The notes below the pieces were generated by a model that had not been told where the DNA came from, ran no database searches, and saw nothing but the letters and a program-made list of their open reading frames with translations. Position numbers and translations under genes: made by a program. DNA of 64,000 nt from the NCBI GenBank assembly GCA_016182785.1, contig JACPFU010000007.1:1-64000 (forward strand), read 5' to 3'. Below, one piece after another: positions 1 through 64,000 of this stretch (position 1 is its first letter; each line of letters opens with the position of its first letter). This stretch comes from Lysobacterales bacterium. GTDB taxonomy: Bacteria > Pseudomonadota > Gammaproteobacteria > Xanthomonadales > Ahniellaceae.

Positions 1-2589
1 CGACAGTTCCGTCCGGATGTCGCTCGTCATCTGCCCGGTGTTGGTCGCCTGATGCCCGCCGCGGAAGATCACCCCGGTCGAGCCAACGTCGCGTTGCAGG
101 GCATCCTGAAAGCCATCGCCGTTGCCATCGCCGTTGAGCACGTTGTTTTCCTCCGAGTCCGGAAGGCCGTCGCCATCCCCATCGGGCACCTGCGTCAGCG
201 ACCACACGCCGGTGTTGGTCGCCGCGTGCAGCACCGAGGGATTGAACGGATCGATCGCCAGCGCCGTCGCCGATGCAGCTGGAAGGCCGATGCTGATCGA
301 CCGCCAGGTCATGCCCCCATCATTGCTGCGATAGACCGATCCAGGGTTGGATGCCGTGCCGACGCCGGCCGCGTACACGATGCTGGGGACACCGCGGTCG
401 ACGACGATGGTGCGAATGTCGAGCCGGGCACCGATGCCCGCGGACGCGGCAACCCAGTTGGCGCCACCATCGGTGGTCTTGTAGATCGATGCGGAGTTCG
501 GCACCGACGGTTCGAGTACCGACGCCCAGAGGATGTCGTGGTTGGTCGGGTGCATTTCCAAGGCGAGCACGTCATGGACCACGTTGCTGAATCCGGGGCG
601 GCGTGGCAGTCCGGTGTTCACGGGGGTCCAGTTCACGCCGCCGTCGTCGCTGCGAAACACGCCGGTCGGCAGGTCGGCCAGGGCGATGGCGTCGTTCGGG
701 TCCAGATCCACGAAGTCCTTGTACGTTGCTGCGTAGAGACGGTTCGGGTCGGTCGGGCTGATCCGGACGCTCAGCGGAGTGAGTACTTGCCGCAAGGCGG
801 GCCCATACGTGCTCTCCGGAAGGTCTCCGGTGATGTCCGACCAGTGCACGTCCGGTGTCAGACGAACCGGGTTCAGGGCGGTCACATCGATGTCGTCCGA
901 CCGGATGATGCGGTGCGTGTAGCGGTAGGCGCCGCCGCCGAGCGAAATGCGGTGGCCATTCGAGGTCGCCACCATGCGCTTCAGCGTGCCGCTGGTGCAG
1001 GGCTCGGGCGAGAGCGGGATGGTGCAGGAGTGCGGATCGAGTTCGATATCCCGCACGGTTCCGAGATCGGGGTAGTCGTTCGGCGGACTGCCGCGTCGCG
1101 GCAGATCGCCGTCGATCCGAACCCAGGACAGTCCGCCATTGGTCGAACGCACAATTCCGGCGTGGCGCGCCTGTGTCGAACCGGAGGGGGCTCTGCCGCT
1201 GGCATAGAGCACGCTGCTGGCGATCTCGCCCGATGTAGTGCCGACGCGCAGCGGATCGAAGCGCAACGCCCGCACCGTCGGCAGATGCAGCCCGGAGTTG
1301 CTGGACAGCCAGGAAACACCGCCATCGGGCGAGACGAATACGCCGGGTGTCGTGTAGTAGGCATCCTGGAAGCCCGCGTACAGGCGCTGGCCGTTGCCGG
1401 CAACGCCGATCGTCGATGGATTGGGATGCACGGCAATCGCACGCAGCCCGACCGCTGCCAAGCCTTGCTGCAGACTGACATTGGACCAGTTCATCCCCAG
1501 ATCCACCGAGCGGTAGAGGCCACCCCCGTAGCTCGCGAACCAGAGGCTGCTGCCCGCGGCCGGGAAATCGGGGGACGCCACCACGTCCATGCCGCGGCTG
1601 GGAAGCGTCTGTCCAGTCGCGGGGTCGACGAACGACGAATTCGCCGCAAGTCCCGTGTTGCGCATTGTCAGAGTCGCGCCGCCATCGACGGAGAACGCGA
1701 TGCCCGATGGCTGGGTCATGAGCACGGTGTCGGCCTGGGTTGGGTCCGTCACCAGGTGCTCGCAATAGGTTCCGATCGTGCTCCAGGTCTGGCCGTTGTC
1801 ATCGCTGCGCACCAGGCCTTCATCGGAAATGCAGGCGTAGACGCGGCTCCCGGCGCCGAACGCGAAATCCGATGCCATCGGGATGTAGCCCGGGTTGACG
1901 GCCGGCGCATGCACCGCAACGAAGTGCTGGCCGCCATCGCTGCTGCGGAACACCACGTCCGGCGAAACCGATGGTGCCGGCGTGGGCAGAAGGTAGTCGG
2001 TCCCGGCGAGCACGATCGCGGGATCTTCGGGATCATGGGCGATGGTGATGAATCCCTTGCCGGGCGGAATCCCGACTGCCGGGACGAAGCTGGCGCCGCC
2101 GTCGGTACTGCGAAGGACCATCACGCCCGGGTCGGGAAAGACGTATTGCTCGTAGGACGTCATCGCCAGCATCAGCGTTCCGACACTGCCGGGCGCGTCT
2201 ACCAGGTGATAGGCGAGCAGCGAAGCCGGGACCTGGAATCCGGTCGGCGTCCAGTTGTCGCCCCGGTCAGCCGAGTGGTACAGCAACCCCGCATCGTCGA
2301 ACACATACAGGTTGGCGGGCGCGTCCTGGTCCAGCGCGAATGCGCGGCCGCTGACGGCACTCGGGATGCCGTGCTCGATGCGAACCCAGGAAGTGGCGCC
2401 GTCCTGGGTGCGAAACAGTCCACCCACGGACGATGTGTACATGGTGAACGGGTTGTCCGGGTCGATGTGCAGCTGCAACGTGCTGCCGCCATAGGGGCCG
2501 TGCGAGGACCACCGGCCGTCGTCGGCCAGCGGAGCATGGATGCTGGCCAGCAGCCCGCACGAGACAAGCAACCATCTTCCGAGCTTCAT
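1..2589 (-). CDS. Exported BNR/VPS10-like repeat protein, paralog 1 (C-terminus beyond window)
   Basis: The frame is open from an ATG at 2589 down to base 1, so about 863 residues are visible and the C-terminus lies outside. The N-terminus MKLGRWLLVSCGLLASIHA followed by PLADDG is a signal peptide, so the protein is exported. The body repeats the sialidase/VPS10-type pattern in which a gene for a blade carries SxDGGxxW and 'DP..P...Y..' segments. Near the visible end it has a DG-rich, calcium-binding-like stretch and then a TGVIFR segment that is also present in the two genes that follow. All three genes have the same architecture, so they are tandem duplicates. No catalytic residues can be assigned; a surface or secreted binding role is an inference. 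A GGGGGAAC Shine-Dalgarno sequence lies just upstream of the ATG. Confidence 0.85.
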   Translation of the reverse strand, partial: MKLGRWLLVSCGLLASIHAPLADDGRWSSHGPYGGSTLQLHIDPDNPFTMYTSSVGGLFRTQDGATSWVRIEHGIPSAVSGRAFALDQDAPANLYVFDDAGLLYHSADRGDNWTPTGFQVPASLLAYHLVDAPGSVGTLMLAMTSYEQYVFPDPGVMVLRSTDGGASFVPAVGIPPGKGFITIAHDPEDPAIVLAGTDYLLPTPAPSVSPDVVFRSSDGGQHFVAVHAPAVNPGYIPMASDFAFGAGSRVYACISDEGLVRSDDNGQTWSTIGTYCEHLVTDPTQADTVLMTQPSGIAFSVDGGATLTMRNTGLAANSSFVDPATGQTLPSRGMDVVASPDFPAAGSSLWFASYGGGLYRSVDLGMNWSNVSLQQGLAAVGLRAIAVHPNPSTIGVAGNGQRLYAGFQDAYYTTPGVFVSPDGGVSWLSSNSGLHLPTVRALRFDPLRVGTTSGEIASSVLYASGRAPSGSTQARHAGIVRSTNGGLSWVRIDGDLPRRGSPPNDYPDLGTVRDIELDPHSCTIPLSPEPCTSGTLKRMVATSNGHRISLGGGAYRYTHRIIRSDDIDVTALNPVRLTPDVHWSDITGDLPESTYGPALRQVLTPLSVRISPTDPNRLYAATYKDFVDLDPNDAIALADLPTGVFRSDDGGVNWTPVNTGLPRRPGFSNVVHDVLALEMHPTNHDILWASVLEPSVPNSASIYKTTDGGANWVAASAGIGARLDIRTIVVDRGVPSIVYAAGVGTASNPGSVYRSNDGGMTWRSISIGLPAASATALAIDPFNPSVLHAATNTGVWSLTQVPDGDGDGLPDSEENNVLNGDGNGDGFQDALQRDVGSTGVIFRGGHQATNTGQMTSDIRTELS

Positions 2590-2612
2590 GATGCAGTTCC
2601 CCCGTGGGCAGT

Positions 2613-2656
2613 TCCCCTTTGCCTGTTCATACGCGGGATGCGGTTCGATCTTTCGG
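2613..2656 (-). promoter_or_regulatory. 44-bp upstream element shared with the delta-60 gene
   Basis: Read on the minus strand, this element begins CCGAAAGATC, then CCGCATC, CGTATG and GGCAAAGG, and ends 24 bp before the start of the propeller gene. The same ordered blocks with identical spacing recur at 38053-38096, upstream of another exported propeller gene; I count 35 of 44 identical bases by eye. It may be an alternative-sigma promoter with CGTATG as the -10 region, or a leader element. This function is inferred. Confidence 0.5.
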
Positions 2657-2821
2657 TCACCCGGAACAGTTTCTGGAACCAGGCTGTGCCGAACGCGGCC
2701 AGCGCACAATCGCACTTCGGCGCTCTCCCTCGGAGCGGGCTGCACCGGTCCGGCCAATGTCAGCAGAGCCGCGATCCGTAGCGGCTGCGCTCCTTTCCGC
2801 GACATTGCTGCCGGCGTCTGC

Positions 2822-5800
2822 TCATTGATCGCAGCTGGGCGGGCCGGTGTCCGGGTTGGTTTCCAGGCTGTCGCGGAACAGGCGGTCGTCGTAGCAGGCG
2901 GGTCCGCCCATGAACAGGATCGAATCGTTCACCGGGCGGTAGCTGCCGAACTGGTTGGCATCAAGCGTCAGGCGCCAGGTGTTGTTGGTGGGCGGCAGCA
3001 GCGCAGCGCGTTGGCCGAAGCCATACCAGCCGATCGACGCGTCGTCTCCAGGCGTGCCGGGGCCGCGGTAGCGGAAACTCCAGCCGTACTCGGCGGCGAA
3101 ATTGCTGCCGTGATAGACCAGATCGACGATGGCGCGGCTGCAACGCTGCACCTCAAACCGGGCCATCTCGCGCAGGTAACGGTAGTAGCGCGGTCCGCCA
3201 CTGACATAGTCGCGTCCATGCTGGACGGAATACGCACGCTGCATGTCGGTTGCCTGGCTGCAGCCGTTCGCGCCGGCGGGCACCGACAGTTCGACACGCA
3301 CGTCGATGGTTGCCTGTCCGGTGTTCGTGACCTGAGCGGGCGCGCGGAAGATGACGCCAGTGGAGCCGACATCGCGTTGCGCTGCGTCCGGCAGTCCGTC
3401 GCCATTGCCATCGCCATTCAGTACGTTGTTTTCCTCGCTGTCGGGAATGCCATCGCCATCCGCGTCCGGCACCTGGGTCAGCGACCACACGCCGGAGTTG
3501 GTGCCGGCATGCAGCAGCGATGGGTTGAATGGGTCCAGCGTGAGGGCCAGGGCCGAATCCGCCGGCAGGCCGATGCTGATCGAGTGCCAGTTCACGCCAC
3601 CGTCGTCGCTCTTGTAGACCGAGCCTGGATTCGAGGGCGTGCCGGCGCCGGCGGCATAGACGATGTTCGGATCGCCCGGATCGACCAGGAGATCGCGAAT
3701 GTCCACGCGTGCCGCGATCCCCGCAGCCGACTCGACCCAGGTCGCGCCGCCGTTGGTGGTCTTGTAGATCGAGGCCGAGTTCGGCGTCTCGAAGTCGATG
3801 ACCGTGGCCCACAGGATGTCGTGGTTGGTTGGGTGCATCTCCAGCGCCAGCACGTCGAACACGACATTGCTGAAGCCCGCGTTGCGCGGCAGGCCGGTAT
3901 TGACCGGGAGCCAGTTGACGCCGCCATTGATGGTCTTGAACACGCCGGTGTGGATGTCAGCAAAGGTGATCGCGTCGCCGAGGTCGTAGTCGATGAAGCT
4001 CTTGTAGGTGCCGACGTACATCACGTTCGGGTCGCTCGGGCTGATCAGCACGTTTACCGGCGTCAACAGTTGCCCGAGGACGCCCAGGGTGTTGGTGCTT
4101 GGCGTCAAGTCACCGCTGATGTCGGTCCAGTTCACGTCAAGCGTGCCGCGCAGCGGGTGGGTGGCGGTGGTGTCGATGTTGTCCGAGCGGATAATGCGGT
4201 GGGTGAGGGTGACCACGCCACCGACGGCCGCAGACTGATTGCCGTTGGTGGTCGCCACCATGCGCTTGAGGGTGCCGCTGGTGCAGGCGGCGGGCGCGAG
4301 CGGGATCGTGCAGGAGCGCGGATCGAGGCGGATGTCGCGCACCGTGCCGAGCTGGATGTAGTCGTTCGGCGGCGTGCCGCGCCGTGGCAGGTCACCATCG
4401 AGCTTCGCCCAGCTCAGGCCGCCGGTGATGGAGCGGTAGATGCCGCCGTTGCGCGAGCGCAGCGTTGCCAGGCTGGAGCGACCGCTGGCATAGAGGTAGC
4501 TCGACGAGACCTGCCCGGCGCTGGTGCCGGCGCGCAAGGGATCGATGGTCAGCGCGCGGATGGTGGCGGCTTCGAGGCCGTTGTTGGCCGTTGCCCAGCT
4601 GGCGCCGCCATTGCTCGACCCGAAGATGCCGGAGGTCGAATAGAACGCATCGCTGAAGCCCGCGTACAGGCGTTGGCCGGTACCGCCGCCGCCGATCGTG
4701 GCCGGGTTGGTATGCACCAGCACGGCGCGGGTATTGACCGCGGCGAGGCCGTCGTTGATGCCGGCATTGCTCCAGTTCAGGCCGGCATCGAGGCTGCGGA
4801 ATACGCCACCGCCATCGCTTGCGATCCACAGGCCCGAACCGGGCGCCGGGAACCCGGGAGACGCGGTCAGGCCGTTCACCACCGCCGGCAACGGTGCCGC
4901 GGTTGCCGGATCGAGATAGCTGGGATTCGGGCTCAGGCCGGTGTTGCGTGGCGTCCAGCTCAAGCCGCCGTCGACCGAGACCGAGAAGCCGTTGGCGTCG
5001 GAATAGACCTCGTCGGCGATGCTCGGGTGCGCGATCAGGTGATTCGAGTTTCCGGTGACGGCGTTCCAGCTGCCGCCGTCGTTGTCGCTGCGCAGGTTGC
5101 CGACCGCGGGGTCGCCGGCGCCGACATAGACGCGGCTCCCGGCGCCGAACGCGATCGCGCCGACCCTCGGGATGTAGCCGGGATTGACGCCGGGGGCGAA
5201 CACTGGACCGAAGCTGAGCCCACCATCGGTGCTGCGGAAGAGCACGTTCGGCGACACCGGCGGCGCCGGGGTCGGATACAGGTAGTCGGTGCCGGCCAGC
5301 ACCAGCAGCGGATTGGCCGGATCGAAGGCGAGGCTGGCGAAACCCAGGCTGTTCGGGATGCCGGCGACCGCGTTGAAGCTGGCACCGGAATCGGTGCTGC
5401 GACGGATCATCACGTCGGCGCTCGGAAACGTTTCCTGGTCGAAGGCAGATAGCGCGAGCATCACCTGGCCGCCCGCTCCCGGAACATCCTCGATGCGCGT
5501 GGCGACCAGGTTCGCGGGCACGCTGTATCCGGTGGGCGCCCAGTTGTCGCCGCCATCGGCGCTGCGATAGAGGATGCCGAGCTTGTCGAAGGCGTACAGG
5601 GTTCCCGGCAGGTCCGGATCGAGCGTGAACGGCGTGCCGATGGCGGAATTGGCGATGCCGTTCTCGATCCGCGCCCAGCTCAAGCCGCCATCGAGCGAAC
5701 GAAACAGTCCGCCGCGCGTGGAGGCGTAGAGGGTGAATGCGTTGGCCGGATCGAAGCGCACCTCGTAGATCACGCCGCCGAACGGGCCATTGCTGGTCCA

Positions 5801-5878
5801 GGCGCCGGGGCCTGCCCAGGCCGCGCCGATGAGGAGCGCCAGGCTGGCGATGGTGGTCAGGAAACGCAGGGCTGGCAT
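2822..5878 (-). CDS. Exported BNR/VPS10-like repeat protein, paralog 2
   Basis: This 1018-residue protein starts at an ATG at 5878, where MPALRFLTTIASLALLIGAAWA forms a clear signal peptide and a GAGAG ribosome site lies upstream. An in-frame upstream ATG would add 111 Arg/Ser/Ala-rich residues overlapping the next gene and is rejected. About residues 25-800 are beta-propeller-like repeats with SxDGGxxW turns. Then follows a DADGDGIPDSEE calcium-binding-type segment, GDGNGDG, the conserved TGVIFR block, and a beta-rich C-terminal domain ending GGPAC...RLFRDSLE. The close match to its two neighbours indicates gene duplication. Enzymatic function is not evident; related repeat proteins include sialidases and xyloglucanases, but no catalytic signature was recognised. 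Confidence 0.85.
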   Translation of the reverse strand: MPALRFLTTIASLALLIGAAWAGPGAWTSNGPFGGVIYEVRFDPANAFTLYASTRGGLFRSLDGGLSWARIENGIANSAIGTPFTLDPDLPGTLYAFDKLGILYRSADGGDNWAPTGYSVPANLVATRIEDVPGAGGQVMLALSAFDQETFPSADVMIRRSTDSGASFNAVAGIPNSLGFASLAFDPANPLLVLAGTDYLYPTPAPPVSPNVLFRSTDGGLSFGPVFAPGVNPGYIPRVGAIAFGAGSRVYVGAGDPAVGNLRSDNDGGSWNAVTGNSNHLIAHPSIADEVYSDANGFSVSVDGGLSWTPRNTGLSPNPSYLDPATAAPLPAVVNGLTASPGFPAPGSGLWIASDGGGVFRSLDAGLNWSNAGINDGLAAVNTRAVLVHTNPATIGGGGTGQRLYAGFSDAFYSTSGIFGSSNGGASWATANNGLEAATIRALTIDPLRAGTSAGQVSSSYLYASGRSSLATLRSRNGGIYRSITGGLSWAKLDGDLPRRGTPPNDYIQLGTVRDIRLDPRSCTIPLAPAACTSGTLKRMVATTNGNQSAAVGGVVTLTHRIIRSDNIDTTATHPLRGTLDVNWTDISGDLTPSTNTLGVLGQLLTPVNVLISPSDPNVMYVGTYKSFIDYDLGDAITFADIHTGVFKTINGGVNWLPVNTGLPRNAGFSNVVFDVLALEMHPTNHDILWATVIDFETPNSASIYKTTNGGATWVESAAGIAARVDIRDLLVDPGDPNIVYAAGAGTPSNPGSVYKSDDGGVNWHSISIGLPADSALALTLDPFNPSLLHAGTNSGVWSLTQVPDADGDGIPDSEENNVLNGDGNGDGLPDAAQRDVGSTGVIFRAPAQVTNTGQATIDVRVELSVPAGANGCSQATDMQRAYSVQHGRDYVSGGPRYYRYLREMARFEVQRCSRAIVDLVYHGSNFAAEYGWSFRYRGPGTPGDDASIGWYGFGQRAALLPPTNNTWRLTLDANQFGSYRPVNDSILFMGGPACYDDRLFRDSLETNPDTGPPSCDQ

Positions 5879-5939
5879 GGGGGACTCTCGTGGGCGTGGA
5901 AGGCTCTGCACAGCGTACGGAGAAGGCGTCGCGGAACTG

Positions 5940-8915
5940 TCACGGGGCGCACCAGGGGATGACCACAGGCGCATCCTCGAAGCCGTCGGCAAACAGGCGG
6001 CTGTCGATGCAGGCGGGCCCACCGACGAAGCGGATCGCGTCCGGCTCCGGCCGATAGCTGCCCGGGCCTTGTGCGACCAGCGGCAGGCGCCAGGTCGAGT
6101 TGCCGATGCGTTGCATGCTGGCGGGCTCGAACCAGCCAACCTGTTCCAGATCGCCCGGGTCGGCCGGCCCGAACAGGCGGAAGCTCCAGCCGGGCAGGCT
6201 GAAGTCGGCACCGTGGTAGGTGAGGTCCACGACCGCGGTGGCGCAGTCGGTGATGTCGAACTGGCGTGCCGGCAGCGGGTGCTCGATGGTCAGGCCGGTG
6301 ACAGGGTCGACATCGATGGTGAGTTCGTCCGGCGCGATCGCGGACACGTCGACCGCCTGGCTGCACGGGTTTGCGCCCGGTCCGGTGCCGGAGACGATGC
6401 TGCTGGTGATGATTCCGCTCGGGCCCGAGCCGCGGAATATCACGCCAGTGGACCCGACGTCGCGCTGCAGCGAATCCATGAAGCCATCGCCGTTGCCATC
6501 CCCAGGGCCGGTGACGCCGCCCGGCACGTCCGGTGCCTGGTCCTCGACGCTGTCGGGCACGCCGTCGCCGTCCTGGTCGGGCCGGCGGGTGATGGTGTGG
6601 ACGCCGGTATCGGTGCCGGCATAGATCTGGTTCGGGTCGTGCGGATCGACCGCGACCGTGTACGCAGACTCGGCCGGCAGTCCGACGCTGATCGACAGCC
6701 AGCGCATGCTCTGGGTGCCGGTGTCGAACACGCCGCGGTAGACCGCGCCGGGGTTGGCGCCATTGCCGCCGGCGGCGGCATAGAGCACGTTGCTGTTCTG
6801 CGGGTCGAAGGCGAGGTCGCGCAGTTCCAGGCTGGGGTTGATGCCGGAGTCGGCGGCCTGCCAGCTCACGCCACGATTGGCGCTGCGCAGGATGGTCGAG
6901 GACTGCGAGTGGGTGGGGTCGTACATCGCGATCCAGAACACGTTCGGGTTGGTCGGGTCGATCAGGAAGTCGACCACGTCGAGCGATGCGTTCGGATAGG
7001 GCTGGTCGTCGGGGTCGAGCTTGGCCGGAAGGTTGTTGAAGCGCTGCCAGGTGGCGCCGGCGTTGGTCGAGTAGAACAGGCCGCTGGCGCGGGTGATGTC
7101 GACGACGGTGCCGTTGCCGGTGTTGAAATCGAAGAACGAGGATTCGGTGCCGACGAACACGGTGTCGACATTGGCCGGGTCGACCGCCACCACCGTGGGC
7201 GTGACGCGCTGCTCCACTTCGAGGATGCCGCCGATGAACACCAGGCTGCTGGGCGGGAAACCGGGGTGGCCATCAAGCGCGGTCCAGGTGCTGCCGCGGT
7301 CGTCGCTGCGCATCACGCGATGGCCGGTAGTGGACGACTCCGCCGCGGCCCAGGTGCGTCCGAAGCCGACCGCATAGAGCCGATCGAGCGGACCGCCACC
7401 GCCGAGCAGGCACGGGGGCGAGCTGCAAGTGTGCGGGTCGAGCGCGAGGCCACGCACGGCACCGAGGTCGAAGTTCAGCACCGGCGGCAGGTTGCCTTCG
7501 AGCAGCGACCAGGTCTGGCCGCCGCTGTCGCTGCGAAACAGCGCGTGATTGCGGTAGAGGTCGCCGAAGCTGTTCGAGGCGCGTCCGGCGGCGTACACCG
7601 TGGTGCCGAGCACGGTGCCGGTGGTGTTGGGGTCGATCACGATGGCCTGAATGTCGGCGGCGGCGAGTCCGGCATTGGTCGGCGCCCACGAGGCGGAGCC
7701 ATCGGACGAGGCGTAGAGCGCGGGCGAGGACACCGAGAACGTCGCCTGCCCGGCCCAGATCTGTTGCGACTGCTGCGGATGGATGGCCAGCGCGCGGATG
7801 GCCGCGCCGGCGGGTGGTCGCGAGATCGCGCTCCAGGTGCCGGGCCCGACCGCGCCGAACTGGTACAGCCCGGCGCCCTCGGTGCTCGCGAACAGACGCG
7901 GGGTCGCGCCGCCGCGCCACGCCAGTCGTGCGACACCCGCCATGATCGGGCTGCCGCCGCCGCTGTAGGTCGTATTCGGGGTGAGGCCGTTGGAGAAGGA
8001 GGTGAGCGTGTACGAGGGCATGGTGTAGTCGATGCGGACCACGCCGATGCCGCCACCGGCCCAGGCACGTCCGGCCACGGCCCGGTCCGCCACCACGGTG
8101 CCGGCGCCGTTGACGCCGGTGTTGCGCCAGGTGGCCCCAGCGTCATTGCTGTGGAATACCGAGTAGCCGCCGACCAGCGCCCAGATGTCGCCCGCAGGGC
8201 CAAACGAGATCTGCGTGACCTCGAGTCGATAGCCGCTGCCAGACGTGAAGTTGCTTGGCAGCGGCGTGAAACTCAGGCCGCCGTTGGTGCTGCGCCAGAC
8301 TGCATCGCCCTCGGTCGTCGGGTCGCCATCCAGACCGACCAGCACGGTGTTGTGGCTCGCGTCCGCGGGATCGAAGGCGATGGCCTTGACCGCCACTTCG
8401 GGCAGCAGGCCGATGCCGATCTGCATGAAATCGAGGCCGCAGTTCGGTGATCCGAACAGCATGGTGCCGCTACCGCCGGTGTCGGTCGCGGTGCCGAGCA
8501 GCAGCTTGCAGGCGACGCCGGGCACATCGACGATCGTGGACGGGTGCACGTTGCTCGGCAGGCTCTCGGGCAGGATCGCCCAGTTGTTGCCGCGATTGGT
8601 ACTGCGGTAGATGCGGCTCCAGGAATCGAAGGTGTAGAGCGTCGTCGGCTGCTCGGCATCGAGCGCGAGCGGCAGCGGGTTCGAGGAATCGGCGACGATG
8701 CCGGTACCGGCGTCTTCCCAGGTGAACCCGCTATCCATCGAGCGGTAGACGCCACCGAAGGTCGTCGCGTAGCCGCGGCTCGGGTCGGTCGGATCGAACA
8801 CCACCTCGTGCACGCGGCCACCGAGCGGTCCGGCGCTGGTCCATTCGGCATCGCCGGCGTGGGCGCCGAGTGCGCCAATCATCAGGATCGTGGCCACCAA
8901 CCGAGTGCAATGCAT
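5940..8915 (-). CDS. Exported BNR/VPS10-like repeat protein, paralog 3
   Basis: This 991-residue protein starts at an ATG at 8915, preceded by a GAAGGAAA ribosome site. MHCTRLVATILMIGALGAHA is the signal peptide. The longer in-frame start at 9053 is rejected because it precedes the ribosome site and adds no signal sequence. The layout matches paralogs 1 and 2: propeller-type repeats, a DQDGDGVPDS and GDGNGDG acidic segment, the TGVIFRG block, then a C-terminal domain with GGPAC.DSRLFADGFE. The final LFADGFE resembles the terminal motif of the delta-60 protein at 35831-38047. The gene lies 61 bp upstream of paralog 2 in the same direction, so co-transcription is likely. Function is unknown beyond being a secreted or surface repeat protein. 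Confidence 0.86.
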   Translation of the reverse strand: MHCTRLVATILMIGALGAHAGDAEWTSAGPLGGRVHEVVFDPTDPSRGYATTFGGVYRSMDSGFTWEDAGTGIVADSSNPLPLALDAEQPTTLYTFDSWSRIYRSTNRGNNWAILPESLPSNVHPSTIVDVPGVACKLLLGTATDTGGSGTMLFGSPNCGLDFMQIGIGLLPEVAVKAIAFDPADASHNTVLVGLDGDPTTEGDAVWRSTNGGLSFTPLPSNFTSGSGYRLEVTQISFGPAGDIWALVGGYSVFHSNDAGATWRNTGVNGAGTVVADRAVAGRAWAGGGIGVVRIDYTMPSYTLTSFSNGLTPNTTYSGGGSPIMAGVARLAWRGGATPRLFASTEGAGLYQFGAVGPGTWSAISRPPAGAAIRALAIHPQQSQQIWAGQATFSVSSPALYASSDGSASWAPTNAGLAAADIQAIVIDPNTTGTVLGTTVYAAGRASNSFGDLYRNHALFRSDSGGQTWSLLEGNLPPVLNFDLGAVRGLALDPHTCSSPPCLLGGGGPLDRLYAVGFGRTWAAAESSTTGHRVMRSDDRGSTWTALDGHPGFPPSSLVFIGGILEVEQRVTPTVVAVDPANVDTVFVGTESSFFDFNTGNGTVVDITRASGLFYSTNAGATWQRFNNLPAKLDPDDQPYPNASLDVVDFLIDPTNPNVFWIAMYDPTHSQSSTILRSANRGVSWQAADSGINPSLELRDLAFDPQNSNVLYAAAGGNGANPGAVYRGVFDTGTQSMRWLSISVGLPAESAYTVAVDPHDPNQIYAGTDTGVHTITRRPDQDGDGVPDSVEDQAPDVPGGVTGPGDGNGDGFMDSLQRDVGSTGVIFRGSGPSGIITSSIVSGTGPGANPCSQAVDVSAIAPDELTIDVDPVTGLTIEHPLPARQFDITDCATAVVDLTYHGADFSLPGWSFRLFGPADPGDLEQVGWFEPASMQRIGNSTWRLPLVAQGPGSYRPEPDAIRFVGGPACIDSRLFADGFEDAPVVIPWCAP

Positions 8916-9029
8916 GGCGGGGTTTCCTTCAGGATGTGGCCGCATCGTAGCGCGATGCCGCGGTTGCGTCCGCACGCCCGCCGCCACTTCTGAGCTGGTC
9001 TCGGCATGAGTCTTGCTATCCGCTCTGCA

Positions 9030-9074
9030 GTCACATTCCGTGACCCAGCACACGATTGTGATATTGTTTCACAA
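9030..9074. promoter_or_regulatory. Two inverted repeats between divergent protease and propeller genes
   Basis: Two perfect palindromic sites lie in the 182-bp divergent intergenic region. GTCAC-N5-GTGAC spans 9030-9044 and TTGTGA-N7-TCACAA spans 9056-9074. The second ends 23 bp before the protease ATG. It resembles a CRP/Clp site but has a 7-base rather than the usual 6-base spacer between TGTGA and TCACA. Binding by any particular regulator is an inference. Confidence 0.4.
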
Positions 9075-9097
9075 CAACGAGTCCGCCGGGGGATTCC

Positions 9098-12000
9098 ATG
9101 GTTCTTGGTTCATTGGGCGGCCGCCTGCTGCGGCCGCTGCTGGCTGTGTGCGTGCTGCTGCCGCTGGCTGCGCAAGCCCAGGTCATTCACACCTATGACG
9201 ACGTGCCGGGCGCGGCGGTCGCGATTCCCGACAACGGCTGCGCCAATCCGCTGGTGCGAAGCTTCGTGGTCGGCGATTCGTATCCGGTCGGTAATGTCGC
9301 GCTGGGGCTCGAAGTCACGCATCCGTGGCGCAGCGATGTCGTGGTGACGCTGACCGCCCCCGACAGCTCCGTCGTGACCCTGACCGATGGCGTCGCCAGC
9401 GACGGCCAGGACCACTACCGGGTGATGCTGTCGACCAACGGCGAAGGTGCGCTCAACGATGGCGACATCGATCCGGCGGCCAATGTCCATTACCGCCGGC
9501 TGGTGTCGGTGCCTGCGCTCGCCGGGTTCTATGCCGGCTCATCCGCCGGGACCTGGCAGTTGCGCATCTGCGACGACGAGGCCGCCGATGTCGGCAGCTT
9601 CGAGCGCGCGCGACTGGTGCTGCGCGACGACACCACCACGTTGACCGCCGCCTGCGGCCCCAGCCTCAGCTACGACTGGGGTGCCAACGGCAACGGCAAC
9701 CCCTTCGCCAGCACCTCGTTGAACGGCATCACGCTCAGCCAGGGAGCCACCAGCGGCGAGGCGCCGACCGACTCGGGCAGCGGCCTGCCGAGCTTCGTGA
9801 CGCGCACCGGCACGCTGGGCGCGCACGCCGGCTACTACGTGCTCGGCATGGATACCAGCGGCGACACCGAGCTCTCGGCCGAAGCCACCGTGTTCACGTT
9901 TTCCGAACCGGTGCTCGGGCTCACCTTCGACCTGCTCGATGTCGACACCGGCACCTTCGAGGACTACGTGCGCATCGACGCGCTCGACACCGATGGCGCG
10001 CTGGTTCCGAAGCAGGCGGCGCTGCAGGGAACGCTGGCTCACGCCGGAGACTGGAGCGAGGCCGACGACTCGGTCAACAGCAATTCGACGAATGGCAACG
10101 TGACCTACACCTTCGACGGGCCGGTGGCGTCGATCCGCGTGCAGTACGCGCAGGGTGACCAGCCGCAGACCAACTCGCGCTTCCAGAACATCGGCATTTC
10201 CGACTTCCGCTTCTGCGCGCTCGACTATGGCGATGCGCCGGCGAGCTACGTGACCGCCTTCGCCGCCGGCGGCGCCCGCCATGGTCTGGCTGGGCGCAGC
10301 CTGTATCTCGGAACCCGGCCCGACGGCGAAGCCGATGGCGTGCCCGACGTCGCCGCCAACAGCGATGGCGCCGACGAAGACGCGCTGACCCTGCCGACGC
10401 TGGTGTCCTCGCCAACGCCGCATTTCGAGTGCGGCAGCTATGCCGCGGCGATCGACGAGTTCTGCGTGTCGGTCGCCCTCGCCAATGGCACCGGCACTGC
10501 GGCGCAGCTGGTCGGCTGGTTCGATGCCAATGGCGATGGCGATTTCAACGACGCCAACGAACGCAGCCTGCCTGCGCTTGGCAACGGCAGCGGCGGAGCC
10601 GGCGATGCGAGCTTCAGCACCGGGAACATCCCCGCCGCCAGCAGCGGCAGCGTGGTGCTGGTGTGGGGAGGCATGACCGCGATCACGCAGAACGATACCT
10701 ATCTGCGCCTGCGCCTGAGCCGCGACGCCACGTTTTTCAGCGACTCGCCGCCGCCGCCGTCCACCGGGCTCGCGAGCGACGGCGAGGTCGAGGACCATCG
10801 CGTCCCGGCCGGCACGCTGCCGGTCACCCTGTCGCACTTGTCATCGCGGGTGCTCGGCGGCGGCGTGCGCGTGCAGTTCGAGACCGCCACCGAAACCGGC
10901 AACGTCGGCTTCCGCCTGGTCGAGCGCGTCGATGGCCGCGAGCTGGCCCTGCATGCGGGCATGCTCGCGAGCGAACGCAGCGACAGCGCCGAAGTCAGCC
11001 GCTATGCGTTGACGCTGGCCGCGGCGCCGGCCTCCGGTCGCTTCTACATCGTCGATCAGGATGTGCGAGGGCGCCGCAGCGCGCACGGTCCGTTCGAGGT
11101 CGGTCGCGACTATGGCGCGCCCGCCGCGAGCGCGGACTTCGATTGGGGCGCGACCCGCGGCGCATTGGCCGAACTCGCACGGCTTCGCCAATCCGCAGGC
11201 AGCGCCGGCACGGTGCGGCTGTGGGTGCAGCAGCCGGGCTTCCAGCGCGTGACGCACGCGATGCTGCTGGCAGCGGGCGTCGACCTGCGTGGCGTCGCCG
11301 TCGATCGCATCGGGCTCACGTTCCGCGGCCAGCCGGTGCCACGGCGCGTGCACGCGACTGGCGCGGTGTTCGCCGCGGACAGCGCGATCGACTTCCCGGC
11401 CGATCCCGGGTACTCGCTGTACACCAAGGAGTTCCCGTACCTGCTGCGCGTCGACGGCGTTGGCGTCGAGGACATCGCGCAGGACACGCTCGCCGCCACC
11501 GACGCGGTGGACGCCTGGTACTGGGCCGAGTCCCAGTACGCGCCGGATGCGCGCTACACGTTTGCCTCGCCCACCGACGACCCGTGGTACGCCGAGCGCG
11601 TGCTTGCCTACGCAAACCAGCCGGCGCAGCTGTCGCGCACGCTCGCTGCCAGCGCCATCGCCAGCGTCGAGGGCGCCACGCCGCAACTCGTGGTCGATCT
11701 GATCGGCGTCACCAACTGGCCGGGCAGCGCGCCCGATCATCGCGTCGAATTGCGCGTCGATGGCGTGAGCGTCGGCAGCGCCGTATTTGACGGCCTGCGC
11801 GCGCAGAGGCTGACGGCGAAGACCTCGCTGCCGGCCTCCGGGAACCTGCCGGTCGAACTGCGCGTCAGCGGCGACACCGGCTTCGACTACGACCTGGTCT
11901 ACCTCGACCGCATGGCCCTGCGTTACCCGCGGCGCATGGTCGCCGAAGCCGGCAGGTTGGACATCCCCGCGCTGCAAGCCGCCGGTGATGCCTGGGCCGA

Positions 12001-13291
12001 GATGGCGGGCGATGACGATGCCGGGGAGTCCTTGCTGGCGTCCTCCTTCGAGGGCCAGGACCAGGTTCCCGGTTTCGTTGCCGCAGGACTCGGTGGCGAT
12101 GCGTTGGGCTATGCCGACACTGGCCGCAGCTGGCGTGCGCTGCGTGCTGTCGCGACCGCGGGCGGCTCGATGTGGCCGGTGGCGGCTGGAGCGCGCTACT
12201 GGCTCGGCGAACCGAGCGCGCTCGCCGCACCGCGGGTCGACACGCTGGGCGAAGTGGCGCCGCTGGTGCAGGGCCAGGCCGACTATCTGGTGATCACGCA
12301 CGCATTGTTCGAGCCGCACCTGGCACCGCTGGTCGCGCGCCAGCAGGCGCGCGGGCTCTCGGTGCGCGTGGTCGATGTCGCGCAGGTCTACGCGCAATTC
12401 AACGACCACGTGCCGGAAGCGCAGGCGATCCAGCGCTTCATCGACAAGGCCGTGGCGCAGATGGGCGTGCAGTACGTGCTGCTGGTCGGTGCCGACAGCT
12501 ACGACTACAAGAACTTCCTCGGCAGCGGCTCGGTCAGCCTGGTGCCGACGCGCTACATGGCCTACGGCGACGTCGTGCACTACGCACCCGCCGATGGCCG
12601 CTACGTCGATCGCGATGGCGACGGCGCGCCCGAAGCCGCGATCGGTCGCCTGCCGGTGCGCAGCGTCGCCGAGCTGCAGCAGCTGCTGGCGAAATCGGCA
12701 GCCGCGGCCGCTCCGAGGCGTGCGCTGCTGGTCAGCCCGGTGGATGAAAGCGACGCACCGTTCCGTGCCGTGCACGAGGGCTTCGCGGCGCGTTGGCCGG
12801 CCGGTTGGACACTCGATCGTGCCTACGTCGACGAGATCGGTCTGGAGCCGACCCGTGCCGCGCTCGCCAGTGCGCTGAACCAGCGTCTCGGGGTGCTGAG
12901 CTTCGTCGGTCATTCCGCGCCCACGCAGTGGAGCTTCGATCCGATCCTGAGTACCGCGGACCTGGTCGGTCGCAGCGGGCTGGCCGACCTGGTCGTGCAA
13001 TGGGGTTGCTGGAACAGCTACTTCGTCGCACCGACCGCGAACACCCTGGCACACGGCTTCCTGCTGACGCCGGGATCGGGCGCGGCGGCGGTGATCGGCG
13101 TGACCAGCCTCACCGACCTGAAGTCGCACGAGGCGCTCGGCAACCTGTTGCTGCCGGAACTGGTCGCGGGCGTACGCATCGGCGATGCATTGCGGCTGGC
13201 GAAGATGCAGCTGGCGGCGCAGGGCGAGCGCTATCGCGACATCCTGACCGCGGCGACCCTGCTCGGCGATCCCGCCGAGCCGATGCCCTGA
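9098..13291 (+). CDS. Gingipain-type cysteine peptidase (family C25), secreted multidomain
   Basis: This 1397-residue protein begins with a signal peptide ending around AAQAQ, preceded by a GGGGGA ribosome site. Residues about 30-185 look like a proprotein-convertase P domain (VALGLEVTHPWRSDVVVTL, then LRICDDEAADVGSFE). A DYGDAP...DGADED to DGEVED segment (about 375-570) matches a GEVED-type domain. The C-terminal third is a C25 peptidase: YLVITHALFEPHLAPLVARQ opens it, VLLVGADSYDYKNFL and an RYVDRDGDGAPEAAIGRLPV segment follow, and the catalytic pair is His1272 in FVGHS and Cys1304 in QWGCWNS. The 32-residue His-Cys spacing is close to that of gingipain R. The domain set fits a secreted protease; substrates are unknown. 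No obvious type IX secretion C-terminal domain follows. Confidence 0.85.
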   Translation: MVLGSLGGRLLRPLLAVCVLLPLAAQAQVIHTYDDVPGAAVAIPDNGCANPLVRSFVVGDSYPVGNVALGLEVTHPWRSDVVVTLTAPDSSVVTLTDGVASDGQDHYRVMLSTNGEGALNDGDIDPAANVHYRRLVSVPALAGFYAGSSAGTWQLRICDDEAADVGSFERARLVLRDDTTTLTAACGPSLSYDWGANGNGNPFASTSLNGITLSQGATSGEAPTDSGSGLPSFVTRTGTLGAHAGYYVLGMDTSGDTELSAEATVFTFSEPVLGLTFDLLDVDTGTFEDYVRIDALDTDGALVPKQAALQGTLAHAGDWSEADDSVNSNSTNGNVTYTFDGPVASIRVQYAQGDQPQTNSRFQNIGISDFRFCALDYGDAPASYVTAFAAGGARHGLAGRSLYLGTRPDGEADGVPDVAANSDGADEDALTLPTLVSSPTPHFECGSYAAAIDEFCVSVALANGTGTAAQLVGWFDANGDGDFNDANERSLPALGNGSGGAGDASFSTGNIPAASSGSVVLVWGGMTAITQNDTYLRLRLSRDATFFSDSPPPPSTGLASDGEVEDHRVPAGTLPVTLSHLSSRVLGGGVRVQFETATETGNVGFRLVERVDGRELALHAGMLASERSDSAEVSRYALTLAAAPASGRFYIVDQDVRGRRSAHGPFEVGRDYGAPAASADFDWGATRGALAELARLRQSAGSAGTVRLWVQQPGFQRVTHAMLLAAGVDLRGVAVDRIGLTFRGQPVPRRVHATGAVFAADSAIDFPADPGYSLYTKEFPYLLRVDGVGVEDIAQDTLAATDAVDAWYWAESQYAPDARYTFASPTDDPWYAERVLAYANQPAQLSRTLAASAIASVEGATPQLVVDLIGVTNWPGSAPDHRVELRVDGVSVGSAVFDGLRAQRLTAKTSLPASGNLPVELRVSGDTGFDYDLVYLDRMALRYPRRMVAEAGRLDIPALQAAGDAWAEMAGDDDAGESLLASSFEGQDQVPGFVAAGLGGDALGYADTGRSWRALRAVATAGGSMWPVAAGARYWLGEPSALAAPRVDTLGEVAPLVQGQADYLVITHALFEPHLAPLVARQQARGLSVRVVDVAQVYAQFNDHVPEAQAIQRFIDKAVAQMGVQYVLLVGADSYDYKNFLGSGSVSLVPTRYMAYGDVVHYAPADGRYVDRDGDGAPEAAIGRLPVRSVAELQQLLAKSAAAAAPRRALLVSPVDESDAPFRAVHEGFAARWPAGWTLDRAYVDEIGLEPTRAALASALNQRLGVLSFVGHSAPTQWSFDPILSTADLVGRSGLADLVVQWGCWNSYFVAPTANTLAHGFLLTPGSGAAAVIGVTSLTDLKSHEALGNLLLPELVAGVRIGDALRLAKMQLAAQGERYRDILTAATLLGDPAEPMP

Positions 13292-13296
13292 AACCC

Positions 13297-13326
13297 GCCG
13301 CGCCCGGCAGCGGTGCCGGGCGCGGC
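13297..13326. terminator. Bidirectional hairpin between convergent genes
   Basis: A perfect 13-bp stem (GCCGCGCCCGGCA with TGCCGGGCGCGGC) and a GCGG loop sit between the protease stop and the ETF-QO stop. There is no long T tract on either side, though TTT follows on the minus strand. Confidence 0.65.
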
Positions 13327-13330
13327 GTCG

Positions 13331-14929
13331 TCACAGGTTCTGGTAGTTCGGCCCGGCGCCGCCTTCCGGTGTCACCCAGGTGATGATCTGGTACGGGTCC
13401 TTGATGTCGCAGGTCTTGCAGTGCACGCAGTTCGCGGCGTTGATCTGCAGGCGCAAACCGGATTCGTCCTGGACCATCTCGTAGACGCCGGCCGGACAGA
13501 ACTTGGTGCACGGATTGCCGAACTCCTCGACGCAGCGGGTGATGCAGATGTTGGTGTCGGCGACGCGCAGGTGCACCGGCTGGTCTTCGTCATGCTCGGT
13601 CGCGGCGAAGTAGACCGAGGCGAGGCGGTCGCGCGGCGGCAGCGAACGCTCGACCCAGTGGCGGTCGATCGCGCCGATCTCGTTCACGCGCTTCAGCTGC
13701 GCATGGTCGGCGTGATTGCGCAGGGTCCACGGCGAGTAGCCCGCGGTCACCGTTTCCCAGCCGGCGTTGATCATGCCGAGCCACAGGCCGCCGTGGAATC
13801 CGGGCTTGATGTTGCGCACCTTTTTCAGTTCGGACAGGACCGGTGAAGCGCGCAACGCGGCGTCGAAGCCGACCACGCTGTTGGTGCGGGCGATGTGTTC
13901 GGCTGCGAGCATGCCGCCGCGCATCGCCTGATGCGTGCCCTTGATCTTCGGCACGTTCAGCGTGCCGGCGCCGTCGCCGATCAGGATCGCCCCCGGCATC
14001 TCGACTTGCGGCAACGACTGGAAGCCGCCGGCCGCGATCGCGCGTGCACCACCGGAGAGGATGCTGCCGCCCTCGAGCATCGGCTTCACCAGCGGGTGGT
14101 GCTTGAGCTGCTGGAACAGCTCGAATGGCATCAGCTTCGGGTCGCGGTAGTCGAGCCCGCAGACGTAGCCGATCGCGATGCGATCCTGGTCGAGGTGGTA
14201 GATGAAGCTGCCGCCATAGGTCGCGCTGTCCGCCGGCCAGCCGACGGTGTGGATGATGCGCCCTGGCGTCGCGCGCCCTGCAGGCACCTGCCACAGCTCC
14301 TTCATGCCGACGGAATAGGTCTGCGGGTCGCTGTACTTGTCCAGCTCGAAGCGCTGGATCAGCTGCTTCGACAGGTGCCCGCGCACGCCCTCGGCGAGCA
14401 CGGTGATCGCGGCGTGGATATCGACGCCCTGGGTGTAGCCGGGTTTGTGCGAGCCGTCCTTGGCCACGCCCATGTCGCCGATGCGCACGCCGCAGACGGC
14501 ACCCTTGGTGTCGAACACCGGTTCGCTGGCGGCGAAGCCCGGGAAGATCTCGACGCCGAGTGCTTCCGCCTGTGGCGCCAGCCACGCGCACAACGCACCC
14601 AGCGAGACGATGACGTTGCCGTGGTTGTTCATCTGCGGCGGCGTCGGCAGCCGATAGTGCTTGTTCGCGGTGAGCAGGAAGAAGTCGTCGGCGCCGGCAG
14701 CGACGCAGATCGGTGGCGGCGACTTGCGCCACTCCGGCAGCAGCGCGTCGAGCGGGCCGGTCTCGATGACGGCGCCGGAGAGGATCTGCGCGCCGACCGC
14801 CGAGGCCTTCTCGATCACGCAGATGCTGGTGTCGGGCTTGAGTTGCTTGAGGCGGATCGCGAACGCGAGCCCGGCCGGGCCGGCACCGACGACGCAGACG
14901 TCGTATTGCATGATTTCGCGTTCGCTCAT
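13331..14929 (-). CDS. Electron transfer flavoprotein-ubiquinone oxidoreductase
   Basis: This 532-residue membrane-associated enzyme passes electrons from ETF, reduced by acyl-CoA and amino-acid dehydrogenases, to ubiquinone. The FAD-binding dinucleotide fold is at the N-terminus (VCVVGAGPAGLAFAIRL). The C-terminus carries the [4Fe-4S] cysteines: one in GNPCTKFCPAGVYE, then the cluster motif NCVHCKTCDIKDP. The protein ends GGAGPNYQNL, as usual for the family. The start at MSEREIMQYD puts the nucleotide-binding motif at the expected position; the longer reading upstream is arginine-rich and overlaps the divergent gene. Length and motif order fit the family well, and the call is firm. Confidence 0.95.
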   Translation of the reverse strand: MSEREIMQYDVCVVGAGPAGLAFAIRLKQLKPDTSICVIEKASAVGAQILSGAVIETGPLDALLPEWRKSPPPICVAAGADDFFLLTANKHYRLPTPPQMNNHGNVIVSLGALCAWLAPQAEALGVEIFPGFAASEPVFDTKGAVCGVRIGDMGVAKDGSHKPGYTQGVDIHAAITVLAEGVRGHLSKQLIQRFELDKYSDPQTYSVGMKELWQVPAGRATPGRIIHTVGWPADSATYGGSFIYHLDQDRIAIGYVCGLDYRDPKLMPFELFQQLKHHPLVKPMLEGGSILSGGARAIAAGGFQSLPQVEMPGAILIGDGAGTLNVPKIKGTHQAMRGGMLAAEHIARTNSVVGFDAALRASPVLSELKKVRNIKPGFHGGLWLGMINAGWETVTAGYSPWTLRNHADHAQLKRVNEIGAIDRHWVERSLPPRDRLASVYFAATEHDEDQPVHLRVADTNICITRCVEEFGNPCTKFCPAGVYEMVQDESGLRLQINAANCVHCKTCDIKDPYQIITWVTPEGGAGPNYQNL

Positions 14930-15009
14930 GGCGGTTTCCTGGAGGCCGGCCGGCATTATCCGGGTGCGGGGCATCGCGGGGCAATGAACGGCGACGCTAT
15001 GCTCGGCGC

Positions 15010-16782
15010 ATGACGGCGATGCTCGCGGTCGTGGCCCTGGCCGGGACCACGTCGAATCCTCCGGACGGCTTTGCGGCGGGCATCCGCTCGCTCGGCGGCT
15101 TTGCGCCCTTTGGTGCCGATGAAGTCGACAGCGATGCACTGCGCCTGTGGGTGGCGCGCAGCTTCCGCGGCGCCGGTCTGGCTGCCGCCGATGGCCGCGT
15201 GCTGGCGATCGACGGGCGCCTGCGTGATCGCGCCGAATTCGTGCAGCGCCACGCGCTTGCCAGTGACGCCAGTGACGCCGCGCTGATCCTGGCCGCCTAC
15301 GCCGCGCGCGGGCCGGCGCTGTTCGAGTCGCTCGATGCCGATATCGCGCTGCTGCTGGTGGATGCGCCGGCGCGACGGGTGATCCTGTTCCGCGACGTAC
15401 TCGGGGAGCGCGGGCTGCGCTATGCCGTGCGCGGCACGCAGCTGCAGGTATCGAGCCGCGGCAGCGCGATCGTGGCGATGCGCGGCGAGACGCTGGTGCC
15501 GAACGAGGTCGCGATGGCGCACTATTTCGCGCTGCGTGCGCCGCCCGACGAGGTGGCCTGGATGCAGGGTGTCGAGGAACTGCCGGCCGGCGGCCTGCTG
15601 CTGTTCGACGACGGCCAGCGTCGCTACCGCCGCTTCACCCCCGATCTCCCGACTGCACCGCTGCGCTTTGGCTCCGACGCCGAAGCCGCCGAAGCCTGGC
15701 GAGAAGTCGTGGCCGGCGCAGTGGCGCGGGCGTGTGCGGATACGGATCGTGCAGCCATCAGCCTGAGCAGTGGCATCGATTCGACCCTGATCGCCGCGTT
15801 CCTGGATCCTGGTCGCGCCTGTGCGGTGAGCTGGACCACTCCCAAGTTCCCGGAGTGCGACGAGTCGGTGCTGGCCGGCGCGACGGCGAATCTGCTCGGC
15901 CTGCCGCACCGACTGGTCCAGGGCAGCGATCTGTTGCCGGACGCGCACCTGCACTCGTGGCCGATCGAGCCGGAAGCGCCTTACGCGAACGTCTTTCGCC
16001 TGTTGCTGCAGGCGACCTGGCAGGCCGCGGCCGGGTGTGGTGCGAATGTGCTCCTGAATGGTTGCTTCGGCGACGAACTGCAAGTCGCGCCGCGCCATTG
16101 GCCGGGCTCGCTGGTGCAGGAGCGCGGCTGGAACGCGCTGTTGCGGGAACTCGCCAGCCAGCGGCACGAGCGCGGAACGCGCGCACTGTGGGCGGACCCG
16201 GGGTTGCGCCGCTGCCTTCTGCCGCAGCGGCGCGCGAGGCCGCCGAAATGGGTCACCGCGGCGTCTCGGCAGCAACTCCGTGCGGGCGGTGCGGAGGGCC
16301 CGTGGGGGCTGCGACTGCACCGCCTGTACGGCCGCGAGGCGGCGGAGAGCGGCGACCTGTTGCGTCGATTTGCCAACAGCCTCGGGCTCGAGTTGCGCTA
16401 CGTCTATCGTGATCCCGCGCTGCTGCGCTTTGCGATCGCCTTGCCGGCCCACTACGGGCACTCGTTGCGCGGGTCGAAATGGCTGAGCCGGGAAATCCTG
16501 CGGGGACGCGTGCCCGAGGCGGTGCGCCGAGGATCGCGAGTCGGGTTGCTGTCGCCGATGTTTCGCACCGCGATCAAGCGGCTTGATCGCGCTTGGGTCG
16601 ATTCGCTGCTGTTGCGGCCGGATGCGGTCTGGCCGCGGCATGTGGCAGCGCCGGCCCTGCGGAAAATCCTCGGACTGCATTCCGACTCGGATCAGTTCAT
16701 GGCATGGACGGTGCTTTCGGCCGAAGTGTGGCGACTCTTTCACGCAGAACCCGACCGCGCGCTGCTAAGATTTCCGCCATAG
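15010..16782 (+). CDS. Asparagine-synthase-like enzyme, probable lasso peptide macrolactam synthetase
   Basis: This 590-residue protein has the two-domain layout of asparagine synthetase B. The N-terminal Ntn-type domain lacks the catalytic Cys2 (it begins MTAML), so it should not hydrolyse glutamine. The C-terminal domain, from about residue 230, has the ATP-pyrophosphate loop in the form LSSGIDSTLIAAF. This is the combination found in lasso-peptide cyclases, which adenylate an Asp/Glu side chain and close a ring on the core N-terminus. The 56-residue precursor gene begins 19 bp downstream, which supports that role. No RRE/PqqD-like or transglutaminase-like protease gene flanks it. It could be another aminotransferring asparagine-synthase homolog, but the precursor makes the lasso role the best reading. 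Confidence 0.8.
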   Translation: MTAMLAVVALAGTTSNPPDGFAAGIRSLGGFAPFGADEVDSDALRLWVARSFRGAGLAAADGRVLAIDGRLRDRAEFVQRHALASDASDAALILAAYAARGPALFESLDADIALLLVDAPARRVILFRDVLGERGLRYAVRGTQLQVSSRGSAIVAMRGETLVPNEVAMAHYFALRAPPDEVAWMQGVEELPAGGLLLFDDGQRRYRRFTPDLPTAPLRFGSDAEAAEAWREVVAGAVARACADTDRAAISLSSGIDSTLIAAFLDPGRACAVSWTTPKFPECDESVLAGATANLLGLPHRLVQGSDLLPDAHLHSWPIEPEAPYANVFRLLLQATWQAAAGCGANVLLNGCFGDELQVAPRHWPGSLVQERGWNALLRELASQRHERGTRALWADPGLRRCLLPQRRARPPKWVTAASRQQLRAGGAEGPWGLRLHRLYGREAAESGDLLRRFANSLGLELRYVYRDPALLRFAIALPAHYGHSLRGSKWLSREILRGRVPEAVRRGSRVGLLSPMFRTAIKRLDRAWVDSLLLRPDAVWPRHVAAPALRKILGLHSDSDQFMAWTVLSAEVWRLFHAEPDRALLRFPP

Positions 16783-16801
16783 CGTCTGCAGGGGGTAGGC
16801 C

Positions 16802-16972
16802 GTGAGCGCAGCATCCAACGACATCGCTGGAAGTTCCACGCAGGTCGAACATCGCCTGGCCTACTCCGCACCGCGCCTGGTCGAACTTGGCGAACTGCGG
16901 GATCTCACTCTGGGCGGATCGCCGGGGGGTGGTGATTCCGGAGCCACGGGAACGCAGAACCCGTTCGGTTGA
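16802..16972 (+). CDS. Lasso-peptide-type precursor (56 aa)
   Basis: The gene starts at GTG 16802 after a strong GGGGGTAGG ribosome site and encodes 56 residues. The leader contains the lasso-family motif YxxPxLxxxGxxxxxT exactly: Tyr21, Pro24, Leu26, Gly30 and Thr36. Since leader cleavage normally occurs two residues after the start of that Thr, the core would be Gly38 to Gly56. Its eighth residue is Asp45, so a Gly1-Asp8 eight-membered macrolactam is possible, with an 11-residue tail ending in NPFG. The core is rich in Gly and has no Cys. It lies between the cyclase gene and the HprK-like gene. Leader recognition is a direct sequence match; the cleavage site and ring are inferred. Confidence 0.8.
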   Translation: MSAASNDIAGSSTQVEHRLAYSAPRLVELGELRDLTLGGSPGGGDSGATGTQNPFG

Positions 16973-17015
16973 GTTCGCGTTGCTGCGGGTCCAAGGCGGC
17001 TGCGGTATCGAGGCG

Positions 17016-17876
17016 ATGCGTCGTCTGCATCTGGGCGCGCCAGACCGGGCTGGTGCTACGGAGTGCGTCGCCGGGGTTGGGGTGCTCGCCGCGTCTGCTT
17101 CCGGCGAGCTGGGGCCCGAATCGCTGCAGGCACTGCCACCCGTCCATTGGCGGGCGTTTGGCGACGCTGCTCGTGCGGAATCGGGTGTTCTGGTCGATGC
17201 CATCCGCGACGTGACCGTGCGTTCCGAGGGAACCCAGATGGAATTGCGGTTTGCGGGCCTCGGGCGCTTGCGGCTCGATCTGGAGGCGCAATCCGCGGAA
17301 GTGGACGAGGACATCGATCCGCGCGCCGCGCGCGAGATCCTGCTTGGGCCCGGGTTGCTGTTGCTGTTGGCGACGCGCGGGATCTATGGCATCCACTCTT
17401 CGGCCATCCGTGTCGATGGCCGTTGTTTCGTGTTGCCGGCGCTTTCCGGGAGCGGCAAGTCCACGGTTGCGCGACTGGCTGCGGAGCTGGGGGCCGAGGC
17501 GTTGACCGACGACATCTCGCCGTTGCTGTTGCACGACGGCGTGCTGCGGCTGCGACCGCGGTTTCCGCAACTGAAGTGGGACGAGCCGCTGCGCACGCCG
17601 GACCTGGACCTTGCGGTCAGTGCGATCGTGTTCCTGCAGCGCGGCGGCGAGGCGCTGGCGCTTGAGCCGCTGGCTGCTGCCGAGGCGATGCGCCTGCTGA
17701 TCCGCGACACCGTCGCGGCGCGGCTGTTTCCGCCGCAGCTGCTGCGCGCACACCTGGAAGCCATGGCGCGCTTCGCCGAGTCGGTGCCGTGCCGCCGCCT
17801 GCATTGGCCTGAAGCGGCACCCGCCGCGTTCGCCGAGCAATGTGCCCGCGCCCTGTCACTGCTCGCCCGGGTTTGA
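17016..17876 (+). CDS. HPr-kinase-like protein of RiPP/lasso type
   Basis: The protein carries a P-loop, GSGKSTVARLA, near residue 144 and an LTDDIS acidic motif soon after, typical of the HprK/PEP-carboxykinase-like kinases found in lasso-peptide loci such as that of paeninodin. There such a kinase can phosphorylate the precursor tail; here Thr and Ser residues in the tail are candidate sites, but this is inference. The start is uncertain. ATG 17016 has GAGG just upstream, while codon use stays coding-like before it, so GTG 16932 or TTG 16980, which would run closer to or into the precursor gene, are possible. The 286-residue reading ends at 17876 and leaves 39 bp to the exporter gene. Confidence 0.75.
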   Translation: MRRLHLGAPDRAGATECVAGVGVLAASASGELGPESLQALPPVHWRAFGDAARAESGVLVDAIRDVTVRSEGTQMELRFAGLGRLRLDLEAQSAEVDEDIDPRAAREILLGPGLLLLLATRGIYGIHSSAIRVDGRCFVLPALSGSGKSTVARLAAELGAEALTDDISPLLLHDGVLRLRPRFPQLKWDEPLRTPDLDLAVSAIVFLQRGGEALALEPLAAAEAMRLLIRDTVAARLFPPQLLRAHLEAMARFAESVPCRRLHWPEAAPAAFAEQCARALSLLARV

Positions 17877-17915
17877 AGCTTGCGGCCCCGGCGGCCATCG
17901 GGGACAGTGACGGAC

Positions 17916-19148
17916 ATGCAATCCCGTGACTTCGATACCCGCGTCCGCTTCGTTGCCGAACTGGCGCGGCGCCTGCATCAGTACGGCACCTCGGCGCCTC
18001 GGCTGGAGAAGGCGATCGATACCGTGAGCGCGCGTCTTGGTCTGTTGCCGAGCACGCTGTCGACGCCGACTTCGATCACGCTCTCGTTCGCGGATCCCGC
18101 CGATGGCGAGGACGCCTTGCCGCGGCGCACGATGGTGCTGCGCGTGAATCCGGGCGACGTCAACCTGCGCCGCCTGTGCGAGGTCGACGCGATCGCCGAG
18201 CGCGTCTTCAACAACGAACTCGACATCGAGCAGGGGCTCGCGGAGTTGCGCGCGCTGCGCTCGGGCATGTCGGTGCGCGCGGTCGGCATGCAGGTGCTCA
18301 GCTTCGGCATCGTCGGCGGCACCGTCGCCGCGATGATCCGCGGCTCCTGGGCCGATGTCGTGGCCGCCGCCGCGATCGGTCTGATCATCGGTCTGCTGGC
18401 GCTGGTCGCGGAACGCCGCCCGAACTTCGCACCCTCGTTCGAGGCCGTGGCCGCCTGCGTCGCGATGCTGCTGGCCTCGCTGATCGCGGCGACGCTGGAG
18501 CCGCTGAACGTGCGCTCGGTGCTGATCGCGGCGCTGATCGTGCTGATGCCCGGCCTGGCGCTGACCACGGCGGTGTCGGAGCTGTCGACCCAGCATCTGG
18601 TCGCCGGCACCGTGCGCATGATGGGCGCGGCGGCGGTGCTGCTGAAACTATCGCTCGGTACCGTCGCCGGCGTGCAATTGGCCAAGGCGTTCGGTTGGGC
18701 GGCGCTGCCCGGCGTGCTGCCCGCGGTACCGGCATGGGCGGAGTGGATCGCATTGCTCGCGGCCAGCTATTCGTTCGCGGTGCTGTTCCAGGCCGCGAGT
18801 CGCGACTATCCGCTGGTGATGCTGTCGGCCTGGCTCGGTTACCTGGCGACGCGCGTCGGTTCGGCCTGGGCCGGGCCGGAGTTCGGCGTGTTCATCGGTG
18901 GCCTGGTGGTCGGCAGCGCGGCGAATGTCTATGCGCGCTGGCAGCGGCGACCGGGCGCGCTGGTGCGGGTGCCCGGGATTATCCTGCTGGTGCCCGGGTC
19001 GGTCGGATTTCGCAGCCTGTTCTTCGCGTTCGAGCGCGATGTCTACCTGAGTCTCGATACCGCGTTTTCGTTGCTCGCAATCCTGATTGCACTGGTCGCC
19101 GGCCTGCTGTTTGGAAACCTGCTGGTGCCGCCGCGCCGTTCGATCTGA
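17916..19148 (+). CDS. Threonine/serine exporter family membrane protein (ThrE-type)
   Basis: This 410-residue inner-membrane protein starts with a soluble domain containing LARRLHQYGTSAPRLEKAI, the hallmark N-terminal segment of the ThrE family (ThrE N- and C-terminal halves in one chain). About ten hydrophobic helices follow, starting around residue 118 (IVGGTVAAMI) and ending with ILIALVAGLLFGNLLVPP. The family exports threonine and serine by proton motive force. ATG 17916 is chosen; GTG 17907 is an in-frame alternative. It follows the lasso-type locus in the same direction after 39 bp, so it may be co-transcribed, but its length and motifs fit amino-acid export, not the ABC exporters usual for lasso peptides. 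Confidence 0.88.
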   Translation: MQSRDFDTRVRFVAELARRLHQYGTSAPRLEKAIDTVSARLGLLPSTLSTPTSITLSFADPADGEDALPRRTMVLRVNPGDVNLRRLCEVDAIAERVFNNELDIEQGLAELRALRSGMSVRAVGMQVLSFGIVGGTVAAMIRGSWADVVAAAAIGLIIGLLALVAERRPNFAPSFEAVAACVAMLLASLIAATLEPLNVRSVLIAALIVLMPGLALTTAVSELSTQHLVAGTVRMMGAAAVLLKLSLGTVAGVQLAKAFGWAALPGVLPAVPAWAEWIALLAASYSFAVLFQAASRDYPLVMLSAWLGYLATRVGSAWAGPEFGVFIGGLVVGSAANVYARWQRRPGALVRVPGIILLVPGSVGFRSLFFAFERDVYLSLDTAFSLLAILIALVAGLLFGNLLVPPRRSI

Positions 19149-19169
19149 ATCGCCGCGCCGGAAAACGAA

Positions 19170-19190
19170 GGGGCCGGCAATGCCGGCCCC
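19170..19190. terminator. Hairpin terminator between convergent genes
   Basis: A perfect 9-bp stem GGGGCCGGC/GCCGGCCCC with loop AAT. On the minus strand it is followed by TTCGTTTTCC, so it best serves the H-NS-like gene, and may also act on the exporter. Confidence 0.75.
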
Positions 19191-19213
19191 ATTCGGGAAA
19201 CCGCGAACCGGGA

Positions 19214-19540
19214 TTATCCGATCAGCAAGTCCTTTTCCTTCTTGCCGGCGGCGAGCGCGTCGGCAAACCAGCGCGGGCGCTTGCCGCGGCCGGCCCAGGT
19301 CTGCGACGGATCGGCGGGATTGCGGTACTTCGGCTTGACCTTGCCGCCGCGGCCCTTGCTGCGGCCGCGCTTGCCGCCGAATACCTGGTCGAAGGTGAAA
19401 CCTTCGTCGGCGATCAGTTTCAGGATGCGGTCGCGCAGACGGCCGACGCTTTCCGTGGCGATTTCGTCCTTACGCCGCTCGGCGCGCACGATCAGGTCGT
19501 TGAGTTGGGTTTGCGTGAGTTTCTTCAGATCGATAGCCAT
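19214..19540 (-). CDS. H-NS-like nucleoid-associated protein
   Basis: This 108-residue basic protein has an N-terminal oligomerisation helix region (MAIDLKKLTQTQLNDLIVRA) and a C-terminal H-NS DNA-binding domain with KYRNPADPSQTWAGRGKRPRW, where the TWAGRGKRP loop inserts into the minor groove of AT-rich DNA. Proteins of this kind silence horizontally acquired genes. It is transcribed alone from the 221-bp divergent region at 19541-19761 and ends at a hairpin. The length and motif match the short H-NS type of beta- and gammaproteobacteria, so the family call is firm; a specific target set cannot be read from the sequence. Confidence 0.93.
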   Translation of the reverse strand: MAIDLKKLTQTQLNDLIVRAERRKDEIATESVGRLRDRILKLIADEGFTFDQVFGGKRGRSKGRGGKVKPKYRNPADPSQTWAGRGKRPRWFADALAAGKKEKDLLIG

Positions 19541-19761
19541 TCATTACCCCCGGGTTGGAGCCCGAATCATCGCGAAAATCCGGAAAATGGCAAGTGTGAC
19601 GGCGGTCACGCTCGGCCGCCGCGCGCCGGAGCGTGACCAAGGTTCACCCGCGCGCCGATGGCGCAGCCACGCGATCGGGCCTTCCGATTGGCCGGCGCCG
19701 CTTGACCGCGCGTACAATCGGCGCCACAAAGACAGCATCCAGATCAGGAACCGGAATCGCC

Positions 19762-20697
19762 ATGGGTCTTCTCGACGATCTTGAACAACAGGCTCAGAAG
19801 GAACGCGACAGCAAGGAAGAAGTGCTGAAGCAGAAGCGCGAGTTCTTCAAGAACACCACGTTGCCGGTGATGGAGAACTTCTACGACTACCTGACGCGCC
19901 TGTCCAAGTCCCTCAATTTCCTGAAGTCTCCGCGTCTTGGCCGTTATCCGATCAGCGGCTATGGCGAGGTCGTGACGCGCTGCGACAACGACATGAACGT
20001 GCAGGCGCAGATGCCGATGTACGGCCGTACCTACACCCTGACCTGCACCGGCATCGTCGATGCCAGCCAGTCGCCAACGATCATGGTCGAGGGCGCGAGC
20101 CGCATCGAGGCGATGATCGAGCTGTTCCGCCGCTATGGGTTCGAGGCGATGGAGCGCGCCGAGAAGAACGAGAAGGGTGACCTGACCAAGGCCCACTTCC
20201 GTGCCTGGGGCAAAGTGCCGATGACCGCGGTGTTCACCGCCGAGATGAACTCCGACCTGCTGCGCATGGAGTTCACCAACTTCGACTCGTTCGGCACGCG
20301 CAAGCAGTCGGTGCGCATCGCCGAGCTCAATGACGAGCTGTTCGACACCATCGGCAAGTACATCGCGCTGCAGCAGAACTACATCCTGCGCGAGTCGATC
20401 TCCGACGAGAACCGCGAGGCGTGGCGTTCCAAGCTGCAGCAGGAACAGACCCGGCGCGAGTGGGAACAGAAGATCTCCGAGGCGCAGAAGGCCGAGGAAG
20501 AGCGCCTGAAGAAGGCGCAGCAGGGCAACCGCATTACCGGCAGCTTCAAGGCCATCACCGGCGAGTTCCCGAAGCCGAACACCGGACAGCAGAAAGCGGT
20601 CACCCAGCCGGCAACTGCCCCGGCCGGAGCCCGCCCGGAAACCCCGAGCGGCCTGTTCCAGAAGATCGGCAACCTGTTCGGCAAGAAAGACAAGTAG
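19762..20697 (+). CDS. Conserved cytoplasmic protein of unknown function with coiled coil
   Basis: This 311-residue protein has no signal peptide or membrane segment. It opens MGLLDDLEQQAQKERDSKEE, a charged helix, continues with a globular middle part, and from about residue 215 has a long charged helix (REAWRSKLQQEQTRREWEQK) likely to form a coiled coil. The last 50 residues are a low-complexity Pro/Thr/Ala tail ending in LFGKKDK. I do not recognise the family. The ATG at 19762 is preferred over the in-frame one at 19633 because only the shorter product keeps an ordinary composition. It is divergent from the H-NS gene and convergent with proS. A structural role is possible but not shown. 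Confidence 0.8.
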   Translation: MGLLDDLEQQAQKERDSKEEVLKQKREFFKNTTLPVMENFYDYLTRLSKSLNFLKSPRLGRYPISGYGEVVTRCDNDMNVQAQMPMYGRTYTLTCTGIVDASQSPTIMVEGASRIEAMIELFRRYGFEAMERAEKNEKGDLTKAHFRAWGKVPMTAVFTAEMNSDLLRMEFTNFDSFGTRKQSVRIAELNDELFDTIGKYIALQQNYILRESISDENREAWRSKLQQEQTRREWEQKISEAQKAEEERLKKAQQGNRITGSFKAITGEFPKPNTGQQKAVTQPATAPAGARPETPSGLFQKIGNLFGKKDK

Positions 20698-20704
20698 CTT
20701 GGGA

Positions 20705-20726
20705 ATCGCGGCCTGGAGGCCGCGAT
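20705..20726. terminator. Hairpin between convergent genes
   Basis: A perfect 9-bp stem ATCGCGGCC/GGCCGCGAT with loop TGGA, 8 bp after the stop of the unknown protein and 6 bp before the proS stop. No T tract longer than two is present. Confidence 0.55.
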
Positions 20727-20731
20727 GCTTC

Positions 20732-22432
20732 TCAGCCCAGCTTCGCCATCAATCCGGCATGGTCGAGCGGTTCCGCTTCGCTGGCGCGCCGCGCCCGGTA
20801 CTCGAAGGTTCCAGCCGCCAACCCACGCTCGCTGACCACGACTCGGTGCGGAATGCCGATCAGCTCGATGTCGGCGAACATCGCGCCCGGGCGCAGGCCG
20901 CGGTCATCGAGCAGGGTTTCGATGCCGCGTGCGCACAGCTCCGCATACAGTGCGTTCGCCGCTTCCGCGACGCGGGCGTCGTTCTTCGGATTGATCACGC
21001 ATACCGCGACGCGCCACGGCGCCATCGGCTCGGGCCAGATCACGCCGTTGTCGTCGAAGTTCTGCTCGATCGCAGCGGCCACGATGCGGCTGACACCGAT
21101 GCCGTAGCAACCCATGTACATCACCTGTGCCTTCTGGCTCTCGTCGGCGACCGTCGCGTGCATCGCCTCGGCGTAGCGCTGGCCGAGCTGGAACACGTGC
21201 CCGACCTCGATCCCGCGGGCGATGCGGATCTCGCCGGCACCATCGGGCGACGGGTCGCCCTCGACGACGTTGCGGATGTCGGCCACCAGCTCCGGTTCCG
21301 GCAGGTCGCGACCCCAGTTCACGTCGGCGAGGTGATAGCCGCGCTGGTTGGCGCCGACCACGAAGTCGGACATCGCGGCCACGCTGCGGTCGGCGATCAC
21401 GCGCACCGGCTGGCGCGGCGCGACCGGGCCGAGGAAGCCCGGCTCGGAGCCGAGGTGGTCGAGAATTTCGGCCTCGCTCGCGAGTCGGTAGTCGGCCATG
21501 CCGTCGAGCTTGGCCAGCTTGATTTCGTTGACGACATGGTCGCCGCGCACCAGCGCGAGCACGAAGCGGTTGTCCGCGGTCATCAGCGCCACCGACTTGA
21601 CCGTGCGCGTCAGCGCGATGCCGATCAGCGCGGCGACTTCCTCGCAGGTCTTCTGCGTCGGCGTGTCGATCCTGCGCATCGCGCCACCGGCTTGTGCGCG
21701 CGGCGCGGCCGGCGCCAGCGCTTCGGCCATCTCGATGTTGGCGGCGTAGTCCGAAGCGGTCGAGAACGCGATCGCGTCCTCGCCGGATTCGGCCAGGACG
21801 TGGAACTCATGCGAGGCGCTGCCGCCGATCGCGCCGGTATCCGCATTCACCGCGCGGAACTTCAATCCGAGGCGGGTGAAGATGCGGGTGTAGGCGGCGT
21901 ACATGTTGGCGTATTCGCGCGCCATGCACTCGGGCGTCATGTGGAACGAGTAGGCGTCCTTCATCAGGAATTCGCGCGCGCGCATCACGCCGAAACGCGG
22001 GCGGATCTCGTCGCGGAACTTGGTCTGGATCTGGTAGAAGTTCACCGGCAGCTGCTTGTAGCTGCGCAGCTCGTTGCGTGCGAAGTCGGTGATCACTTCC
22101 TCGTGCGTCGGGCCGTAGCAGTAGTCGGCCTCCTTGCGATCCTTGATCTTGAGCAACTGGCCGCCGAACTTCTCCCAGCGCCCGGTCTCCTCCCACAGTT
22201 CGCGCGGTTGCACCGAAGGCATCAGCAGCTCCAGCGCGCCGGCCGCGTCCATCTCCTCGCGCACCACTGCCTCGACCTTGCGCAGCACGCGCAACCCGAG
22301 CGGCGTCCACGTGTACAGCCCGGCCCCGAGCTTGCGGATCATCCCCGCGCGCAGCATCAGCTGCTGGCTGACGACATCGGCATCGGCCGGGGTTTCCTTG
22401 GTGGTGTGGAGATGGAACTGCGAAAGGCGCAT
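20732..22432 (-). CDS. proS: Prolyl-tRNA synthetase
   Basis: This 566-residue class II aminoacyl-tRNA synthetase charges tRNA-Pro in the cytoplasm. The N-terminus [20 protein letters not shown] and the segment [19 protein letters not shown] are characteristic of the bacterial long type. Motif 2 is seen in [20 protein letters not shown], and the C-terminal part has the usual [13 protein letters not shown] motif 3 and an anticodon-binding domain. The region between them contains the INS editing domain that clears Ala-tRNA-Pro, which accounts for the length. The start is the first ATG at 22432. A DUF4124 gene pair lies upstream in the same direction with a 40-bp gap. Family assignment is firm. 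Confidence 0.97.
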
Positions 22433-22472
22433 CGGTCGGGCTCGAAGAAGACAGAGCCGCCGATTCTACCCG

Positions 22473-22790
22473 CTACGGTGCGGGCGGCGCGCCGGGTTCG
22501 GAGACGCCGCCCTCCGGCACCACGCTCGGGACGGAGTTGACGTTCGGGGTGCCGGTGATGGTTTGGTAGGGGCGGTCGGGGGGTGGAGTGTCGGTGTAGT
22601 TCCAGACGCCCTGGTCGTCTTGCCACTTGTACAGCGTCGGCGCCTGGGGCTCGGGGGCGGCTTGGGCCGGCACGGCAGCAGGCGTTGCGGCAGCGTCGCG
22701 CTGCGGGCTGCGCTGGTGCCAGGCGATGCCGGCACCGATCGCCAGCGCGATCAGGGTGCCGGCGACCAGGTGGCGCGTGTCCAGGTCCAC
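22473..22790 (-). CDS. DUF4124 membrane-anchored protein
   Basis: This 105-residue protein starts at GTG 22790. An uncleaved or signal-anchor helix (HLVAGTLIALAIGAGIAW) is followed by a Pro/Ala linker and then the DUF4124 motif LYKWQDDQGVWNYTDTPP, where the Trp/Tyr-rich pair marks the family. The periplasmic part ends in a Pro/Gly-rich tail. It lies 7 bp after a second DUF4124 gene, so the two are co-transcribed. DUF4124 proteins are common in this group, usually in the envelope, and have no known biochemical role. Confidence 0.88.
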   Translation of the reverse strand: MDLDTRHLVAGTLIALAIGAGIAWHQRSPQRDAAATPAAVPAQAAPEPQAPTLYKWQDDQGVWNYTDTPPPDRPYQTITGTPNVNSVPSVVPEGGVSEPGAPPAP

Positions 22791-22797
22791 GGCGAGC

Positions 22798-23211
22798 CTA
22801 CTTGCCGCAGAACTTCTCGACCTGCTTGCGCGTCGCGGAGACTTCGGCGAGGTGTTCGTCCTCGCTCAGGATTTCTTCCTGGCCGTCGCCGTCCTTGTCC
22901 TTCTTGACCTGGCTGTTGTTCAGCAGGATGCGCAGGTTTTCCTGGACGCGCTTGCAGTTGGCGGAATCGGCACCGGAGAGTTCGCGCGCGGTCTCGGCCT
23001 TTTCCGCTTCCTCGGCCGCGGCGACTTCTTCCTCGCTGACGGTGGCCGGCTTGCTGTGCACGCGCAGCGCCTGCGCCTGCACGTCCTTGGGCGGCTTGTT
23101 GCTGTAGTGCCAGACGCCCTCGGCGTCTTGCCACTTGTAGAACTTCTCGGCATGCGCGAGCGGGGCGCAAAGCAGCAGCGCGGTCATGCAGATGGCGATA
23201 CGCAGTTTCAT
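22798..23211 (-). CDS. DUF4124 exported protein
   Basis: This 137-residue protein has a signal peptide, MKLRIAICMTALLLCAPLAHA, then the DUF4124 motif FYKWQDAEGVWHYSNKPP. A Glu/Ala-rich helix follows (SEEEVAAAEEAEKAETARE). Two cysteines, one in SANCKRV and one in KFCGK near the end, could form a disulfide in the periplasm. It is the first gene of a pair with the neighbouring membrane-anchored DUF4124 protein, 7 bp apart. The promoter should lie in the 65-bp region divergent from pssA. The family function is unknown. Confidence 0.9.
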   Translation of the reverse strand: MKLRIAICMTALLLCAPLAHAEKFYKWQDAEGVWHYSNKPPKDVQAQALRVHSKPATVSEEEVAAAEEAEKAETARELSGADSANCKRVQENLRILLNNSQVKKDKDGDGQEEILSEDEHLAEVSATRKQVEKFCGK

Positions 23212-23276
23212 CGGCCTTCCTCCAGCGAGGACGCGATGGTAACGCGAACCGCCGCCGCGTTCGCTAGACTGCGCCC

Positions 23277-24044
23277 ATGAGCGAATCCCCGACCGTCCCC
23301 GCGCGCCACCCCGGCATCTACCTGCTGCCGAACCTGTTCACCACCGCCGGCATGATGGCCGGCTTCTTCGCGATCATTTCGGCGTTCAATGGCCGCTTCA
23401 CCGAGGCCGCGATCGCGGTGTTCGTGGCCGGACTGCTGGATGGCGTGGACGGCCGCGTCGCGCGCATGACCAATACCCAGAGCGACTTCGGCGTGCAGTA
23501 CGACTCGCTCGCCGACCTGGTCAGCTTCGGCGTGGCGCCAGCGGTGGTGATGTACGCCTGGGCGCTGGCCTCGCTCAAGGGCTACGGACCGGTGCTCGGC
23601 AAGGTCGGCTGGGCCGCGGCATTCGTGTACACCGCCTGCGCGGCGATGCGCCTGGCACGGTTCAACACCCAGATCGGCGTGATCGACAAGCGCTACTTCC
23701 AGGGGTTGGCGAGCCCGGCTTCCGCGGGCCTGATGATGTCCTTCGTCTGGACCATGAACGACCACGCCATTCCCGGCACCCGCGTCGCGTTCCTGGCGCT
23801 GTTCGTGACCCTGGTCGCGGCCATCCTGATGGTGTCGCGGCTGCGCTACTGGAGCTTCAAGGCCAAGCCCGAATCCGAGCGCGTGCCGTTCATCTGGATC
23901 CCGCTCGCGCTCGGCATCATCGTGGCGCTGGTGATCGACCCGCCGCGGCTGCTGCTCGCGATCTGCGTGCTGTACGTGGCGCACGGACCGCTGCTGACGC
24001 TGTGGGGCATGCGCAAGCGACGCGAGCGCCCGGCGGCGCCCTGA
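23277..24044 (+). CDS. pssA: CDP-diacylglycerol-serine O-phosphatidyltransferase
   Basis: This 255-residue integral membrane enzyme makes phosphatidylserine from CDP-diacylglycerol and serine, the first step toward phosphatidylethanolamine. The CDP-alcohol phosphotransferase motif DG-x2-AR-x8-G-x3-D-x3-D is visible as DGRVAR, SDFGVQYDSLADL, with the acidic residues that bind metal. Around eight hydrophobic helices are present. The hydrophobic start YLLPNLFTTAGMMAGFFAI is typical of the PssA subclass II. The next gene begins 4 bp later, so pssA heads a unit that continues through the partner-switch and lipid-transport genes, linking synthesis with traffic of phospholipids. Confidence 0.94.
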   Translation: MSESPTVPARHPGIYLLPNLFTTAGMMAGFFAIISAFNGRFTEAAIAVFVAGLLDGVDGRVARMTNTQSDFGVQYDSLADLVSFGVAPAVVMYAWALASLKGYGPVLGKVGWAAAFVYTACAAMRLARFNTQIGVIDKRYFQGLASPASAGLMMSFVWTMNDHAIPGTRVAFLALFVTLVAAILMVSRLRYWSFKAKPESERVPFIWIPLALGIIVALVIDPPRLLLAICVLYVAHGPLLTLWGMRKRRERPAAP

Positions 24045-24048
24045 GCCG

Positions 24049-25308
24049 ATGAACGCGGTGCCACCGGCGGATCGCGGCAGGGGCCGGCGCGCGGAGGACA
24101 ATGCGCTGGCGCTGGTCGCCGACCTGGCCCAGGCATTGGCCTCGGCGCTCGATCTGAGTGCGTCGCTGAACCTGGCGCTCGCGCGCATCATCGGTGCGCT
24201 TGGCGCGCAGGGCGGCGCGGTGTTCCTGCTCGACACGGCGACGCGCGAACTGGTCTGTCGCGCCTGCGCCGGTCCGGTCGACATCATCGGCCTGCGCATT
24301 CCGGCGGACCGCGGCATCGTCGGGCGGGCGCTGGCCAGCGGGCAATGCCAGTTCGTGCGCGACGCCGCGCGCGACCCCGACTTCACCGGCGCGATCGACG
24401 CCGTGACCGGGATTGCGACGCGCACCATGCTCGGTGCGCCGCTGCTTACCGCGCACGGACCGATCGGCGTGCTGCAGGTGATCAACAAGCGCGACGGCGC
24501 GCTGTTCGACGAAGCCGATCGCGACCTGTTGCGGGCGCTCGCCGCACCCGCGGCGCTGGCGGCAAGCAACGCGGCGCTGACCGAGAACCTGCTCGAACAT
24601 GCGCGCATCCGTCGCGAGTTGCAGCTGGCGCGACGCATGCAGCGTTCGCTGCTGCCGATGCGCCGGCGCGGCGGCTACCCGGTGCTCGCGATCAACCGAC
24701 CGGCACGCGAGATCTCGGGCGACTTCTACGACCATTTCGACCTGCCCGACGGGCGCATCGGTTTCGCCATCGGCGATGTCGCCGGCAAGGGGCTCGACGC
24801 GGCATTCCTGATGGTGCGCTGTGCCAGTCTGCTGCGTTTCATCGGCAAGGAAGGGCTGACCCCCGCGCAGTGGTTGGCGCGCGCCAACGACGACCTCTGC
24901 GACACCGTGGCTGGCGGCACCTTCGTCTGCGCCGCGGTCGGCTACTTCGACCCGGCCACTGCCAGCGCCGTCTGGGCCAATGCCGGCTTTCCGCCGGTGC
25001 TGCTGCACGGGCCGCAGGGCACGCAGCTGCATCGCGCCGAGGGCCCGCCGCTCGGGATCGTGCCGGGCATGGACTTCCCGCAGCAGCAGGCGACGCTGCA
25101 CGGGCGCAGCCTGTACCTGTTTTCCGACGGCGTGACCGACGCCCGCGACGCCTCGCGGCGCACGCTCGGGGTCGACGGCGTGGTCGCGCTGGTGCGACGC
25201 CACGCGCAGTGGCGCCCGGAAACGCGCTTGCGCCGCATCGTCGGCGACCTGCGTCGGCGCCAGCTCGGCGACGACACCACGTTACTGATGATCGAGGCCG
25301 CAGCATGA
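24049..25308 (+). CDS. GAF-PP2C (SpoIIE/RsbU-type) serine phosphatase
   Basis: This 419-residue cytoplasmic protein has a GAF sensory domain (about residues 15-185; GGAVFLLDTATREL, then GVLQVINKRDGALF), a coiled linker with LARRMQRSLLP, the usual entry to SpoIIE phosphatases, and a PP2C-type phosphatase (about 210-415). Metal-binding motifs are GDFYDHF, GDVAGKG and FSDGVTDA. Enzymes of this type dephosphorylate the STAS antagonist in a partner switch. The gene begins 4 bp after pssA and overlaps the kinase gene by 4 bp (ATGA). A signal detected by the GAF domain is expected but unknown. The likely substrate is the STAS protein two genes on. Confidence 0.93.
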   Translation: MNAVPPADRGRGRRAEDNALALVADLAQALASALDLSASLNLALARIIGALGAQGGAVFLLDTATRELVCRACAGPVDIIGLRIPADRGIVGRALASGQCQFVRDAARDPDFTGAIDAVTGIATRTMLGAPLLTAHGPIGVLQVINKRDGALFDEADRDLLRALAAPAALAASNAALTENLLEHARIRRELQLARRMQRSLLPMRRRGGYPVLAINRPAREISGDFYDHFDLPDGRIGFAIGDVAGKGLDAAFLMVRCASLLRFIGKEGLTPAQWLARANDDLCDTVAGGTFVCAAVGYFDPATASAVWANAGFPPVLLHGPQGTQLHRAEGPPLGIVPGMDFPQQQATLHGRSLYLFSDGVTDARDASRRTLGVDGVVALVRRHAQWRPETRLRRIVGDLRRRQLGDDTTLLMIEAAA

Positions 25309-25736
25309 GCGCACCGGCATTGCTCTGCATCGAGTTCGCGGCGCGCGCCGAGGCACTGGCGGAGGTGCGGGCGGCGGTGCAGCGCGCGTTGTCGGCGCAG
25401 GGGCTGTCGGCGCGCGAGCTGGCGCAACTGGTGCTGGCGATCGACGAGGCCTGCGCCAACATCATCCGCCACGCTTACGGGGATTGCGGCGAAGGCCGCA
25501 TCCGCCTGCGCATCGAACGCCGCCGCGGCCGCCTGCGCTTCCGCCTGCGCGACCACGCCCCGCCGGTCGATCCCGGCTGCGTGCGCGCGCGCAGCCCGGA
25601 CGCCTGCCGCCCGGGCGGGCTCGGCATCCACATCATCGACGAGACCATGGATTCCTGGCGACTGCGACCCCTCAAGCGTCATTGTGGCAACGTGCTGACG
25701 ATGATGCGCCATCTGCATGCGAGGACGGCACCATGA
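25305..25736 (+). CDS. Anti-sigma-factor-type serine kinase (SpoIIAB/RsbW-like HATPase)
   Basis: This 143-residue protein is a GHKL ATPase of the anti-sigma kinase class. The N box is LAIDEACANIIRHAYG and the G box GGLGIHIIDETMDSW, the latter binding ATP. Such kinases phosphorylate a conserved Ser of the STAS protein and otherwise hold a partner, usually a sigma factor. No sigma-factor gene is near, so its partner is open. The start overlaps the phosphatase stop and its own stop overlaps the STAS gene, both by 4 bp, so translation is coupled. The partner might be the lipid-transport ATPase or a sigma factor coded elsewhere. Confidence 0.92.
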   Translation: MSAPALLCIEFAARAEALAEVRAAVQRALSAQGLSARELAQLVLAIDEACANIIRHAYGDCGEGRIRLRIERRRGRLRFRLRDHAPPVDPGCVRARSPDACRPGGLGIHIIDETMDSWRLRPLKRHCGNVLTMMRHLHARTAP

Positions 25737-26065
25737 GCAAGGGCTGCGAGCTGCACCGCGACGGCGACTGGGCGGTGCTGCGGGTGTGGGGCGAGGTGGA
25801 TCTGTCGTGGTCGCAGGACGTGCGCCGCCAGGTGCTCGATGCGTTTGCCAAGGTGCGCGCGCTGGCGGTGCAGCTCGACGCGGTCAGCTACATCGACTCC
25901 TCCGGCATCGCCGCCCTGGTCGAGGGCTTCCAGCATGCGCGCGGCAAGGGCGGACGCTTCGCGCTGCTGGCGCCGAGCGAGCCGGTGCGCGCGGTGCTGG
26001 AGCTGGCGCGTCTGGACCGCGTGTTCCCGATCTACGCCGACCTCGAGGCGGCGCGCGCGGCATGA
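25733..26065 (+). CDS. STAS-domain protein (anti-sigma antagonist or MlaB-like)
   Basis: This 110-residue single STAS domain has the conserved phosphorylation segment YIDSSGIAALVEGF, with the Ser in the usual position, and ends LARLDRVFPIYADLEAA. The domain can act in two known ways: as the antagonist in a partner switch with the phosphatase and kinase encoded just upstream, or as the MlaB subunit that binds MlaF in the Mla lipid transporter. Here it lies exactly between those two gene groups and overlaps both neighbours by 4 bp. It could therefore couple phosphorylation to transport. The family call is firm, while the coupling is an inference. Confidence 0.92.
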   Translation: MSKGCELHRDGDWAVLRVWGEVDLSWSQDVRRQVLDAFAKVRALAVQLDAVSYIDSSGIAALVEGFQHARGKGGRFALLAPSEPVRAVLELARLDRVFPIYADLEAARAA

Positions 26066-26862
26066 TCGCGAACGCGCAGCGCCTGCTGAACCGGATCGGG
26101 CGGCGCAGCGTCGCCGCGGTCGACGCCGTCGGCTACGGCGCCGGGCTGGTCGCGGAAGCGCTGGTGTTCACCGTCGTCGGACATCGCCGCGGCCAGCCGG
26201 TGCGCCTGGCCGCGATCGTCGAGCAGATGCGCCAGGTCGGGTTCGACGCGATTCCGATCGTCACGCTGCTGTCGCTCACCGTCGGGCTCATGCTCGCGAT
26301 CCAGTTCATCGCGACGCTGAGCGAATTCGGCGCGCAGACCCAGGTGGTGCTCGCGGTCGCGAAATCGGTGACGCGCGAGTTCGGCGTGCTGATCACCGGC
26401 ATCCTCGTTGCAGGGCGCTCCGGCTCGGCATTCGCGGCGCGCATCGGCTCGATGTCGGTATCGCAGGAAGTGGATGCGCTCGGCGTCATGGGCATCGACC
26501 CGGTGCGCTACCTGGTGGCGCCGGCGCTGCTCGCCATGCTGCTGATGCTGCCGGTGCTGACCGTGCTCAGCGACGCCGCCGCGATCCTCGGTGCGGCGCT
26601 GTACTCGGCGCCGATGCTGGACATGAGCGTGCCGACCTACCTGACGCAGACGCTCGCCCATCTGACCCCGCGCGATGTCTTCGAGGGCATCGCCAAGAGC
26701 GTGGTGTTCGCGCTGCTGATCACCGTGATCGGCGTCGCCACCGGTTTCTCGGTCAGCGGCGGCGCCGAAGGCGTGGGCCGCGCCACCACTCGCGCCGTGG
26801 TCGTCTCGATCAGCGCCATCGTCATCGCCGACATGGTCTTCAGCTTCTTCCTGAACCGATGA
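26062..26862 (+). CDS. mlaE: MlaE-family lipid ABC transporter permease
   Basis: This 266-residue inner-membrane protein has an amphipathic N-terminus and several hydrophobic helices, among them LLSLTVGLMLAIQFIATL. The segment AGRSGSAFAARIGSMSVSQE is the signature of the MlaE/permease family, and the C-terminus reads IVIADMVFSFFL. MlaE with MlaF moves phospholipids across the inner membrane, in the Mla system with MlaD as the periplasmic partner. No mlaD or mlaC is present in the window. It overlaps the STAS gene and the ATPase gene by 4 bp each, so all three should be made together. Confidence 0.93.
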   Translation: MIANAQRLLNRIGRRSVAAVDAVGYGAGLVAEALVFTVVGHRRGQPVRLAAIVEQMRQVGFDAIPIVTLLSLTVGLMLAIQFIATLSEFGAQTQVVLAVAKSVTREFGVLITGILVAGRSGSAFAARIGSMSVSQEVDALGVMGIDPVRYLVAPALLAMLLMLPVLTVLSDAAAILGAALYSAPMLDMSVPTYLTQTLAHLTPRDVFEGIAKSVVFALLITVIGVATGFSVSGGAEGVGRATTRAVVVSISAIVIADMVFSFFLNR

Positions 26863-27662
26863 ACGACGCCGAAGCGCCATTGATCGAGGTGGTCGGGCTG
26901 CAGGCCTTCTACGGTCGCCGGCGCATCCTGCACGGTGTCGACTTCAGCGTTCGTCGCGGCGAGATCCGCGTGATCATGGGCGGCTCGGGTTCCGGCAAGT
27001 CGACGCTGCTGCGACACCTGATCGGCCTGCAGCGCCCGGTCGCCGGCAGCGTGCGCATCCTCGGTGTCGACGCCGGCCGTGCCAGCGCGCGCGAGCTGCT
27101 CGCGGTGCGGCGCCGGCTCGGGGTTTCGTTCCAGGGCGGCGCGCTGATCACCTCGATGTCGGTCGGCGACAACGTCGCGCTGCCGCTGCGCGAGCACACC
27201 GCGCTCGACGAGACCACGATCCGCATCATGTCGCGGCTCAAGCTCGAGTTCGTCAATCTCGGCGGCTTCCACGACCTGATGCCGTCGCAGCTCTCGGGTG
27301 GCATGACCAAGCGCGCGGCATTGGCGCGCGCGATCGTGATGGATCCGGAACTGCTGTTCTTCGACGAGCCGAGCGCCGGGCTCGACCCGGTGGTCTCGGC
27401 CGAGCTCGACGAACTGATCCTGCGCCTGCGCGATGCGCTGCGCATGACCATCGTCGTGGTCACCCACGAACTGGAATCGGCGTTCCGCATCGCCGACCGC
27501 ATCACCGTGCTCGACCAGGGCGACATCCTCGCCGAGGGCAGTGTCGCCGAAGTCCGTGCCAGTGCCGACGAACGCATCCAGGACCTGCTGCACCGCCGCC
27601 CGCGGCCAGTCGAGGTCGATGTCGACGACTACCTGCGCCGACTCACCGACGAGGACGGCTGA
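26859..27662 (+). CDS. mlaF: MlaF-family lipid ABC transporter ATPase
   Basis: This 267-residue protein is the cytoplasmic ATPase of the transporter. The Walker A motif is GGSGSGKSTLLRHL, the Q-loop area SFQGGALITSMSVGDNVALP is characteristic of MlaF, the ABC signature is LSGGMTKRAALARA, and Walker B is LLFFDEPSAGLDP. It pairs with the MlaE-like permease encoded just upstream with a 4-bp overlap. The next gene is convergent after 4 bp, so the operon ends here without mlaD, mlaC or a VacJ lipoprotein. A MlaD-type partner could be encoded elsewhere. Confidence 0.95.
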   Translation: MNDAEAPLIEVVGLQAFYGRRRILHGVDFSVRRGEIRVIMGGSGSGKSTLLRHLIGLQRPVAGSVRILGVDAGRASARELLAVRRRLGVSFQGGALITSMSVGDNVALPLREHTALDETTIRIMSRLKLEFVNLGGFHDLMPSQLSGGMTKRAALARAIVMDPELLFFDEPSAGLDPVVSAELDELILRLRDALRMTIVVVTHELESAFRIADRITVLDQGDILAEGSVAEVRASADERIQDLLHRRPRPVEVDVDDYLRRLTDEDG

Positions 27663-27666
27663 TCCG

Positions 27667-30021
27667 TCAGCGCTGGATCTCGATGTGCCCGACCGCCAGT
27701 TCGGCGTCACCGGCGCGCAACTGCAACGCCACTGCGCGCGGCGTGGCGAGCAGGGCGGGAGGAACCCAGGCGGTGGCCAGGTCGTCGACCACGGTGGTGT
27801 CGAGCGCGGTCCCGTCAAGGACGAGTTGCGCGCCGACCGGAATGCAGCCGGCACGCAACCACAGGCCGGCGCGTTCGCTGCCCGCGGTCGCCGTGGCGGC
27901 GAGCGTTGCGGGCCCAAAGGTCTCGACCGCGCAGAAGGGTCCGGTGCCGATGCCATGCCACCCGCCCAGACGTTCGGCGCGCGGGCGCACCACGAACGTG
28001 CCGATGACTTGCTGGCGGCGGCTGGCCGGATCGACCAGGCGCACCGGAACGGTCGCCGGTTCGGCGCGCAGGTGACTGCGCCCGGCCAGTTCGGCGGCAA
28101 CCAGGCGGCCGTCGTGCCTGAGGATGCGCAGGCGCTCGCGGCCGATTTCGATGTGCAACCCGCGGCCGATGGGTTGCTCGAACTCGAACCACAACAGCAG
28201 CGCCGTTGTCGCGTCGCGCTCGGCCTCCGCCGACTGCGGACTCCATGCCGTGACCTTGGCCAGTTCCGCATCCGCAAGCGCCACCGAGATCGCCGGTGGC
28301 GGCTGGTGCAGGGCGGCCGCAACCAGATGCCGGTGCCAGTCGCGCGCCGACTCGGGCAGCGCCGATCGCGCACGTGCGCGCCGCAGCGCCTCCAGCGGTG
28401 CGAACAGCGCCGCATCGGCGATGCCGGCGCGCGCCAGCAACCAGCCCGGGAGTTCGTGCGCATGCAGGTCGATGCGCTGCGCGGCCGGGCGGCGATTGTC
28501 GACCAGCAGCCAGGGCGTCGCCTGCACCAGGGCTGGCAGCCCGTCGTCGAAACCCCACTGGTCGAGTGCCGATTCGAGGCCCGGCAGGTGGTCGCCGTAG
28601 AACAGCAGCAGGGTCGGTCGCTCACGCTGCATCACCCAGCGCGCCAGTTCGCCGAGGGCAGCGTCGGCACGCTGCGTGTGGTGCAGGAAGCGGCGCAGCT
28701 CGCGTGCCCGGGCGGCGGGCATCGGCACGGTTGCGGGCAGTTCCGGCAGCGCCTGCTGCGGAATCGCGCGGCCTTCGTCCCAGGGGCCGTGGTTCTCCAT
28801 GGACACGGCGAACAGGAACTGCGGCGCATCGCCGTCGAGCAGCTCGATGATGCGGCGGTTCAGTGCCGCGTCGGAAACGTGGTAGCCGTACACGTCGCCC
28901 GGATCGAAGTCGTCGATGCCGTGGAGGTCCTCGAAGCCGAGCAGCGGAAACACGCGGTCGCGACGGTAGAAGCGGAGATCGTGGGGATGGATCGCGGCAG
29001 TGCGGTAGCCGAGCCTGGCCAGGGTCCAGGGCAGTGCCGGCAGCGGACGATGCACCAGGCCCTGGTACGGGTACTGGATGCGCGCGTCTTCGAGCACCGG
29101 GAATGCGGTCAGGAACTCGAACTCGGTGCGCGTGGTGAGCCCGCCGAACGCGGGCACACGCAGGTCGCCGTGCGCGTGGTGCAGGCGCAACCGCGCCAGT
29201 TGCGGCGCAAACTGCGCGGTCTCGATGCCAGCCAGCGAACCCGGGTCCATGAACGACTCGCTCTGCACCACGATCAGGTCGGGCGGTGTCCCGCTGGTTG
29301 CGGTCACGCCGAATTCCGCCTGGTTGCGCGCAAGCCAGGCGGTCGCGTCCGCCACCGCGCCCGCGTCGGCAGGTGGCAGGCTCGACGAGGTGTGCAGATA
29401 CAGGTGCAGGAAATGGGCGGTCGTGCCTGCGGTCTTGGCGGCCTCGTCCGGCATCCAGATCTGGACATCGAGGCGCTCGCGCTCGTATAGCCAGCGCCAG
29501 GGCAAGAACGCCAGCGCCAGCGAGGCGACCATCGCCGCTCCCGCGACCCAGGTCGTCCAGCGAAGCCTTCCACGCAGTGCCGCAGCGGGTGGCTCGACTC
29601 GGTGCAACAGCGCGATCGCCACCACTCCGGCCGCGCCGGCGAAGCGCCAGGAGAGGTCGAGATAGCGCAGGTAGAGCGCGGGGCTGAATAGGAACTGCTC
29701 GGCGGCGACGGTGTCTGCGGGCACCAGCGGCAGGCCCAGATGGCGAAGCTTGAGACCGTTCAGACCGAAAAAAACCGACTGCAGCAGAACCACCCAGGCC
29801 GTGGCCGCGAGCGGGCGCCGTGTCCAGCCGAGCAGCAGCAGCCAGGGTCCGAGCCAGGGCAGCAGGTTCGCGGCCAGTCGGAGCGGCGAAGCGAGCGCTG
29901 CCGTCTCGCCCCACAGCGCCGGCACCAGACCCAGGCAGAGGACGCCGGCGAACAGCGCCGCCGCGAGTGCGACGCTGCGCGTGCGCGGCACGTGCACGGA
30001 TTCCAGTGGCCCAGCTTCCAT
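27667..30021 (-). CDS. LtaS-like sulfatase-family membrane phosphotransferase
   Basis: This 784-residue protein starts at ATG 30021 (MEAGPLESVHV); the upstream in-frame extension is rejected. About five N-terminal membrane helices come first (for example SVALAAALFAGVLCLGLVPAL), then a periplasmic sulfatase-fold domain (about residues 300-620). VQSESFMD gives a metal-binding Glu, LTTRTEFEF contains the probable Thr nucleophile, and FYGDHLPGLE gives further Asp/His ligands. This is the layout of LtaS/MdoB-type enzymes that transfer phosphoglycerol from lipids to glycans. About 160 residues follow the catalytic domain and form an unassigned extra domain. In gram-negative bacteria the acceptor may be a periplasmic glucan; this is inferred. 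Confidence 0.88.
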   Translation of the reverse strand: MEAGPLESVHVPRTRSVALAAALFAGVLCLGLVPALWGETAALASPLRLAANLLPWLGPWLLLLGWTRRPLAATAWVVLLQSVFFGLNGLKLRHLGLPLVPADTVAAEQFLFSPALYLRYLDLSWRFAGAAGVVAIALLHRVEPPAAALRGRLRWTTWVAGAAMVASLALAFLPWRWLYERERLDVQIWMPDEAAKTAGTTAHFLHLYLHTSSSLPPADAGAVADATAWLARNQAEFGVTATSGTPPDLIVVQSESFMDPGSLAGIETAQFAPQLARLRLHHAHGDLRVPAFGGLTTRTEFEFLTAFPVLEDARIQYPYQGLVHRPLPALPWTLARLGYRTAAIHPHDLRFYRRDRVFPLLGFEDLHGIDDFDPGDVYGYHVSDAALNRRIIELLDGDAPQFLFAVSMENHGPWDEGRAIPQQALPELPATVPMPAARARELRRFLHHTQRADAALGELARWVMQRERPTLLLFYGDHLPGLESALDQWGFDDGLPALVQATPWLLVDNRRPAAQRIDLHAHELPGWLLARAGIADAALFAPLEALRRARARSALPESARDWHRHLVAAALHQPPPAISVALADAELAKVTAWSPQSAEAERDATTALLLWFEFEQPIGRGLHIEIGRERLRILRHDGRLVAAELAGRSHLRAEPATVPVRLVDPASRRQQVIGTFVVRPRAERLGGWHGIGTGPFCAVETFGPATLAATATAGSERAGLWLRAGCIPVGAQLVLDGTALDTTVVDDLATAWVPPALLATPRAVALQLRAGDAELAVGHIEIQR

Positions 30022-30097
30022 TCGGTGGCTCTGTATCGCGGTCCGGACCGGCGATGTTAGCGCCCGATCGCCCGCGGCCGGTCCGCGCCGGCCCGAG

Positions 30098-33000
30098 TCA
30101 GGCCTCGATCTCGTCCCCGGGCCACGGGTCGTCGCCGAGTTCCGCGGGTTTGCGTTCGGGGCGCTCGACCTTGAACCACTGCGCATACAGCGCCGGCAAG
30201 AACAGCAGCGTGAGCGCGGTCGCGACGATCAGGCCACCCATGATCGCGACCGCCATCGGGCCGAAGAAGGCGCTGCGCATCAGCGGGATCATCGCCAGCA
30301 CCGCGGCGAGCGCGGTCAGCACGATCGGGCGGAAGCGGCGGATGGTCGAGCCGACCAGCGCATCCCAGGGCGTCATGCCTTCGCCGATGTCGTGGTCGAT
30401 CTGGTCGACCAGGATCACCGAGTTGCGCATGATCATGCCGGCCAGCGCGATCGTTCCGAGCATCGCGACGAAGCCGAACGGCGTGTTGAACAGCAGCAGG
30501 AACAAGGTCACGCCGATCATGCCGAGCGGTGCGGTCAGGAACACCAGGAAGGTGCGCGAGAAGCTCTTGAGCTGGAACATGAGCAGGGTCAGCACGACCA
30601 GGATGAACAGCGGCACGCCGGCATTCACCGAGGCCTGGCCGCGGGCGCTGTCCTCGACCGTGCCGCCGAGCTGCAGCAGATAGCCGGGCGGCAGTTCGGC
30701 GCGCAGCTTGGCCAGTTGCCGGTCGACTTCCGCGGTCACCGTCGGTGGCTGCACGTCGCCGTAGACGTCGCCGCGCACGGTCACCGTCGGCAGCCGGTTG
30801 CGGCGCCAGACGATGCCTTCCTCCAGGCCGTACTCGATGGTCGCGATCTGCGCCAGCGGTATCGACTTGCCGGACTCGGTCGGCACCGCGAGCGAGTCGA
30901 GCAGCGACAGCCGCGCGCGCTCCTCGACCGGGCTGCGCAGCATCACGTCGATGGTCTCGTCGCCCTCGCGGTACTGGGTGATGCGCGAGCCGCTGATCGA
31001 ACTCTGGATGAACTGCGACAGCTGTTGCGAGTTGACGCCGATCTGGCGCGCGCGGTCCTGGTCGATGTTCAGGCGGATCACCTTGCTCGGTTCTTCCCAG
31101 TCCAGGTGCACGTTGGACAGGTCCGGATTCGCGCGCATCACCGTGGCCACCTCGCGCGCGATGCGGCGCACCGTCGGGATGTCTTCGCCCATCACCCGGA
31201 ACTGCACCGGGAAGCCGACCGGCGGGCCGTTCTCCAGGCGCGTCACGCGCCCGCGCAGGCCGGTGAACTCGTCCGCGAACAGGCGGATCAGCTTCGCCCG
31301 CAGCGCCTCGCGCGCTTCGATCGACTCGGTCAGCACCACGAACTGCGCGAAGCTCGCCTGCGGCAGTTGCTGGTCGAGCGGCAGGTAGAAGCGCGGCGAG
31401 CCGGTGCCGACGTAGGCGACGTAGTTCTCGATGCCGCGCTCGCGCTCCAGGAATTGCTCCAGGTGCAACACCGCCTTCTCGGTGGCGTGCAACGAACTGC
31501 CCTCGGGCAGCTTCAGGTCGACCATCAGTTCGAGCCGGGTCGAGGCCGGGAAGAACTGCTGCTGCACGAAGCGGAACAGCCCGAGCGAAACCACGAAGGC
31601 GAGCGCGGTCGCGGCGATCACGCTGCGGCGATGGTCGAGGCACCACTCCAGCAGTTCGCGGAAGCGGCGATAGAAGCGGGTGTCGTATAGGTCGTGGCCG
31701 GCGTGTTCAGCGCGCAGCTTGTCGCCGTCCGGCAATAGGCGATAGCCGAGGTAGGGGATGAACACCACCGCTGCGATCCACGACAGGATCAACGCGATCG
31801 TCACCACCTGAAAGATCGAGCGCGTGTACTCGCCGGTGCCGGACTGTGCGGTGGCGATCGGCAGGAAGCCGGCGGCGGTGATCAGGGTGCCGGTGAGCAT
31901 CGGGAACGCCGTGCTCGAATACGCGAACGCCGCGGCGCGGATGCGGTCGTAGCCTTGCTCCAGCTTCACCGCCATCATCTCGACGGCGATGATCGCGTCG
32001 TCGACCAGCAGGCCGAGCGCCAGCACCAGCGCGCCGAGCGAGATCTTGTGCAGGCCGATGTCGAAGAACTTCATCGCTGCGAAGGTCATCGCCAGCACCA
32101 GCGGGATCGACAGCGCGACCACGAGGCCGGTGCGGTAGCCGAGCGAGAAGAAGCTGACCGCGAGCACGATCAGCACCGCTTCGGCGAGCGTGCGCACGAA
32201 CTCGGCGATCGAGTTGCGCACTGCGCGCGGCTGGTCGGCGACGCGCGCGAATTCGAGCCCCACCGGCAGGTCCTTCTCGATGCTGGCGGTGGCCGCATCG
32301 AGTGCGCGCCCGAGGCGCACGATGTCGCCGCCCTTCTTCATCGCCACCGCCAGGCCGATGCCCTCGCGGCCCTGGAAGCGCATGCGCGCGGCGGGCGGGT
32401 CGACGAAGCCGCGGCGGATCTCGGCGACATCGCCGAGCCGGAACAGGCGGCCGTTGCCGCGAATGGTGATGTTGCGGATTGCATCGACCGAGTCGAAGGC
32501 GCCGCTGGCGCGCACGAAGATGCGGTCATTGTCGGTCTCGAAGCTGCCGCCCGGCGTAACCGCGTTCTGCTGTTCGAGCTGCTGCACCACGGCGCTGAAG
32601 TCGAGGCCGAAGGTGGCGATCTTGGCGTTCGCGATCTCGACGTAGATGCGTTCGTCCTGCAGCCCGACCAGTTCGACCTTGGCCACGTCCGGCACGCGCA
32701 GCAGCTGCAGTTGCACGCGCTCGGCGTAGGACTTGAGCAATGCGTAGTCGAAGCCGTCGCCGACCAGCGCGTAGATGTTGCCGAAGGTATCGCCGAACTC
32801 GTCGTTGACGAACGGCCCCTGCGTTCCCGGCGGCAGCGTGTGGCGGATGTCGTTGACCTTCTTGCGCACCTGGTAGAACAGGTCGGGCATGTCCTTCGAC
32901 GGCAGCGAGTCCTTGCCGATCACGAACACGTTCGACTCGCCCGGGCGCGAATAGCTGCGGATGAACTCGAGCTGCGGCAGTTCCTGCAGCTTCTCCTCGA

Positions 33001-33208
33001 TGCGCTCGGTGACCTGGCGTGCGGTTTCCTCGGCGGTCGCACCCGGCCACATCGTGCGCACGACCATGACTTTGAAGGTGAACGGCGGGTCCTCGCTCTG
33101 GCCCAGGCGCAGGTACGACCACACGCCGGCGATCGCGAACACGATGGCGAAGTACAGGACCAGCGAGCGGTTGCGCAGCGCCCACTCGGACAGGTTGAAG
33201 CCGCTCAC
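30098..33208 (-). CDS. RND efflux transporter permease (HAE1-like)
   Basis: This 1036-residue inner-membrane pump starts at GTG 33208, whose last bases overlap the adaptor stop, and lies in the same unit. The N-terminus SEWALRNRSLVLYFAIVFAIA is the first membrane helix. The family has twelve helices and two large periplasmic loops; the repeats GLLVDDAIIAVEMM and GMIMRNSVILVDQIDHDI show the two halves. It exports a substrate by proton antiport as part of a tripartite envelope complex. An outer-membrane factor gene is not present nearby. Regulation is likely by the divergent TetR gene. The substrate cannot be read from the sequence. Confidence 0.95.
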   Translation of the reverse strand: MSGFNLSEWALRNRSLVLYFAIVFAIAGVWSYLRLGQSEDPPFTFKVMVVRTMWPGATAEETARQVTERIEEKLQELPQLEFIRSYSRPGESNVFVIGKDSLPSKDMPDLFYQVRKKVNDIRHTLPPGTQGPFVNDEFGDTFGNIYALVGDGFDYALLKSYAERVQLQLLRVPDVAKVELVGLQDERIYVEIANAKIATFGLDFSAVVQQLEQQNAVTPGGSFETDNDRIFVRASGAFDSVDAIRNITIRGNGRLFRLGDVAEIRRGFVDPPAARMRFQGREGIGLAVAMKKGGDIVRLGRALDAATASIEKDLPVGLEFARVADQPRAVRNSIAEFVRTLAEAVLIVLAVSFFSLGYRTGLVVALSIPLVLAMTFAAMKFFDIGLHKISLGALVLALGLLVDDAIIAVEMMAVKLEQGYDRIRAAAFAYSSTAFPMLTGTLITAAGFLPIATAQSGTGEYTRSIFQVVTIALILSWIAAVVFIPYLGYRLLPDGDKLRAEHAGHDLYDTRFYRRFRELLEWCLDHRRSVIAATALAFVVSLGLFRFVQQQFFPASTRLELMVDLKLPEGSSLHATEKAVLHLEQFLERERGIENYVAYVGTGSPRFYLPLDQQLPQASFAQFVVLTESIEAREALRAKLIRLFADEFTGLRGRVTRLENGPPVGFPVQFRVMGEDIPTVRRIAREVATVMRANPDLSNVHLDWEEPSKVIRLNIDQDRARQIGVNSQQLSQFIQSSISGSRITQYREGDETIDVMLRSPVEERARLSLLDSLAVPTESGKSIPLAQIATIEYGLEEGIVWRRNRLPTVTVRGDVYGDVQPPTVTAEVDRQLAKLRAELPPGYLLQLGGTVEDSARGQASVNAGVPLFILVVLTLLMFQLKSFSRTFLVFLTAPLGMIGVTLFLLLFNTPFGFVAMLGTIALAGMIMRNSVILVDQIDHDIGEGMTPWDALVGSTIRRFRPIVLTALAAVLAMIPLMRSAFFGPMAVAIMGGLIVATALTLLFLPALYAQWFKVERPERKPAELGDDPWPGDEIEA

Positions 33209-34311
33209 GGCGTCACCGGACGGTTGTCGCGGTCGATCGGCTTGATCGTCTGCCCGGGCTGCAGCTTGTGCACGCCGTTGGCGACGACCCAGTCGGAGGC
33301 GGCGATGCCGGCGGTGACGGTGGCGCCGTCCTCGCGGTAGATGCCGAGCGTGACCTCGCGCAGCGCGACCTTGCGCGTTGCCGGGTCGACCACCCAAACC
33401 GCCGGCTTGCCTTCCTTCTCGTGGATCGAAGACAGCGGCAGCAGCAGCGACGAGGCGCGCGCGGCATCGGTCAGGTAGATGCGCGCGGTGCGTCCGAGCT
33501 GGACGTCGCCATCCGGCGCGTCGAGCGCGACGCGCACGGCGCTGGTGCGCGTCGCCGGGTCGGCCTGCGGCGAGACTTCGCGAATGCGTGCCGGATAGCG
33601 CTTGCCGCTCGCGGCCCACATCTCGGCGATGACGGTGCGCCCGGGCTTGAACTCGCCGATGCGCGACTCGGGCACGTCGATCGCGACCTCGAGTTCCCCG
33701 GAATGGGCCAGGGTCATGATCGCCTGCCCGGCTGCGACGACCTGGCCAACCTCGGCGCTGATCGTGGTAATGACGCCGTTCGCGGTCGCCAGCAGGGTGG
33801 TGTAGGCGCTCTGGTTGCGCGCCACCTCGAGTTGCGCGCGCGCCTGCTCCAGCGCCGCGGCCGCGGCCTTCTGCTGGTTGGCGCGCGCGTCGAACAAGGC
33901 CTGGCTGATGTATTTCCTGTCGAGCAGCTGGCGGTGGCGCTCAAGTTCGGCGTCGGCCAGCGCCAGGTTGGCTTCGGCCGAGGCCACTGCCGCCTGCGCC
34001 GCCCCGGCTTGCAGTTCCAGGTCCTCGGGCGCCAGTTCGGCCAGTGTCTGGCCCTTGCGCACGCGCGCGCCGACATCGACCAGGCGTTGCTCGATCTTGC
34101 CGCCGACGCGGAACCCGAGCGCGCTGTGTACGCGTGCACGCACGTCGCCAGCGTAGGTCTCGATCGCCATCGCCTCGAGCGGCACCGGTCGCACCACGAT
34201 CGCGGGCTTCACCGCCTCGACCGGCTTGCCGCCACCGCCGCAACCGGCGGCGAGCAACGCGAACAGGGACACAAAGGCAACGGCGGCGAGCGTTCGGGAG
34301 CGGCGGGGCAT
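33205..34311 (-). CDS. RND periplasmic adaptor (membrane fusion) lipoprotein
   Basis: This 368-residue protein has a lipoprotein signal with the lipobox LLAAGC, so it is anchored in the inner membrane facing the periplasm. A biotinyl-lipoyl-like half motif (GGKIEQRLVDVGARVRKGQT) and a helical hairpin rich in Ala, Gln and Glu (about residues 100-165) are typical of membrane fusion proteins. It links the permease, encoded next with a 4-bp overlap, to an outer-membrane channel. The promoter lies in the 74-bp intergenic region shared with the TetR gene, where two GGTT-N4-AACC sites occur. Confidence 0.94.
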   Translation of the reverse strand: MPRRSRTLAAVAFVSLFALLAAGCGGGGKPVEAVKPAIVVRPVPLEAMAIETYAGDVRARVHSALGFRVGGKIEQRLVDVGARVRKGQTLAELAPEDLELQAGAAQAAVASAEANLALADAELERHRQLLDRKYISQALFDARANQQKAAAAALEQARAQLEVARNQSAYTTLLATANGVITTISAEVGQVVAAGQAIMTLAHSGELEVAIDVPESRIGEFKPGRTVIAEMWAASGKRYPARIREVSPQADPATRTSAVRVALDAPDGDVQLGRTARIYLTDAARASSLLLPLSSIHEKEGKPAVWVVDPATRKVALREVTLGIYREDGATVTAGIAASDWVVANGVHKLQPGQTIKPIDRDNRPVTP

Positions 34312-34329
34312 GGCGGATTCCGGTGGACG

Positions 34330-34367
34330 GGTTAATGAACCGGGCGGTAGAGTATGGTTACTAAACC
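34330..34367. promoter_or_regulatory. Two GGTT-N4-AACC palindromes, probable TetR operators
   Basis: GGTTAATGAACC spans 34330-34341 and GGTTACTAAACC spans 34356-34367, 26 bp apart start to start, in the 74-bp region between the divergent tetR and adaptor genes. A further ACTG-N2-CAGT lies at 34370-34379. Placement and symmetry fit an autorepressed efflux operator; binding is inferred. Confidence 0.5.
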
Positions 34368-34385
34368 GAACTGTCCAGTATCGTT

Positions 34386-35042
34386 ATGCCGAAACCCGCA
34401 AAGAAAGCCATGGCCCCCGGCCGTCCCAAGGATCTCGGCAAGCGCGACGCCATCCTCGCGGCGGCCAAGCAGCTGTTTGCGACGCACGGCTTCGACGGCA
34501 CCAGCATGGACGCGATCGCGCAGACCGCAGGCGTGTCCAAGCTCACCGTGTACAGCCATTTCGGCGACAAGGATGCGCTGTTCAAGGCGGCGGTCGCGGC
34601 CAAGTGCGAGGAGCAGATGCCGGCGGCGATGTTCCGCGTGCCGGCGGGCACGCCGCTGCGCGATGCGCTGCTCGCGATCGCGCGCGGCTTCCACGGACTG
34701 ATCCACAGTCCGGAATCGCTGTCGCTGCATCGCATGATGATCGCCAACGCCGGCCAGGACGCGCACCTCGCCGAGCTGTTCTTCGAGGCCGGCCCGCGCA
34801 TGACCCTGGATGGATTCGAGCGCTTCCTCGACGAAGCCATCGCCGCCGGTCAGCTCGACGTGCCCGACCCGGTCCGCGCCTCGCAGCACTTCTTCTGCCT
34901 GCTCAAGGGCATCGGCCACCTCAAGCTTTTGTGCGGCTGCCAGAAGCCGGTACCGCGCAAGGAAGTGGCCGCACACATCGACAGCGTCGTCGACATGTTT
35001 CTGCGGGCCTACGGCAGGCCCGCCCAGCGCAAGCGCGGCTGA
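34386..35042 (+). CDS. TetR-family transcriptional regulator
   Basis: This 218-residue regulator has an N-terminal helix-turn-helix domain typical of TetR: RDAILAAAKQLFATHGFDGT, then SMDAIAQTAGVSKLTVYSHF with the recognition helix. The C-terminal ligand domain is alpha-helical and ends in an Arg/Lys-rich tail. The gene is divergent from the RND adaptor and pump genes with 74 bp between them, so it most likely represses the efflux operon and itself through the palindromes in that gap. Inducers are unknown. Confidence 0.94.
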   Translation: MPKPAKKAMAPGRPKDLGKRDAILAAAKQLFATHGFDGTSMDAIAQTAGVSKLTVYSHFGDKDALFKAAVAAKCEEQMPAAMFRVPAGTPLRDALLAIARGFHGLIHSPESLSLHRMMIANAGQDAHLAELFFEAGPRMTLDGFERFLDEAIAAGQLDVPDPVRASQHFFCLLKGIGHLKLLCGCQKPVPRKEVAAHIDSVVDMFLRAYGRPAQRKRG

Positions 35043-35057
35043 GGTGCCGGCAGCGGT

Positions 35058-35747
35058 TCAGTGCGCGGGCGACGCAGCCGCGTTGCCGTCCTCGTCACGG
35101 CCGATGTTCGGGTCCTGGTCGGGCGCGGGGACCGCGAGTTCCTCGGACAGCACGGTGCGGCAGCGCAGCTCGAATGGGTGCGCGGGCAGCGGCGGCGCGG
35201 GTGCGCGCGCGCTGGCTGCGGACTCGAACAGGACGTGTTCGCCCTGGCGCACGTCGGCGGCGCGTTGCCACGGTGACCAGCGCCAGGGCGGATGTGCTTC
35301 AAGCGCTGGCAGCGCGAAGAACTCGGTCGGTTCACGCCGCAGCGTGCCGTCGGGGTTCGGCCAGCGCACGGCGATGGCCAGTCGGCTGCTGCCCTGTACG
35401 CGCGCGGCATCGGGCAGGTCGCGCCACAGCCAGGTGCGCCAGCCATCCGCAACCACGACATCGGTGAGCACGATGCCCGCGCTCTCCAGAGTCGCCGCGG
35501 TGATGACGGTCTTCTCCAGCAGATCGCCAGTGGCGGCGCTGGTCAGTGGTTCGGGCAGCGGGCGTTCGACCGACACCCGCAATTCGCAATGCGCGTGCGG
35601 ATAGCGCCCGCTCTCGCGATCCACGAGCCACGGATGTCCGGGCATCGGCCGGTAGCGGCTGCGTCGCGCCTCGGCGTCGTCCGCGGGCAGCGCAGCGGCG
35701 AGGACGAGCGCGAAAATCAGCAGCGGCTTGACGATGCGGTGTGGCAT
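35058..35747 (-). CDS. Exported protein of unknown function
   Basis: This 229-residue protein starts at ATG 35747 with MPHRIVKPLLIFALVLAAALPA, a signal peptide, so it is periplasmic or secreted. The mature part begins with a basic segment and includes YPHAHCELRVSVERPLPEPL and two cysteines that might pair. The C-terminal part contains a stretch of acidic and Pro/Ala residues ending DGNAAASPAH. I do not recognise the family. The much longer reading in this frame that runs into the delta-60 gene has no signal peptide and is rejected. It converges on the TetR gene after 15 bp. Confidence 0.8.
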   Translation of the reverse strand: MPHRIVKPLLIFALVLAAALPADDAEARRSRYRPMPGHPWLVDRESGRYPHAHCELRVSVERPLPEPLTSAATGDLLEKTVITAATLESAGIVLTDVVVADGWRTWLWRDLPDAARVQGSSRLAIAVRWPNPDGTLRREPTEFFALPALEAHPPWRWSPWQRAADVRQGEHVLFESAASARAPAPPLPAHPFELRCRTVLSEELAVPAPDQDPNIGRDEDGNAAASPAH

Positions 35748-35830
35748 GGGCAGTGGCGTGGCGTGGTGGCGGCGTGCGCACGAGCATAGCGGTGCATGCG
35801 TCGACCTTCGATGCGCTGCGTGGCGCAGCG

Positions 35831-38047
35831 TCACTCCTCCGGCACGCAGGCGCTCGGAATCTCCTCGAACGAATCGCCGAATAAGGTCTGCGTGCCGGGC
35901 GCAAGGGCGGCAAGCGACGCGCGCGACTGCCCGCCGACCTGAGTGAACTCGCCGCCGACCCAGATCGTCGATCCGACCGCTGCGATCACGCTCGCCCACG
36001 GGTATTCGCCGCCGCCGATGTTCGCGATCCAGGTGCGCTCCGGGAACGGGCTGCCGAGCGACAGCTTGGCCAGGCCCGCGCGCGGATGTCCGCTGACGCT
36101 GGCGAAACCGCCGCCGACATAGACCGAGCCGCCGATCACCTCGACTTCGCCGGCGCCGTAGTTTGCGAACGGCCGCCAGCGCGTGTCGAGCACGCCGCTG
36201 GTGCCGTCGAATCGCGCCAGGCCGCACAGCGTCGTGCCTTGGGCGGCGTCCAGTTCGCCGGCCAGATAGACGCGTCCGGACGCGTCGGTGGCGATGCCCG
36301 AGACGCTGCCGGTGAGGTCGGCGTTCCACGCCGTGGCGGTGCCGGTCGTGGTCGCGACCATGCCGATGCCGGCGCGCGTCGCGCCGCCGATCTGGCTGAA
36401 ACTGCCGGACACCAGCAACCGCCCGGCGCCGGCACCGTGCAGGCGAAACACCGAGCCGGTCAGCTGTGCATTGAAGCCGCTGTCGACGCTGCCGCTGCCA
36501 CTCAGCGCCAGCTTGGCCAGAGCGGGCCGCGCGGCACCGCCGATGTTCTGGAAGCTGCCGCCCACAAACAGCTCGGTGCCGGTGTTGACCAGGGCCTGGA
36601 CGATGCTGTCCGCTGCCGGTGTCCAGGTTGGATCGATCGCACCAGTGGTGGCATCGAGCTTGGCCAGGCGGCTGCGCGCGGTGCCGCTGACGTCGGTGAA
36701 TGCGCCGCCGATGTACAGGCTGCTGCCGGCCACGGCCAGCGCCATGACCAACGAATTCGGTTGCGGGATGAAGGCATGGTCGGCGGCTCCGGCCGCAGTG
36801 ATGCGGGCGAGGTGGCGGTGCGCGGCGCCGTCGACCTTGAGGAAGCGGCCGGCGATGATCGCGCCGCCCGCGGACAGTGGCTGGATCGAGGTCACATCTC
36901 CCGGCATCTCGGCGTCGACGCGCGGCGCCAACGCTGCCGCGGCGGTGAGCCGCGCCAGCCCCATGCGCAGGCTGGTGCCGAGGTTGCGGAACGCGCCACC
37001 CAGCCAGAGTTCCCCGGAAGTGGTGGCGCCGACGGCGCGGACCTCGCCGTCCGCGAGCAGGCTCCATCCGCTGTCGAGCGTGCCGCTGCCGAGTGCATCG
37101 ACCCGCGCCAGGTTGTTGCGGGCAACGCCCCCGACCTGGGTGAATTGCCCGCCGATGTACAGACGGTCGCCTTCGAGCGTGAGTGCGTTCACCGGGCCAT
37201 TGATGCCGCCCGGGTTCCAGTTGCTGTCGGCGCCGCCGCTGGTGCCGAGCTTGGCGAGGCCGGAGCGCGGCGCGCCTCCGATCTCGGTGAAGTAGCCGCC
37301 GACGTAGAGCGCGCCGCCGGAGCCGATCGCGATCGCGGTGACGGTGCCGTTGCTTGCGGCGTCGAAGCTCGCGAGCAGTTGGCCATTGCCGTCGAGTCGC
37401 GCGATGCCGCGGCGCGCAGTACCCGAGACGTTGACGAAATCGCCGGCGATCAACACGCTGCCGCCGGCCTCGACCACGACCTTGCGCACTCCCGCGTCCG
37501 GAACCGCGGCGAAGCCCGCATCGACCGCGCCGGTAACGGCCGCGAAGCGCTTCAGATAGCTGGCCGACGGGCCGCTGCCGAAGCGGCCGCCGACCAACAA
37601 GCGGCCGCTGGCATCGAGCGCCAGCGAACTCACGGCCTCGGGCGCGATGCCTGCCTGCCACGTGCTCACGGTCGCGGTCGCGCCGCTGAGCTTGGCCAGC
37701 AGCGCGCGCGCGACGCCGCCCACGGCGGTGAACTGCCCGGCCACGAAGACGTCGCCGCCGGCGCTCGTGGCCAGCGCATTCACCATCCCATCCGCACCCG
37801 GATTCCACGCCGCATCGATGCTGCCATCGGCGTTCAGTCGCGCCAGGTTCCGGCGCGCGACGCCGTTGATCGACGTGAACTCGCCGCCGACCACCCAGTC
37901 GCCATCCGGCATCGGCGCCAGCGCGTAGACGAAGCCGTTGGCAACGATGCCGAGGTTCGGCGTCGCCTGCACCGCCTGCGCGTGGACGAATGCAGGCGCG
38001 AGGAACGCCGGGAGGGCAAGCAGGAAGCGACGCAGGAACTTGGGCAT
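35831..38047 (-). CDS. Exported delta-60 repeat beta-propeller protein
   Basis: This 738-residue protein has a signal peptide (MPKFLRRFLLALPAFLAPA, then FVHAQA). The mature part consists of many repeats of about 50 residues with the pattern 'GxV..lav...G.llvGG.F...G......lArl..dGs.D..W', that is, delta-60 repeats, which form beta-propellers. The C-terminus LFGDSFE followed by a Cys resembles the LFxDxFE end of the BNR-like proteins at the left of the window. An AAAGGAG ribosome site sits upstream, within the 44-bp element shared with the gene at 2589. No catalytic role is evident; it is probably secreted. Confidence 0.92.
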   Translation of the reverse strand: MPKFLRRFLLALPAFLAPAFVHAQAVQATPNLGIVANGFVYALAPMPDGDWVVGGEFTSINGVARRNLARLNADGSIDAAWNPGADGMVNALATSAGGDVFVAGQFTAVGGVARALLAKLSGATATVSTWQAGIAPEAVSSLALDASGRLLVGGRFGSGPSASYLKRFAAVTGAVDAGFAAVPDAGVRKVVVEAGGSVLIAGDFVNVSGTARRGIARLDGNGQLLASFDAASNGTVTAIAIGSGGALYVGGYFTEIGGAPRSGLAKLGTSGGADSNWNPGGINGPVNALTLEGDRLYIGGQFTQVGGVARNNLARVDALGSGTLDSGWSLLADGEVRAVGATTSGELWLGGAFRNLGTSLRMGLARLTAAAALAPRVDAEMPGDVTSIQPLSAGGAIIAGRFLKVDGAAHRHLARITAAGAADHAFIPQPNSLVMALAVAGSSLYIGGAFTDVSGTARSRLAKLDATTGAIDPTWTPAADSIVQALVNTGTELFVGGSFQNIGGAARPALAKLALSGSGSVDSGFNAQLTGSVFRLHGAGAGRLLVSGSFSQIGGATRAGIGMVATTTGTATAWNADLTGSVSGIATDASGRVYLAGELDAAQGTTLCGLARFDGTSGVLDTRWRPFANYGAGEVEVIGGSVYVGGGFASVSGHPRAGLAKLSLGSPFPERTWIANIGGGEYPWASVIAAVGSTIWVGGEFTQVGGQSRASLAALAPGTQTLFGDSFEEIPSACVPEE

Positions 38048-38052
38048 TGGAA

Positions 38053-38096
38053 TCTCCTTTGCCCATCCATACGTGCGATGCGGGAAGATCTTTCGG
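38053..38096 (-). promoter_or_regulatory. 44-bp upstream element, copy 2
   Basis: Second copy of the element at 2613-2656: CCGAAAGATC, CCGCATC, CGTATG and GGCAAAGGAG in the same order and spacing on the minus strand. It ends 5 bp before the delta-60 ATG and includes its ribosome site, so any promoter core would be the CCGAAAGATC to CGTATG part. Confidence 0.5.
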
Positions 38097-38119
38097 GCGT
38101 GACGCGACCGAAGTCCTGC

Positions 38120-39364
38120 TCAGTGCGTGGCGCGACCCGGCAAGGCCGCCACCGCGCGTGCCAGCAGTCGCAGTGGCAGCGGCGGCTTGGCGTCTCTGCC
38201 GGAAAGCGCCATGCGCATCAGATGCTGGAACGGCGGCGCGTATTCGGCGATGCGCAGCAGTGCACGACGCAGCAGGCGCATGCCGGGACGGTCGTCGCCA
38301 TACAGGTGCACTACCGACAGCGTCGCCAAGTACAGCGGAAACGCGATCGCGCGCAGGTTGCGCTCGTATTCGGCCAGCGGTTCGGCGTCGGCGATGTCCT
38401 GTCCGCGACGGCGCGCCAGCATCATCGCATCGCTGAGCAAGGCGATGCCGCGCAGGCCGAGGTTGTAGCCGTGCGCGGTGATCGGGTGCATGCCGATCGC
38501 GGCGTCGCCGAGACAGGCGAAGCGCGTCGCGACCAGGCGCTCGGGCGCGACCCCGACCAGCGGATAGACATGGCGCTCGCCAACCAGCTGCATCGCGCCG
38601 AGGCGTTGACCGTAGCGAGCGGCGACAGCATCGCCAAAGGCCTCCGGCGACAGCGCCTGCAGTGCGTCCATCTCGGCGGGCGTCAGCGTGATCACCACCG
38701 AAGCGAGATCGTCGCGCAGCGGCAGCAGTGCCAGCGTCTGGCCGTAGCCCAGCCATTCCCAGGCGATGCCGGGCTGCGGCTTTTCCAGGCGCATGCGGCA
38801 GACCAGCATGTTGCGACCGAAATCGTGCTGGCGCGCGGCGATGCCCATGCGCCTGCGGCTGGCCGAGAAGCGGCTGTCGGCCGCGACCAGCAGTCGCGCC
38901 GTGATCACCTCGCCATCATCGAGCGTGACGCGCGCGCCGTCGTCATCGGTGGCGATGTCCTGCGCCTTGCGTCCGAGCTTCCAGACAATGCCGGCGGCTT
39001 CGGCGGCGCTTTCGTAGGCGACGCGACGCAGCGCGTGGTTGCTGACCATCCAGCCCAGCGCCTCGGCGCCGTCCGCTGCCGCCACCCGCATCGGCGATTC
39101 GGAATCGCCATCGAACACCTGCGCCTCGCGCAGCGGCGCGAATTCGGTCTCGCCGAGCCGCGACCACTGGCCCCACTGCTCCAGCAATTGCCGCGACAAC
39201 AAGGTCAGCGCGATCTCGCGCCCGTCGTCGCGCGGCGCCGCCAGCGCCTCGCGCGCGGCCGGATCGACCACCGTCACCGACCAACCCTGCCGCGCCAGCA
39301 CCCCGGCCAGGCTCAACCCGGCCGGACCGGCACCAATGATCACCACATCGCATGCGTCGCTCAT
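38120..39364 (-). CDS. FAD-dependent ubiquinone-biosynthesis-type monooxygenase (UbiH/UbiF/UbiM family)
   Basis: This 414-residue flavoprotein has the dinucleotide-binding motif DVVIIGAGPAGLSLAGVLA at the N-terminus and the second FAD motif CLGDAAIGMHPITAHGYNLG at about residue 275-300. The form HPITAHGYNLG rather than HPIAGQGLN suggests the UbiM-type branch, which hydroxylates the ubiquinone ring; this is a family-level judgement. ATG 39364 is preferred to the 15-bp-upstream one because the motif then begins six residues in. It is the only ubiquinone-type gene in the window. Substrate position cannot be decided from sequence. Confidence 0.82.
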   Translation of the reverse strand: MSDACDVVIIGAGPAGLSLAGVLARQGWSVTVVDPAAREALAAPRDDGREIALTLLSRQLLEQWGQWSRLGETEFAPLREAQVFDGDSESPMRVAAADGAEALGWMVSNHALRRVAYESAAEAAGIVWKLGRKAQDIATDDDGARVTLDDGEVITARLLVAADSRFSASRRRMGIAARQHDFGRNMLVCRMRLEKPQPGIAWEWLGYGQTLALLPLRDDLASVVITLTPAEMDALQALSPEAFGDAVAARYGQRLGAMQLVGERHVYPLVGVAPERLVATRFACLGDAAIGMHPITAHGYNLGLRGIALLSDAMMLARRRGQDIADAEPLAEYERNLRAIAFPLYLATLSVVHLYGDDRPGMRLLRRALLRIAEYAPPFQHLMRMALSGRDAKPPLPLRLLARAVAALPGRATH

Positions 39365-39415
39365 GGCGGCATTGTCCACGAAAACCGCGGCTGGGCGTGT
39401 GAGGATGGGGCTCGG

Positions 39416-41893
39416 TCAGTGTTCCACCCAGCGAAGTTGCGCAAGGTCGAACGCGCCGTGCGCTGTCAGACGGCCCTCCAGTGGCTGCAGCCGCTGGAAC
39501 TTGCCTCCCTTCTCGCGTCCGACGAAGACACAGCGGCCGTAGTCGTCATGTGCCGGGCCCTGCGCCTTCTTCACGTCCAGCGGATCTCCCCAGCCGCGCG
39601 GCCCCTTGATCTCGACCAGTGCCACATGGTCGGGGCAGTTGCGCCCGCGATGTGCGACGACGAAATCGGGATGGAACGGCGCGCCGTCGTTCCAGCGATA
39701 CAACTGCAGGCGTTCCGGCCCGGTGGACGGATTGCGATGCCACCACAACACGTCGTCGCAGCGGTCGAGCAGCAGCGCGAATTCGCGTTCGTCTTCGGAG
39801 TCGAAGTCCGGGAGGATGCCGTAGGCGTTCTTTCGTGACGGCGTGCGGCCTTCGTCAAAACTGAGGGCAAGCGGCAGCGCGACGCGCCGCTGTTGGACGT
39901 TCGGCATGCGTGCGCGCTTGAATGCGTTGCGCAGCAATTCCGGGTGGTGCACCAACACGAAATCGAGAGCGCGGTCGAGTGCTTCCGTGTCAGAGGGCGC
40001 CGGCATGCCCGCCTCTGCCAGTTTGCACACGAAGCGCTCATCGATCAGGTGCAGCAGCTTGCGCTGGTCCAGATCGAACAGGCCGAGCTGCCGCTGTACC
40101 TTGTTCGATACCTGCTCGGCATCGAGCTGGGCCTGGACATAGCTCTCGCGTTCTTCGGCAACCCCGACGAACACGTCGCGCTCGGTACGCAGAAGACGCG
40201 TCAGGGTCTGGTGCATCGAACCGAGTACGCCGGGCGAGAAGTCGAGATGGTCGACTACCCGTTGTTCGAGGTCGCTGTCGATGGTTGGTAGCGCTTCACT
40301 GATCAGCTCGCGCGGCACGCCTTCGCGCAGTCGGTAGCTGAGTCTTCGGGCCGCATCGCGTGCGAGCAGGTCGGGAAGCAATGCGCGCGGGGCAGCAGAC
40401 GAATTGGTCGGGCCGCCGAGGTTGGGGAACAAGCTCATGGTCGCGCCCAGTTGCTGCGCCTCCTGCCCAAGTTCGTGTAGGGCCGGGGAGGCATCGTCGC
40501 CGAGGGAGATTCCGCTCGAACCGATCAGCAGGCTGGCTGTCTCGCCGGTGCGAAGCACTTGGATGGTGTGACTGCTGCCGACGACGCTGACGACGGTCTG
40601 TGTTCCGAGTTCGGGCGCCTGCGTCGACAGCTTCGCGATCATCTCGCCCGCGCTCAGCAGGCCCTCCTGAGTTTCTGCGTTGGCGAGAAAAACGTAGCCA
40701 TGCGCCAGCTCAGGTGCGGTCTCACGATGGCGCAGCAGCGGATGCACACGCATCAAGCGCCCGATCACCTGCACGCCGAAATCGGGATCGCGAGCGCCAC
40801 GCAATGCGGCCAGCGTGAACGCTCGCGGCGCGTCGAAACCAAGCGCTACCGCCATCTTGAAGAGCAGCACTTCGACGGTCGGGTCGTTCGCCAGCGCAAT
40901 CAAGTCGGGATCGGGTTCGTTCGCGGTGTGGATGCGCACGGCCGACTCGGCAAATCCGAGTTGCTGCACCAACAATCGCTGCGCTTCTCGCATGGCTTGA
41001 GTGCCGTCCGGTACCTGAACCAGCATCAGCGGCGTAAGGACGATGCCGTTGGCCCGCAACTGTTGCTGCAGGTGCCGATGCATCTGCGTGCATTCGTGCA
41101 GGGCAAGGCGTTCGTAGTCGACCAGCGTGGCCAGGTCGCCATCGGCGGCCACAAATCGGACCAGCTTGACGCCACGCTTCAGAAGGCCGGCATCAACGCC
41201 GTCGCGGCGAGCGACGGTGATCCATTCCTCCGGGTCGCCGACTCGATAGCCGGTGTCGCGTTCGAATTTCACTGCATCTGCATCGCGCGGCGTCGCCGTC
41301 ATCATGACGGTGAAGTCCGGCCGCAGCACGTCGGTGAAGAAGGCGCGTGCCTCCTTCGACTTGTGAAAGCCGTGGTGGGCTTCGTCGACGACGCAGCCGA
41401 TGCGCATGCCTTGGGCACGGGCGAGTGTCAGCAAGTCATCGAGCGAAGCGCCGTCATCGCCGCGGCTGCGCGCCTTGCGCCCCGCTTGATTCGCGGTGGC
41501 GACGCTCTGCCAGGTCGTCACGAAGATGCCGCCGCTGGCCACGGCGTCGATGCGGCGGTCGCTGCCGAGATCCAACAAGCGCAGCGCCGGGCTCTGCCGA
41601 CACAAGACAGCGCGAGCTTGTTCGACCAAGCCGGCGAAGGGCGCGAACCAGAACCAAAGCGTGGGCGCGCCGGGATCGAAGCGAGCGAGAATTTCCGCTG
41701 CCAGCAGGGTCTTGCCGGCCCCTGTTGGGGCACACAGCATGACCGTGCCGTTGCGTCGGGCGACCGTCGCCGCGTGCGACGGATCGGCGTCGGGCGGCAG
41801 CGCGTCATACAACGCGCGGGTGGCGTCGAGTCGTTGCAGCACACCGCGGGCGGTGTCGTCCTGGAACTTCAGCAGCGACAACGGACCGCTCAT
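39416..41893 (-). CDS. Type III restriction enzyme Res subunit
   Basis: This 825-residue protein combines an SF2 helicase (Walker A in LCAPTGAGKTLLAAEIL, DEAH-box in VVDEAHHGF, later VIGRLMRVHPLL) with a C-terminal nuclease domain. In that domain HPDFVV and VEIKGPRGW give the PD-(E/D)xK pattern of restriction nucleases. It should translocate or switch along DNA and cut when two unmodified sites are met. The ATG at 41893 overlaps the stop of the methyltransferase fusion (ATGA), so both are translated together. The residues listed are direct observation; the class III assignment follows from the paired Mod gene. Confidence 0.92.
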   Translation of the reverse strand: MSGPLSLLKFQDDTARGVLQRLDATRALYDALPPDADPSHAATVARRNGTVMLCAPTGAGKTLLAAEILARFDPGAPTLWFWFAPFAGLVEQARAVLCRQSPALRLLDLGSDRRIDAVASGGIFVTTWQSVATANQAGRKARSRGDDGASLDDLLTLARAQGMRIGCVVDEAHHGFHKSKEARAFFTDVLRPDFTVMMTATPRDADAVKFERDTGYRVGDPEEWITVARRDGVDAGLLKRGVKLVRFVAADGDLATLVDYERLALHECTQMHRHLQQQLRANGIVLTPLMLVQVPDGTQAMREAQRLLVQQLGFAESAVRIHTANEPDPDLIALANDPTVEVLLFKMAVALGFDAPRAFTLAALRGARDPDFGVQVIGRLMRVHPLLRHRETAPELAHGYVFLANAETQEGLLSAGEMIAKLSTQAPELGTQTVVSVVGSSHTIQVLRTGETASLLIGSSGISLGDDASPALHELGQEAQQLGATMSLFPNLGGPTNSSAAPRALLPDLLARDAARRLSYRLREGVPRELISEALPTIDSDLEQRVVDHLDFSPGVLGSMHQTLTRLLRTERDVFVGVAEERESYVQAQLDAEQVSNKVQRQLGLFDLDQRKLLHLIDERFVCKLAEAGMPAPSDTEALDRALDFVLVHHPELLRNAFKRARMPNVQQRRVALPLALSFDEGRTPSRKNAYGILPDFDSEDEREFALLLDRCDDVLWWHRNPSTGPERLQLYRWNDGAPFHPDFVVAHRGRNCPDHVALVEIKGPRGWGDPLDVKKAQGPAHDDYGRCVFVGREKGGKFQRLQPLEGRLTAHGAFDLAQLRWVEH

Positions 41894-44181
41894 GATTTGG
41901 CTCCGCCGAAACGCAGACGAAGCGATTCGGGAATCGGCCGGCATTCCACTTGCGCCGGCAGGTCGGCGAGACGTGGCGGTGTCCAGGTGTAGACGACGAT
42001 CGCGCGGCCGGCGTTTGCAGCGCACCAGTCTCGGAGAATTTGCATGTCGCCCTCGTGCCATTCGGGCAGGTAGGCGAGCGCCCGATCCCTGTCGTCACGG
42101 AGCACAAGGCGGATGACGCGTTCCGGCTGCAGCGGCAGATCGTGCAACAGTTGCAGCGCATTCCAGATCTCGTCGTGACCGAGGCGGCGCGCGAGCCGGT
42201 GTTTGGGCACACGTCGCGCACGCAGATATGCAAAGCCGCCGCCAAGCCCTTGGATTTCTACGCCCTTCGCATTCGTATAACCGCGCATCACGCGACGCAC
42301 GCGCTCGGCGCAGACGTCACGGCACAAGTTCTTGTCGGGCGCTTCGTCGGTGCGCTCAGTGCTGCTCACCAAAATGAACCGCCGATTCCCCCCATCCTCC
42401 GCATTCAACTTCTCCACGGCTTGCGCCGTGGTGCCTGATCCAGCAAAGAAGTCGAGAATCACCGCGTTCTTGTCGTTGACGAAAGCCAGCAGGTACTGCA
42501 GCAACGAGAGCGGTTTTGGATAGGTGAAGGCGATGCTCATGTCCTGCAGTGAAGCACCGTCTGCCTGCGTGCTCCCAAGATTCCGAAGCACGGATATCAC
42601 ATGGGATGGCGAAGAGCGAACCTTGATGTTCTCGATGGCGCCAGAGCGCGTCAGTGCGAATGTTGTCGACTGCTTCTTCGAGTCCAAGATCGGCGCGAAT
42701 CCGCCATCGATGAACTGCTTGCATTGCTGCCGATTCGCCCAGCCGCTCCGCAGAACTACTGGGTTGCACAATGCTCCGCTTCTCACCACCGCGTCACCCA
42801 ATAGGTGGGGCCACTTGTCTGTCCGCGCCCTGACAATGCCTGAGTCGAAATCCGCCGGAAAGCCGGTAGGCAGCGTGATTTCGGATACCGGATTTTTCGG
42901 GCCATTCTTGACGATCGTGTTTCTCACTTCCTGTCGGAATAGCTTGCTGGATCGATCCACATTGGGATCGACCAAGGCCGGCATCGCGATCAGGTCTGAG
43001 TTTCGTGCATAGAGCAGCACGTATTCGTGGCAAACCTTGATCTTGGCCTGGTTGTCGAAATTCCCGTCCGTCTGCCAGACCAAGCAAGCAACCTTGTTCT
43101 GCTCGCCGAAGACGCGGTCCATGAGCATGCCGAGGCGGAACAGTTCGTTGTCGTCGATGCTGACGAAAATCACGCCATCGTCCGCGAGCAGATCGCGGGC
43201 GAGGGTGAGGCGGCGGTACATGAACTCGAGCCACAGCGAATGGCGGAATCGGTGCGACTTGTCCACGAAGCGGTCGTTGTAGACGAAATCGCGGTTACCG
43301 GTGTTGTACGGCGGATCGATGTAGATGCAGCGGATCTTTCCGGCGTGCGTCATGCGCAAATAGCGCAGTGCATCGTAGTTGTCGCCCTCGACGATCAGGT
43401 TCCGATACGGCGCTTCACCGTGGCTCAGCGCCGCGTCGAACTCCAGTGCCACGAAATCTTCGTTGATCGCGGCATCTGCCTCGACACCGTCGCCCGGACG
43501 TTCCCACACGAGGCCCAGTTGCCGTTCGGCATCGCGGCGTTCCAGCAGGCGCACGAGTTGGTCGCGCGACAGGTGCTCGTAGCGGCCACGAGCCTCTCTC
43601 CCGCCGGGAGAGGGGTTGGGGTGAGGGACAGTCGAAGCGTCGCGCTCCGCAACGACCCTCACCCCCGGTCCCTCTCCCGGCGGGAGAGGGGAGGATGGTG
43701 CGCAGGGATCAGCGCTGGCCAATGGGGCGAAGAGCAGGGCACGCACGTCGGATAACGGCGCAAACGCCGCCTCGATGCGAGGTCGAACGTCTTCCCACGA
43801 CAAGCCGCCCAGGCCGCAACCGAGTGCGGGCAAGGCGATGGAGCGGATGCCGCGTCTGCGCACTTCGCTCACCAGGTCCGCCAGCCCGGCATCGATATCC
43901 TCGAGCCTGGACTGATGGCGCCACTGCCGCTTGGTCGGGAAGTTGACGATCCAACGTGGATTCAGAAGTTTGGCGCGTTCGATGACCTGCACCTTGCCCG
44001 GACGCAGTTCACCGCTGCGGCAGGCTGCCTCGTAGACCGGCAGGATTTCCGGGAAGGCTCGCGCGAATTGCAGCGCGATGCCCTTGCCCATCGTGCCTTC
44101 CGTGTTGACGGCGTTGACCAACGCCTCCGCGTCCGCAGATAGGAGGCTGTTGCCATGAACGATGCAGGGGATGGCAGACAT
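41890..44181 (-). CDS. DarG-like macrodomain fused to type III DNA methyltransferase (Mod)
   Basis: This 763-residue protein joins two domains in one frame. Residues 1-160 are a DarG-like macrodomain: ALVNAVNTEGTMGKGIALQF is the nucleotide-binding loop and PALGCGLGGLSW the second loop; such domains remove ADP-ribose from DNA in DarTG systems. Residues about 163-196 are coded by a REP-like element (43593-43693). From about 197 the Mod enzyme begins, with RYEHLSRDQLVRLLE, DPPYNTG (motif IV) and DFFAGSGTTAQAV (motif I), the order of beta-class methyltransferases. The usual Mod start ATG is missing: CGT GGC CGC stands where family members often read ATG GCC CGC. So translation has to come from the macrodomain. 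No DarT toxin gene is found. Confidence 0.88.
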   Translation of the reverse strand: MSAIPCIVHGNSLLSADAEALVNAVNTEGTMGKGIALQFARAFPEILPVYEAACRSGELRPGKVQVIERAKLLNPRWIVNFPTKRQWRHQSRLEDIDAGLADLVSEVRRRGIRSIALPALGCGLGGLSWEDVRPRIEAAFAPLSDVRALLFAPLASADPCAPSSPLPPGEGPGVRVVAERDASTVPHPNPSPGGREARGRYEHLSRDQLVRLLERRDAERQLGLVWERPGDGVEADAAINEDFVALEFDAALSHGEAPYRNLIVEGDNYDALRYLRMTHAGKIRCIYIDPPYNTGNRDFVYNDRFVDKSHRFRHSLWLEFMYRRLTLARDLLADDGVIFVSIDDNELFRLGMLMDRVFGEQNKVACLVWQTDGNFDNQAKIKVCHEYVLLYARNSDLIAMPALVDPNVDRSSKLFRQEVRNTIVKNGPKNPVSEITLPTGFPADFDSGIVRARTDKWPHLLGDAVVRSGALCNPVVLRSGWANRQQCKQFIDGGFAPILDSKKQSTTFALTRSGAIENIKVRSSPSHVISVLRNLGSTQADGASLQDMSIAFTYPKPLSLLQYLLAFVNDKNAVILDFFAGSGTTAQAVEKLNAEDGGNRRFILVSSTERTDEAPDKNLCRDVCAERVRRVMRGYTNAKGVEIQGLGGGFAYLRARRVPKHRLARRLGHDEIWNALQLLHDLPLQPERVIRLVLRDDRDRALAYLPEWHEGDMQILRDWCAANAGRAIVVYTWTPPRLADLPAQVECRPIPESLRLRFGGAKS
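43593..43693. repeat. REP-like double palindrome inside the macro-Mod gene
   Basis: Two inverted palindromes of about 20 bp, each of the form CCTCTCCCGGCGGGAGAGG, bracket about 60 bp, with flanks GGGTGAGGG and CCCTCACCC also mirrored. This is the layout of a paired REP (BIME-like) element common in Pseudomonas and Xanthomonas. It is read in frame as a Pro/Gly linker with SPLPPGEGPGVRV. Confidence 0.8.
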
Positions 44182-44261
44182 GTGGCACCTGATGGGTCCG
44201 CGCATTGTCACGGCCCGCGACCCACCGCGGCAAGCCGCAGCGGACATTCCGTGGTTCAATA

Positions 44262-46280
<2,019 letters not shown>

Positions 46281-46286
46281 TGGGGG

Positions 46287-46379
46287 TCAGATCACGACCA
46301 GCTGATCGGCGGTCGCGCCGATCACGCCGTTGCGCGGAATCGGCTCGGTGAGCGTCACGGCAACCAGCGCGCACTTCAT
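46287..46379 (-). pseudogene. vapC remnant (C-terminal end only)
   Basis: A 30-codon frame begins at ATG 46379, overlapping the stop of the vapB remnant by 4 bp. Its content, LVAVTLTEPIP then GATADQLVVI, matches only the end of PIN-domain VapC toxins, where a Thr/Asp strand is followed by GA..D.L.VI. The catalytic acidic residues of the PIN domain are all missing, so the toxin is dead. A deletion that fused the start to the end is the simplest explanation. Confidence 0.6.
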
Positions 46380-46561
46380 TCGCCCAGATCGTCTCGCAGC
46401 CGGTTGATCAGTTCATTGGTGACCACCGCGCCGACGCGTTTCGGGATCGGCTCGAAGCCGAACTTGGCCGCTGCTCGAGTGCGCGAATCGTGCCCGCACA
46501 CCTGCAGCCTGGCGCGGGCCAGTTCCGAAATCACTTCACCCGCCGGCCGTTCTTGACCCCT
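46376..46561 (-). pseudogene. vapB remnant (N-terminus lost)
   Basis: The frame reads RGQERPAGEVISELARARLQ, then FGFEPIP...VVTNELINRLRDDLGE, matching the C-terminal two thirds of VapB antitoxins. The N-terminal ribbon-helix-helix strand and the start are missing. Upstream the same frame continues as low-complexity sequence inside the neighbouring gene, with which it overlaps. It forms a broken vapBC pair with the toxin fragment; an intact but different pair lies at 50592-51250. Confidence 0.6.
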
Positions 46562-47352
46562 TGCAGCGCCTCGGGCACGAGCCGATGGTCGATGCAGAAT
46601 CGACCCGACAGCACTTGCGATTGCCGCTGCTGTGTCGGCGAAGCCCCGGTGGCGGGAGATGTGGACTGGTGGTACTGGTGCCAGTGTTTGGCGGCTTGCC
46701 AGATGGCTTCGGGACAACTGGCGAGGGTGGGCAGGCCCGGCGTAAGGTCACGCCACGCGGCGCCGACCACGGTTTCGACCAGCACCGCCGATGGCAGGCC
46801 GACGCCGCGTTGCAGCGGATTGCCAGTCTCGCGAACCCCCCAGAGATAGCCGAGCCAATCGTGCAGCATCGACACGGCATCGACCTCGAGCGGTCGCCGC
46901 GAAATTTGCCCCACCAGAGTATGCACAGTGTCGCGGGCACATGGCACGCGGATCAGTGCGACATTGGGAAACTGTCGCGCACGGCTGTACTCGCCGATGC
47001 TGCCATCGACGAGCGCGTTGCGCTCCGGTGGCCAGCCGGCACCTGGGTGCGTCCAGAGCGGTACCTCGGACAACACGGTGTGCGAGTCGATGGCCACGGA
47101 CAGATCTTCGATCAAGGCACAATGCGACCAGTGGCTGCCGCTGCGGTCATGGCGTGCCACGGACTGGGCACTGCGCAGCAGAAAATGCGGGGTTTTCACG
47201 CCACCGAGCAGGAGGATGCCACAGCCGTCGGTGGCGTTGCAGGCCTGCCGTGCGCGCTCCAGCCAAGTGGTATTGGATTCGCGCGCTTTGCGCGCCAAGG
47301 TGGTGAAGGCTGGGTTGGACTCCACTGCCGAGGACAGGCGGATCGGGAACAT
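46531..47352 (-). CDS. Protein of unknown function, last gene of phoD operon
   Basis: This 273-residue protein begins MFPIRLSSAVESNPAFTTL, without a signal peptide. The segment GSHWSHCALI and later VLSEVPLW recall, weakly, the permuted papain-like (YiiX/NlpC-type) fold with its His and downstream Glu; I cannot confirm this. The last residues, LQGVKNGRRVK, are coded inside the vapB remnant in another frame, so the C-terminus may be new or truncated. The start lies 11 bp after the PhoD-like gene in the same direction. The function is unknown. Confidence 0.7.
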   Translation of the reverse strand: MFPIRLSSAVESNPAFTTLARKARESNTTWLERARQACNATDGCGILLLGGVKTPHFLLRSAQSVARHDRSGSHWSHCALIEDLSVAIDSHTVLSEVPLWTHPGAGWPPERNALVDGSIGEYSRARQFPNVALIRVPCARDTVHTLVGQISRRPLEVDAVSMLHDWLGYLWGVRETGNPLQRGVGLPSAVLVETVVGAAWRDLTPGLPTLASCPEAIWQAAKHWHQYHQSTSPATGASPTQQRQSQVLSGRFCIDHRLVPEALQGVKNGRRVK

Positions 47353-47363
47353 GCGTGACTCCT

Positions 47364-48755
47364 TCAGTGTGCGACGCCGAATGCAGGCAGCAGTCGCTGA
47401 TGGTGGCTTCGACGTACCTCCTCGCCGGGCTCGACATATGTCCAGCCCGCAGTCGCCGCAAGCTTGGGTGCCAGTTCGATCGAAAGGGTGCCGATCATGG
47501 AAGCGCTGCGGATTCCATGCGGTTTGGTCGGCGTGTAACCGTGCTGCTTGAACGCGTCATGGTTCAGGTCGAACGAGGGCTTGCCGGGTTTGCCGTCGGG
47601 GATCAGTGCGAACGGCGAGCAGATCGCCTCGACCAGCGGGCCTTGTGGATGCCCGGGCAGGGGGTCGATGCGGCTCACGCGCCCGAAGTGAACGTCGCCG
47701 CTCCGCACCGCAACCGGGTGAGGGATGGCACGCAGGGCATCGAACAACCGCCGATAGTCATTCGCGTAGTCGGCAAGAGTTGCGTCGACCAGGCGCTGCT
47801 TGAACCAGCCAGGGTCCTTGTCGAGCAGTGGCTGACCGATGGCGAGCAGGCCGAAACTGCCGTGACCGGACGCAGCCAGGCCATCGCGCCACGTCGCGAT
47901 CAAGGCGCGATCGGCGGCATCGAACAGCTGCTGGAACTGCGCATCGCGCGACAGGCGCGCATCGAGAAACAGCGCATGCAGCTTGCCGCAGATCCAAAGA
48001 CGTGAACGGCCGGCTTCCCCGGTCAACGGCGGGATGCGTTGGAACTGGTCGAACAATTCGCGGCCGATCCGCAGCCAGGTCTGGCGTTGCCCGGATGTCC
48101 AAGTGTCCATCAGATGAACCGCGGAGCGCGGTGCGTTGTTCCACAGTTCGTGGTCGTCGGGCACCATGACCACGGGTGCGGACCGCAGCAGGGCAGCGAA
48201 ATCCTCGTGGTCGAACCACTGGTGCAGGTAGCGCTGGTAGCAGTGCTTGGCGAGCGCTTGATCGTCGCGCGGCAGGATTGACTGGACGGTGGGCAGGTCC
48301 AGGTACACCTGGTCGCCGAGCAGCGCCGCGAACATCAGCGGACGCGGCTCGTTGTGTTCCGGATCGCTGCGCGTCACTTCGGAGATCATCGCTGCCAGCG
48401 TCGAACCGGCGAAGCGCTCGACCCAAAAGCAGGACCCGTACAACAGCCGCGAAGACGTCGACGCGGTGTCGGCCACGACCACATTGAGCACGTCGCTGGG
48501 CAGGTCCGCGAACCCGAGGGTCACGGTGTGCACGCCGGCCGCCAATCCACCGTGCTCGAAGTCGGCGATCCAGCACGCAGGCTCGGGATTGGGCAGGTCG
48601 GTCAGCGTGACCCGACGCCAATCACCGAGCGGCTGCATCGCTGCGCCCGCGAGCTGGGGTGACGGTCGCGGGGCGGGCCAGGCGCCGCGCAGCAGCACCC
48701 GCACTCGGACACTGCCGGGCGGCGCCAGCATCGCGTGCAAGCGCGCATTGGGCAC
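47364..48755 (-). CDS. PhoD-like metallophosphatase
   Basis: This 463-residue protein has the PhoD/alkaline-phosphatase-D type metal motifs: GDQVYLD, then PDDHELWNN and the late SGDVHFG, giving Asp, His and Asn ligands for the metals. An N-terminal fibronectin-like part (about residues 1-100) precedes the catalytic domain, as in PhoD relatives. No signal peptide is visible at the chosen start, so it may be cytoplasmic, unlike the Tat-exported PhoD proteins. The gene begins 6 bp after an outer-membrane-like gene and precedes the unknown gene by 11 bp; the three form an operon. Substrate is unknown, phosphodiesters being likely. Confidence 0.85.
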   Translation of the reverse strand: MPNARLHAMLAPPGSVRVRVLLRGAWPAPRPSPQLAGAAMQPLGDWRRVTLTDLPNPEPACWIADFEHGGLAAGVHTVTLGFADLPSDVLNVVVADTASTSSRLLYGSCFWVERFAGSTLAAMISEVTRSDPEHNEPRPLMFAALLGDQVYLDLPTVQSILPRDDQALAKHCYQRYLHQWFDHEDFAALLRSAPVVMVPDDHELWNNAPRSAVHLMDTWTSGQRQTWLRIGRELFDQFQRIPPLTGEAGRSRLWICGKLHALFLDARLSRDAQFQQLFDAADRALIATWRDGLAASGHGSFGLLAIGQPLLDKDPGWFKQRLVDATLADYANDYRRLFDALRAIPHPVAVRSGDVHFGRVSRIDPLPGHPQGPLVEAICSPFALIPDGKPGKPSFDLNHDAFKQHGYTPTKPHGIRSASMIGTLSIELAPKLAATAGWTYVEPGEEVRRSHHQRLLPAFGVAH

Positions 48756-48761
48756 GGCCAG

Positions 48762-50273
48762 CTAGTCCTTCTTGAAGCCGGTCAGGAATGCATCGAGATC
48801 TCGGCGCAGGAGCACGCTGATGGCGACGTCGGCCTGGCCATCGGAGTCGGTCGGGATGTCCGCGCTGAGCCGGCCAATCACGCTCCAGTCGCTCGCATCT
48901 TCCTTGGCCAGCGTGAACAGGCCTTCGGCGAAATAGCGCGAGCGAAAATCGCCGCAGTACCCCGGTTGCACGGCAGGCGGCGTTGCCGCCGGGCAGCGCA
49001 CGTCCCAATAGCGGTCGTTGGCGTAGCCGAGCATCAGTTCGCCGACGCCGACACGGTAGTTGGTGAGCGAGTGCAGCCCGACAAACCAGCGTGCTGCGCC
49101 GCGCTGGTAGTCGTTGGCCGGGTCGGTGTCGTGGTCGCCGATCGGCGCGGTGAAGCCGACTCCGGCGGCCACGCCGATGGCGTCGGCGTATTGGTTCATG
49201 AAGTGCCATTGGCCGCCGAGATTGACCCGAACGCGGCCATCATCGCGACCGAAATAGCCGTCCGGGTCTGGCGTCTGGTCGTTGCTTTCGTCGTCGGTGA
49301 TGTCGCTGCTGCGGTAGGTAAGATCGAGAAATCCCCGCAGCCAGCCGCCCGGAAAGCGCTCGCCATCAGTGCATGCCCCATCTTTGGGAGGGTTGCCGAA
49401 ACCGGGACAGCTCATGTAGGTGAATCGTCCGGTGTCGTAATGCGTGGACAGCTCGAAGGCTTCCTGGAACCCGCCGCCCGGTTTCAGCAGAAAGCTCGGT
49501 CCGACATAGAGACCGTAGCTTGGCAGTACCAGACGGCCGTCGCGCTCGGATTGCATGAGCGCGAGTTTGGCCTGCTCCGCATCGTTCTTGAGCGCTGCGT
49601 TGGTTTCGGCCTCGCGCGAGATCTTCAAGTAGTCCTGGTGTGCCTCGGCCAGACGGCGTTCAATCTCTTCGCGTGTCTTGGTGGGCTGCGGCAGCCACTC
49701 GCGGTCCTCTCTGGCCGGAAAGGCCCGTTTCGCGGCGGCATTGGCCTTCTCCTCGGCTTCCTTCTTGTGTCCTGGATTCAACGCATCGGCGACAATCTTT
49801 CGGTCGGCATCGGTGCCGACTTGCGGGTCGCACTCGTCCCTTCGGTCGAGCTTGCCCGAAGGATTGATGAGGTACGGCGTGCATTGCAGGCGTTTCAGTT
49901 CCTGTCGACGCTGCTCGCTTCTTGCCGCCGGAGGCGGCTGGCTGGTTCCGCTGCTGGCGATAGCCTGAGCGGCCGGTGTCGCAGCCGGCGCATTTCCGGC
50001 GAATGCATGGCACAGCCCGCGCAACTGGTTCGTCATCGCCGCGGCATCGCTGTTCGCGAGCGAGGTCTGCAACGCGGGACGGAACAGTTCGGTAAGGCTC
50101 GAGTCGATGCCGAAGGACTCGAGCGCGATCTTGAGCTTGTCGTCCTCGCTCGCGGCGAGTCCGAGCGCCGTCGCGGATACGGTGCCATCGCAGCCAGCGC
50201 GGGCAGTGGTCGGCGCAAGCAGCGCGGCAGCGGTCGCCGCCGCCAAGGGAAGGGTCGTCCACATGGATTTCAT
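48762..50273 (-). CDS. Exported protein with coiled middle and beta-rich C-terminus, probable outer-membrane protein
   Basis: This 503-residue protein starts at ATG 50273 after a strong GGAGG site. MKSMWTTLPLAAATAAALLAPTTARA is the signal peptide (positions 1-26). The middle is helical and charged (EEIERRLAEAHQDYLKISRE), the C-terminal half (about 270-500) has alternating polar and hydrophobic residues and many aromatic residues, as in beta-barrel proteins, for example GLYVGPSFLLKPGGGF and VRVNLGGQWHFMNQYADAIG. The end, FLTGFKKD, lacks the terminal Phe/Trp of classic barrels. The family is not recognised. It leads a three-gene operon with the PhoD-like gene, and a palindrome lies about 90 bp upstream. 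The long in-frame upstream reading is rejected. Confidence 0.82.
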   Translation of the reverse strand: MKSMWTTLPLAAATAAALLAPTTARAGCDGTVSATALGLAASEDDKLKIALESFGIDSSLTELFRPALQTSLANSDAAAMTNQLRGLCHAFAGNAPAATPAAQAIASSGTSQPPPAARSEQRRQELKRLQCTPYLINPSGKLDRRDECDPQVGTDADRKIVADALNPGHKKEAEEKANAAAKRAFPAREDREWLPQPTKTREEIERRLAEAHQDYLKISREAETNAALKNDAEQAKLALMQSERDGRLVLPSYGLYVGPSFLLKPGGGFQEAFELSTHYDTGRFTYMSCPGFGNPPKDGACTDGERFPGGWLRGFLDLTYRSSDITDDESNDQTPDPDGYFGRDDGRVRVNLGGQWHFMNQYADAIGVAAGVGFTAPIGDHDTDPANDYQRGAARWFVGLHSLTNYRVGVGELMLGYANDRYWDVRCPAATPPAVQPGYCGDFRSRYFAEGLFTLAKEDASDWSVIGRLSADIPTDSDGQADVAISVLLRRDLDAFLTGFKKD

Positions 50274-50591
50274 GTTGCCTCCTGCAGTCTGTTCGACAAG
50301 CTTGCAATTCCGGCCCTGGGCCGACACTGCAGACCTGTAACAGGCGCCCGATCGGACACTCAACCTGTCAGTACCGACAGGTTCTCGATGCGGTTGTCGC
50401 GTGCTAGGGGCGGAGCGAGCGATGCGTCCTGTGGGTCGGCCGGCGCGCGGTGACGCGAGAGGTGGCAACGGGTTTCGGAGTCCGGCTCCGGGGTGCGCGC
50501 CTGGCGCCACGCGTGCGCGGGGGGGGCAGCCATCTTGATGGCAGAGCGTTGCGGGCGTAGTCTTGCTGGCGATTCGCAGGAGTATGCCGCC
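50274..50591. other. 318-bp divergent intergenic region
   Basis: This is the longest stretch without a gene. It should hold the promoters of the minus-strand operon (50273) and of vapBC (50592). Apart from the 22-bp palindrome at 50362-50383, I see a GC-rich run with a short G tract (50520-50527) and no supported coding frame. Confidence 0.5.
50362..50383. promoter_or_regulatory. Perfect palindrome resembling a lux box or LexA box
   Basis: AACCTGTC-N6-GACAGGTT is perfectly symmetric. Its core ACCTG-N10-CAGGT fits LuxR-type lux boxes, and the inner CTGT-N8-ACAG equally fits the classical LexA pattern. It lies about 90 bp upstream of the start of the outer-membrane/PhoD operon. The regulator is undecided. 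Confidence 0.55.
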
Positions 50592-50840
50592 ATGACCGAG
50601 CCGCAGTTGTCTGTCCGCAGCGCGCGCGCGCGCGATGTTGCGCATCGTCTTGCACAGCGCGAGAAGCGCACCGTGGCCGAAGTCGTCGAACGTGCGCTTG
50701 AGGCCTACGAGGCCGCGCAGACCGGGCGTGAGCCTGCGGCCAAGTTCTATGCGCGCGTAAGTCGATCGTTCGGGGTCGATCTCGATCTTGACGCAGTCAT
50801 CCGTGGCCACCGCAAGGTGCATGCGGGGCCTGAGTTGTGA
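50592..50840 (+). CDS. vapB: VapB-type antitoxin
   Basis: This 82-residue protein starts at ATG 50592. Its N-terminal half, LSVRSARARDVAHRLAQREK then RTVAEVVERALEAYE, is of the type found in VapB/PSK-like antitoxins that bind DNA as dimers. The C-terminal part, AAKFYARVSR...LDAVIRGHRK, should wrap the toxin. The toxin gene overlaps by 4 bp (GTGA), the usual coupling in vapBC. An upstream in-frame ATG at 50493 adds 33 residues without family character and is rejected. Autorepression is expected. Confidence 0.85.
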   Translation: MTEPQLSVRSARARDVAHRLAQREKRTVAEVVERALEAYEAAQTGREPAAKFYARVSRSFGVDLDLDAVIRGHRKVHAGPEL

Positions 50841-51250
50841 TCTTTGTCGACACCAATGTGGTGTCGGAGACTCTGCGAATCGCGCCGGATGCGCGCGTGC
50901 TTGCATGGTTGGAGAAACACGATGCCGTATTGGCGCTTTGTTCGGTAGTCATCGGTGAACTTGCGTTCGGAATCGAAAAGATCCGCCCTGACCAGCGTGC
51001 GAAGCGGCTGTCTGCCGGGTTGGAGGCATGGCGGCAGCGTTGTGGCGGCCGCATCTTCGGGTTCACCGAGGAAGCTGCGTTGGCCTACGGCACGATCATG
51101 GGAAAGGCGGCGCGGCGCGGTCACGCGATGTCGGCACAGGACGCGATGATCGCCGCGATTGTCCTCGTTCACGACGGCGCACTGGCGACGCGCAACACCG
51201 ATGACTTCGAAGGCACCGGGATCGATCTGGTGAATCCCTGGGCCGCTTGA
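50837..51250 (+). CDS. vapC: VapC-type PIN-domain ribonuclease toxin
   Basis: This 137-residue protein starts at GTG 50837. The PIN-domain acidic residues are visible: Asp5 in MIFVDTNVVSE, Glu41 in VVIGELAFG, Asp101 in SAQDAMIAA and a further Asp near TRNTDDF. These bind the metal used to cut RNA, and FitB-type members of the family have the same MIFVDTNVVSE start. It pairs with the antitoxin upstream by a 4-bp overlap. It is complete, unlike the vapC remnant at 46287-46379. RNA target is unknown. Confidence 0.93.
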   Translation: MIFVDTNVVSETLRIAPDARVLAWLEKHDAVLALCSVVIGELAFGIEKIRPDQRAKRLSAGLEAWRQRCGGRIFGFTEEAALAYGTIMGKAARRGHAMSAQDAMIAAIVLVHDGALATRNTDDFEGTGIDLVNPWAA

Positions 51251-51263
51251 TTGCGACGCCCAC

Positions 51264-51854
51264 TCACTCCGCCTGAAACCGCGGCAGTTGTTCGATGATC
51301 CATTGCAGGCGTTGCAGCGGGTCGTCGAGTTCCAGCGCGACCTGCTTCTCGGGGGCATCGAGGGCGAGGCGTTCGAGCATGCGCCAGCCGACCCAGTCGG
51401 CGTCATCGAAGCTGGACTTCGCGGCGGCGGAGATCTGCGAGTCGCCGTGTTCGGCGAGGCGTTCGAGAATGGTCACCAGCACCGCGTACTGCGCCGGCAC
51501 GGGTTGTGGCGCAGCGTCCGCGCACCACGCGATTTGCGCGACGCGCAATGCGTGCGCGGCGACGCTTTCGCTGCGGATGCGGAAGCGGCGCCGACCTTCG
51601 ACGCGGATGCCGAGCAGGCCGTCGGGCAGGGTGCTGAAGTCGATGATGCGTGCCTCGCAGCCGACCTCGTGCGCGGCGCCGACGACGGCGGTTTCGCTGC
51701 CCTCGCGCAGCAGCACGATGCCGAAGCCGGTGTCGTGGCGCGTGCAGTCGCGCACCAGGTCGAGATAGCGCGTCTCGAAGATGCGCAGGTCGAGCCAGCC
51801 TCCGGGCAGCAGCACCGAGTTCAGCGGGAACAGCGGCAGCGCTTCGGTGTTCAT
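51264..51854 (-). CDS. Lon N-terminal-domain (LON substrate-binding) protein
   Basis: This 196-residue protein contains only the substrate-recognition domain of Lon protease: MNTEALPLFPLNSVLLPGGW, then LRIFETRYLDLVRDC and FGIVLL, which are its family landmarks. No ATPase or protease domain follows. Its start overlaps the mpl stop by 4 bp, so translation is coupled. Small stand-alone Lon-N proteins (COG2802) are common near cell-wall genes but their role is not known. It converges on vapC after 13 bp. Confidence 0.92.
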   Translation of the reverse strand: MNTEALPLFPLNSVLLPGGWLDLRIFETRYLDLVRDCTRHDTGFGIVLLREGSETAVVGAAHEVGCEARIIDFSTLPDGLLGIRVEGRRRFRIRSESVAAHALRVAQIAWCADAAPQPVPAQYAVLVTILERLAEHGDSQISAAAKSSFDDADWVGWRMLERLALDAPEKQVALELDDPLQRLQWIIEQLPRFQAE

Positions 51855-53224
51855 GGCGCGATCTGCTCGGCGTAGCGCCGCGGCGCGTTGTCGAAGCCGC
51901 CGTTGGACATGAACACGACGCTGTCGCCGGCGCGCGTGTACTGGCGAAGCGCATCAAGCAGGGCGTCGATATTCGACACCGCGATCGCTTCACCGCGCAC
52001 CGCCGCAATCACCGCGTCGGCGTGCCAGGGCAGCTCCGGTCGCGCCAGGAACAGCACCAGGTCGGCGTCGACCAGCGAGGGCGCCAGCGCCTCGGCGTGC
52101 GCACCCATGCGCATCGAGTTCGAGCGTGGCTCCAGCGCCACGACGATGCGACCGCTGCCGACCTTGGCGCGCAAGCCGGCGAGGGTGGTCGCGATCGCGG
52201 TCGGATGGTGTGCGAAGTCGTCGTAGATGCGGATGCCGTCGTGTTCGGCGACCAGCTCCATGCGCCGCTTCGGATTGCGGAAACCGGACAGCGCGGCGAC
52301 CGCCCGCGCGGCGTCGATGCCATAGGCGCATGCAGCGGCGATCGCGGCGAGCGCGTTCATCACGTTGTGGCGACCAAGTGCTTCCCAGTGCGCGTCGCCG
52401 ACCACGGCGCCGCGGTGGATCACGCGGAAAGCGCTGCCGTCGGCAGCGAGCAACTGCGCTTGCCATTCGGCCTCGCGCGCGATCGCGAAGCGTTCGACCG
52501 GCGTCCAGCAGCCCTTCGCGAGCACGCGCGCGAGCGCATCGTCCTCGCCGTTGACGATCAGCCGGCCGTTGCCGGGCACGGTGCGCACCAGATGATGGAA
52601 CTGGCGCTCAATGTCGGCGAGCGAGTCGAAGATGTCGGCGTGGTCGAACTCGAGGTTGTTGAGCACCGCGATCTCGGGCCGGTAGTGCACGAACTTCGAG
52701 CGCTTGTCGAAGAACGCGGTGTCGTATTCGTCGGCCTCGACCACGAAGGCGTCGCCGTCACCAAGCCGCGCCGAGACGCCGAAATTCTCCGGCACGCCGC
52801 CGACCAGGAACCCGGGCCGGGCGCCGCAGGCATCGAGAATCCACGCCAGCAGGCTGGTGGTGGTGGTCTTGCCGTGGGTGCCGGCGACGGCGAGCACGCG
52901 CCGCGATGCGAGCACGCGTTCGCCTAACCACTGCGGCCCGGAGAGGTAGCGCAGGCGCTGGTCGAGTGCGTATTCCATCGCCGGATTGCCGCGCGAAATC
53001 GCGTTGCCGACCACGAGCAGGCCGGGCGCAGGCTGCAGGTGCTCCGGTCGATAGCCCTGCAGCAGGGTGATGCCGAGTTGCTGCAGCTGCGTGCTCATCG
53101 GCGGGTAGACGTGCTGGTCGCAGCCGGCGACGCTCTCGCCGAGTTCGCGCGCGAGCGCGGCGATGCCGCCCATGAAGGTGCCGCAGATGCCGAGGATGTG
53201 CAGGGCGGGAGGCGCGAGGGTCAT
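51851..53224 (-). CDS. mpl: UDP-N-acetylmuramate:tripeptide ligase (murein recycling)
   Basis: This 457-residue Mur-family ligase rejoins the recycled tripeptide L-Ala-gamma-D-Glu-meso-Dap to UDP-MurNAc. The N-terminus LHILGICGTFMGGIAALARE is the typical Mpl/MurC-like UDP-binding start, and the ATP loop is AVAGTHGKTTTTSLLAW. VVEADEYDTAFFDKRSKF and NLEFDHADIF carry the metal-binding Glu and Asp residues of the family. ATG 53224 overlaps the next upstream gene's stop by 4 bp; the longer reading is rejected. Direct motif match makes this firm. Confidence 0.96.
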   Translation of the reverse strand: MTLAPPALHILGICGTFMGGIAALARELGESVAGCDQHVYPPMSTQLQQLGITLLQGYRPEHLQPAPGLLVVGNAISRGNPAMEYALDQRLRYLSGPQWLGERVLASRRVLAVAGTHGKTTTTSLLAWILDACGARPGFLVGGVPENFGVSARLGDGDAFVVEADEYDTAFFDKRSKFVHYRPEIAVLNNLEFDHADIFDSLADIERQFHHLVRTVPGNGRLIVNGEDDALARVLAKGCWTPVERFAIAREAEWQAQLLAADGSAFRVIHRGAVVGDAHWEALGRHNVMNALAAIAAACAYGIDAARAVAALSGFRNPKRRMELVAEHDGIRIYDDFAHHPTAIATTLAGLRAKVGSGRIVVALEPRSNSMRMGAHAEALAPSLVDADLVLFLARPELPWHADAVIAAVRGEAIAVSNIDALLDALRQYTRAGDSVVFMSNGGFDNAPRRYAEQIAP

Positions 53225-53748
53225 CGGAAGGCCTGGGCAAGAGAGAGTGCGATGAAGAACTCCACCGCGGCGATCAGCAGCACCAGGCCGAGCGCGCGCA
53301 GCAACGGGATTTCGAGCGCGTGGCGCAGCACGTGCGCGCGCAGCCCGATGTACCACACGAAGATCGGGAACATCAGGCTCATGCGCAGCGCCTGCCCGGG
53401 GCTCAGGTCCTCGGGCTGGCGCGGCAGCGGCAGCACGCCGGCGAGCAGCAGCAGGGTCAGCAGCGACAGCGAGCCGCGCACCAGCAGCAGCGCGGTGGCG
53501 GTCTGCACGAAACGCTGCGGCTTGCCGGCGAACTGCAGCAAGCCGAGCACCAGCGCGAGCGCGGCGGCATTGTTCAGCACCGCGAGCAGCGGATCGCCCG
53601 ACTGTCCGGCGAGCGCGCGCGCCGCGGCGGCGTCGAGCGCGATCATCGCGACGAACAGCGCCAGCAGCACACCGGGCGCGTAGGGCAGGTCTGCCGGGCC
53701 GCGACGGAACACGAACAGCCCGCGTGTCGCCTCGATCCAGCTATTCAT
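53221..53748 (-). CDS. Yip1-like multi-span membrane protein
   Basis: This 175-residue protein has about five hydrophobic helices, for example APGVLLALFVAMIALDAAAA and ALGLVLLIAAVEFFIALSLA, and no signal peptide. A Yip1-like arrangement is possible but weakly supported. It is the first gene of a three-gene unit (membrane protein, mpl, Lon-N protein), each overlapping the next by 4 bp, so it may act in the envelope with murein recycling. Function is unknown. It is divergent from the tusA-like gene after 31 bp. Confidence 0.75.
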   Translation of the reverse strand: MNSWIEATRGLFVFRRGPADLPYAPGVLLALFVAMIALDAAAARALAGQSGDPLLAVLNNAAALALVLGLLQFAGKPQRFVQTATALLLVRGSLSLLTLLLLAGVLPLPRQPEDLSPGQALRMSLMFPIFVWYIGLRAHVLRHALEIPLLRALGLVLLIAAVEFFIALSLAQAFR

Positions 53749-53779
53749 GGCGAGCGCCCGCGGCTGGCATCATCGACGC

Positions 53780-54013
53780 ATGGAAACCGCCGAAATCATC
53801 GTCGATGCGCGTGGCCTCGCCTGTCCGCATCCGGTACTTGCGGCGCGTGCGCGATTGCGTTCGCTGGCGCCGGGGGAACGCATCGTGCTGCTCGCGACCG
53901 ATCCGCTGGCGAGCGTCGACGTGCGCGCGTTCTGCTTGCGCGCCGGTCATGGATTCGTCGAGGAGCAACGCTGCGGCGACCATCTGCGCTTCACGCTCGA
54001 GCGCGGCGGGTGA
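53780..54013 (+). CDS. TusA/SirA-like sulfur-carrier protein
   Basis: This 77-residue protein has the TusA family start ETAEIIVDARGLACPHPVLA with the CPxP motif, whose Cys carries the persulfide sulfur. The rest, LRSLAPGERIVLLATDPLAS and a final FTLERGG, is a normal TusA-like fold. Such proteins relay sulfur for tRNA thiolation or related pathways. ATG 53780 is chosen since the motif then starts 14 residues in; an upstream ATG at 53747 would add an odd stretch. It ends one base before the adk stop on the other strand. Confidence 0.88.
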   Translation: METAEIIVDARGLACPHPVLAARARLRSLAPGERIVLLATDPLASVDVRAFCLRAGHGFVEEQRCGDHLRFTLERGG

Positions 54014-54014
54014 A

Positions 54015-54584
54015 TCAGGCAGCGGACCGCACCGCCGCCAGCACGCGTGCGCTGACCTCGGCCAGTTCGCCGACGCCATCGACCTCGACCAGCTTGCCCG
54101 TGCGGGCATAGAACGCGGCGACCGGCGCGGTTTGTTCGGCATAGACCGCGAGGCGGCCGCGGACCACGTCGGGATTGTCGTCCTTGCGGCCCTCGGCGGC
54201 GAAGCGCTTGGCACAGCGTTCGAGGATCGCCTCGTTCGGCACGTTGAGCTTGACCACGACATCGAGCGGCTGGTCGATGCGCGCGAGCAGCGCGCCGAGC
54301 GCGTCGGCCTGCGCCAGGTTGCGCGGGTAGCCGTCGAGGATGAAGCCGGGCGCGGCATCGGCTTCGGCGAGACGGTCTTCGAGCATGCCGAGCACGAGTT
54401 CGTCGGAGACCAGTTGCCCGGCTTCCATCACCGCCTTGGCCTTGAGCCCGAGCGCAGTGCCGCGCGCGACGTGTCCGCGCAGCAGGTCGCCGGTGGAGAT
54501 ATGCGGGATGCCGAAGGTGCTCTTGAGGAGCGTCGCCTGCGTGCCCTTGCCGGAGCCGGGCGCGCCGAAAAACACGATGCGCAT
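54015..54584 (-). CDS. adk: Adenylate kinase
   Basis: This 189-residue enzyme interconverts ATP, AMP and ADP in the cytoplasm. The P-loop is FFGAPGSGKGTQATLL, followed by ISTGDLLRGHVARGTALG and the AMP-binding FILDGYPRNLAQADAL. The length and the missing insertion mark the short type without a large LID domain, as in Xanthomonas. The start at ATG 54584 places the P-loop at residue 7. The gene lies convergent with tusA and divergent from the methyltransferase; pfp lies further right in the same block, an arrangement known from related genera. Confidence 0.97.
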   Translation of the reverse strand: MRIVFFGAPGSGKGTQATLLKSTFGIPHISTGDLLRGHVARGTALGLKAKAVMEAGQLVSDELVLGMLEDRLAEADAAPGFILDGYPRNLAQADALGALLARIDQPLDVVVKLNVPNEAILERCAKRFAAEGRKDDNPDVVRGRLAVYAEQTAPVAAFYARTGKLVEVDGVGELAEVSARVLAAVRSAA

Positions 54585-54798
54585 GAGTAGTCCAGGACGG
54601 TCGAACCAGGCGCAACAACGAGGCTGGGCGCGGGTCGGGTGGAAGGGGATGGCGGCACCGTAGCGGCTGGCCTGTCCTGCGTCAATGAACGTGCCGGGGC
54701 GTTTCCGCGGGCCGAATTCGTGGCTGCGCAGTGCCGCCGCCGCGGGCATGCAGGTATGCGATCATGCGGCGCTTCCACCGCCACAGTGCCCGAAGCCG

Positions 54799-55860
54799 AT
54801 GACCACCAAGACGTTCGTGAAGCCCCTCTCCGCGATGGAGGCCCGCTTCGAGGCACAGAAGATCGCGTTCGGCCCGGTGGTGTTCCAGTGCGTGCGCATC
54901 GCGCGCCAGTGGGGCGTGCTGGCACGGCTCGACCAGGCAGCCGCGGGCTGCAGCATCGCCGAACTGGCGCAGCAATTGCAGCGCAGCGAATACGCGCTGA
55001 GCGTGCTGCTCGAAACCTGTCTGAGCGCCGGTGTGGTCAGCCTCGACGACGACCGCTACCGCATCGAGAAGACCGGGCAGCTGCTGCTGCACGACGAGCT
55101 GACGCGGGTGAATCTCGAGTTCGTGCAGGAGATCTGCTACGCCGGCATGGCCGACCTCGAGGCCGCGCTGATCGAGGCGCGCCCGGCCGGTCTGCACCAT
55201 CTGGGTCCGTGGCCGACGGTGTATCCGGGCCTGCGTGACCTGCCCGCAGCGGCCAAGCGCGCCTGGTTCGACTTCGATCACCACTACTCCGATTCGGCGT
55301 TCGCGATGGCGCTTCCGCACGTGTTCGCCAAGCGCCCGGCGCGACTGATGGACATCGGCGCCAACACCGGCAAGTGGGCGCGGCATTGCCTGGAATACGA
55401 CGCGTCGGTGCACCTGACCCTGGTCGACCTGCCGGAGCAAATCGGTGTCGCGCGCGCCAACCTGCAGGACCACGCGCCGCGCGTCGACTACTGCGAGGTC
55501 GACGTGCTCGATGCCGCCACGCCGTTCCCGGGCGGCCAGGACGCGATCTGGATGAGCCAGTTCCTGAGCTGCTTCAGCACCGCGACCATGGCCACGATCC
55601 TGCGCCGCGCCGCCGCCAGCCTGAATCCGGACGGGCGCGTGTTCGTGCTCGACACCTTCTGGGATCGGCAGCGCTTCGACATCGCCGCCTACTGCATCAT
55701 CAACACCTCGCCGTACTTCACCGCGATCGCCAACGGCGTCAGCAAGATGTACCGGGCGCAGGAGTACATCGAACTGGCGACGGCCGCCGGGCTGCGCCTG
55801 GTCGACATTCGCGACGACATCGGACTCAGCCACAGCCTGCTCAGTTTCACGCGCGCCTGA
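54799..55860 (+). CDS. SAM-dependent methyltransferase, O-methyltransferase type
   Basis: This 353-residue protein has an N-terminal winged-helix-like dimerisation part (about residues 30-110; CSIAELAQQLQRSEYALSVL) and a C-terminal Rossmann methyltransferase with LMDIGANTGKWARHCL as the SAM loop, then LTLVDLPEQ and a late LNPDGRVFVLDTFW. This is the layout of methyltransferase_2 enzymes acting on small molecules. Substrate is unknown. ATG 54799 keeps a normal N-terminus. It is followed 42 bp later by pfp in the same direction. Whether it belongs with the pigment genes further right cannot be told from this. Confidence 0.87.
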   Translation: MTTKTFVKPLSAMEARFEAQKIAFGPVVFQCVRIARQWGVLARLDQAAAGCSIAELAQQLQRSEYALSVLLETCLSAGVVSLDDDRYRIEKTGQLLLHDELTRVNLEFVQEICYAGMADLEAALIEARPAGLHHLGPWPTVYPGLRDLPAAAKRAWFDFDHHYSDSAFAMALPHVFAKRPARLMDIGANTGKWARHCLEYDASVHLTLVDLPEQIGVARANLQDHAPRVDYCEVDVLDAATPFPGGQDAIWMSQFLSCFSTATMATILRRAAASLNPDGRVFVLDTFWDRQRFDIAAYCIINTSPYFTAIANGVSKMYRAQEYIELATAAGLRLVDIRDDIGLSHSLLSFTRA

Positions 55861-55902
55861 GGCCGGCGCGCAGCCAACGCACACCGCAACAAGGAGGAAC
55901 AC

Positions 55903-57171
55903 ATGGGCGCGGGAAACCTGCTGTACGCCCAGTCGGGCGGCCCGACTGCTGTGATCAACGCCACCGCCGCCGGCGTGCTCGACGCCGCGCGCAAGCAGCG
56001 CAAGACGATCGGCAAGGTATTCGCCGCGCGCAACGGCATCCTCGGCGCGTTGCGCGAGCAGCTCTACGATCTGTCTGCGTTCGACGCCGCGCGCACGCGG
56101 CAATTGCGCACCACACCGGGTAGCGCCTTTGGTTCCTGTCGCTTCAAGCTCAAGGGCATCGACGAGAGCCGCGCCCACTACGAACGCCTGATCGCGGTCT
56201 GTCGCGCGCACGACATCCGCTACTTCCTCTACAACGGTGGCAACGACTCGGCCGACACCGCCCACAAGATCTCGCAGATCGCCGAGCAGCTGGGCTACGG
56301 CCTGCATGCCATCGGCGTGCCGAAGACGGTCGACAATGATCTGGTCATCACCGACAACTGCCCCGGTTTCGGTTCGGCGGCGAAATACACCGCGATCTCG
56401 ATGCTCGAAGCCAGCATCGACGTCGAGGCGATGTTCGACTCCTCGACCAAGGTATTCGTGCTCGAAGTGATGGGCCGCCACGCCGGCTGGCTTGCCGCTG
56501 CGGCCGGGTTGGCGGGCAACAGCGCGGACGAGCCGCCGCAGATCATCCTGTTTCCGGAAGTGCCGTTCGACGAAGCCCGGTTCCTGGCCGCGGTGAAGCG
56601 CAGTGTCGAGCGCAACGGCTACTGCTCGATCGCGGTCTCCGAAGGCGTGCGCTACGCCGACGGCAGGTTGCTCGCCGAGGCCGGCACGCGCGATGCGTTC
56701 GGCCATGCCCAACTCGGCGGCGCCGGCGAGCTGATCGCCAAACTCGTGCGCGACCGTCATGGCTACAAGTACCACTTCGCGGTGCCCGACTACCTGCAAC
56801 GCGCGGCCCGCCACATCGCCTCGAAGACCGACGACGAGCAGGCCTACGCCGTCGGCGTCGCGGCGGTGCAGTACGCCGCAGCCGGCATGAACGCGGTGAT
56901 GCCGATCATCCGCCGCGTTGCGCAGTCGCCGTACCGCTGGAAGATCGAGCCGGCACCGCTGGCGAAGATCGCCAACCACGAGAAAATGATGCCGAAGAAC
57001 TTCATCCGCGCCGATGGCTACGGCATCACCAAGGCCTGCCGCAACTACCTCGAACCGCTGATCGCCGGCGAAGCCTGCCCGCCCTACGCCCGCGGCATCC
57101 CGAGCTACCTGCGCGTGCCGCGCAAGTTCATCAAACGCAAGCTCGCGGAGTATGTGGTCGCGGACAAGTGA
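55903..57171 (+). CDS. pfp: Pyrophosphate-dependent phosphofructokinase
   Basis: This 422-residue enzyme phosphorylates fructose 6-phosphate with pyrophosphate, reversibly, in glycolysis and gluconeogenesis. YAQSGGPTAVINATAAG is the donor-binding loop, and YNGGNDSADTA has Asn-Asp where ATP-type enzymes have Asp-Gly, which marks the PPi-dependent class. PKTVDNDL carries the catalytic Asp, and MGRHAGWLA follows. An AAGGAGGA ribosome site is just before the ATG. It follows the methyltransferase gene. The call is firm, and the PPi specificity is inferred from the motif. Confidence 0.95.
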   Translation: MGAGNLLYAQSGGPTAVINATAAGVLDAARKQRKTIGKVFAARNGILGALREQLYDLSAFDAARTRQLRTTPGSAFGSCRFKLKGIDESRAHYERLIAVCRAHDIRYFLYNGGNDSADTAHKISQIAEQLGYGLHAIGVPKTVDNDLVITDNCPGFGSAAKYTAISMLEASIDVEAMFDSSTKVFVLEVMGRHAGWLAAAAGLAGNSADEPPQIILFPEVPFDEARFLAAVKRSVERNGYCSIAVSEGVRYADGRLLAEAGTRDAFGHAQLGGAGELIAKLVRDRHGYKYHFAVPDYLQRAARHIASKTDDEQAYAVGVAAVQYAAAGMNAVMPIIRRVAQSPYRWKIEPAPLAKIANHEKMMPKNFIRADGYGITKACRNYLEPLIAGEACPPYARGIPSYLRVPRKFIKRKLAEYVVADK

Positions 57172-57248
57172 GCGACGGTGCACGTGGTATTCGGGTTACC
57201 ATGCCGTGCCGGGCGAATTCCGGTCTGGGCCCAGCAGACGGAGGGTAT

Positions 57249-57479
57249 ATGGCAACGATCAAGAAGCGGGCAAAGGCACCCGCGCGCAAGTCCGCCGCTG
57301 CAGCACGCGAGCGGGTCGCGGTCGTGCTCTCTCCGGAACAGGCGGTCAGTGCGTATTTTCGCGACCATCCGAAACCGGCGAGTGCCGGCCCGATTCGCGC
57401 CGCTGACACCGCATCCGGTCGTGGTTTGGTGAAGTTCCGGATGGGTGCCAGCGCACTCAGGGTCGCCAAGGCCCGGTGA
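57249..57479 (+). CDS. Small basic protein before TIR-like gene
   Basis: This 76-residue protein starts at ATG 57249 with the strong site GGAGGGT. It is rich in Lys and Arg at the start (IKKRAKAPARKSAAAARERV), then reads VVLSPEQAVSAYFRDHP and ends FRMGASALRVAKAR. It has no cysteine and no recognised domain. It precedes the TIR-like gene by 3 bp, so the two are coupled. It may be an antitoxin-like or targeting partner; this is an inference from the arrangement. Confidence 0.7.
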   Translation: MATIKKRAKAPARKSAAAARERVAVVLSPEQAVSAYFRDHPKPASAGPIRAADTASGRGLVKFRMGASALRVAKAR

Positions 57480-57482
57480 CGC

Positions 57483-58109
57483 GTGGCGCGAGGGACTCGC
57501 AGGGTATTCATCAATTGCCCATTCGACTCCGCATACTGGCCGCTGATGGAGGCGCTCGTGTTCGGTGTGGTTGGCTGTGGCTTCGAGCCGGTCTCCGCGT
57601 TGCAGGAAGGGGACAGCGGCGCGCCGCGCATCGAACGGATTGCGCGGTTGATCGCAAGCGCGCAATTCGGCATCCACGATCTTTCCCGGGTTGGTCTGGA
57701 CGATCGCAGTGGTCTGCCCAGATTCAACATGCCGTTTGAACTGGGGATGGACTTGGGCTGCCGAGCATTTGGTTCGAAGGCTCAGCGACGCAAGAAGATC
57801 CTGATCCTCGACTCGGAGCGTTACCGCTACCAGGTTTTCCTGTCAGATATCGCTGGGCAGGACATTCGCGATCACGGCAACAGCATCTCGCGTCTGTTCA
57901 AGATCGTGCGAGAGTTTCTGGGTTCGCGAGCACACGCCAGAGTCACGCCCGGGCAGCGATGGCTGGAGACCCAGTTCCAGGCATTCACCGACGCATTGCC
58001 AAGCCTCTGTGAACGGTCTGGCCTGGAGCGGCAAGCGCTGGCATTCCCCGATTTTGTCCGATACGCCACGTCCTGGGTGGCCCGGGCGCGGAAGCCTGAC
58101 GGCGCGTGA
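57483..58109 (+). CDS. TIR/deoxyribosyltransferase-like protein
   Basis: This 208-residue protein starts at GTG 57483. It has a conserved family pattern: VFINCPFDSAYWPLMEALVF, then RIERIARLIASAQFGIHDLS, then LPRFNMPFELGMDLGCRAFG, and later KKILILDSERYRYQVFLSDI. The fold suggested is of the TIR/nucleoside-deoxyribosyltransferase kind, with FNMPFELGMDLG supplying a Glu where NAD-cleaving TIR enzymes have their catalytic Glu. Relatives occur in defence contexts, usually without a described function. It follows the small basic gene by 3 bp. Enzyme activity is not proven from sequence. Confidence 0.75.
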   Translation: MARGTRRVFINCPFDSAYWPLMEALVFGVVGCGFEPVSALQEGDSGAPRIERIARLIASAQFGIHDLSRVGLDDRSGLPRFNMPFELGMDLGCRAFGSKAQRRKKILILDSERYRYQVFLSDIAGQDIRDHGNSISRLFKIVREFLGSRAHARVTPGQRWLETQFQAFTDALPSLCERSGLERQALAFPDFVRYATSWVARARKPDGA

Positions 58110-58248
58110 TCATGTCGGAGGACCAATGCTGCGAACTGCAGCGTGACAATCAGCAGACGGCGGGCCGGTCCGTCGTCAGGTCAGGTGCGGGGGCGCCTGG
58201 CCGGGAGACCGGCGTAATTCTGGAATGGGTAACCAATTGGGGGCAGTG

Positions 58249-59055
58249 ATGTTGTCGAGCAGGAATTGGATGAAGTGCATGCTGTTGGCGTGGGCGATGT
58301 GGGCGGCGGTGGCCGTGGCCGCGGAGGAGGCCAAGCCGATGACCAATGCCGATGTGCTGTCGATGGTGGAGGCGAAGCTGCCGGAGTCGACGATCGTGCT
58401 GGCGGTGGCGGGAGCGAAACCCGATTTCGATACCAGCGCCGCGGGCCTGATCGAACTCTCGAAGCGCAAGGTGCCGACGGCCATCGTCGAGGCGATGATC
58501 AAGGCAGCATCGGGTGGCGGCACGGCGCAGGCAGCACAGGGCGATGGAATCTCGCCCGAGGAGATCAGCGTCGACGATGGCACCAGCGTGCAACAGATGC
58601 GCTACCTGACGCCGAACATGCGCCAGGCGGTGCGCGCCTTCGGTTATGGCGGCGTCGCGCAATACGCTTCGTTGAACGGAGCGACCGCGGCTCTGCGTCT
58701 TGCGTCGAACCAGCCGCGCTTCGTGGTGGCGGTGCCGAAGAATGCGCAGGCGCAAAGTTACGTCACGCTGGTGAACCTGGCGGTCCGGCGCAACGGCACG
58801 CGCGAGGTCATGGTCGGTGGCGGCTATCTGAGCTATTCCACCGGCATCAACAAGGACCGCGTGGTGGCGATGAGCGACCGCACGCTCGACGACCAGTCGC
58901 GCGCGCCCACGGGCTACGAACTGCACGAAATCGCGCCAGCGGCGGAACTCGCTCCGGGCGAATATGCGGTCGTGCTCTACAACAGCGAAGTCAAGGTTGC
59001 CGGCTGGTTCGTCTCCGGCCGCGACAGCTACTTCGACTTCGGGATTGATGGCTGA
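58249..59055 (+). CDS. Exported protein of unknown function
   Basis: This protein of 268 residues has a signal peptide in MKCMLLAWAMWAAVAVAAEE. Three ATG codons (58225, 58249, 58270) are possible; 58249 has GGGGG seven bases before it and 58270 has AGGA six bases before it. The mature part opens MTNADVLSMVEAKLPESTIV, a motif seen in other exported proteins of this group, and the middle part is helical, with a beta-rich C-terminal domain from about residue 120 (PRFVVAVPKNAQAQSYVTLV). It ends SYFDFGIDG. I do not recognise a function. Two hairpins follow its stop. Confidence 0.82.
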   Translation: MLSSRNWMKCMLLAWAMWAAVAVAAEEAKPMTNADVLSMVEAKLPESTIVLAVAGAKPDFDTSAAGLIELSKRKVPTAIVEAMIKAASGGGTAQAAQGDGISPEEISVDDGTSVQQMRYLTPNMRQAVRAFGYGGVAQYASLNGATAALRLASNQPRFVVAVPKNAQAQSYVTLVNLAVRRNGTREVMVGGGYLSYSTGINKDRVVAMSDRTLDDQSRAPTGYELHEIAPAAELAPGEYAVVLYNSEVKVAGWFVSGRDSYFDFGIDG

Positions 59056-59063
59056 GCCTGCGC

Positions 59064-59124
59064 TCCGGCGGTTGGCCGCCGGACGCCTCCGACCACCGCC
59101 GCGTTGAATTGCGGCGGTGGTCGG
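59064..59124. repeat. Two consecutive perfect hairpins after the exported-protein gene
   Basis: The first is TCCGGCGG-TTGG-CCGCCGGA (59064-59083). The second has a 14-bp stem, CCGACCACCGCCGC with GCGGCGGTGGTCGG, and an 8-base loop (59089-59124). No T tract follows, so these may be a terminator or a REP-like palindrome. Confidence 0.6.
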
Positions 59125-59205
59125 CGACGGGGCTTCCGGGAGTTTCGAGGACCGGTGCCATCTTCTGCTGCAGGCTTCGCCGCAGGCAGTTTCCCGGGCC
59201 GTACC

Positions 59206-59427
59206 ATGATCCATCGCCATCTCAACCATCAGGATTTCACCCTCGCCGCGATCGATGATCTGATCGCGCGCGGGCGACGTTCGGATTGGGCGGAGTTGTA
59301 CCGGGCGTTGCTGGCCGATCCGGCCGTGGCGGCCAAGGTGTTGCAGGTCTGCGCGCCGAAGATTGTCGATCCCTATGCGCAGCGCTATCACTTCTGGAAT
59401 GGCTATGTCTCGCGCCGACGCGCCTGA
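59206..59427 (+). CDS. Small protein of unknown function
   Basis: This 73-residue protein starts at ATG 59206 (MIHRHLNHQDFTLAAIDDLI) and is mostly helical. It ends with VLQVCAPKIVDPYAQRYHFW followed by a few residues. The codon use is like that of its neighbours and there is no signal peptide. An in-frame upstream ATG at 59104 adds a Gly/Arg-rich stretch that lies in the hairpin region, so it is rejected. The family is not recognised. Between it and the pigment cluster lies a 215-bp gap without other coding. Confidence 0.6.
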   Translation: MIHRHLNHQDFTLAAIDDLIARGRRSDWAELYRALLADPAVAAKVLQVCAPKIVDPYAQRYHFWNGYVSRRRA

Positions 59428-59642
59428 TCGGACCGGCGGACGATGCTGCTGAGGCCAGTGGAGTGGCGGCCGCACGGTAGCGACCGGTTCCTGGGGCCGG
59501 TGCCTCACGCCACCACGGCCGGTTTGCGGCGGTTCTGCTAGCATGCCGGCCCTTCCGGGGGCTGCCTGCATCGAGGTGTTCGGGGTGACATGAGGTCGCC
59601 GCGAGTGCCGGGCATGCCATTTTCCCAGCCTGCACGAACGTC

Positions 59643-60386
59643 ATGGATCCTCGCTTCACCCTCCACCAATGGGCTGCCTGGGCGCCGGGCCTGACTGATT
59701 CTGCCGCGTGGCAGGACTGGTTTGCGGCGCCGTGCGCGGTGGTCGGGGAAGACCTGCCCGTGCTCAGCGAGATGCCGGCGATGATGCGGCGTCGGGTCGA
59801 GCGCTTGGGGCGTGCGGCGTTGCAGGTTGCGTATCGGGCGCTGCAGGGTGCGCCGGCCTGCCCGGCGGTGTTCGCGTCGCGCTACGGCGACATGCAGCGC
59901 TCGGTCGACCTGATGCGACAACTGGCGAACGACGGCGCGGTGTCGCCGACCGCGTTCAGCATGTCGGTGCACAACGCGTTCGCGGCGCTGTTCTCGATCG
60001 CGCGCGGCGACCGCTCCAACTACAGCGCGGTGGCGGCCGGTGCCGAGACCGCGGAATGTGCGCTGGTCGAGGCCATCGGCCTGCTCGCCGAGGGCGCGCC
60101 CGAGGTGCTGGTGGTCTATTACGACGAACCGCTGCCAGAACCGTTGCAGGGTTTCTCGCCGCCGGGCGAGTTCCTGCGTGCCTGGGCCTGCCGCATCGGC
60201 CCGGCCACCGAGTCCGGCATCGGCTACACGTTGCAGGCGCCGGTTGCGCCAGCGGATGTCGACGCCGACGCTGATGCGACCACCGCGATCCCCGCCGACC
60301 TGCAACTGCTGCGCTTTCTCACCGGAGCGCAGGCATCGCACCGGCGCGTGGTCGAGGGCCGCCAGTGGTTATGGAGGCGCGCGTGA
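59643..60386 (+). CDS. Beta-ketoacyl-synthase-like chain-length factor of aryl-polyene/xanthomonadin type
   Basis: This 247-residue protein resembles the chain-length-factor subunits of aryl-polyene clusters: shorter than a full ketosynthase, with CPAVFASRYGDMQRSVDLMR, then PTAFSMSVHNAFAALFSIAR and SNYSAVAAGAETAECALVEA. The catalytic Cys of a ketosynthase is absent, as in chain-length factors. It should pair with a ketosynthase encoded outside the window. It is the first gene of the right-hand cluster, and its stop overlaps the acyltransferase start. Confidence 0.85.
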   Translation: MDPRFTLHQWAAWAPGLTDSAAWQDWFAAPCAVVGEDLPVLSEMPAMMRRRVERLGRAALQVAYRALQGAPACPAVFASRYGDMQRSVDLMRQLANDGAVSPTAFSMSVHNAFAALFSIARGDRSNYSAVAAGAETAECALVEAIGLLAEGAPEVLVVYYDEPLPEPLQGFSPPGEFLRAWACRIGPATESGIGYTLQAPVAPADVDADADATTAIPADLQLLRFLTGAQASHRRVVEGRQWLWRRA

Positions 60387-61165
60387 TCGCGCCGTTCGAT
60401 CGCGGCTGGCGCGTGATCGCGACCGGCATCGCGTTCTCGACCTTTGGCATCGGCGGCTTGCTGCTGCGGCTGGTCTACTTTCCCCTGCTCGATCTCGCGG
60501 TCCGCGACCGTGCGCGCAAGGCCCGGCTGGCGCGGGCGATGGTGAAGCGCAGTTTCGCCGGACACATCGAGCTGATGCGCGTGCTCGGCATCCTGCGCTA
60601 CACCATCACCGGCGCCGAGAAACTGCGCCGCGAGGGCCTGCTGATCCTGGCCAACCATCCGACCCTGATCGATGTCGTGTTCCTGGTTTCGCTGGTGCCG
60701 AACGCCGACTGCGTGGTCAAGTCGCGCCTCGCGCGCAATCCGTTCACGCGCGGCCCGGTGCGCGCGACCAACTACCTCTGCAACGACTCCGGCGCCGGCC
60801 TGATCGAGGACTGCATCCGCTCGATCCGCGCCGGCAGCAATCTGGTGATCTTCCCGGAGGGCACGCGCACGCCGCTCGATGGCAGTACGCACCTGCAGCG
60901 CGGCGCCGCGAATGTCGCGGTGCGTGGCGGCATCGATGTCACCCCGGTGCTGATCGACTGCCGCCCGCGCAGCCTGACCAAGGGCCTGCCGTGGTGGCGG
61001 GTGCCGGCAAGGCGCATGCAGTTCAGCATCGAAGTGCGCGACGATATCGCCGTGCAGCCGTTCCTGGTCGCGGCCGAGGGCGAAGCCGCACTCGCGGCAC
61101 GGCGCCTGACCGACCACCTGCAATCCTATTTCGAGACGGAGAAACCCGCCCATGCCGGCGCTTGA
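60383..61165 (+). CDS. Lysophospholipid-acyltransferase-like protein (PlsC family)
   Basis: This 260-residue membrane-associated acyltransferase starts best at GTG 60383, which overlaps the previous stop by 4 bp and has GGAGG five bases upstream; ATG 60371 and GTG 60365 are in-frame alternatives. The catalytic motif is NHPTLID, with the HX4D pair, and FPEGTRT is the acceptor-binding motif. In aryl-polyene clusters such enzymes attach the polyene acyl chain to a lipid. Its end overlaps the first ACP by 14 bp. Substrate is inferred from the neighbourhood. Confidence 0.92.
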   Translation: MIAPFDRGWRVIATGIAFSTFGIGGLLLRLVYFPLLDLAVRDRARKARLARAMVKRSFAGHIELMRVLGILRYTITGAEKLRREGLLILANHPTLIDVVFLVSLVPNADCVVKSRLARNPFTRGPVRATNYLCNDSGAGLIEDCIRSIRAGSNLVIFPEGTRTPLDGSTHLQRGAANVAVRGGIDVTPVLIDCRPRSLTKGLPWWRVPARRMQFSIEVRDDIAVQPFLVAAEGEAALAARRLTDHLQSYFETEKPAHAGA

Positions 61166-61412
61166 AGACGAAATCAAATCCCTGATCATCGAGGCCTTGA
61201 ACCTCGAAGACCTCACCCCAGCCGACATCGACACCGAAGCGCCGCTGTTCGGCGAGGGCCTCGGGCTCGACTCGATCGACGCGCTCGAACTTGGGCTCGC
61301 GCTGCAGCGTCGCTACGGCCTCAGCCTGAGCGCCGATTCCGCCGAGACCAGGCGCCATTTCGCCAGTGTGCGTGCGCTCGCCGACTTCGTCGCCGCCGGC
61401 CGCAGCAAGTGA
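61152..61412 (+). CDS. Acyl carrier protein 1
   Basis: This 86-residue ACP has the phosphopantetheine attachment motif GLGLDSIDALELGLALQ, with Ser in the LDSID core. It begins MPALEDEIKSLIIEALNLED. It should carry the growing polyene chain. It overlaps the acyltransferase gene by 14 bp and is followed 16 bp later by a second ACP, as in aryl-polyene clusters, where two ACPs are usual. Confidence 0.93.
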   Translation: MPALEDEIKSLIIEALNLEDLTPADIDTEAPLFGEGLGLDSIDALELGLALQRRYGLSLSADSAETRRHFASVRALADFVAAGRSK

Positions 61413-61428
61413 TCCACGGAAGCCCGTC

Positions 61429-61686
61429 ATGACCCGACAAGAATTGTTCGACCAGCTCAGCACGATCCTGCAGCAGACCTTCGACATCAGCCCCGAGCGG
61501 ATCAAGCCCGAGTCGCGCCTGTTCGAGGATCTGGACATCGACAGCATCGACGCCGTGGACCTGATCGTGAAACTCAAGCCGCTGGTCGGCAAGCGCCTGC
61601 AACCGGATGCGTTCAAGTCGGTGCGCACGCTCGACGATGTCGTCAACGCGTTGCAGGGCCTGCTGGACGAACCCGCGGCGGGTTGA
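61429..61686 (+). CDS. Acyl carrier protein 2
   Basis: This 85-residue ACP starts at ATG 61429 (MTRQELFDQLSTILQQTFDI). Its attachment motif is DLDIDSIDAVDLIVKL. It is distinct from the first ACP in sequence, so the two are likely to serve different steps (loading and elongation) or different partners. A longer upstream in-frame reading lies inside the first ACP gene and is rejected. The membrane-protein gene follows after 7 bp. Confidence 0.93.
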   Translation: MTRQELFDQLSTILQQTFDISPERIKPESRLFEDLDIDSIDAVDLIVKLKPLVGKRLQPDAFKSVRTLDDVVNALQGLLDEPAAG

Positions 61687-61693
61687 GCGCGCG

Positions 61694-62236
61694 ATGCGCG
61701 TCGTGCTGGTCTCGGTGTTGATGCTTGCCTACCCGGGGCTGGTGTACTTCGGGCTGGCGCGCTTCGAGCCGCGCGTGATCGCGCTGCTGCTGGCGGCGGT
61801 GGCGCTGCTGCGTGCGCTGGCGACGCGCGAGCGCGTCTGGATGGTGGCGGCTGCCGGCGGCATCGCGCTGTCGCTGATCGCCGCAGCTGCGAATGACGCG
61901 ACTGCACTCAAGCTGTACCCGGTGCTGGTCAATGCCAGCCTGCTGGTGTTGTTCGCTGCCAGCCTGCTGCATCCACCCAGCCTGATCGAACGCCTGGCGC
62001 GGCTGCAACAGCCCGACCTGCCACCGGCTGCGGTGGCGTACACGCGCCGCGTCACCCAGGTCTGGTGCGGGTTCTTCGTGCTCAACGGTTCGATCGCGCT
62101 GTACACGGCGCTGTATGCGAGCGCCGCGCTTTGGGCGCTGTACAACGGCCTGGTCGCGTACCTGCTGATGGGCGTGCTGTTCGCCGGAGAGTGGTTGGTG
62201 CGTCGGCGCGTGCGCGGGGTGGTTGCGCATGGCTGA
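61694..62236 (+). CDS. Membrane protein of aryl-polyene/xanthomonadin cluster (COG4648-like)
   Basis: This 180-residue protein has five or six hydrophobic helices (MRVVLVSVLMLAYPGLVYFG, then AAVALLRALATRERV, and a last VAYLLMGVLFAGEWLVRRRV). The middle, LARLQQPDLPPAAVAYTRRV, is a feature shared by COG4648-type membrane proteins in these clusters. It is encoded just after the second ACP and overlaps the ligase gene by 8 bp. Its role is unknown; placement suggests help in lipid-linked polyene assembly. Confidence 0.82.
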   Translation: MRVVLVSVLMLAYPGLVYFGLARFEPRVIALLLAAVALLRALATRERVWMVAAAGGIALSLIAAAANDATALKLYPVLVNASLLVLFAASLLHPPSLIERLARLQQPDLPPAAVAYTRRVTQVWCGFFVLNGSIALYTALYASAALWALYNGLVAYLLMGVLFAGEWLVRRRVRGVVAHG

Positions 62237-63929
62237 GTTCGTCGACCTCAACGCGCTGCTCGCGCACGGCCGCGTGGCCGACGCCGCGCTGGCCTGGCGC
62301 GCCGGGCGATCGCTCGATTTCTCCTGGTTCGCCTTGACCGCGGCTGCCTGGCGCGACGCATTCGCGGGCGTTGCCGGTGAGCGCGTCGCGCTCTATTTCG
62401 AGGACAGCGCCGAGTTCGCGGCGGCGTTGTTCGGTGCCTGGCACGCCGGCAAGCAGGCGGTGCTGCCTGCCGACGTGTTGCCCGACACCCGGCATCGGCT
62501 GCGCACGTTGGTCGCGGCGGTGGCCGGCGACTTCCCGGTGGACGCGGCGTTGCCGCGACTCCACGCCGGGGCGCTGGTGAACGCGACTGCGCCGTGGACG
62601 ATGCTCGATCCCGGGGCGATCGCGGTGCATGTGTTCACCTCGGGCTCGACCGGCGCACCGACGCTGATCGCCAAGACCATCGCGCAACTGTACGCCGAGA
62701 CGCGCGCGCTCGATGCCGCCTTCGCGGCGCGCATCGGTCGCGGCTGCGTGCATGCCAGCGTCACCCACCAGCACCTGTATGGACTCGCGTTCCGGCTGCT
62801 GTGGCCGCTGGCCGCGGGGCGGCCCTTCGCCGCGACGCGCCTGCAGTTTCCCGAGGACTTGGCAGCAGCGCTCGCCGCCACGCCGGATGCGGTGCTGATC
62901 ACCAGCCCGGCACAGCTGAAGCGCCTGCCCGAGCAGATCGATTGGGCGCGGGCGCGGTCGCACTTGAGTGCCGTGTTCAGCAGTGGCGGCCCCCTGTCGG
63001 AGACGGCGCTGCCCTTGTGTGCGCGCGTGCTCGGACGCGTCCCGATCGAGATCTACGGCAGCTCGGAGACCGGTGCGGTCGCCTGGCGCGAGCGGCGCGC
63101 CGCCCTCGATGCGCCGTGGCAGCCCTTGCCCGGGCTGGAACTGCGCATCGCCGAGCAGCAAATGGAGTTGCGCGCGCCGTGGATCGCGGGCAGCGACTGG
63201 CAGCGCAGCGCCGATCGCGTCGCCGCGCGCGACGGCGGCTTCGACTTGCTCGGGCGCGGCGATCGCATCGTCAAGATCGAGGAGAAGCGGGTGTCGCTGC
63301 AGGGCATCGAGCACACGCTTGCCGCCAGCGGCCTGGTAGCCGAGGTGCGGGCTTTGGTGCTCAGCGGCGAGCGCGAGCGCATCGGTGTCGTCGTCGTGCC
63401 GAGCGAGGCCGGCTGGCAGCGGCACGATCGCGAAGGTCGTCGTGCGCTCGCCAACGCGCTGCGCAACCTGCTTGTGGGCACGCTCGAAACGGTGGTGTTG
63501 CCGCGGCATTGGCGCTTCCCGTGGGCGCTGCCAACGAATGCCACCGGCAAGACCAGCGAAGCGGCGCTGAGCCGCCTGTTCGATCCGCGCCGACCGCACG
63601 CGCGCCTGCTCGAACACGGCGCCGATGCTGCGACCCTGCGCATCGAAGTGGCGGCATCCTCGCCATTCTTCGACGGACATTTCGCCGGTGCGCCGATCCT
63701 GCCGGGGGTGACGCAGATCGACTGGGTGATCCGCTTCGCACGCGAATTGTTCGCGCTGCCGGCGGAGTTCGCACGTATCGAACACCTCAAGTTCCACGAC
63801 TGGATCGGCGCCGGAACCGAGATCACGCTGACGCTGGAGCGCGCCGGTGCGGACGGCATCGGCTTTCGCATCGCCTCGGCCGAGCGCGCGCATGCCAGCG
63901 GCCGCGTCCGCTTCGCGGTGGCGCCATGA
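62229..63929 (+). CDS. AMP-dependent acyl ligase fused to a hotdog dehydratase
   Basis: This 566-residue protein joins two enzymes. Residues about 30-440 are an ANL-superfamily ligase: HVFTSGSTGAPTLIAKTI is the ATP loop, IEIYGSSETGAVAWRE follows, and DLLGRGDRIVKIEEKRVSLQ is the hinge region. It should activate the aryl acid starter. Residues about 455-566 are a FabZ-like dehydratase with SPFFDGHFAGAPILPGVTQI, where His is catalytic. ATG 62229 is chosen over TTG 62223; the overlap with the previous gene is 8 bp. In some clusters these are separate genes, so fusion is a variant known from this group. Confidence 0.92.
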   Translation: MAEFVDLNALLAHGRVADAALAWRAGRSLDFSWFALTAAAWRDAFAGVAGERVALYFEDSAEFAAALFGAWHAGKQAVLPADVLPDTRHRLRTLVAAVAGDFPVDAALPRLHAGALVNATAPWTMLDPGAIAVHVFTSGSTGAPTLIAKTIAQLYAETRALDAAFAARIGRGCVHASVTHQHLYGLAFRLLWPLAAGRPFAATRLQFPEDLAAALAATPDAVLITSPAQLKRLPEQIDWARARSHLSAVFSSGGPLSETALPLCARVLGRVPIEIYGSSETGAVAWRERRAALDAPWQPLPGLELRIAEQQMELRAPWIAGSDWQRSADRVAARDGGFDLLGRGDRIVKIEEKRVSLQGIEHTLAASGLVAEVRALVLSGERERIGVVVVPSEAGWQRHDREGRRALANALRNLLVGTLETVVLPRHWRFPWALPTNATGKTSEAALSRLFDPRRPHARLLEHGADAATLRIEVAASSPFFDGHFAGAPILPGVTQIDWVIRFARELFALPAEFARIEHLKFHDWIGAGTEITLTLERAGADGIGFRIASAERAHASGRVRFAVAP

Positions 63930-64000
63930 AGTTGTGCGTGGTCATTCCGGTCTACAACCACGGCGAGGCCATCGGCGGCGTGGTCGCGTCGGTGCTGCGC
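63926..64000 (+). CDS. Glycosyltransferase family 2 (start only; cut by window end)
   Basis: Twenty-five codons are visible, from ATG 63926, which overlaps the ligase stop by 4 bp. MKLCVVIPVYNHGEAIGGVV is the standard GT2 opening with the nucleotide-sugar-binding strand. In xanthomonadin and aryl-polyene clusters a glycosyltransferase or glycosyltransferase-acyltransferase follows the ligase, so the context agrees. Confidence 0.85.
   Translation, partial: MKLCVVIPVYNHGEAIGGVVASVLR

Follow-up and report, generated by a model that had tools for sequence, protein, structure and literature searches.

The genes for a lasso-type cyclase, a lasso precursor and an HprK-like kinase, found in that order at positions 15010-17876 of the DNA analysed here, probably represent only half of a pathway for a lasso peptide, the remaining genes being located elsewhere in the same genome. 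The window, meaning the whole stretch analysed, covers the first 64 kb of the 109-kb contig C23 in a genome assembly (G000) of 3.80 Mb in 43 contigs that is 93.6% complete. Lasso clusters are usually recognised by their cyclase, leader protease and leader-recognition genes together. An earlier note on this DNA, which was correct in both the coordinates and the order of the three genes, described the locus as lacking the B1 and B2 maturation genes. The description holds for the locus, as tblastn with proteins of the same genome and of its relatives as queries found no B1 or B2 homologue in the 64-kb window. It does not hold for the genome, which has one B2 gene and one PqqD-like B1 gene on contig C11.

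Gene content of the locus

The cyclase gene (C; 15010-16782, plus strand) encodes a protein of 590 aa with an asparagine-synthetase fold and an N-terminal amidotransferase-like domain that is without the usual Cys2. Both domains match above their cut-offs (PF00733, 80.8-82 bits; GATase_7, PF13537, 32.4 bits), while the lasso cyclase model NF033535 gives 91 bits, under its curated cut-off of 525. In an alignment of 10 lasso-locus cyclases, S-x-G-x-D-S and other positions are invariant. The precursor gene (A; 16802-16972, plus strand) encodes 56 aa, with a leader ending in YSAPRLVELGELRDLTL and the core GGSPGGGDSGATGTQNPFG. It is followed by the kinase gene (K; 16980-17876, plus strand), for which the start is uncertain (TTG at 16980 or ATG at 17016) and the frame overlaps the precursor gene upstream. 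A promoter scan at the operon gave nothing useful.

The left flank is formed by an ETF-quinone-oxidoreductase-like gene (ETF-QO; 13331-14929, minus strand), which is the same neighbour as in genomes G003, G004, G005 and G007. A giant, probably secreted protein of 1397 aa with a P-domain, GEVED and a C-terminal Peptidase_C25 domain (9098-13291, plus strand; PF01364, 175.6 bits) adjoins the ETF-QO gene. On the right, the junction at which the B1 gene of relatives is missing (17877-17915, plus strand), with the spacer CTTGCGGC...GGGGACAGT, runs directly into a gene for a ThrE-like exporter (17916-19148, plus strand; PF06738, 169.8 bits) that is also the neighbour in G002, G004 and G005. The single ABC-like match in the window, at 26904-27527 (29% identity over 220 aa), lies about 9 kb off and is not part of the lasso locus. 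Since the trio is located 15 kb inside C23, its separation from the B genes is not a contig-end artefact of that contig.

Maturation genes on a second contig

The earlier note had proposed a search of the full genome for PqqD-like and B2-like genes. Genome-wide HMM searches found exactly one B2 (PF13471) and one PqqD-like B1 (PF05402), the only copies in the genome, adjacent to one another at 1389-2108 of C11 and flanked by a nucleotidyltransferase gene (275-1363) on one side and an ABC exporter gene (2147-3796) on the other. The B2 protein scores 75.3 bits against NF033537 (cut-off 33) and retains the catalytic Cys and His; the usual acidic residue after the His is absent from most C11-type B2 proteins, and the complete cluster of G150 is alike in this. 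The B1 protein scores 67.1 bits against PF05402, and the best curated lasso-PqqD models stay below their cut-offs. Only one full-length cyclase-type PF00733 match and one lasso leader over cut-off were present genome-wide. With cyclase, precursor, B1 and B2 each present once in the genome, maturation most likely takes place in trans. Gene clustering is usual for lasso pathways and is not part of the chemistry; here the B1 and B2 that lasso biosynthesis requires are available in trans only, with C-A-K on C23 and B1-B2-ABC-nucleotidyltransferase on C11.

Three readings had been offered for the missing genes. Supply from elsewhere agrees with the B2 and B1 genes of C11 and with the same division in relatives, whereas a B-independent route and a different product are unsupported. 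We found no evidence for a non-lasso product.

Precursor and core conservation

The precursor is the single match in the genome over the cut-off of the leader model NF033521 (lasso_leader_L3; 29.5 bits, cut-off 19, E 4.7e-7), and its leader, YSAPRLVELGELRDLT, contains the motif YxxPxLxxxGxxxxxT as previously described. The window core has the N-terminal Gly of a lasso core and an Asp within the stretch, positions 7-9, in which a lasso core carries Asp or Glu. A core pattern is common to the window precursor and 16 related precursors, in which the ring is nearly fixed across genera (GxSxGxG[D/E]SG) and the tail is variable. Ser3 and Ser9 are invariant in the 17 cores, as is Gly1 (17/17), although the 20-position search model may itself have selected for Gly1 and Ser3 to some extent; positions 5 to 10 fall outside that model. 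Position 8 is Asp in 15 cores and Glu in the other two. This covariation, which a ring-closing acid would be expected to show, backs Asp8 as the ring acceptor. The cores of G298 and G150, which are of another type, were excluded from the core table. The near-invariant ring was seen at 16862-16969 of the window and in the precursors of loci L010, L012, L013, L015, L016, L017, L094-L100, L102, L103 and L105.

The kinase

Thirteen aligned lasso-linked kinases share invariant H139, S156/G157/G159/K160/S161 and D177/D178 as well as an FPQLK region. The match of the kinase to the HprK-related kinase A model (TIGR04352) is weak, and the kinase alignment, searched against PDB sequences, returned mostly P-loop and PEPCK matches. 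HprK/P structures ranked at the top of a fold search with a low-confidence model of the kinase (mean pLDDT 55). Together, the weak sequence matches, the conserved H / GxGKS / DD positions and the predicted fold support the HprK-like label that the protein had been given. Known lasso kinases act on the C-terminal Ser of the precursor (PMC8498205). None of the 17 related cores ends in Ser, that of the window ending in NPFG, yet an HprK-like kinase often adjoins precursors of the GxSxGxG[D/E]SG type. Either the kinase targets an internal Ser or it has a different substrate.

Split layout in related genomes

The leader type of the window was found in 14 of the 397 genomes of an order-wide sample. 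B2 and the precursor are no more than about 2 kb apart in G002, G016, G018, G027, G102, G107, G137 and G150, and on different contigs in G000, G008, G035, G042, G048 and G298. About half of the examined genomes with this leader type thus keep B2 away from the precursor, an approximate fraction, as the comparison genomes are mostly drafts and G009 and C218 of G042 are on short contigs. The split is also seen in the complete chromosome of G003, where C-A-K maps to 5.78 Mb, B2 to 4.56 Mb and a PqqD-like B1 to 2.01 Mb. In G008, two contigs carry two cyclases and three precursors between them, and a third carries a single B2-B1-kinase-nucleotidyltransferase island, a layout that G009 resembles; splits also occur in G035, G042, G048 and G298. 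A cyclase and leader of the window type lie apart from a C11-type B2 in G008, G009, G035 and G048. Within the family, all eight genomes with such a cyclase have PqqD and neither of the two without it does (Fisher p = 0.022). A contig-level scan for relatives returned just two close ones.

The leaders native to clusters with C11-type B1 and B2 are similar to that of the window (G298, YAAPQLAHLGTLRDLT; G150, WNTPSLNRLGDVRLLT), and the precursors that accompany C11-type B1/B2 in G008 and G009 have leaders closely similar to it. This similarity of leader sequences makes pairing across loci plausible.

Two further arrangements were observed. A lone B2 without an adjacent B1 is located beside a peroxiredoxin (bcp-like) gene in G048 (L138, 5907-6422) and G035 (L139, about 8210-8521). 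G042 apparently has two more lasso-type clusters with their own cyclase-like genes (L144, L142) besides the split one.

Origin of the split

At the same chromosomal site as in the window, G002 has a complete C-A-K-B2-B1 cluster followed by the ThrE-like gene. In G004 and G005, of the same genus, the order is ETF-QO / C-A-K-B1 / ThrE and B2 is not at the site; no true B2 was found in the assembled sequence of these genomes, which are 86% and 67% complete. The G004 locus corresponds to L057 (7185-10410) and that of G005 to L018. The window has ETF-QO / C-A-K / ThrE with both B2 and B1 gone, and its spacer ahead of ThrE aligns with the G004 spacer between the kinase stop and the B1 start.

The C11 island resembles a different cluster. 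In G150, a complete cluster is arranged as nucleotidyltransferase, K-A-C-B2-B1 on the other strand, and ABC exporter, and the C11 island corresponds to this cluster minus the kinase-precursor-cyclase trio, with the B1 proteins 59% identical and part of the ABC exporter 67% identical. On C11, the stop codons of the nucleotidyltransferase and B2 genes are just 25 bp apart, in the place that the trio occupies in G150. In trees in which several nodes are weak, the window cyclase groups with those of G004 and G005 (100/100) and then G002 (93/89), apart from the G150 cyclase; the C11 B2 forms a clade (90/90) with its counterparts in G008, G009, G035, G048, G150 and G298; and the C11 B1 groups with the G150 B1. 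From the site orders and the trees, two ancestral cluster types explain the split, the window cyclase belonging to the first and the B1 and B2 of C11 to the second. The simplest reading of these sequences is that reciprocal loss from two clusters left one complete hybrid pathway. The route we infer is the loss of B2 and then B1 from C-A-K-B2-B1, and of C-A-K from N|K-A-C-B2-B1|D, which left complementary remnants.

Both loci are incomplete next to the complete clusters of G002 and G150, and the window cyclase scores lower against PF00733 than its G004 relative does (125 bits), as might be expected if the two were unrelated remnants, the window trio decaying without B genes and the C11 island without cyclase and precursor. 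We regard such decay as unlikely. All reading frames are intact with third-position GC of the coding type, active-site positions are kept, the two loci together supply every gene of the set exactly once, and the same complementary split is found again in several genera.

The C11 pair might also serve a second, unassembled cyclase-precursor pair, with the window cyclase working without leader recognition or with another protease. C11 begins in a collapsed repeat only 274 bp before the nucleotidyltransferase gene: its first 139 bases (L002), 135 bp from that gene, are a repeat common to about 10 contig ends of the genome, which stopped leftward extension of the contig. A second cyclase could hide to the left of the nucleotidyltransferase or in the roughly 6% of the genome that is possibly missing. 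In addition, as cited in PMC10885120, a 2019 paper reported lasso formation for pseudomycoidin without the leader and the leader peptidase. This explanation is nonetheless quite improbable in our view. No second cyclase and no second leader was found in genome-wide profile searches of the 93.6% complete assembly; the G150 trio sits between the nucleotidyltransferase and B2, where C11 has its 25 bp; and the cyclase-less islands of G008 (C4) and G042 (C95) have no adjacent cyclase despite assembled sequence on their flanks.

Giant Peptidase_C25 neighbours

Proteins similar to the giant Peptidase_C25 protein of the window accompany about ten related lasso loci, which occupy several unrelated chromosomal positions. 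In G004, G005, G007 (two), G008 (both loci), G035 and G048 (both loci) they are no farther than about 10 kb from the lasso genes, and the G002 locus has three copies, the most distant of them some 20 kb off. Besides the window copy, such proteins are at L047 1606-8076, L048 10676-15295, L049 2527-7104, L127 5425-11655, L136 3556-7893 and in L169. Nearly every copy retains the His and Cys motifs of the C25 domain. Control sequence totalling 1.6 Mb from four genomes had no C25 copies other than the two to the left of the G002 lasso locus, and C25 was absent near the lasso loci of G003, G018, G027, G042, G150, G298 and family f8. The link between C25 and lasso loci is an association in these sequences, and in the open-access literature we found no paper that connects lasso peptides with C25 peptidases.

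The recurrence and intact motifs of the C25 proteins would fit a role of the giant neighbour, through its C-terminal C25 peptidase and in place of B2, in cleaving the leader, a very improbable arrangement given that lasso maturation is cytoplasmic whereas the C25 proteins appear secreted (N-terminal signal-like stretches), that G002 has C25 neighbours together with a local B2, and that the loci of G003, G018 and G027 have no such neighbour. We put forward as a speculation, possible rather than probable, that the lasso subgroup of this order combines a near-fixed ring, GxSxGxG[D/E]SG, with exchangeable trans-acting B1-B2 modules that are sometimes shared by several cyclases, and that its product is a partner (ligand, inhibitor or processing substrate) of the giant secreted C25 proteins rather than a variable antibiotic. 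The near-invariant ring and the C25 neighbours provide a concrete starting point for the role of these peptides.

Proposed pathway

Maturation in trans by the C11 genes remains our preferred reading of the window locus. Gene content, copy numbers, family membership, conserved active-site positions and comparative gene orders were established directly, and by analogy with known lasso systems we infer from them the joint action of the two halves and each of the biochemical steps. The PqqD-like B1 encoded on C11 would bind the window precursor through its YxxPxL leader, and the B2 cysteine protease encoded beside it would cut the leader after Thr(-2)-Leu(-1). Using ATP, the window cyclase would activate Asp8 and close the Gly1-Asp8 ring around the tail, and the product would be exported by the C11 ABC transporter. 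The core may also be modified by the window kinase and perhaps next by the C11 nucleotidyltransferase, though not at a C-terminal Ser because the core has none.

Implications and comparison with known systems

In about half of the examined genomes with this leader type, B2 is remote from the precursor; mining based on gene clusters would reject or misclassify such genomes, and cyclase-less B1-B2 islands would look like orphans to cluster searches. In the RRE-Finder study (PMC7470986), about half of the matches to the discrete lasso RRE model were without a co-occurring peptidase and cyclase and were treated as possible false positives; some of these unclustered matches could be islands like C11. 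A B1-B2 module shared by several precursors would also offer a natural test of how leader recognition stays specific. In open-access work we found no lasso pathway in which B1 and B2 are remote from the cyclase, nor any paper in which these cores are printed.

The leader motif, cyclase, B1, B2, exporter and Gly1-Asp8 logic of class II lasso clusters with discrete B1 and B2 (A-C-B1-B2-D) are all present in this genome. In contrast to those clusters, C-A(-K) and B1-B2(-D) are at separate loci and the ring of the subgroup is nearly invariant across genera. An HprK-like kinase gene beside the precursor gene is likewise found in the paeninodin and SyanK kinase clusters (PMC8498205), in which the C-terminal Ser is phosphorylated; here 0/17 cores end in Ser, and Ser3 and Ser9 are invariant. 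Pseudomycoidin combines a kinase with a nucleotidyltransferase (PMC8498205), and the present genome encodes a kinase and a nucleotidyltransferase-family protein as well, but on different contigs and with a core that has no C-terminal Ser. Trans-encoded partners are known for other RiPPs, among them the remote PAD of citrulassin (PMC12971885) and the unclustered proteases of lanthipeptides (PMC8960859), where, as here, a needed enzyme is encoded away from the precursor. In those systems the remote gene encodes a tailoring enzyme or a lanthipeptide protease, whereas in the present genome the genes lying apart are those for lasso leader recognition and leader cleavage.
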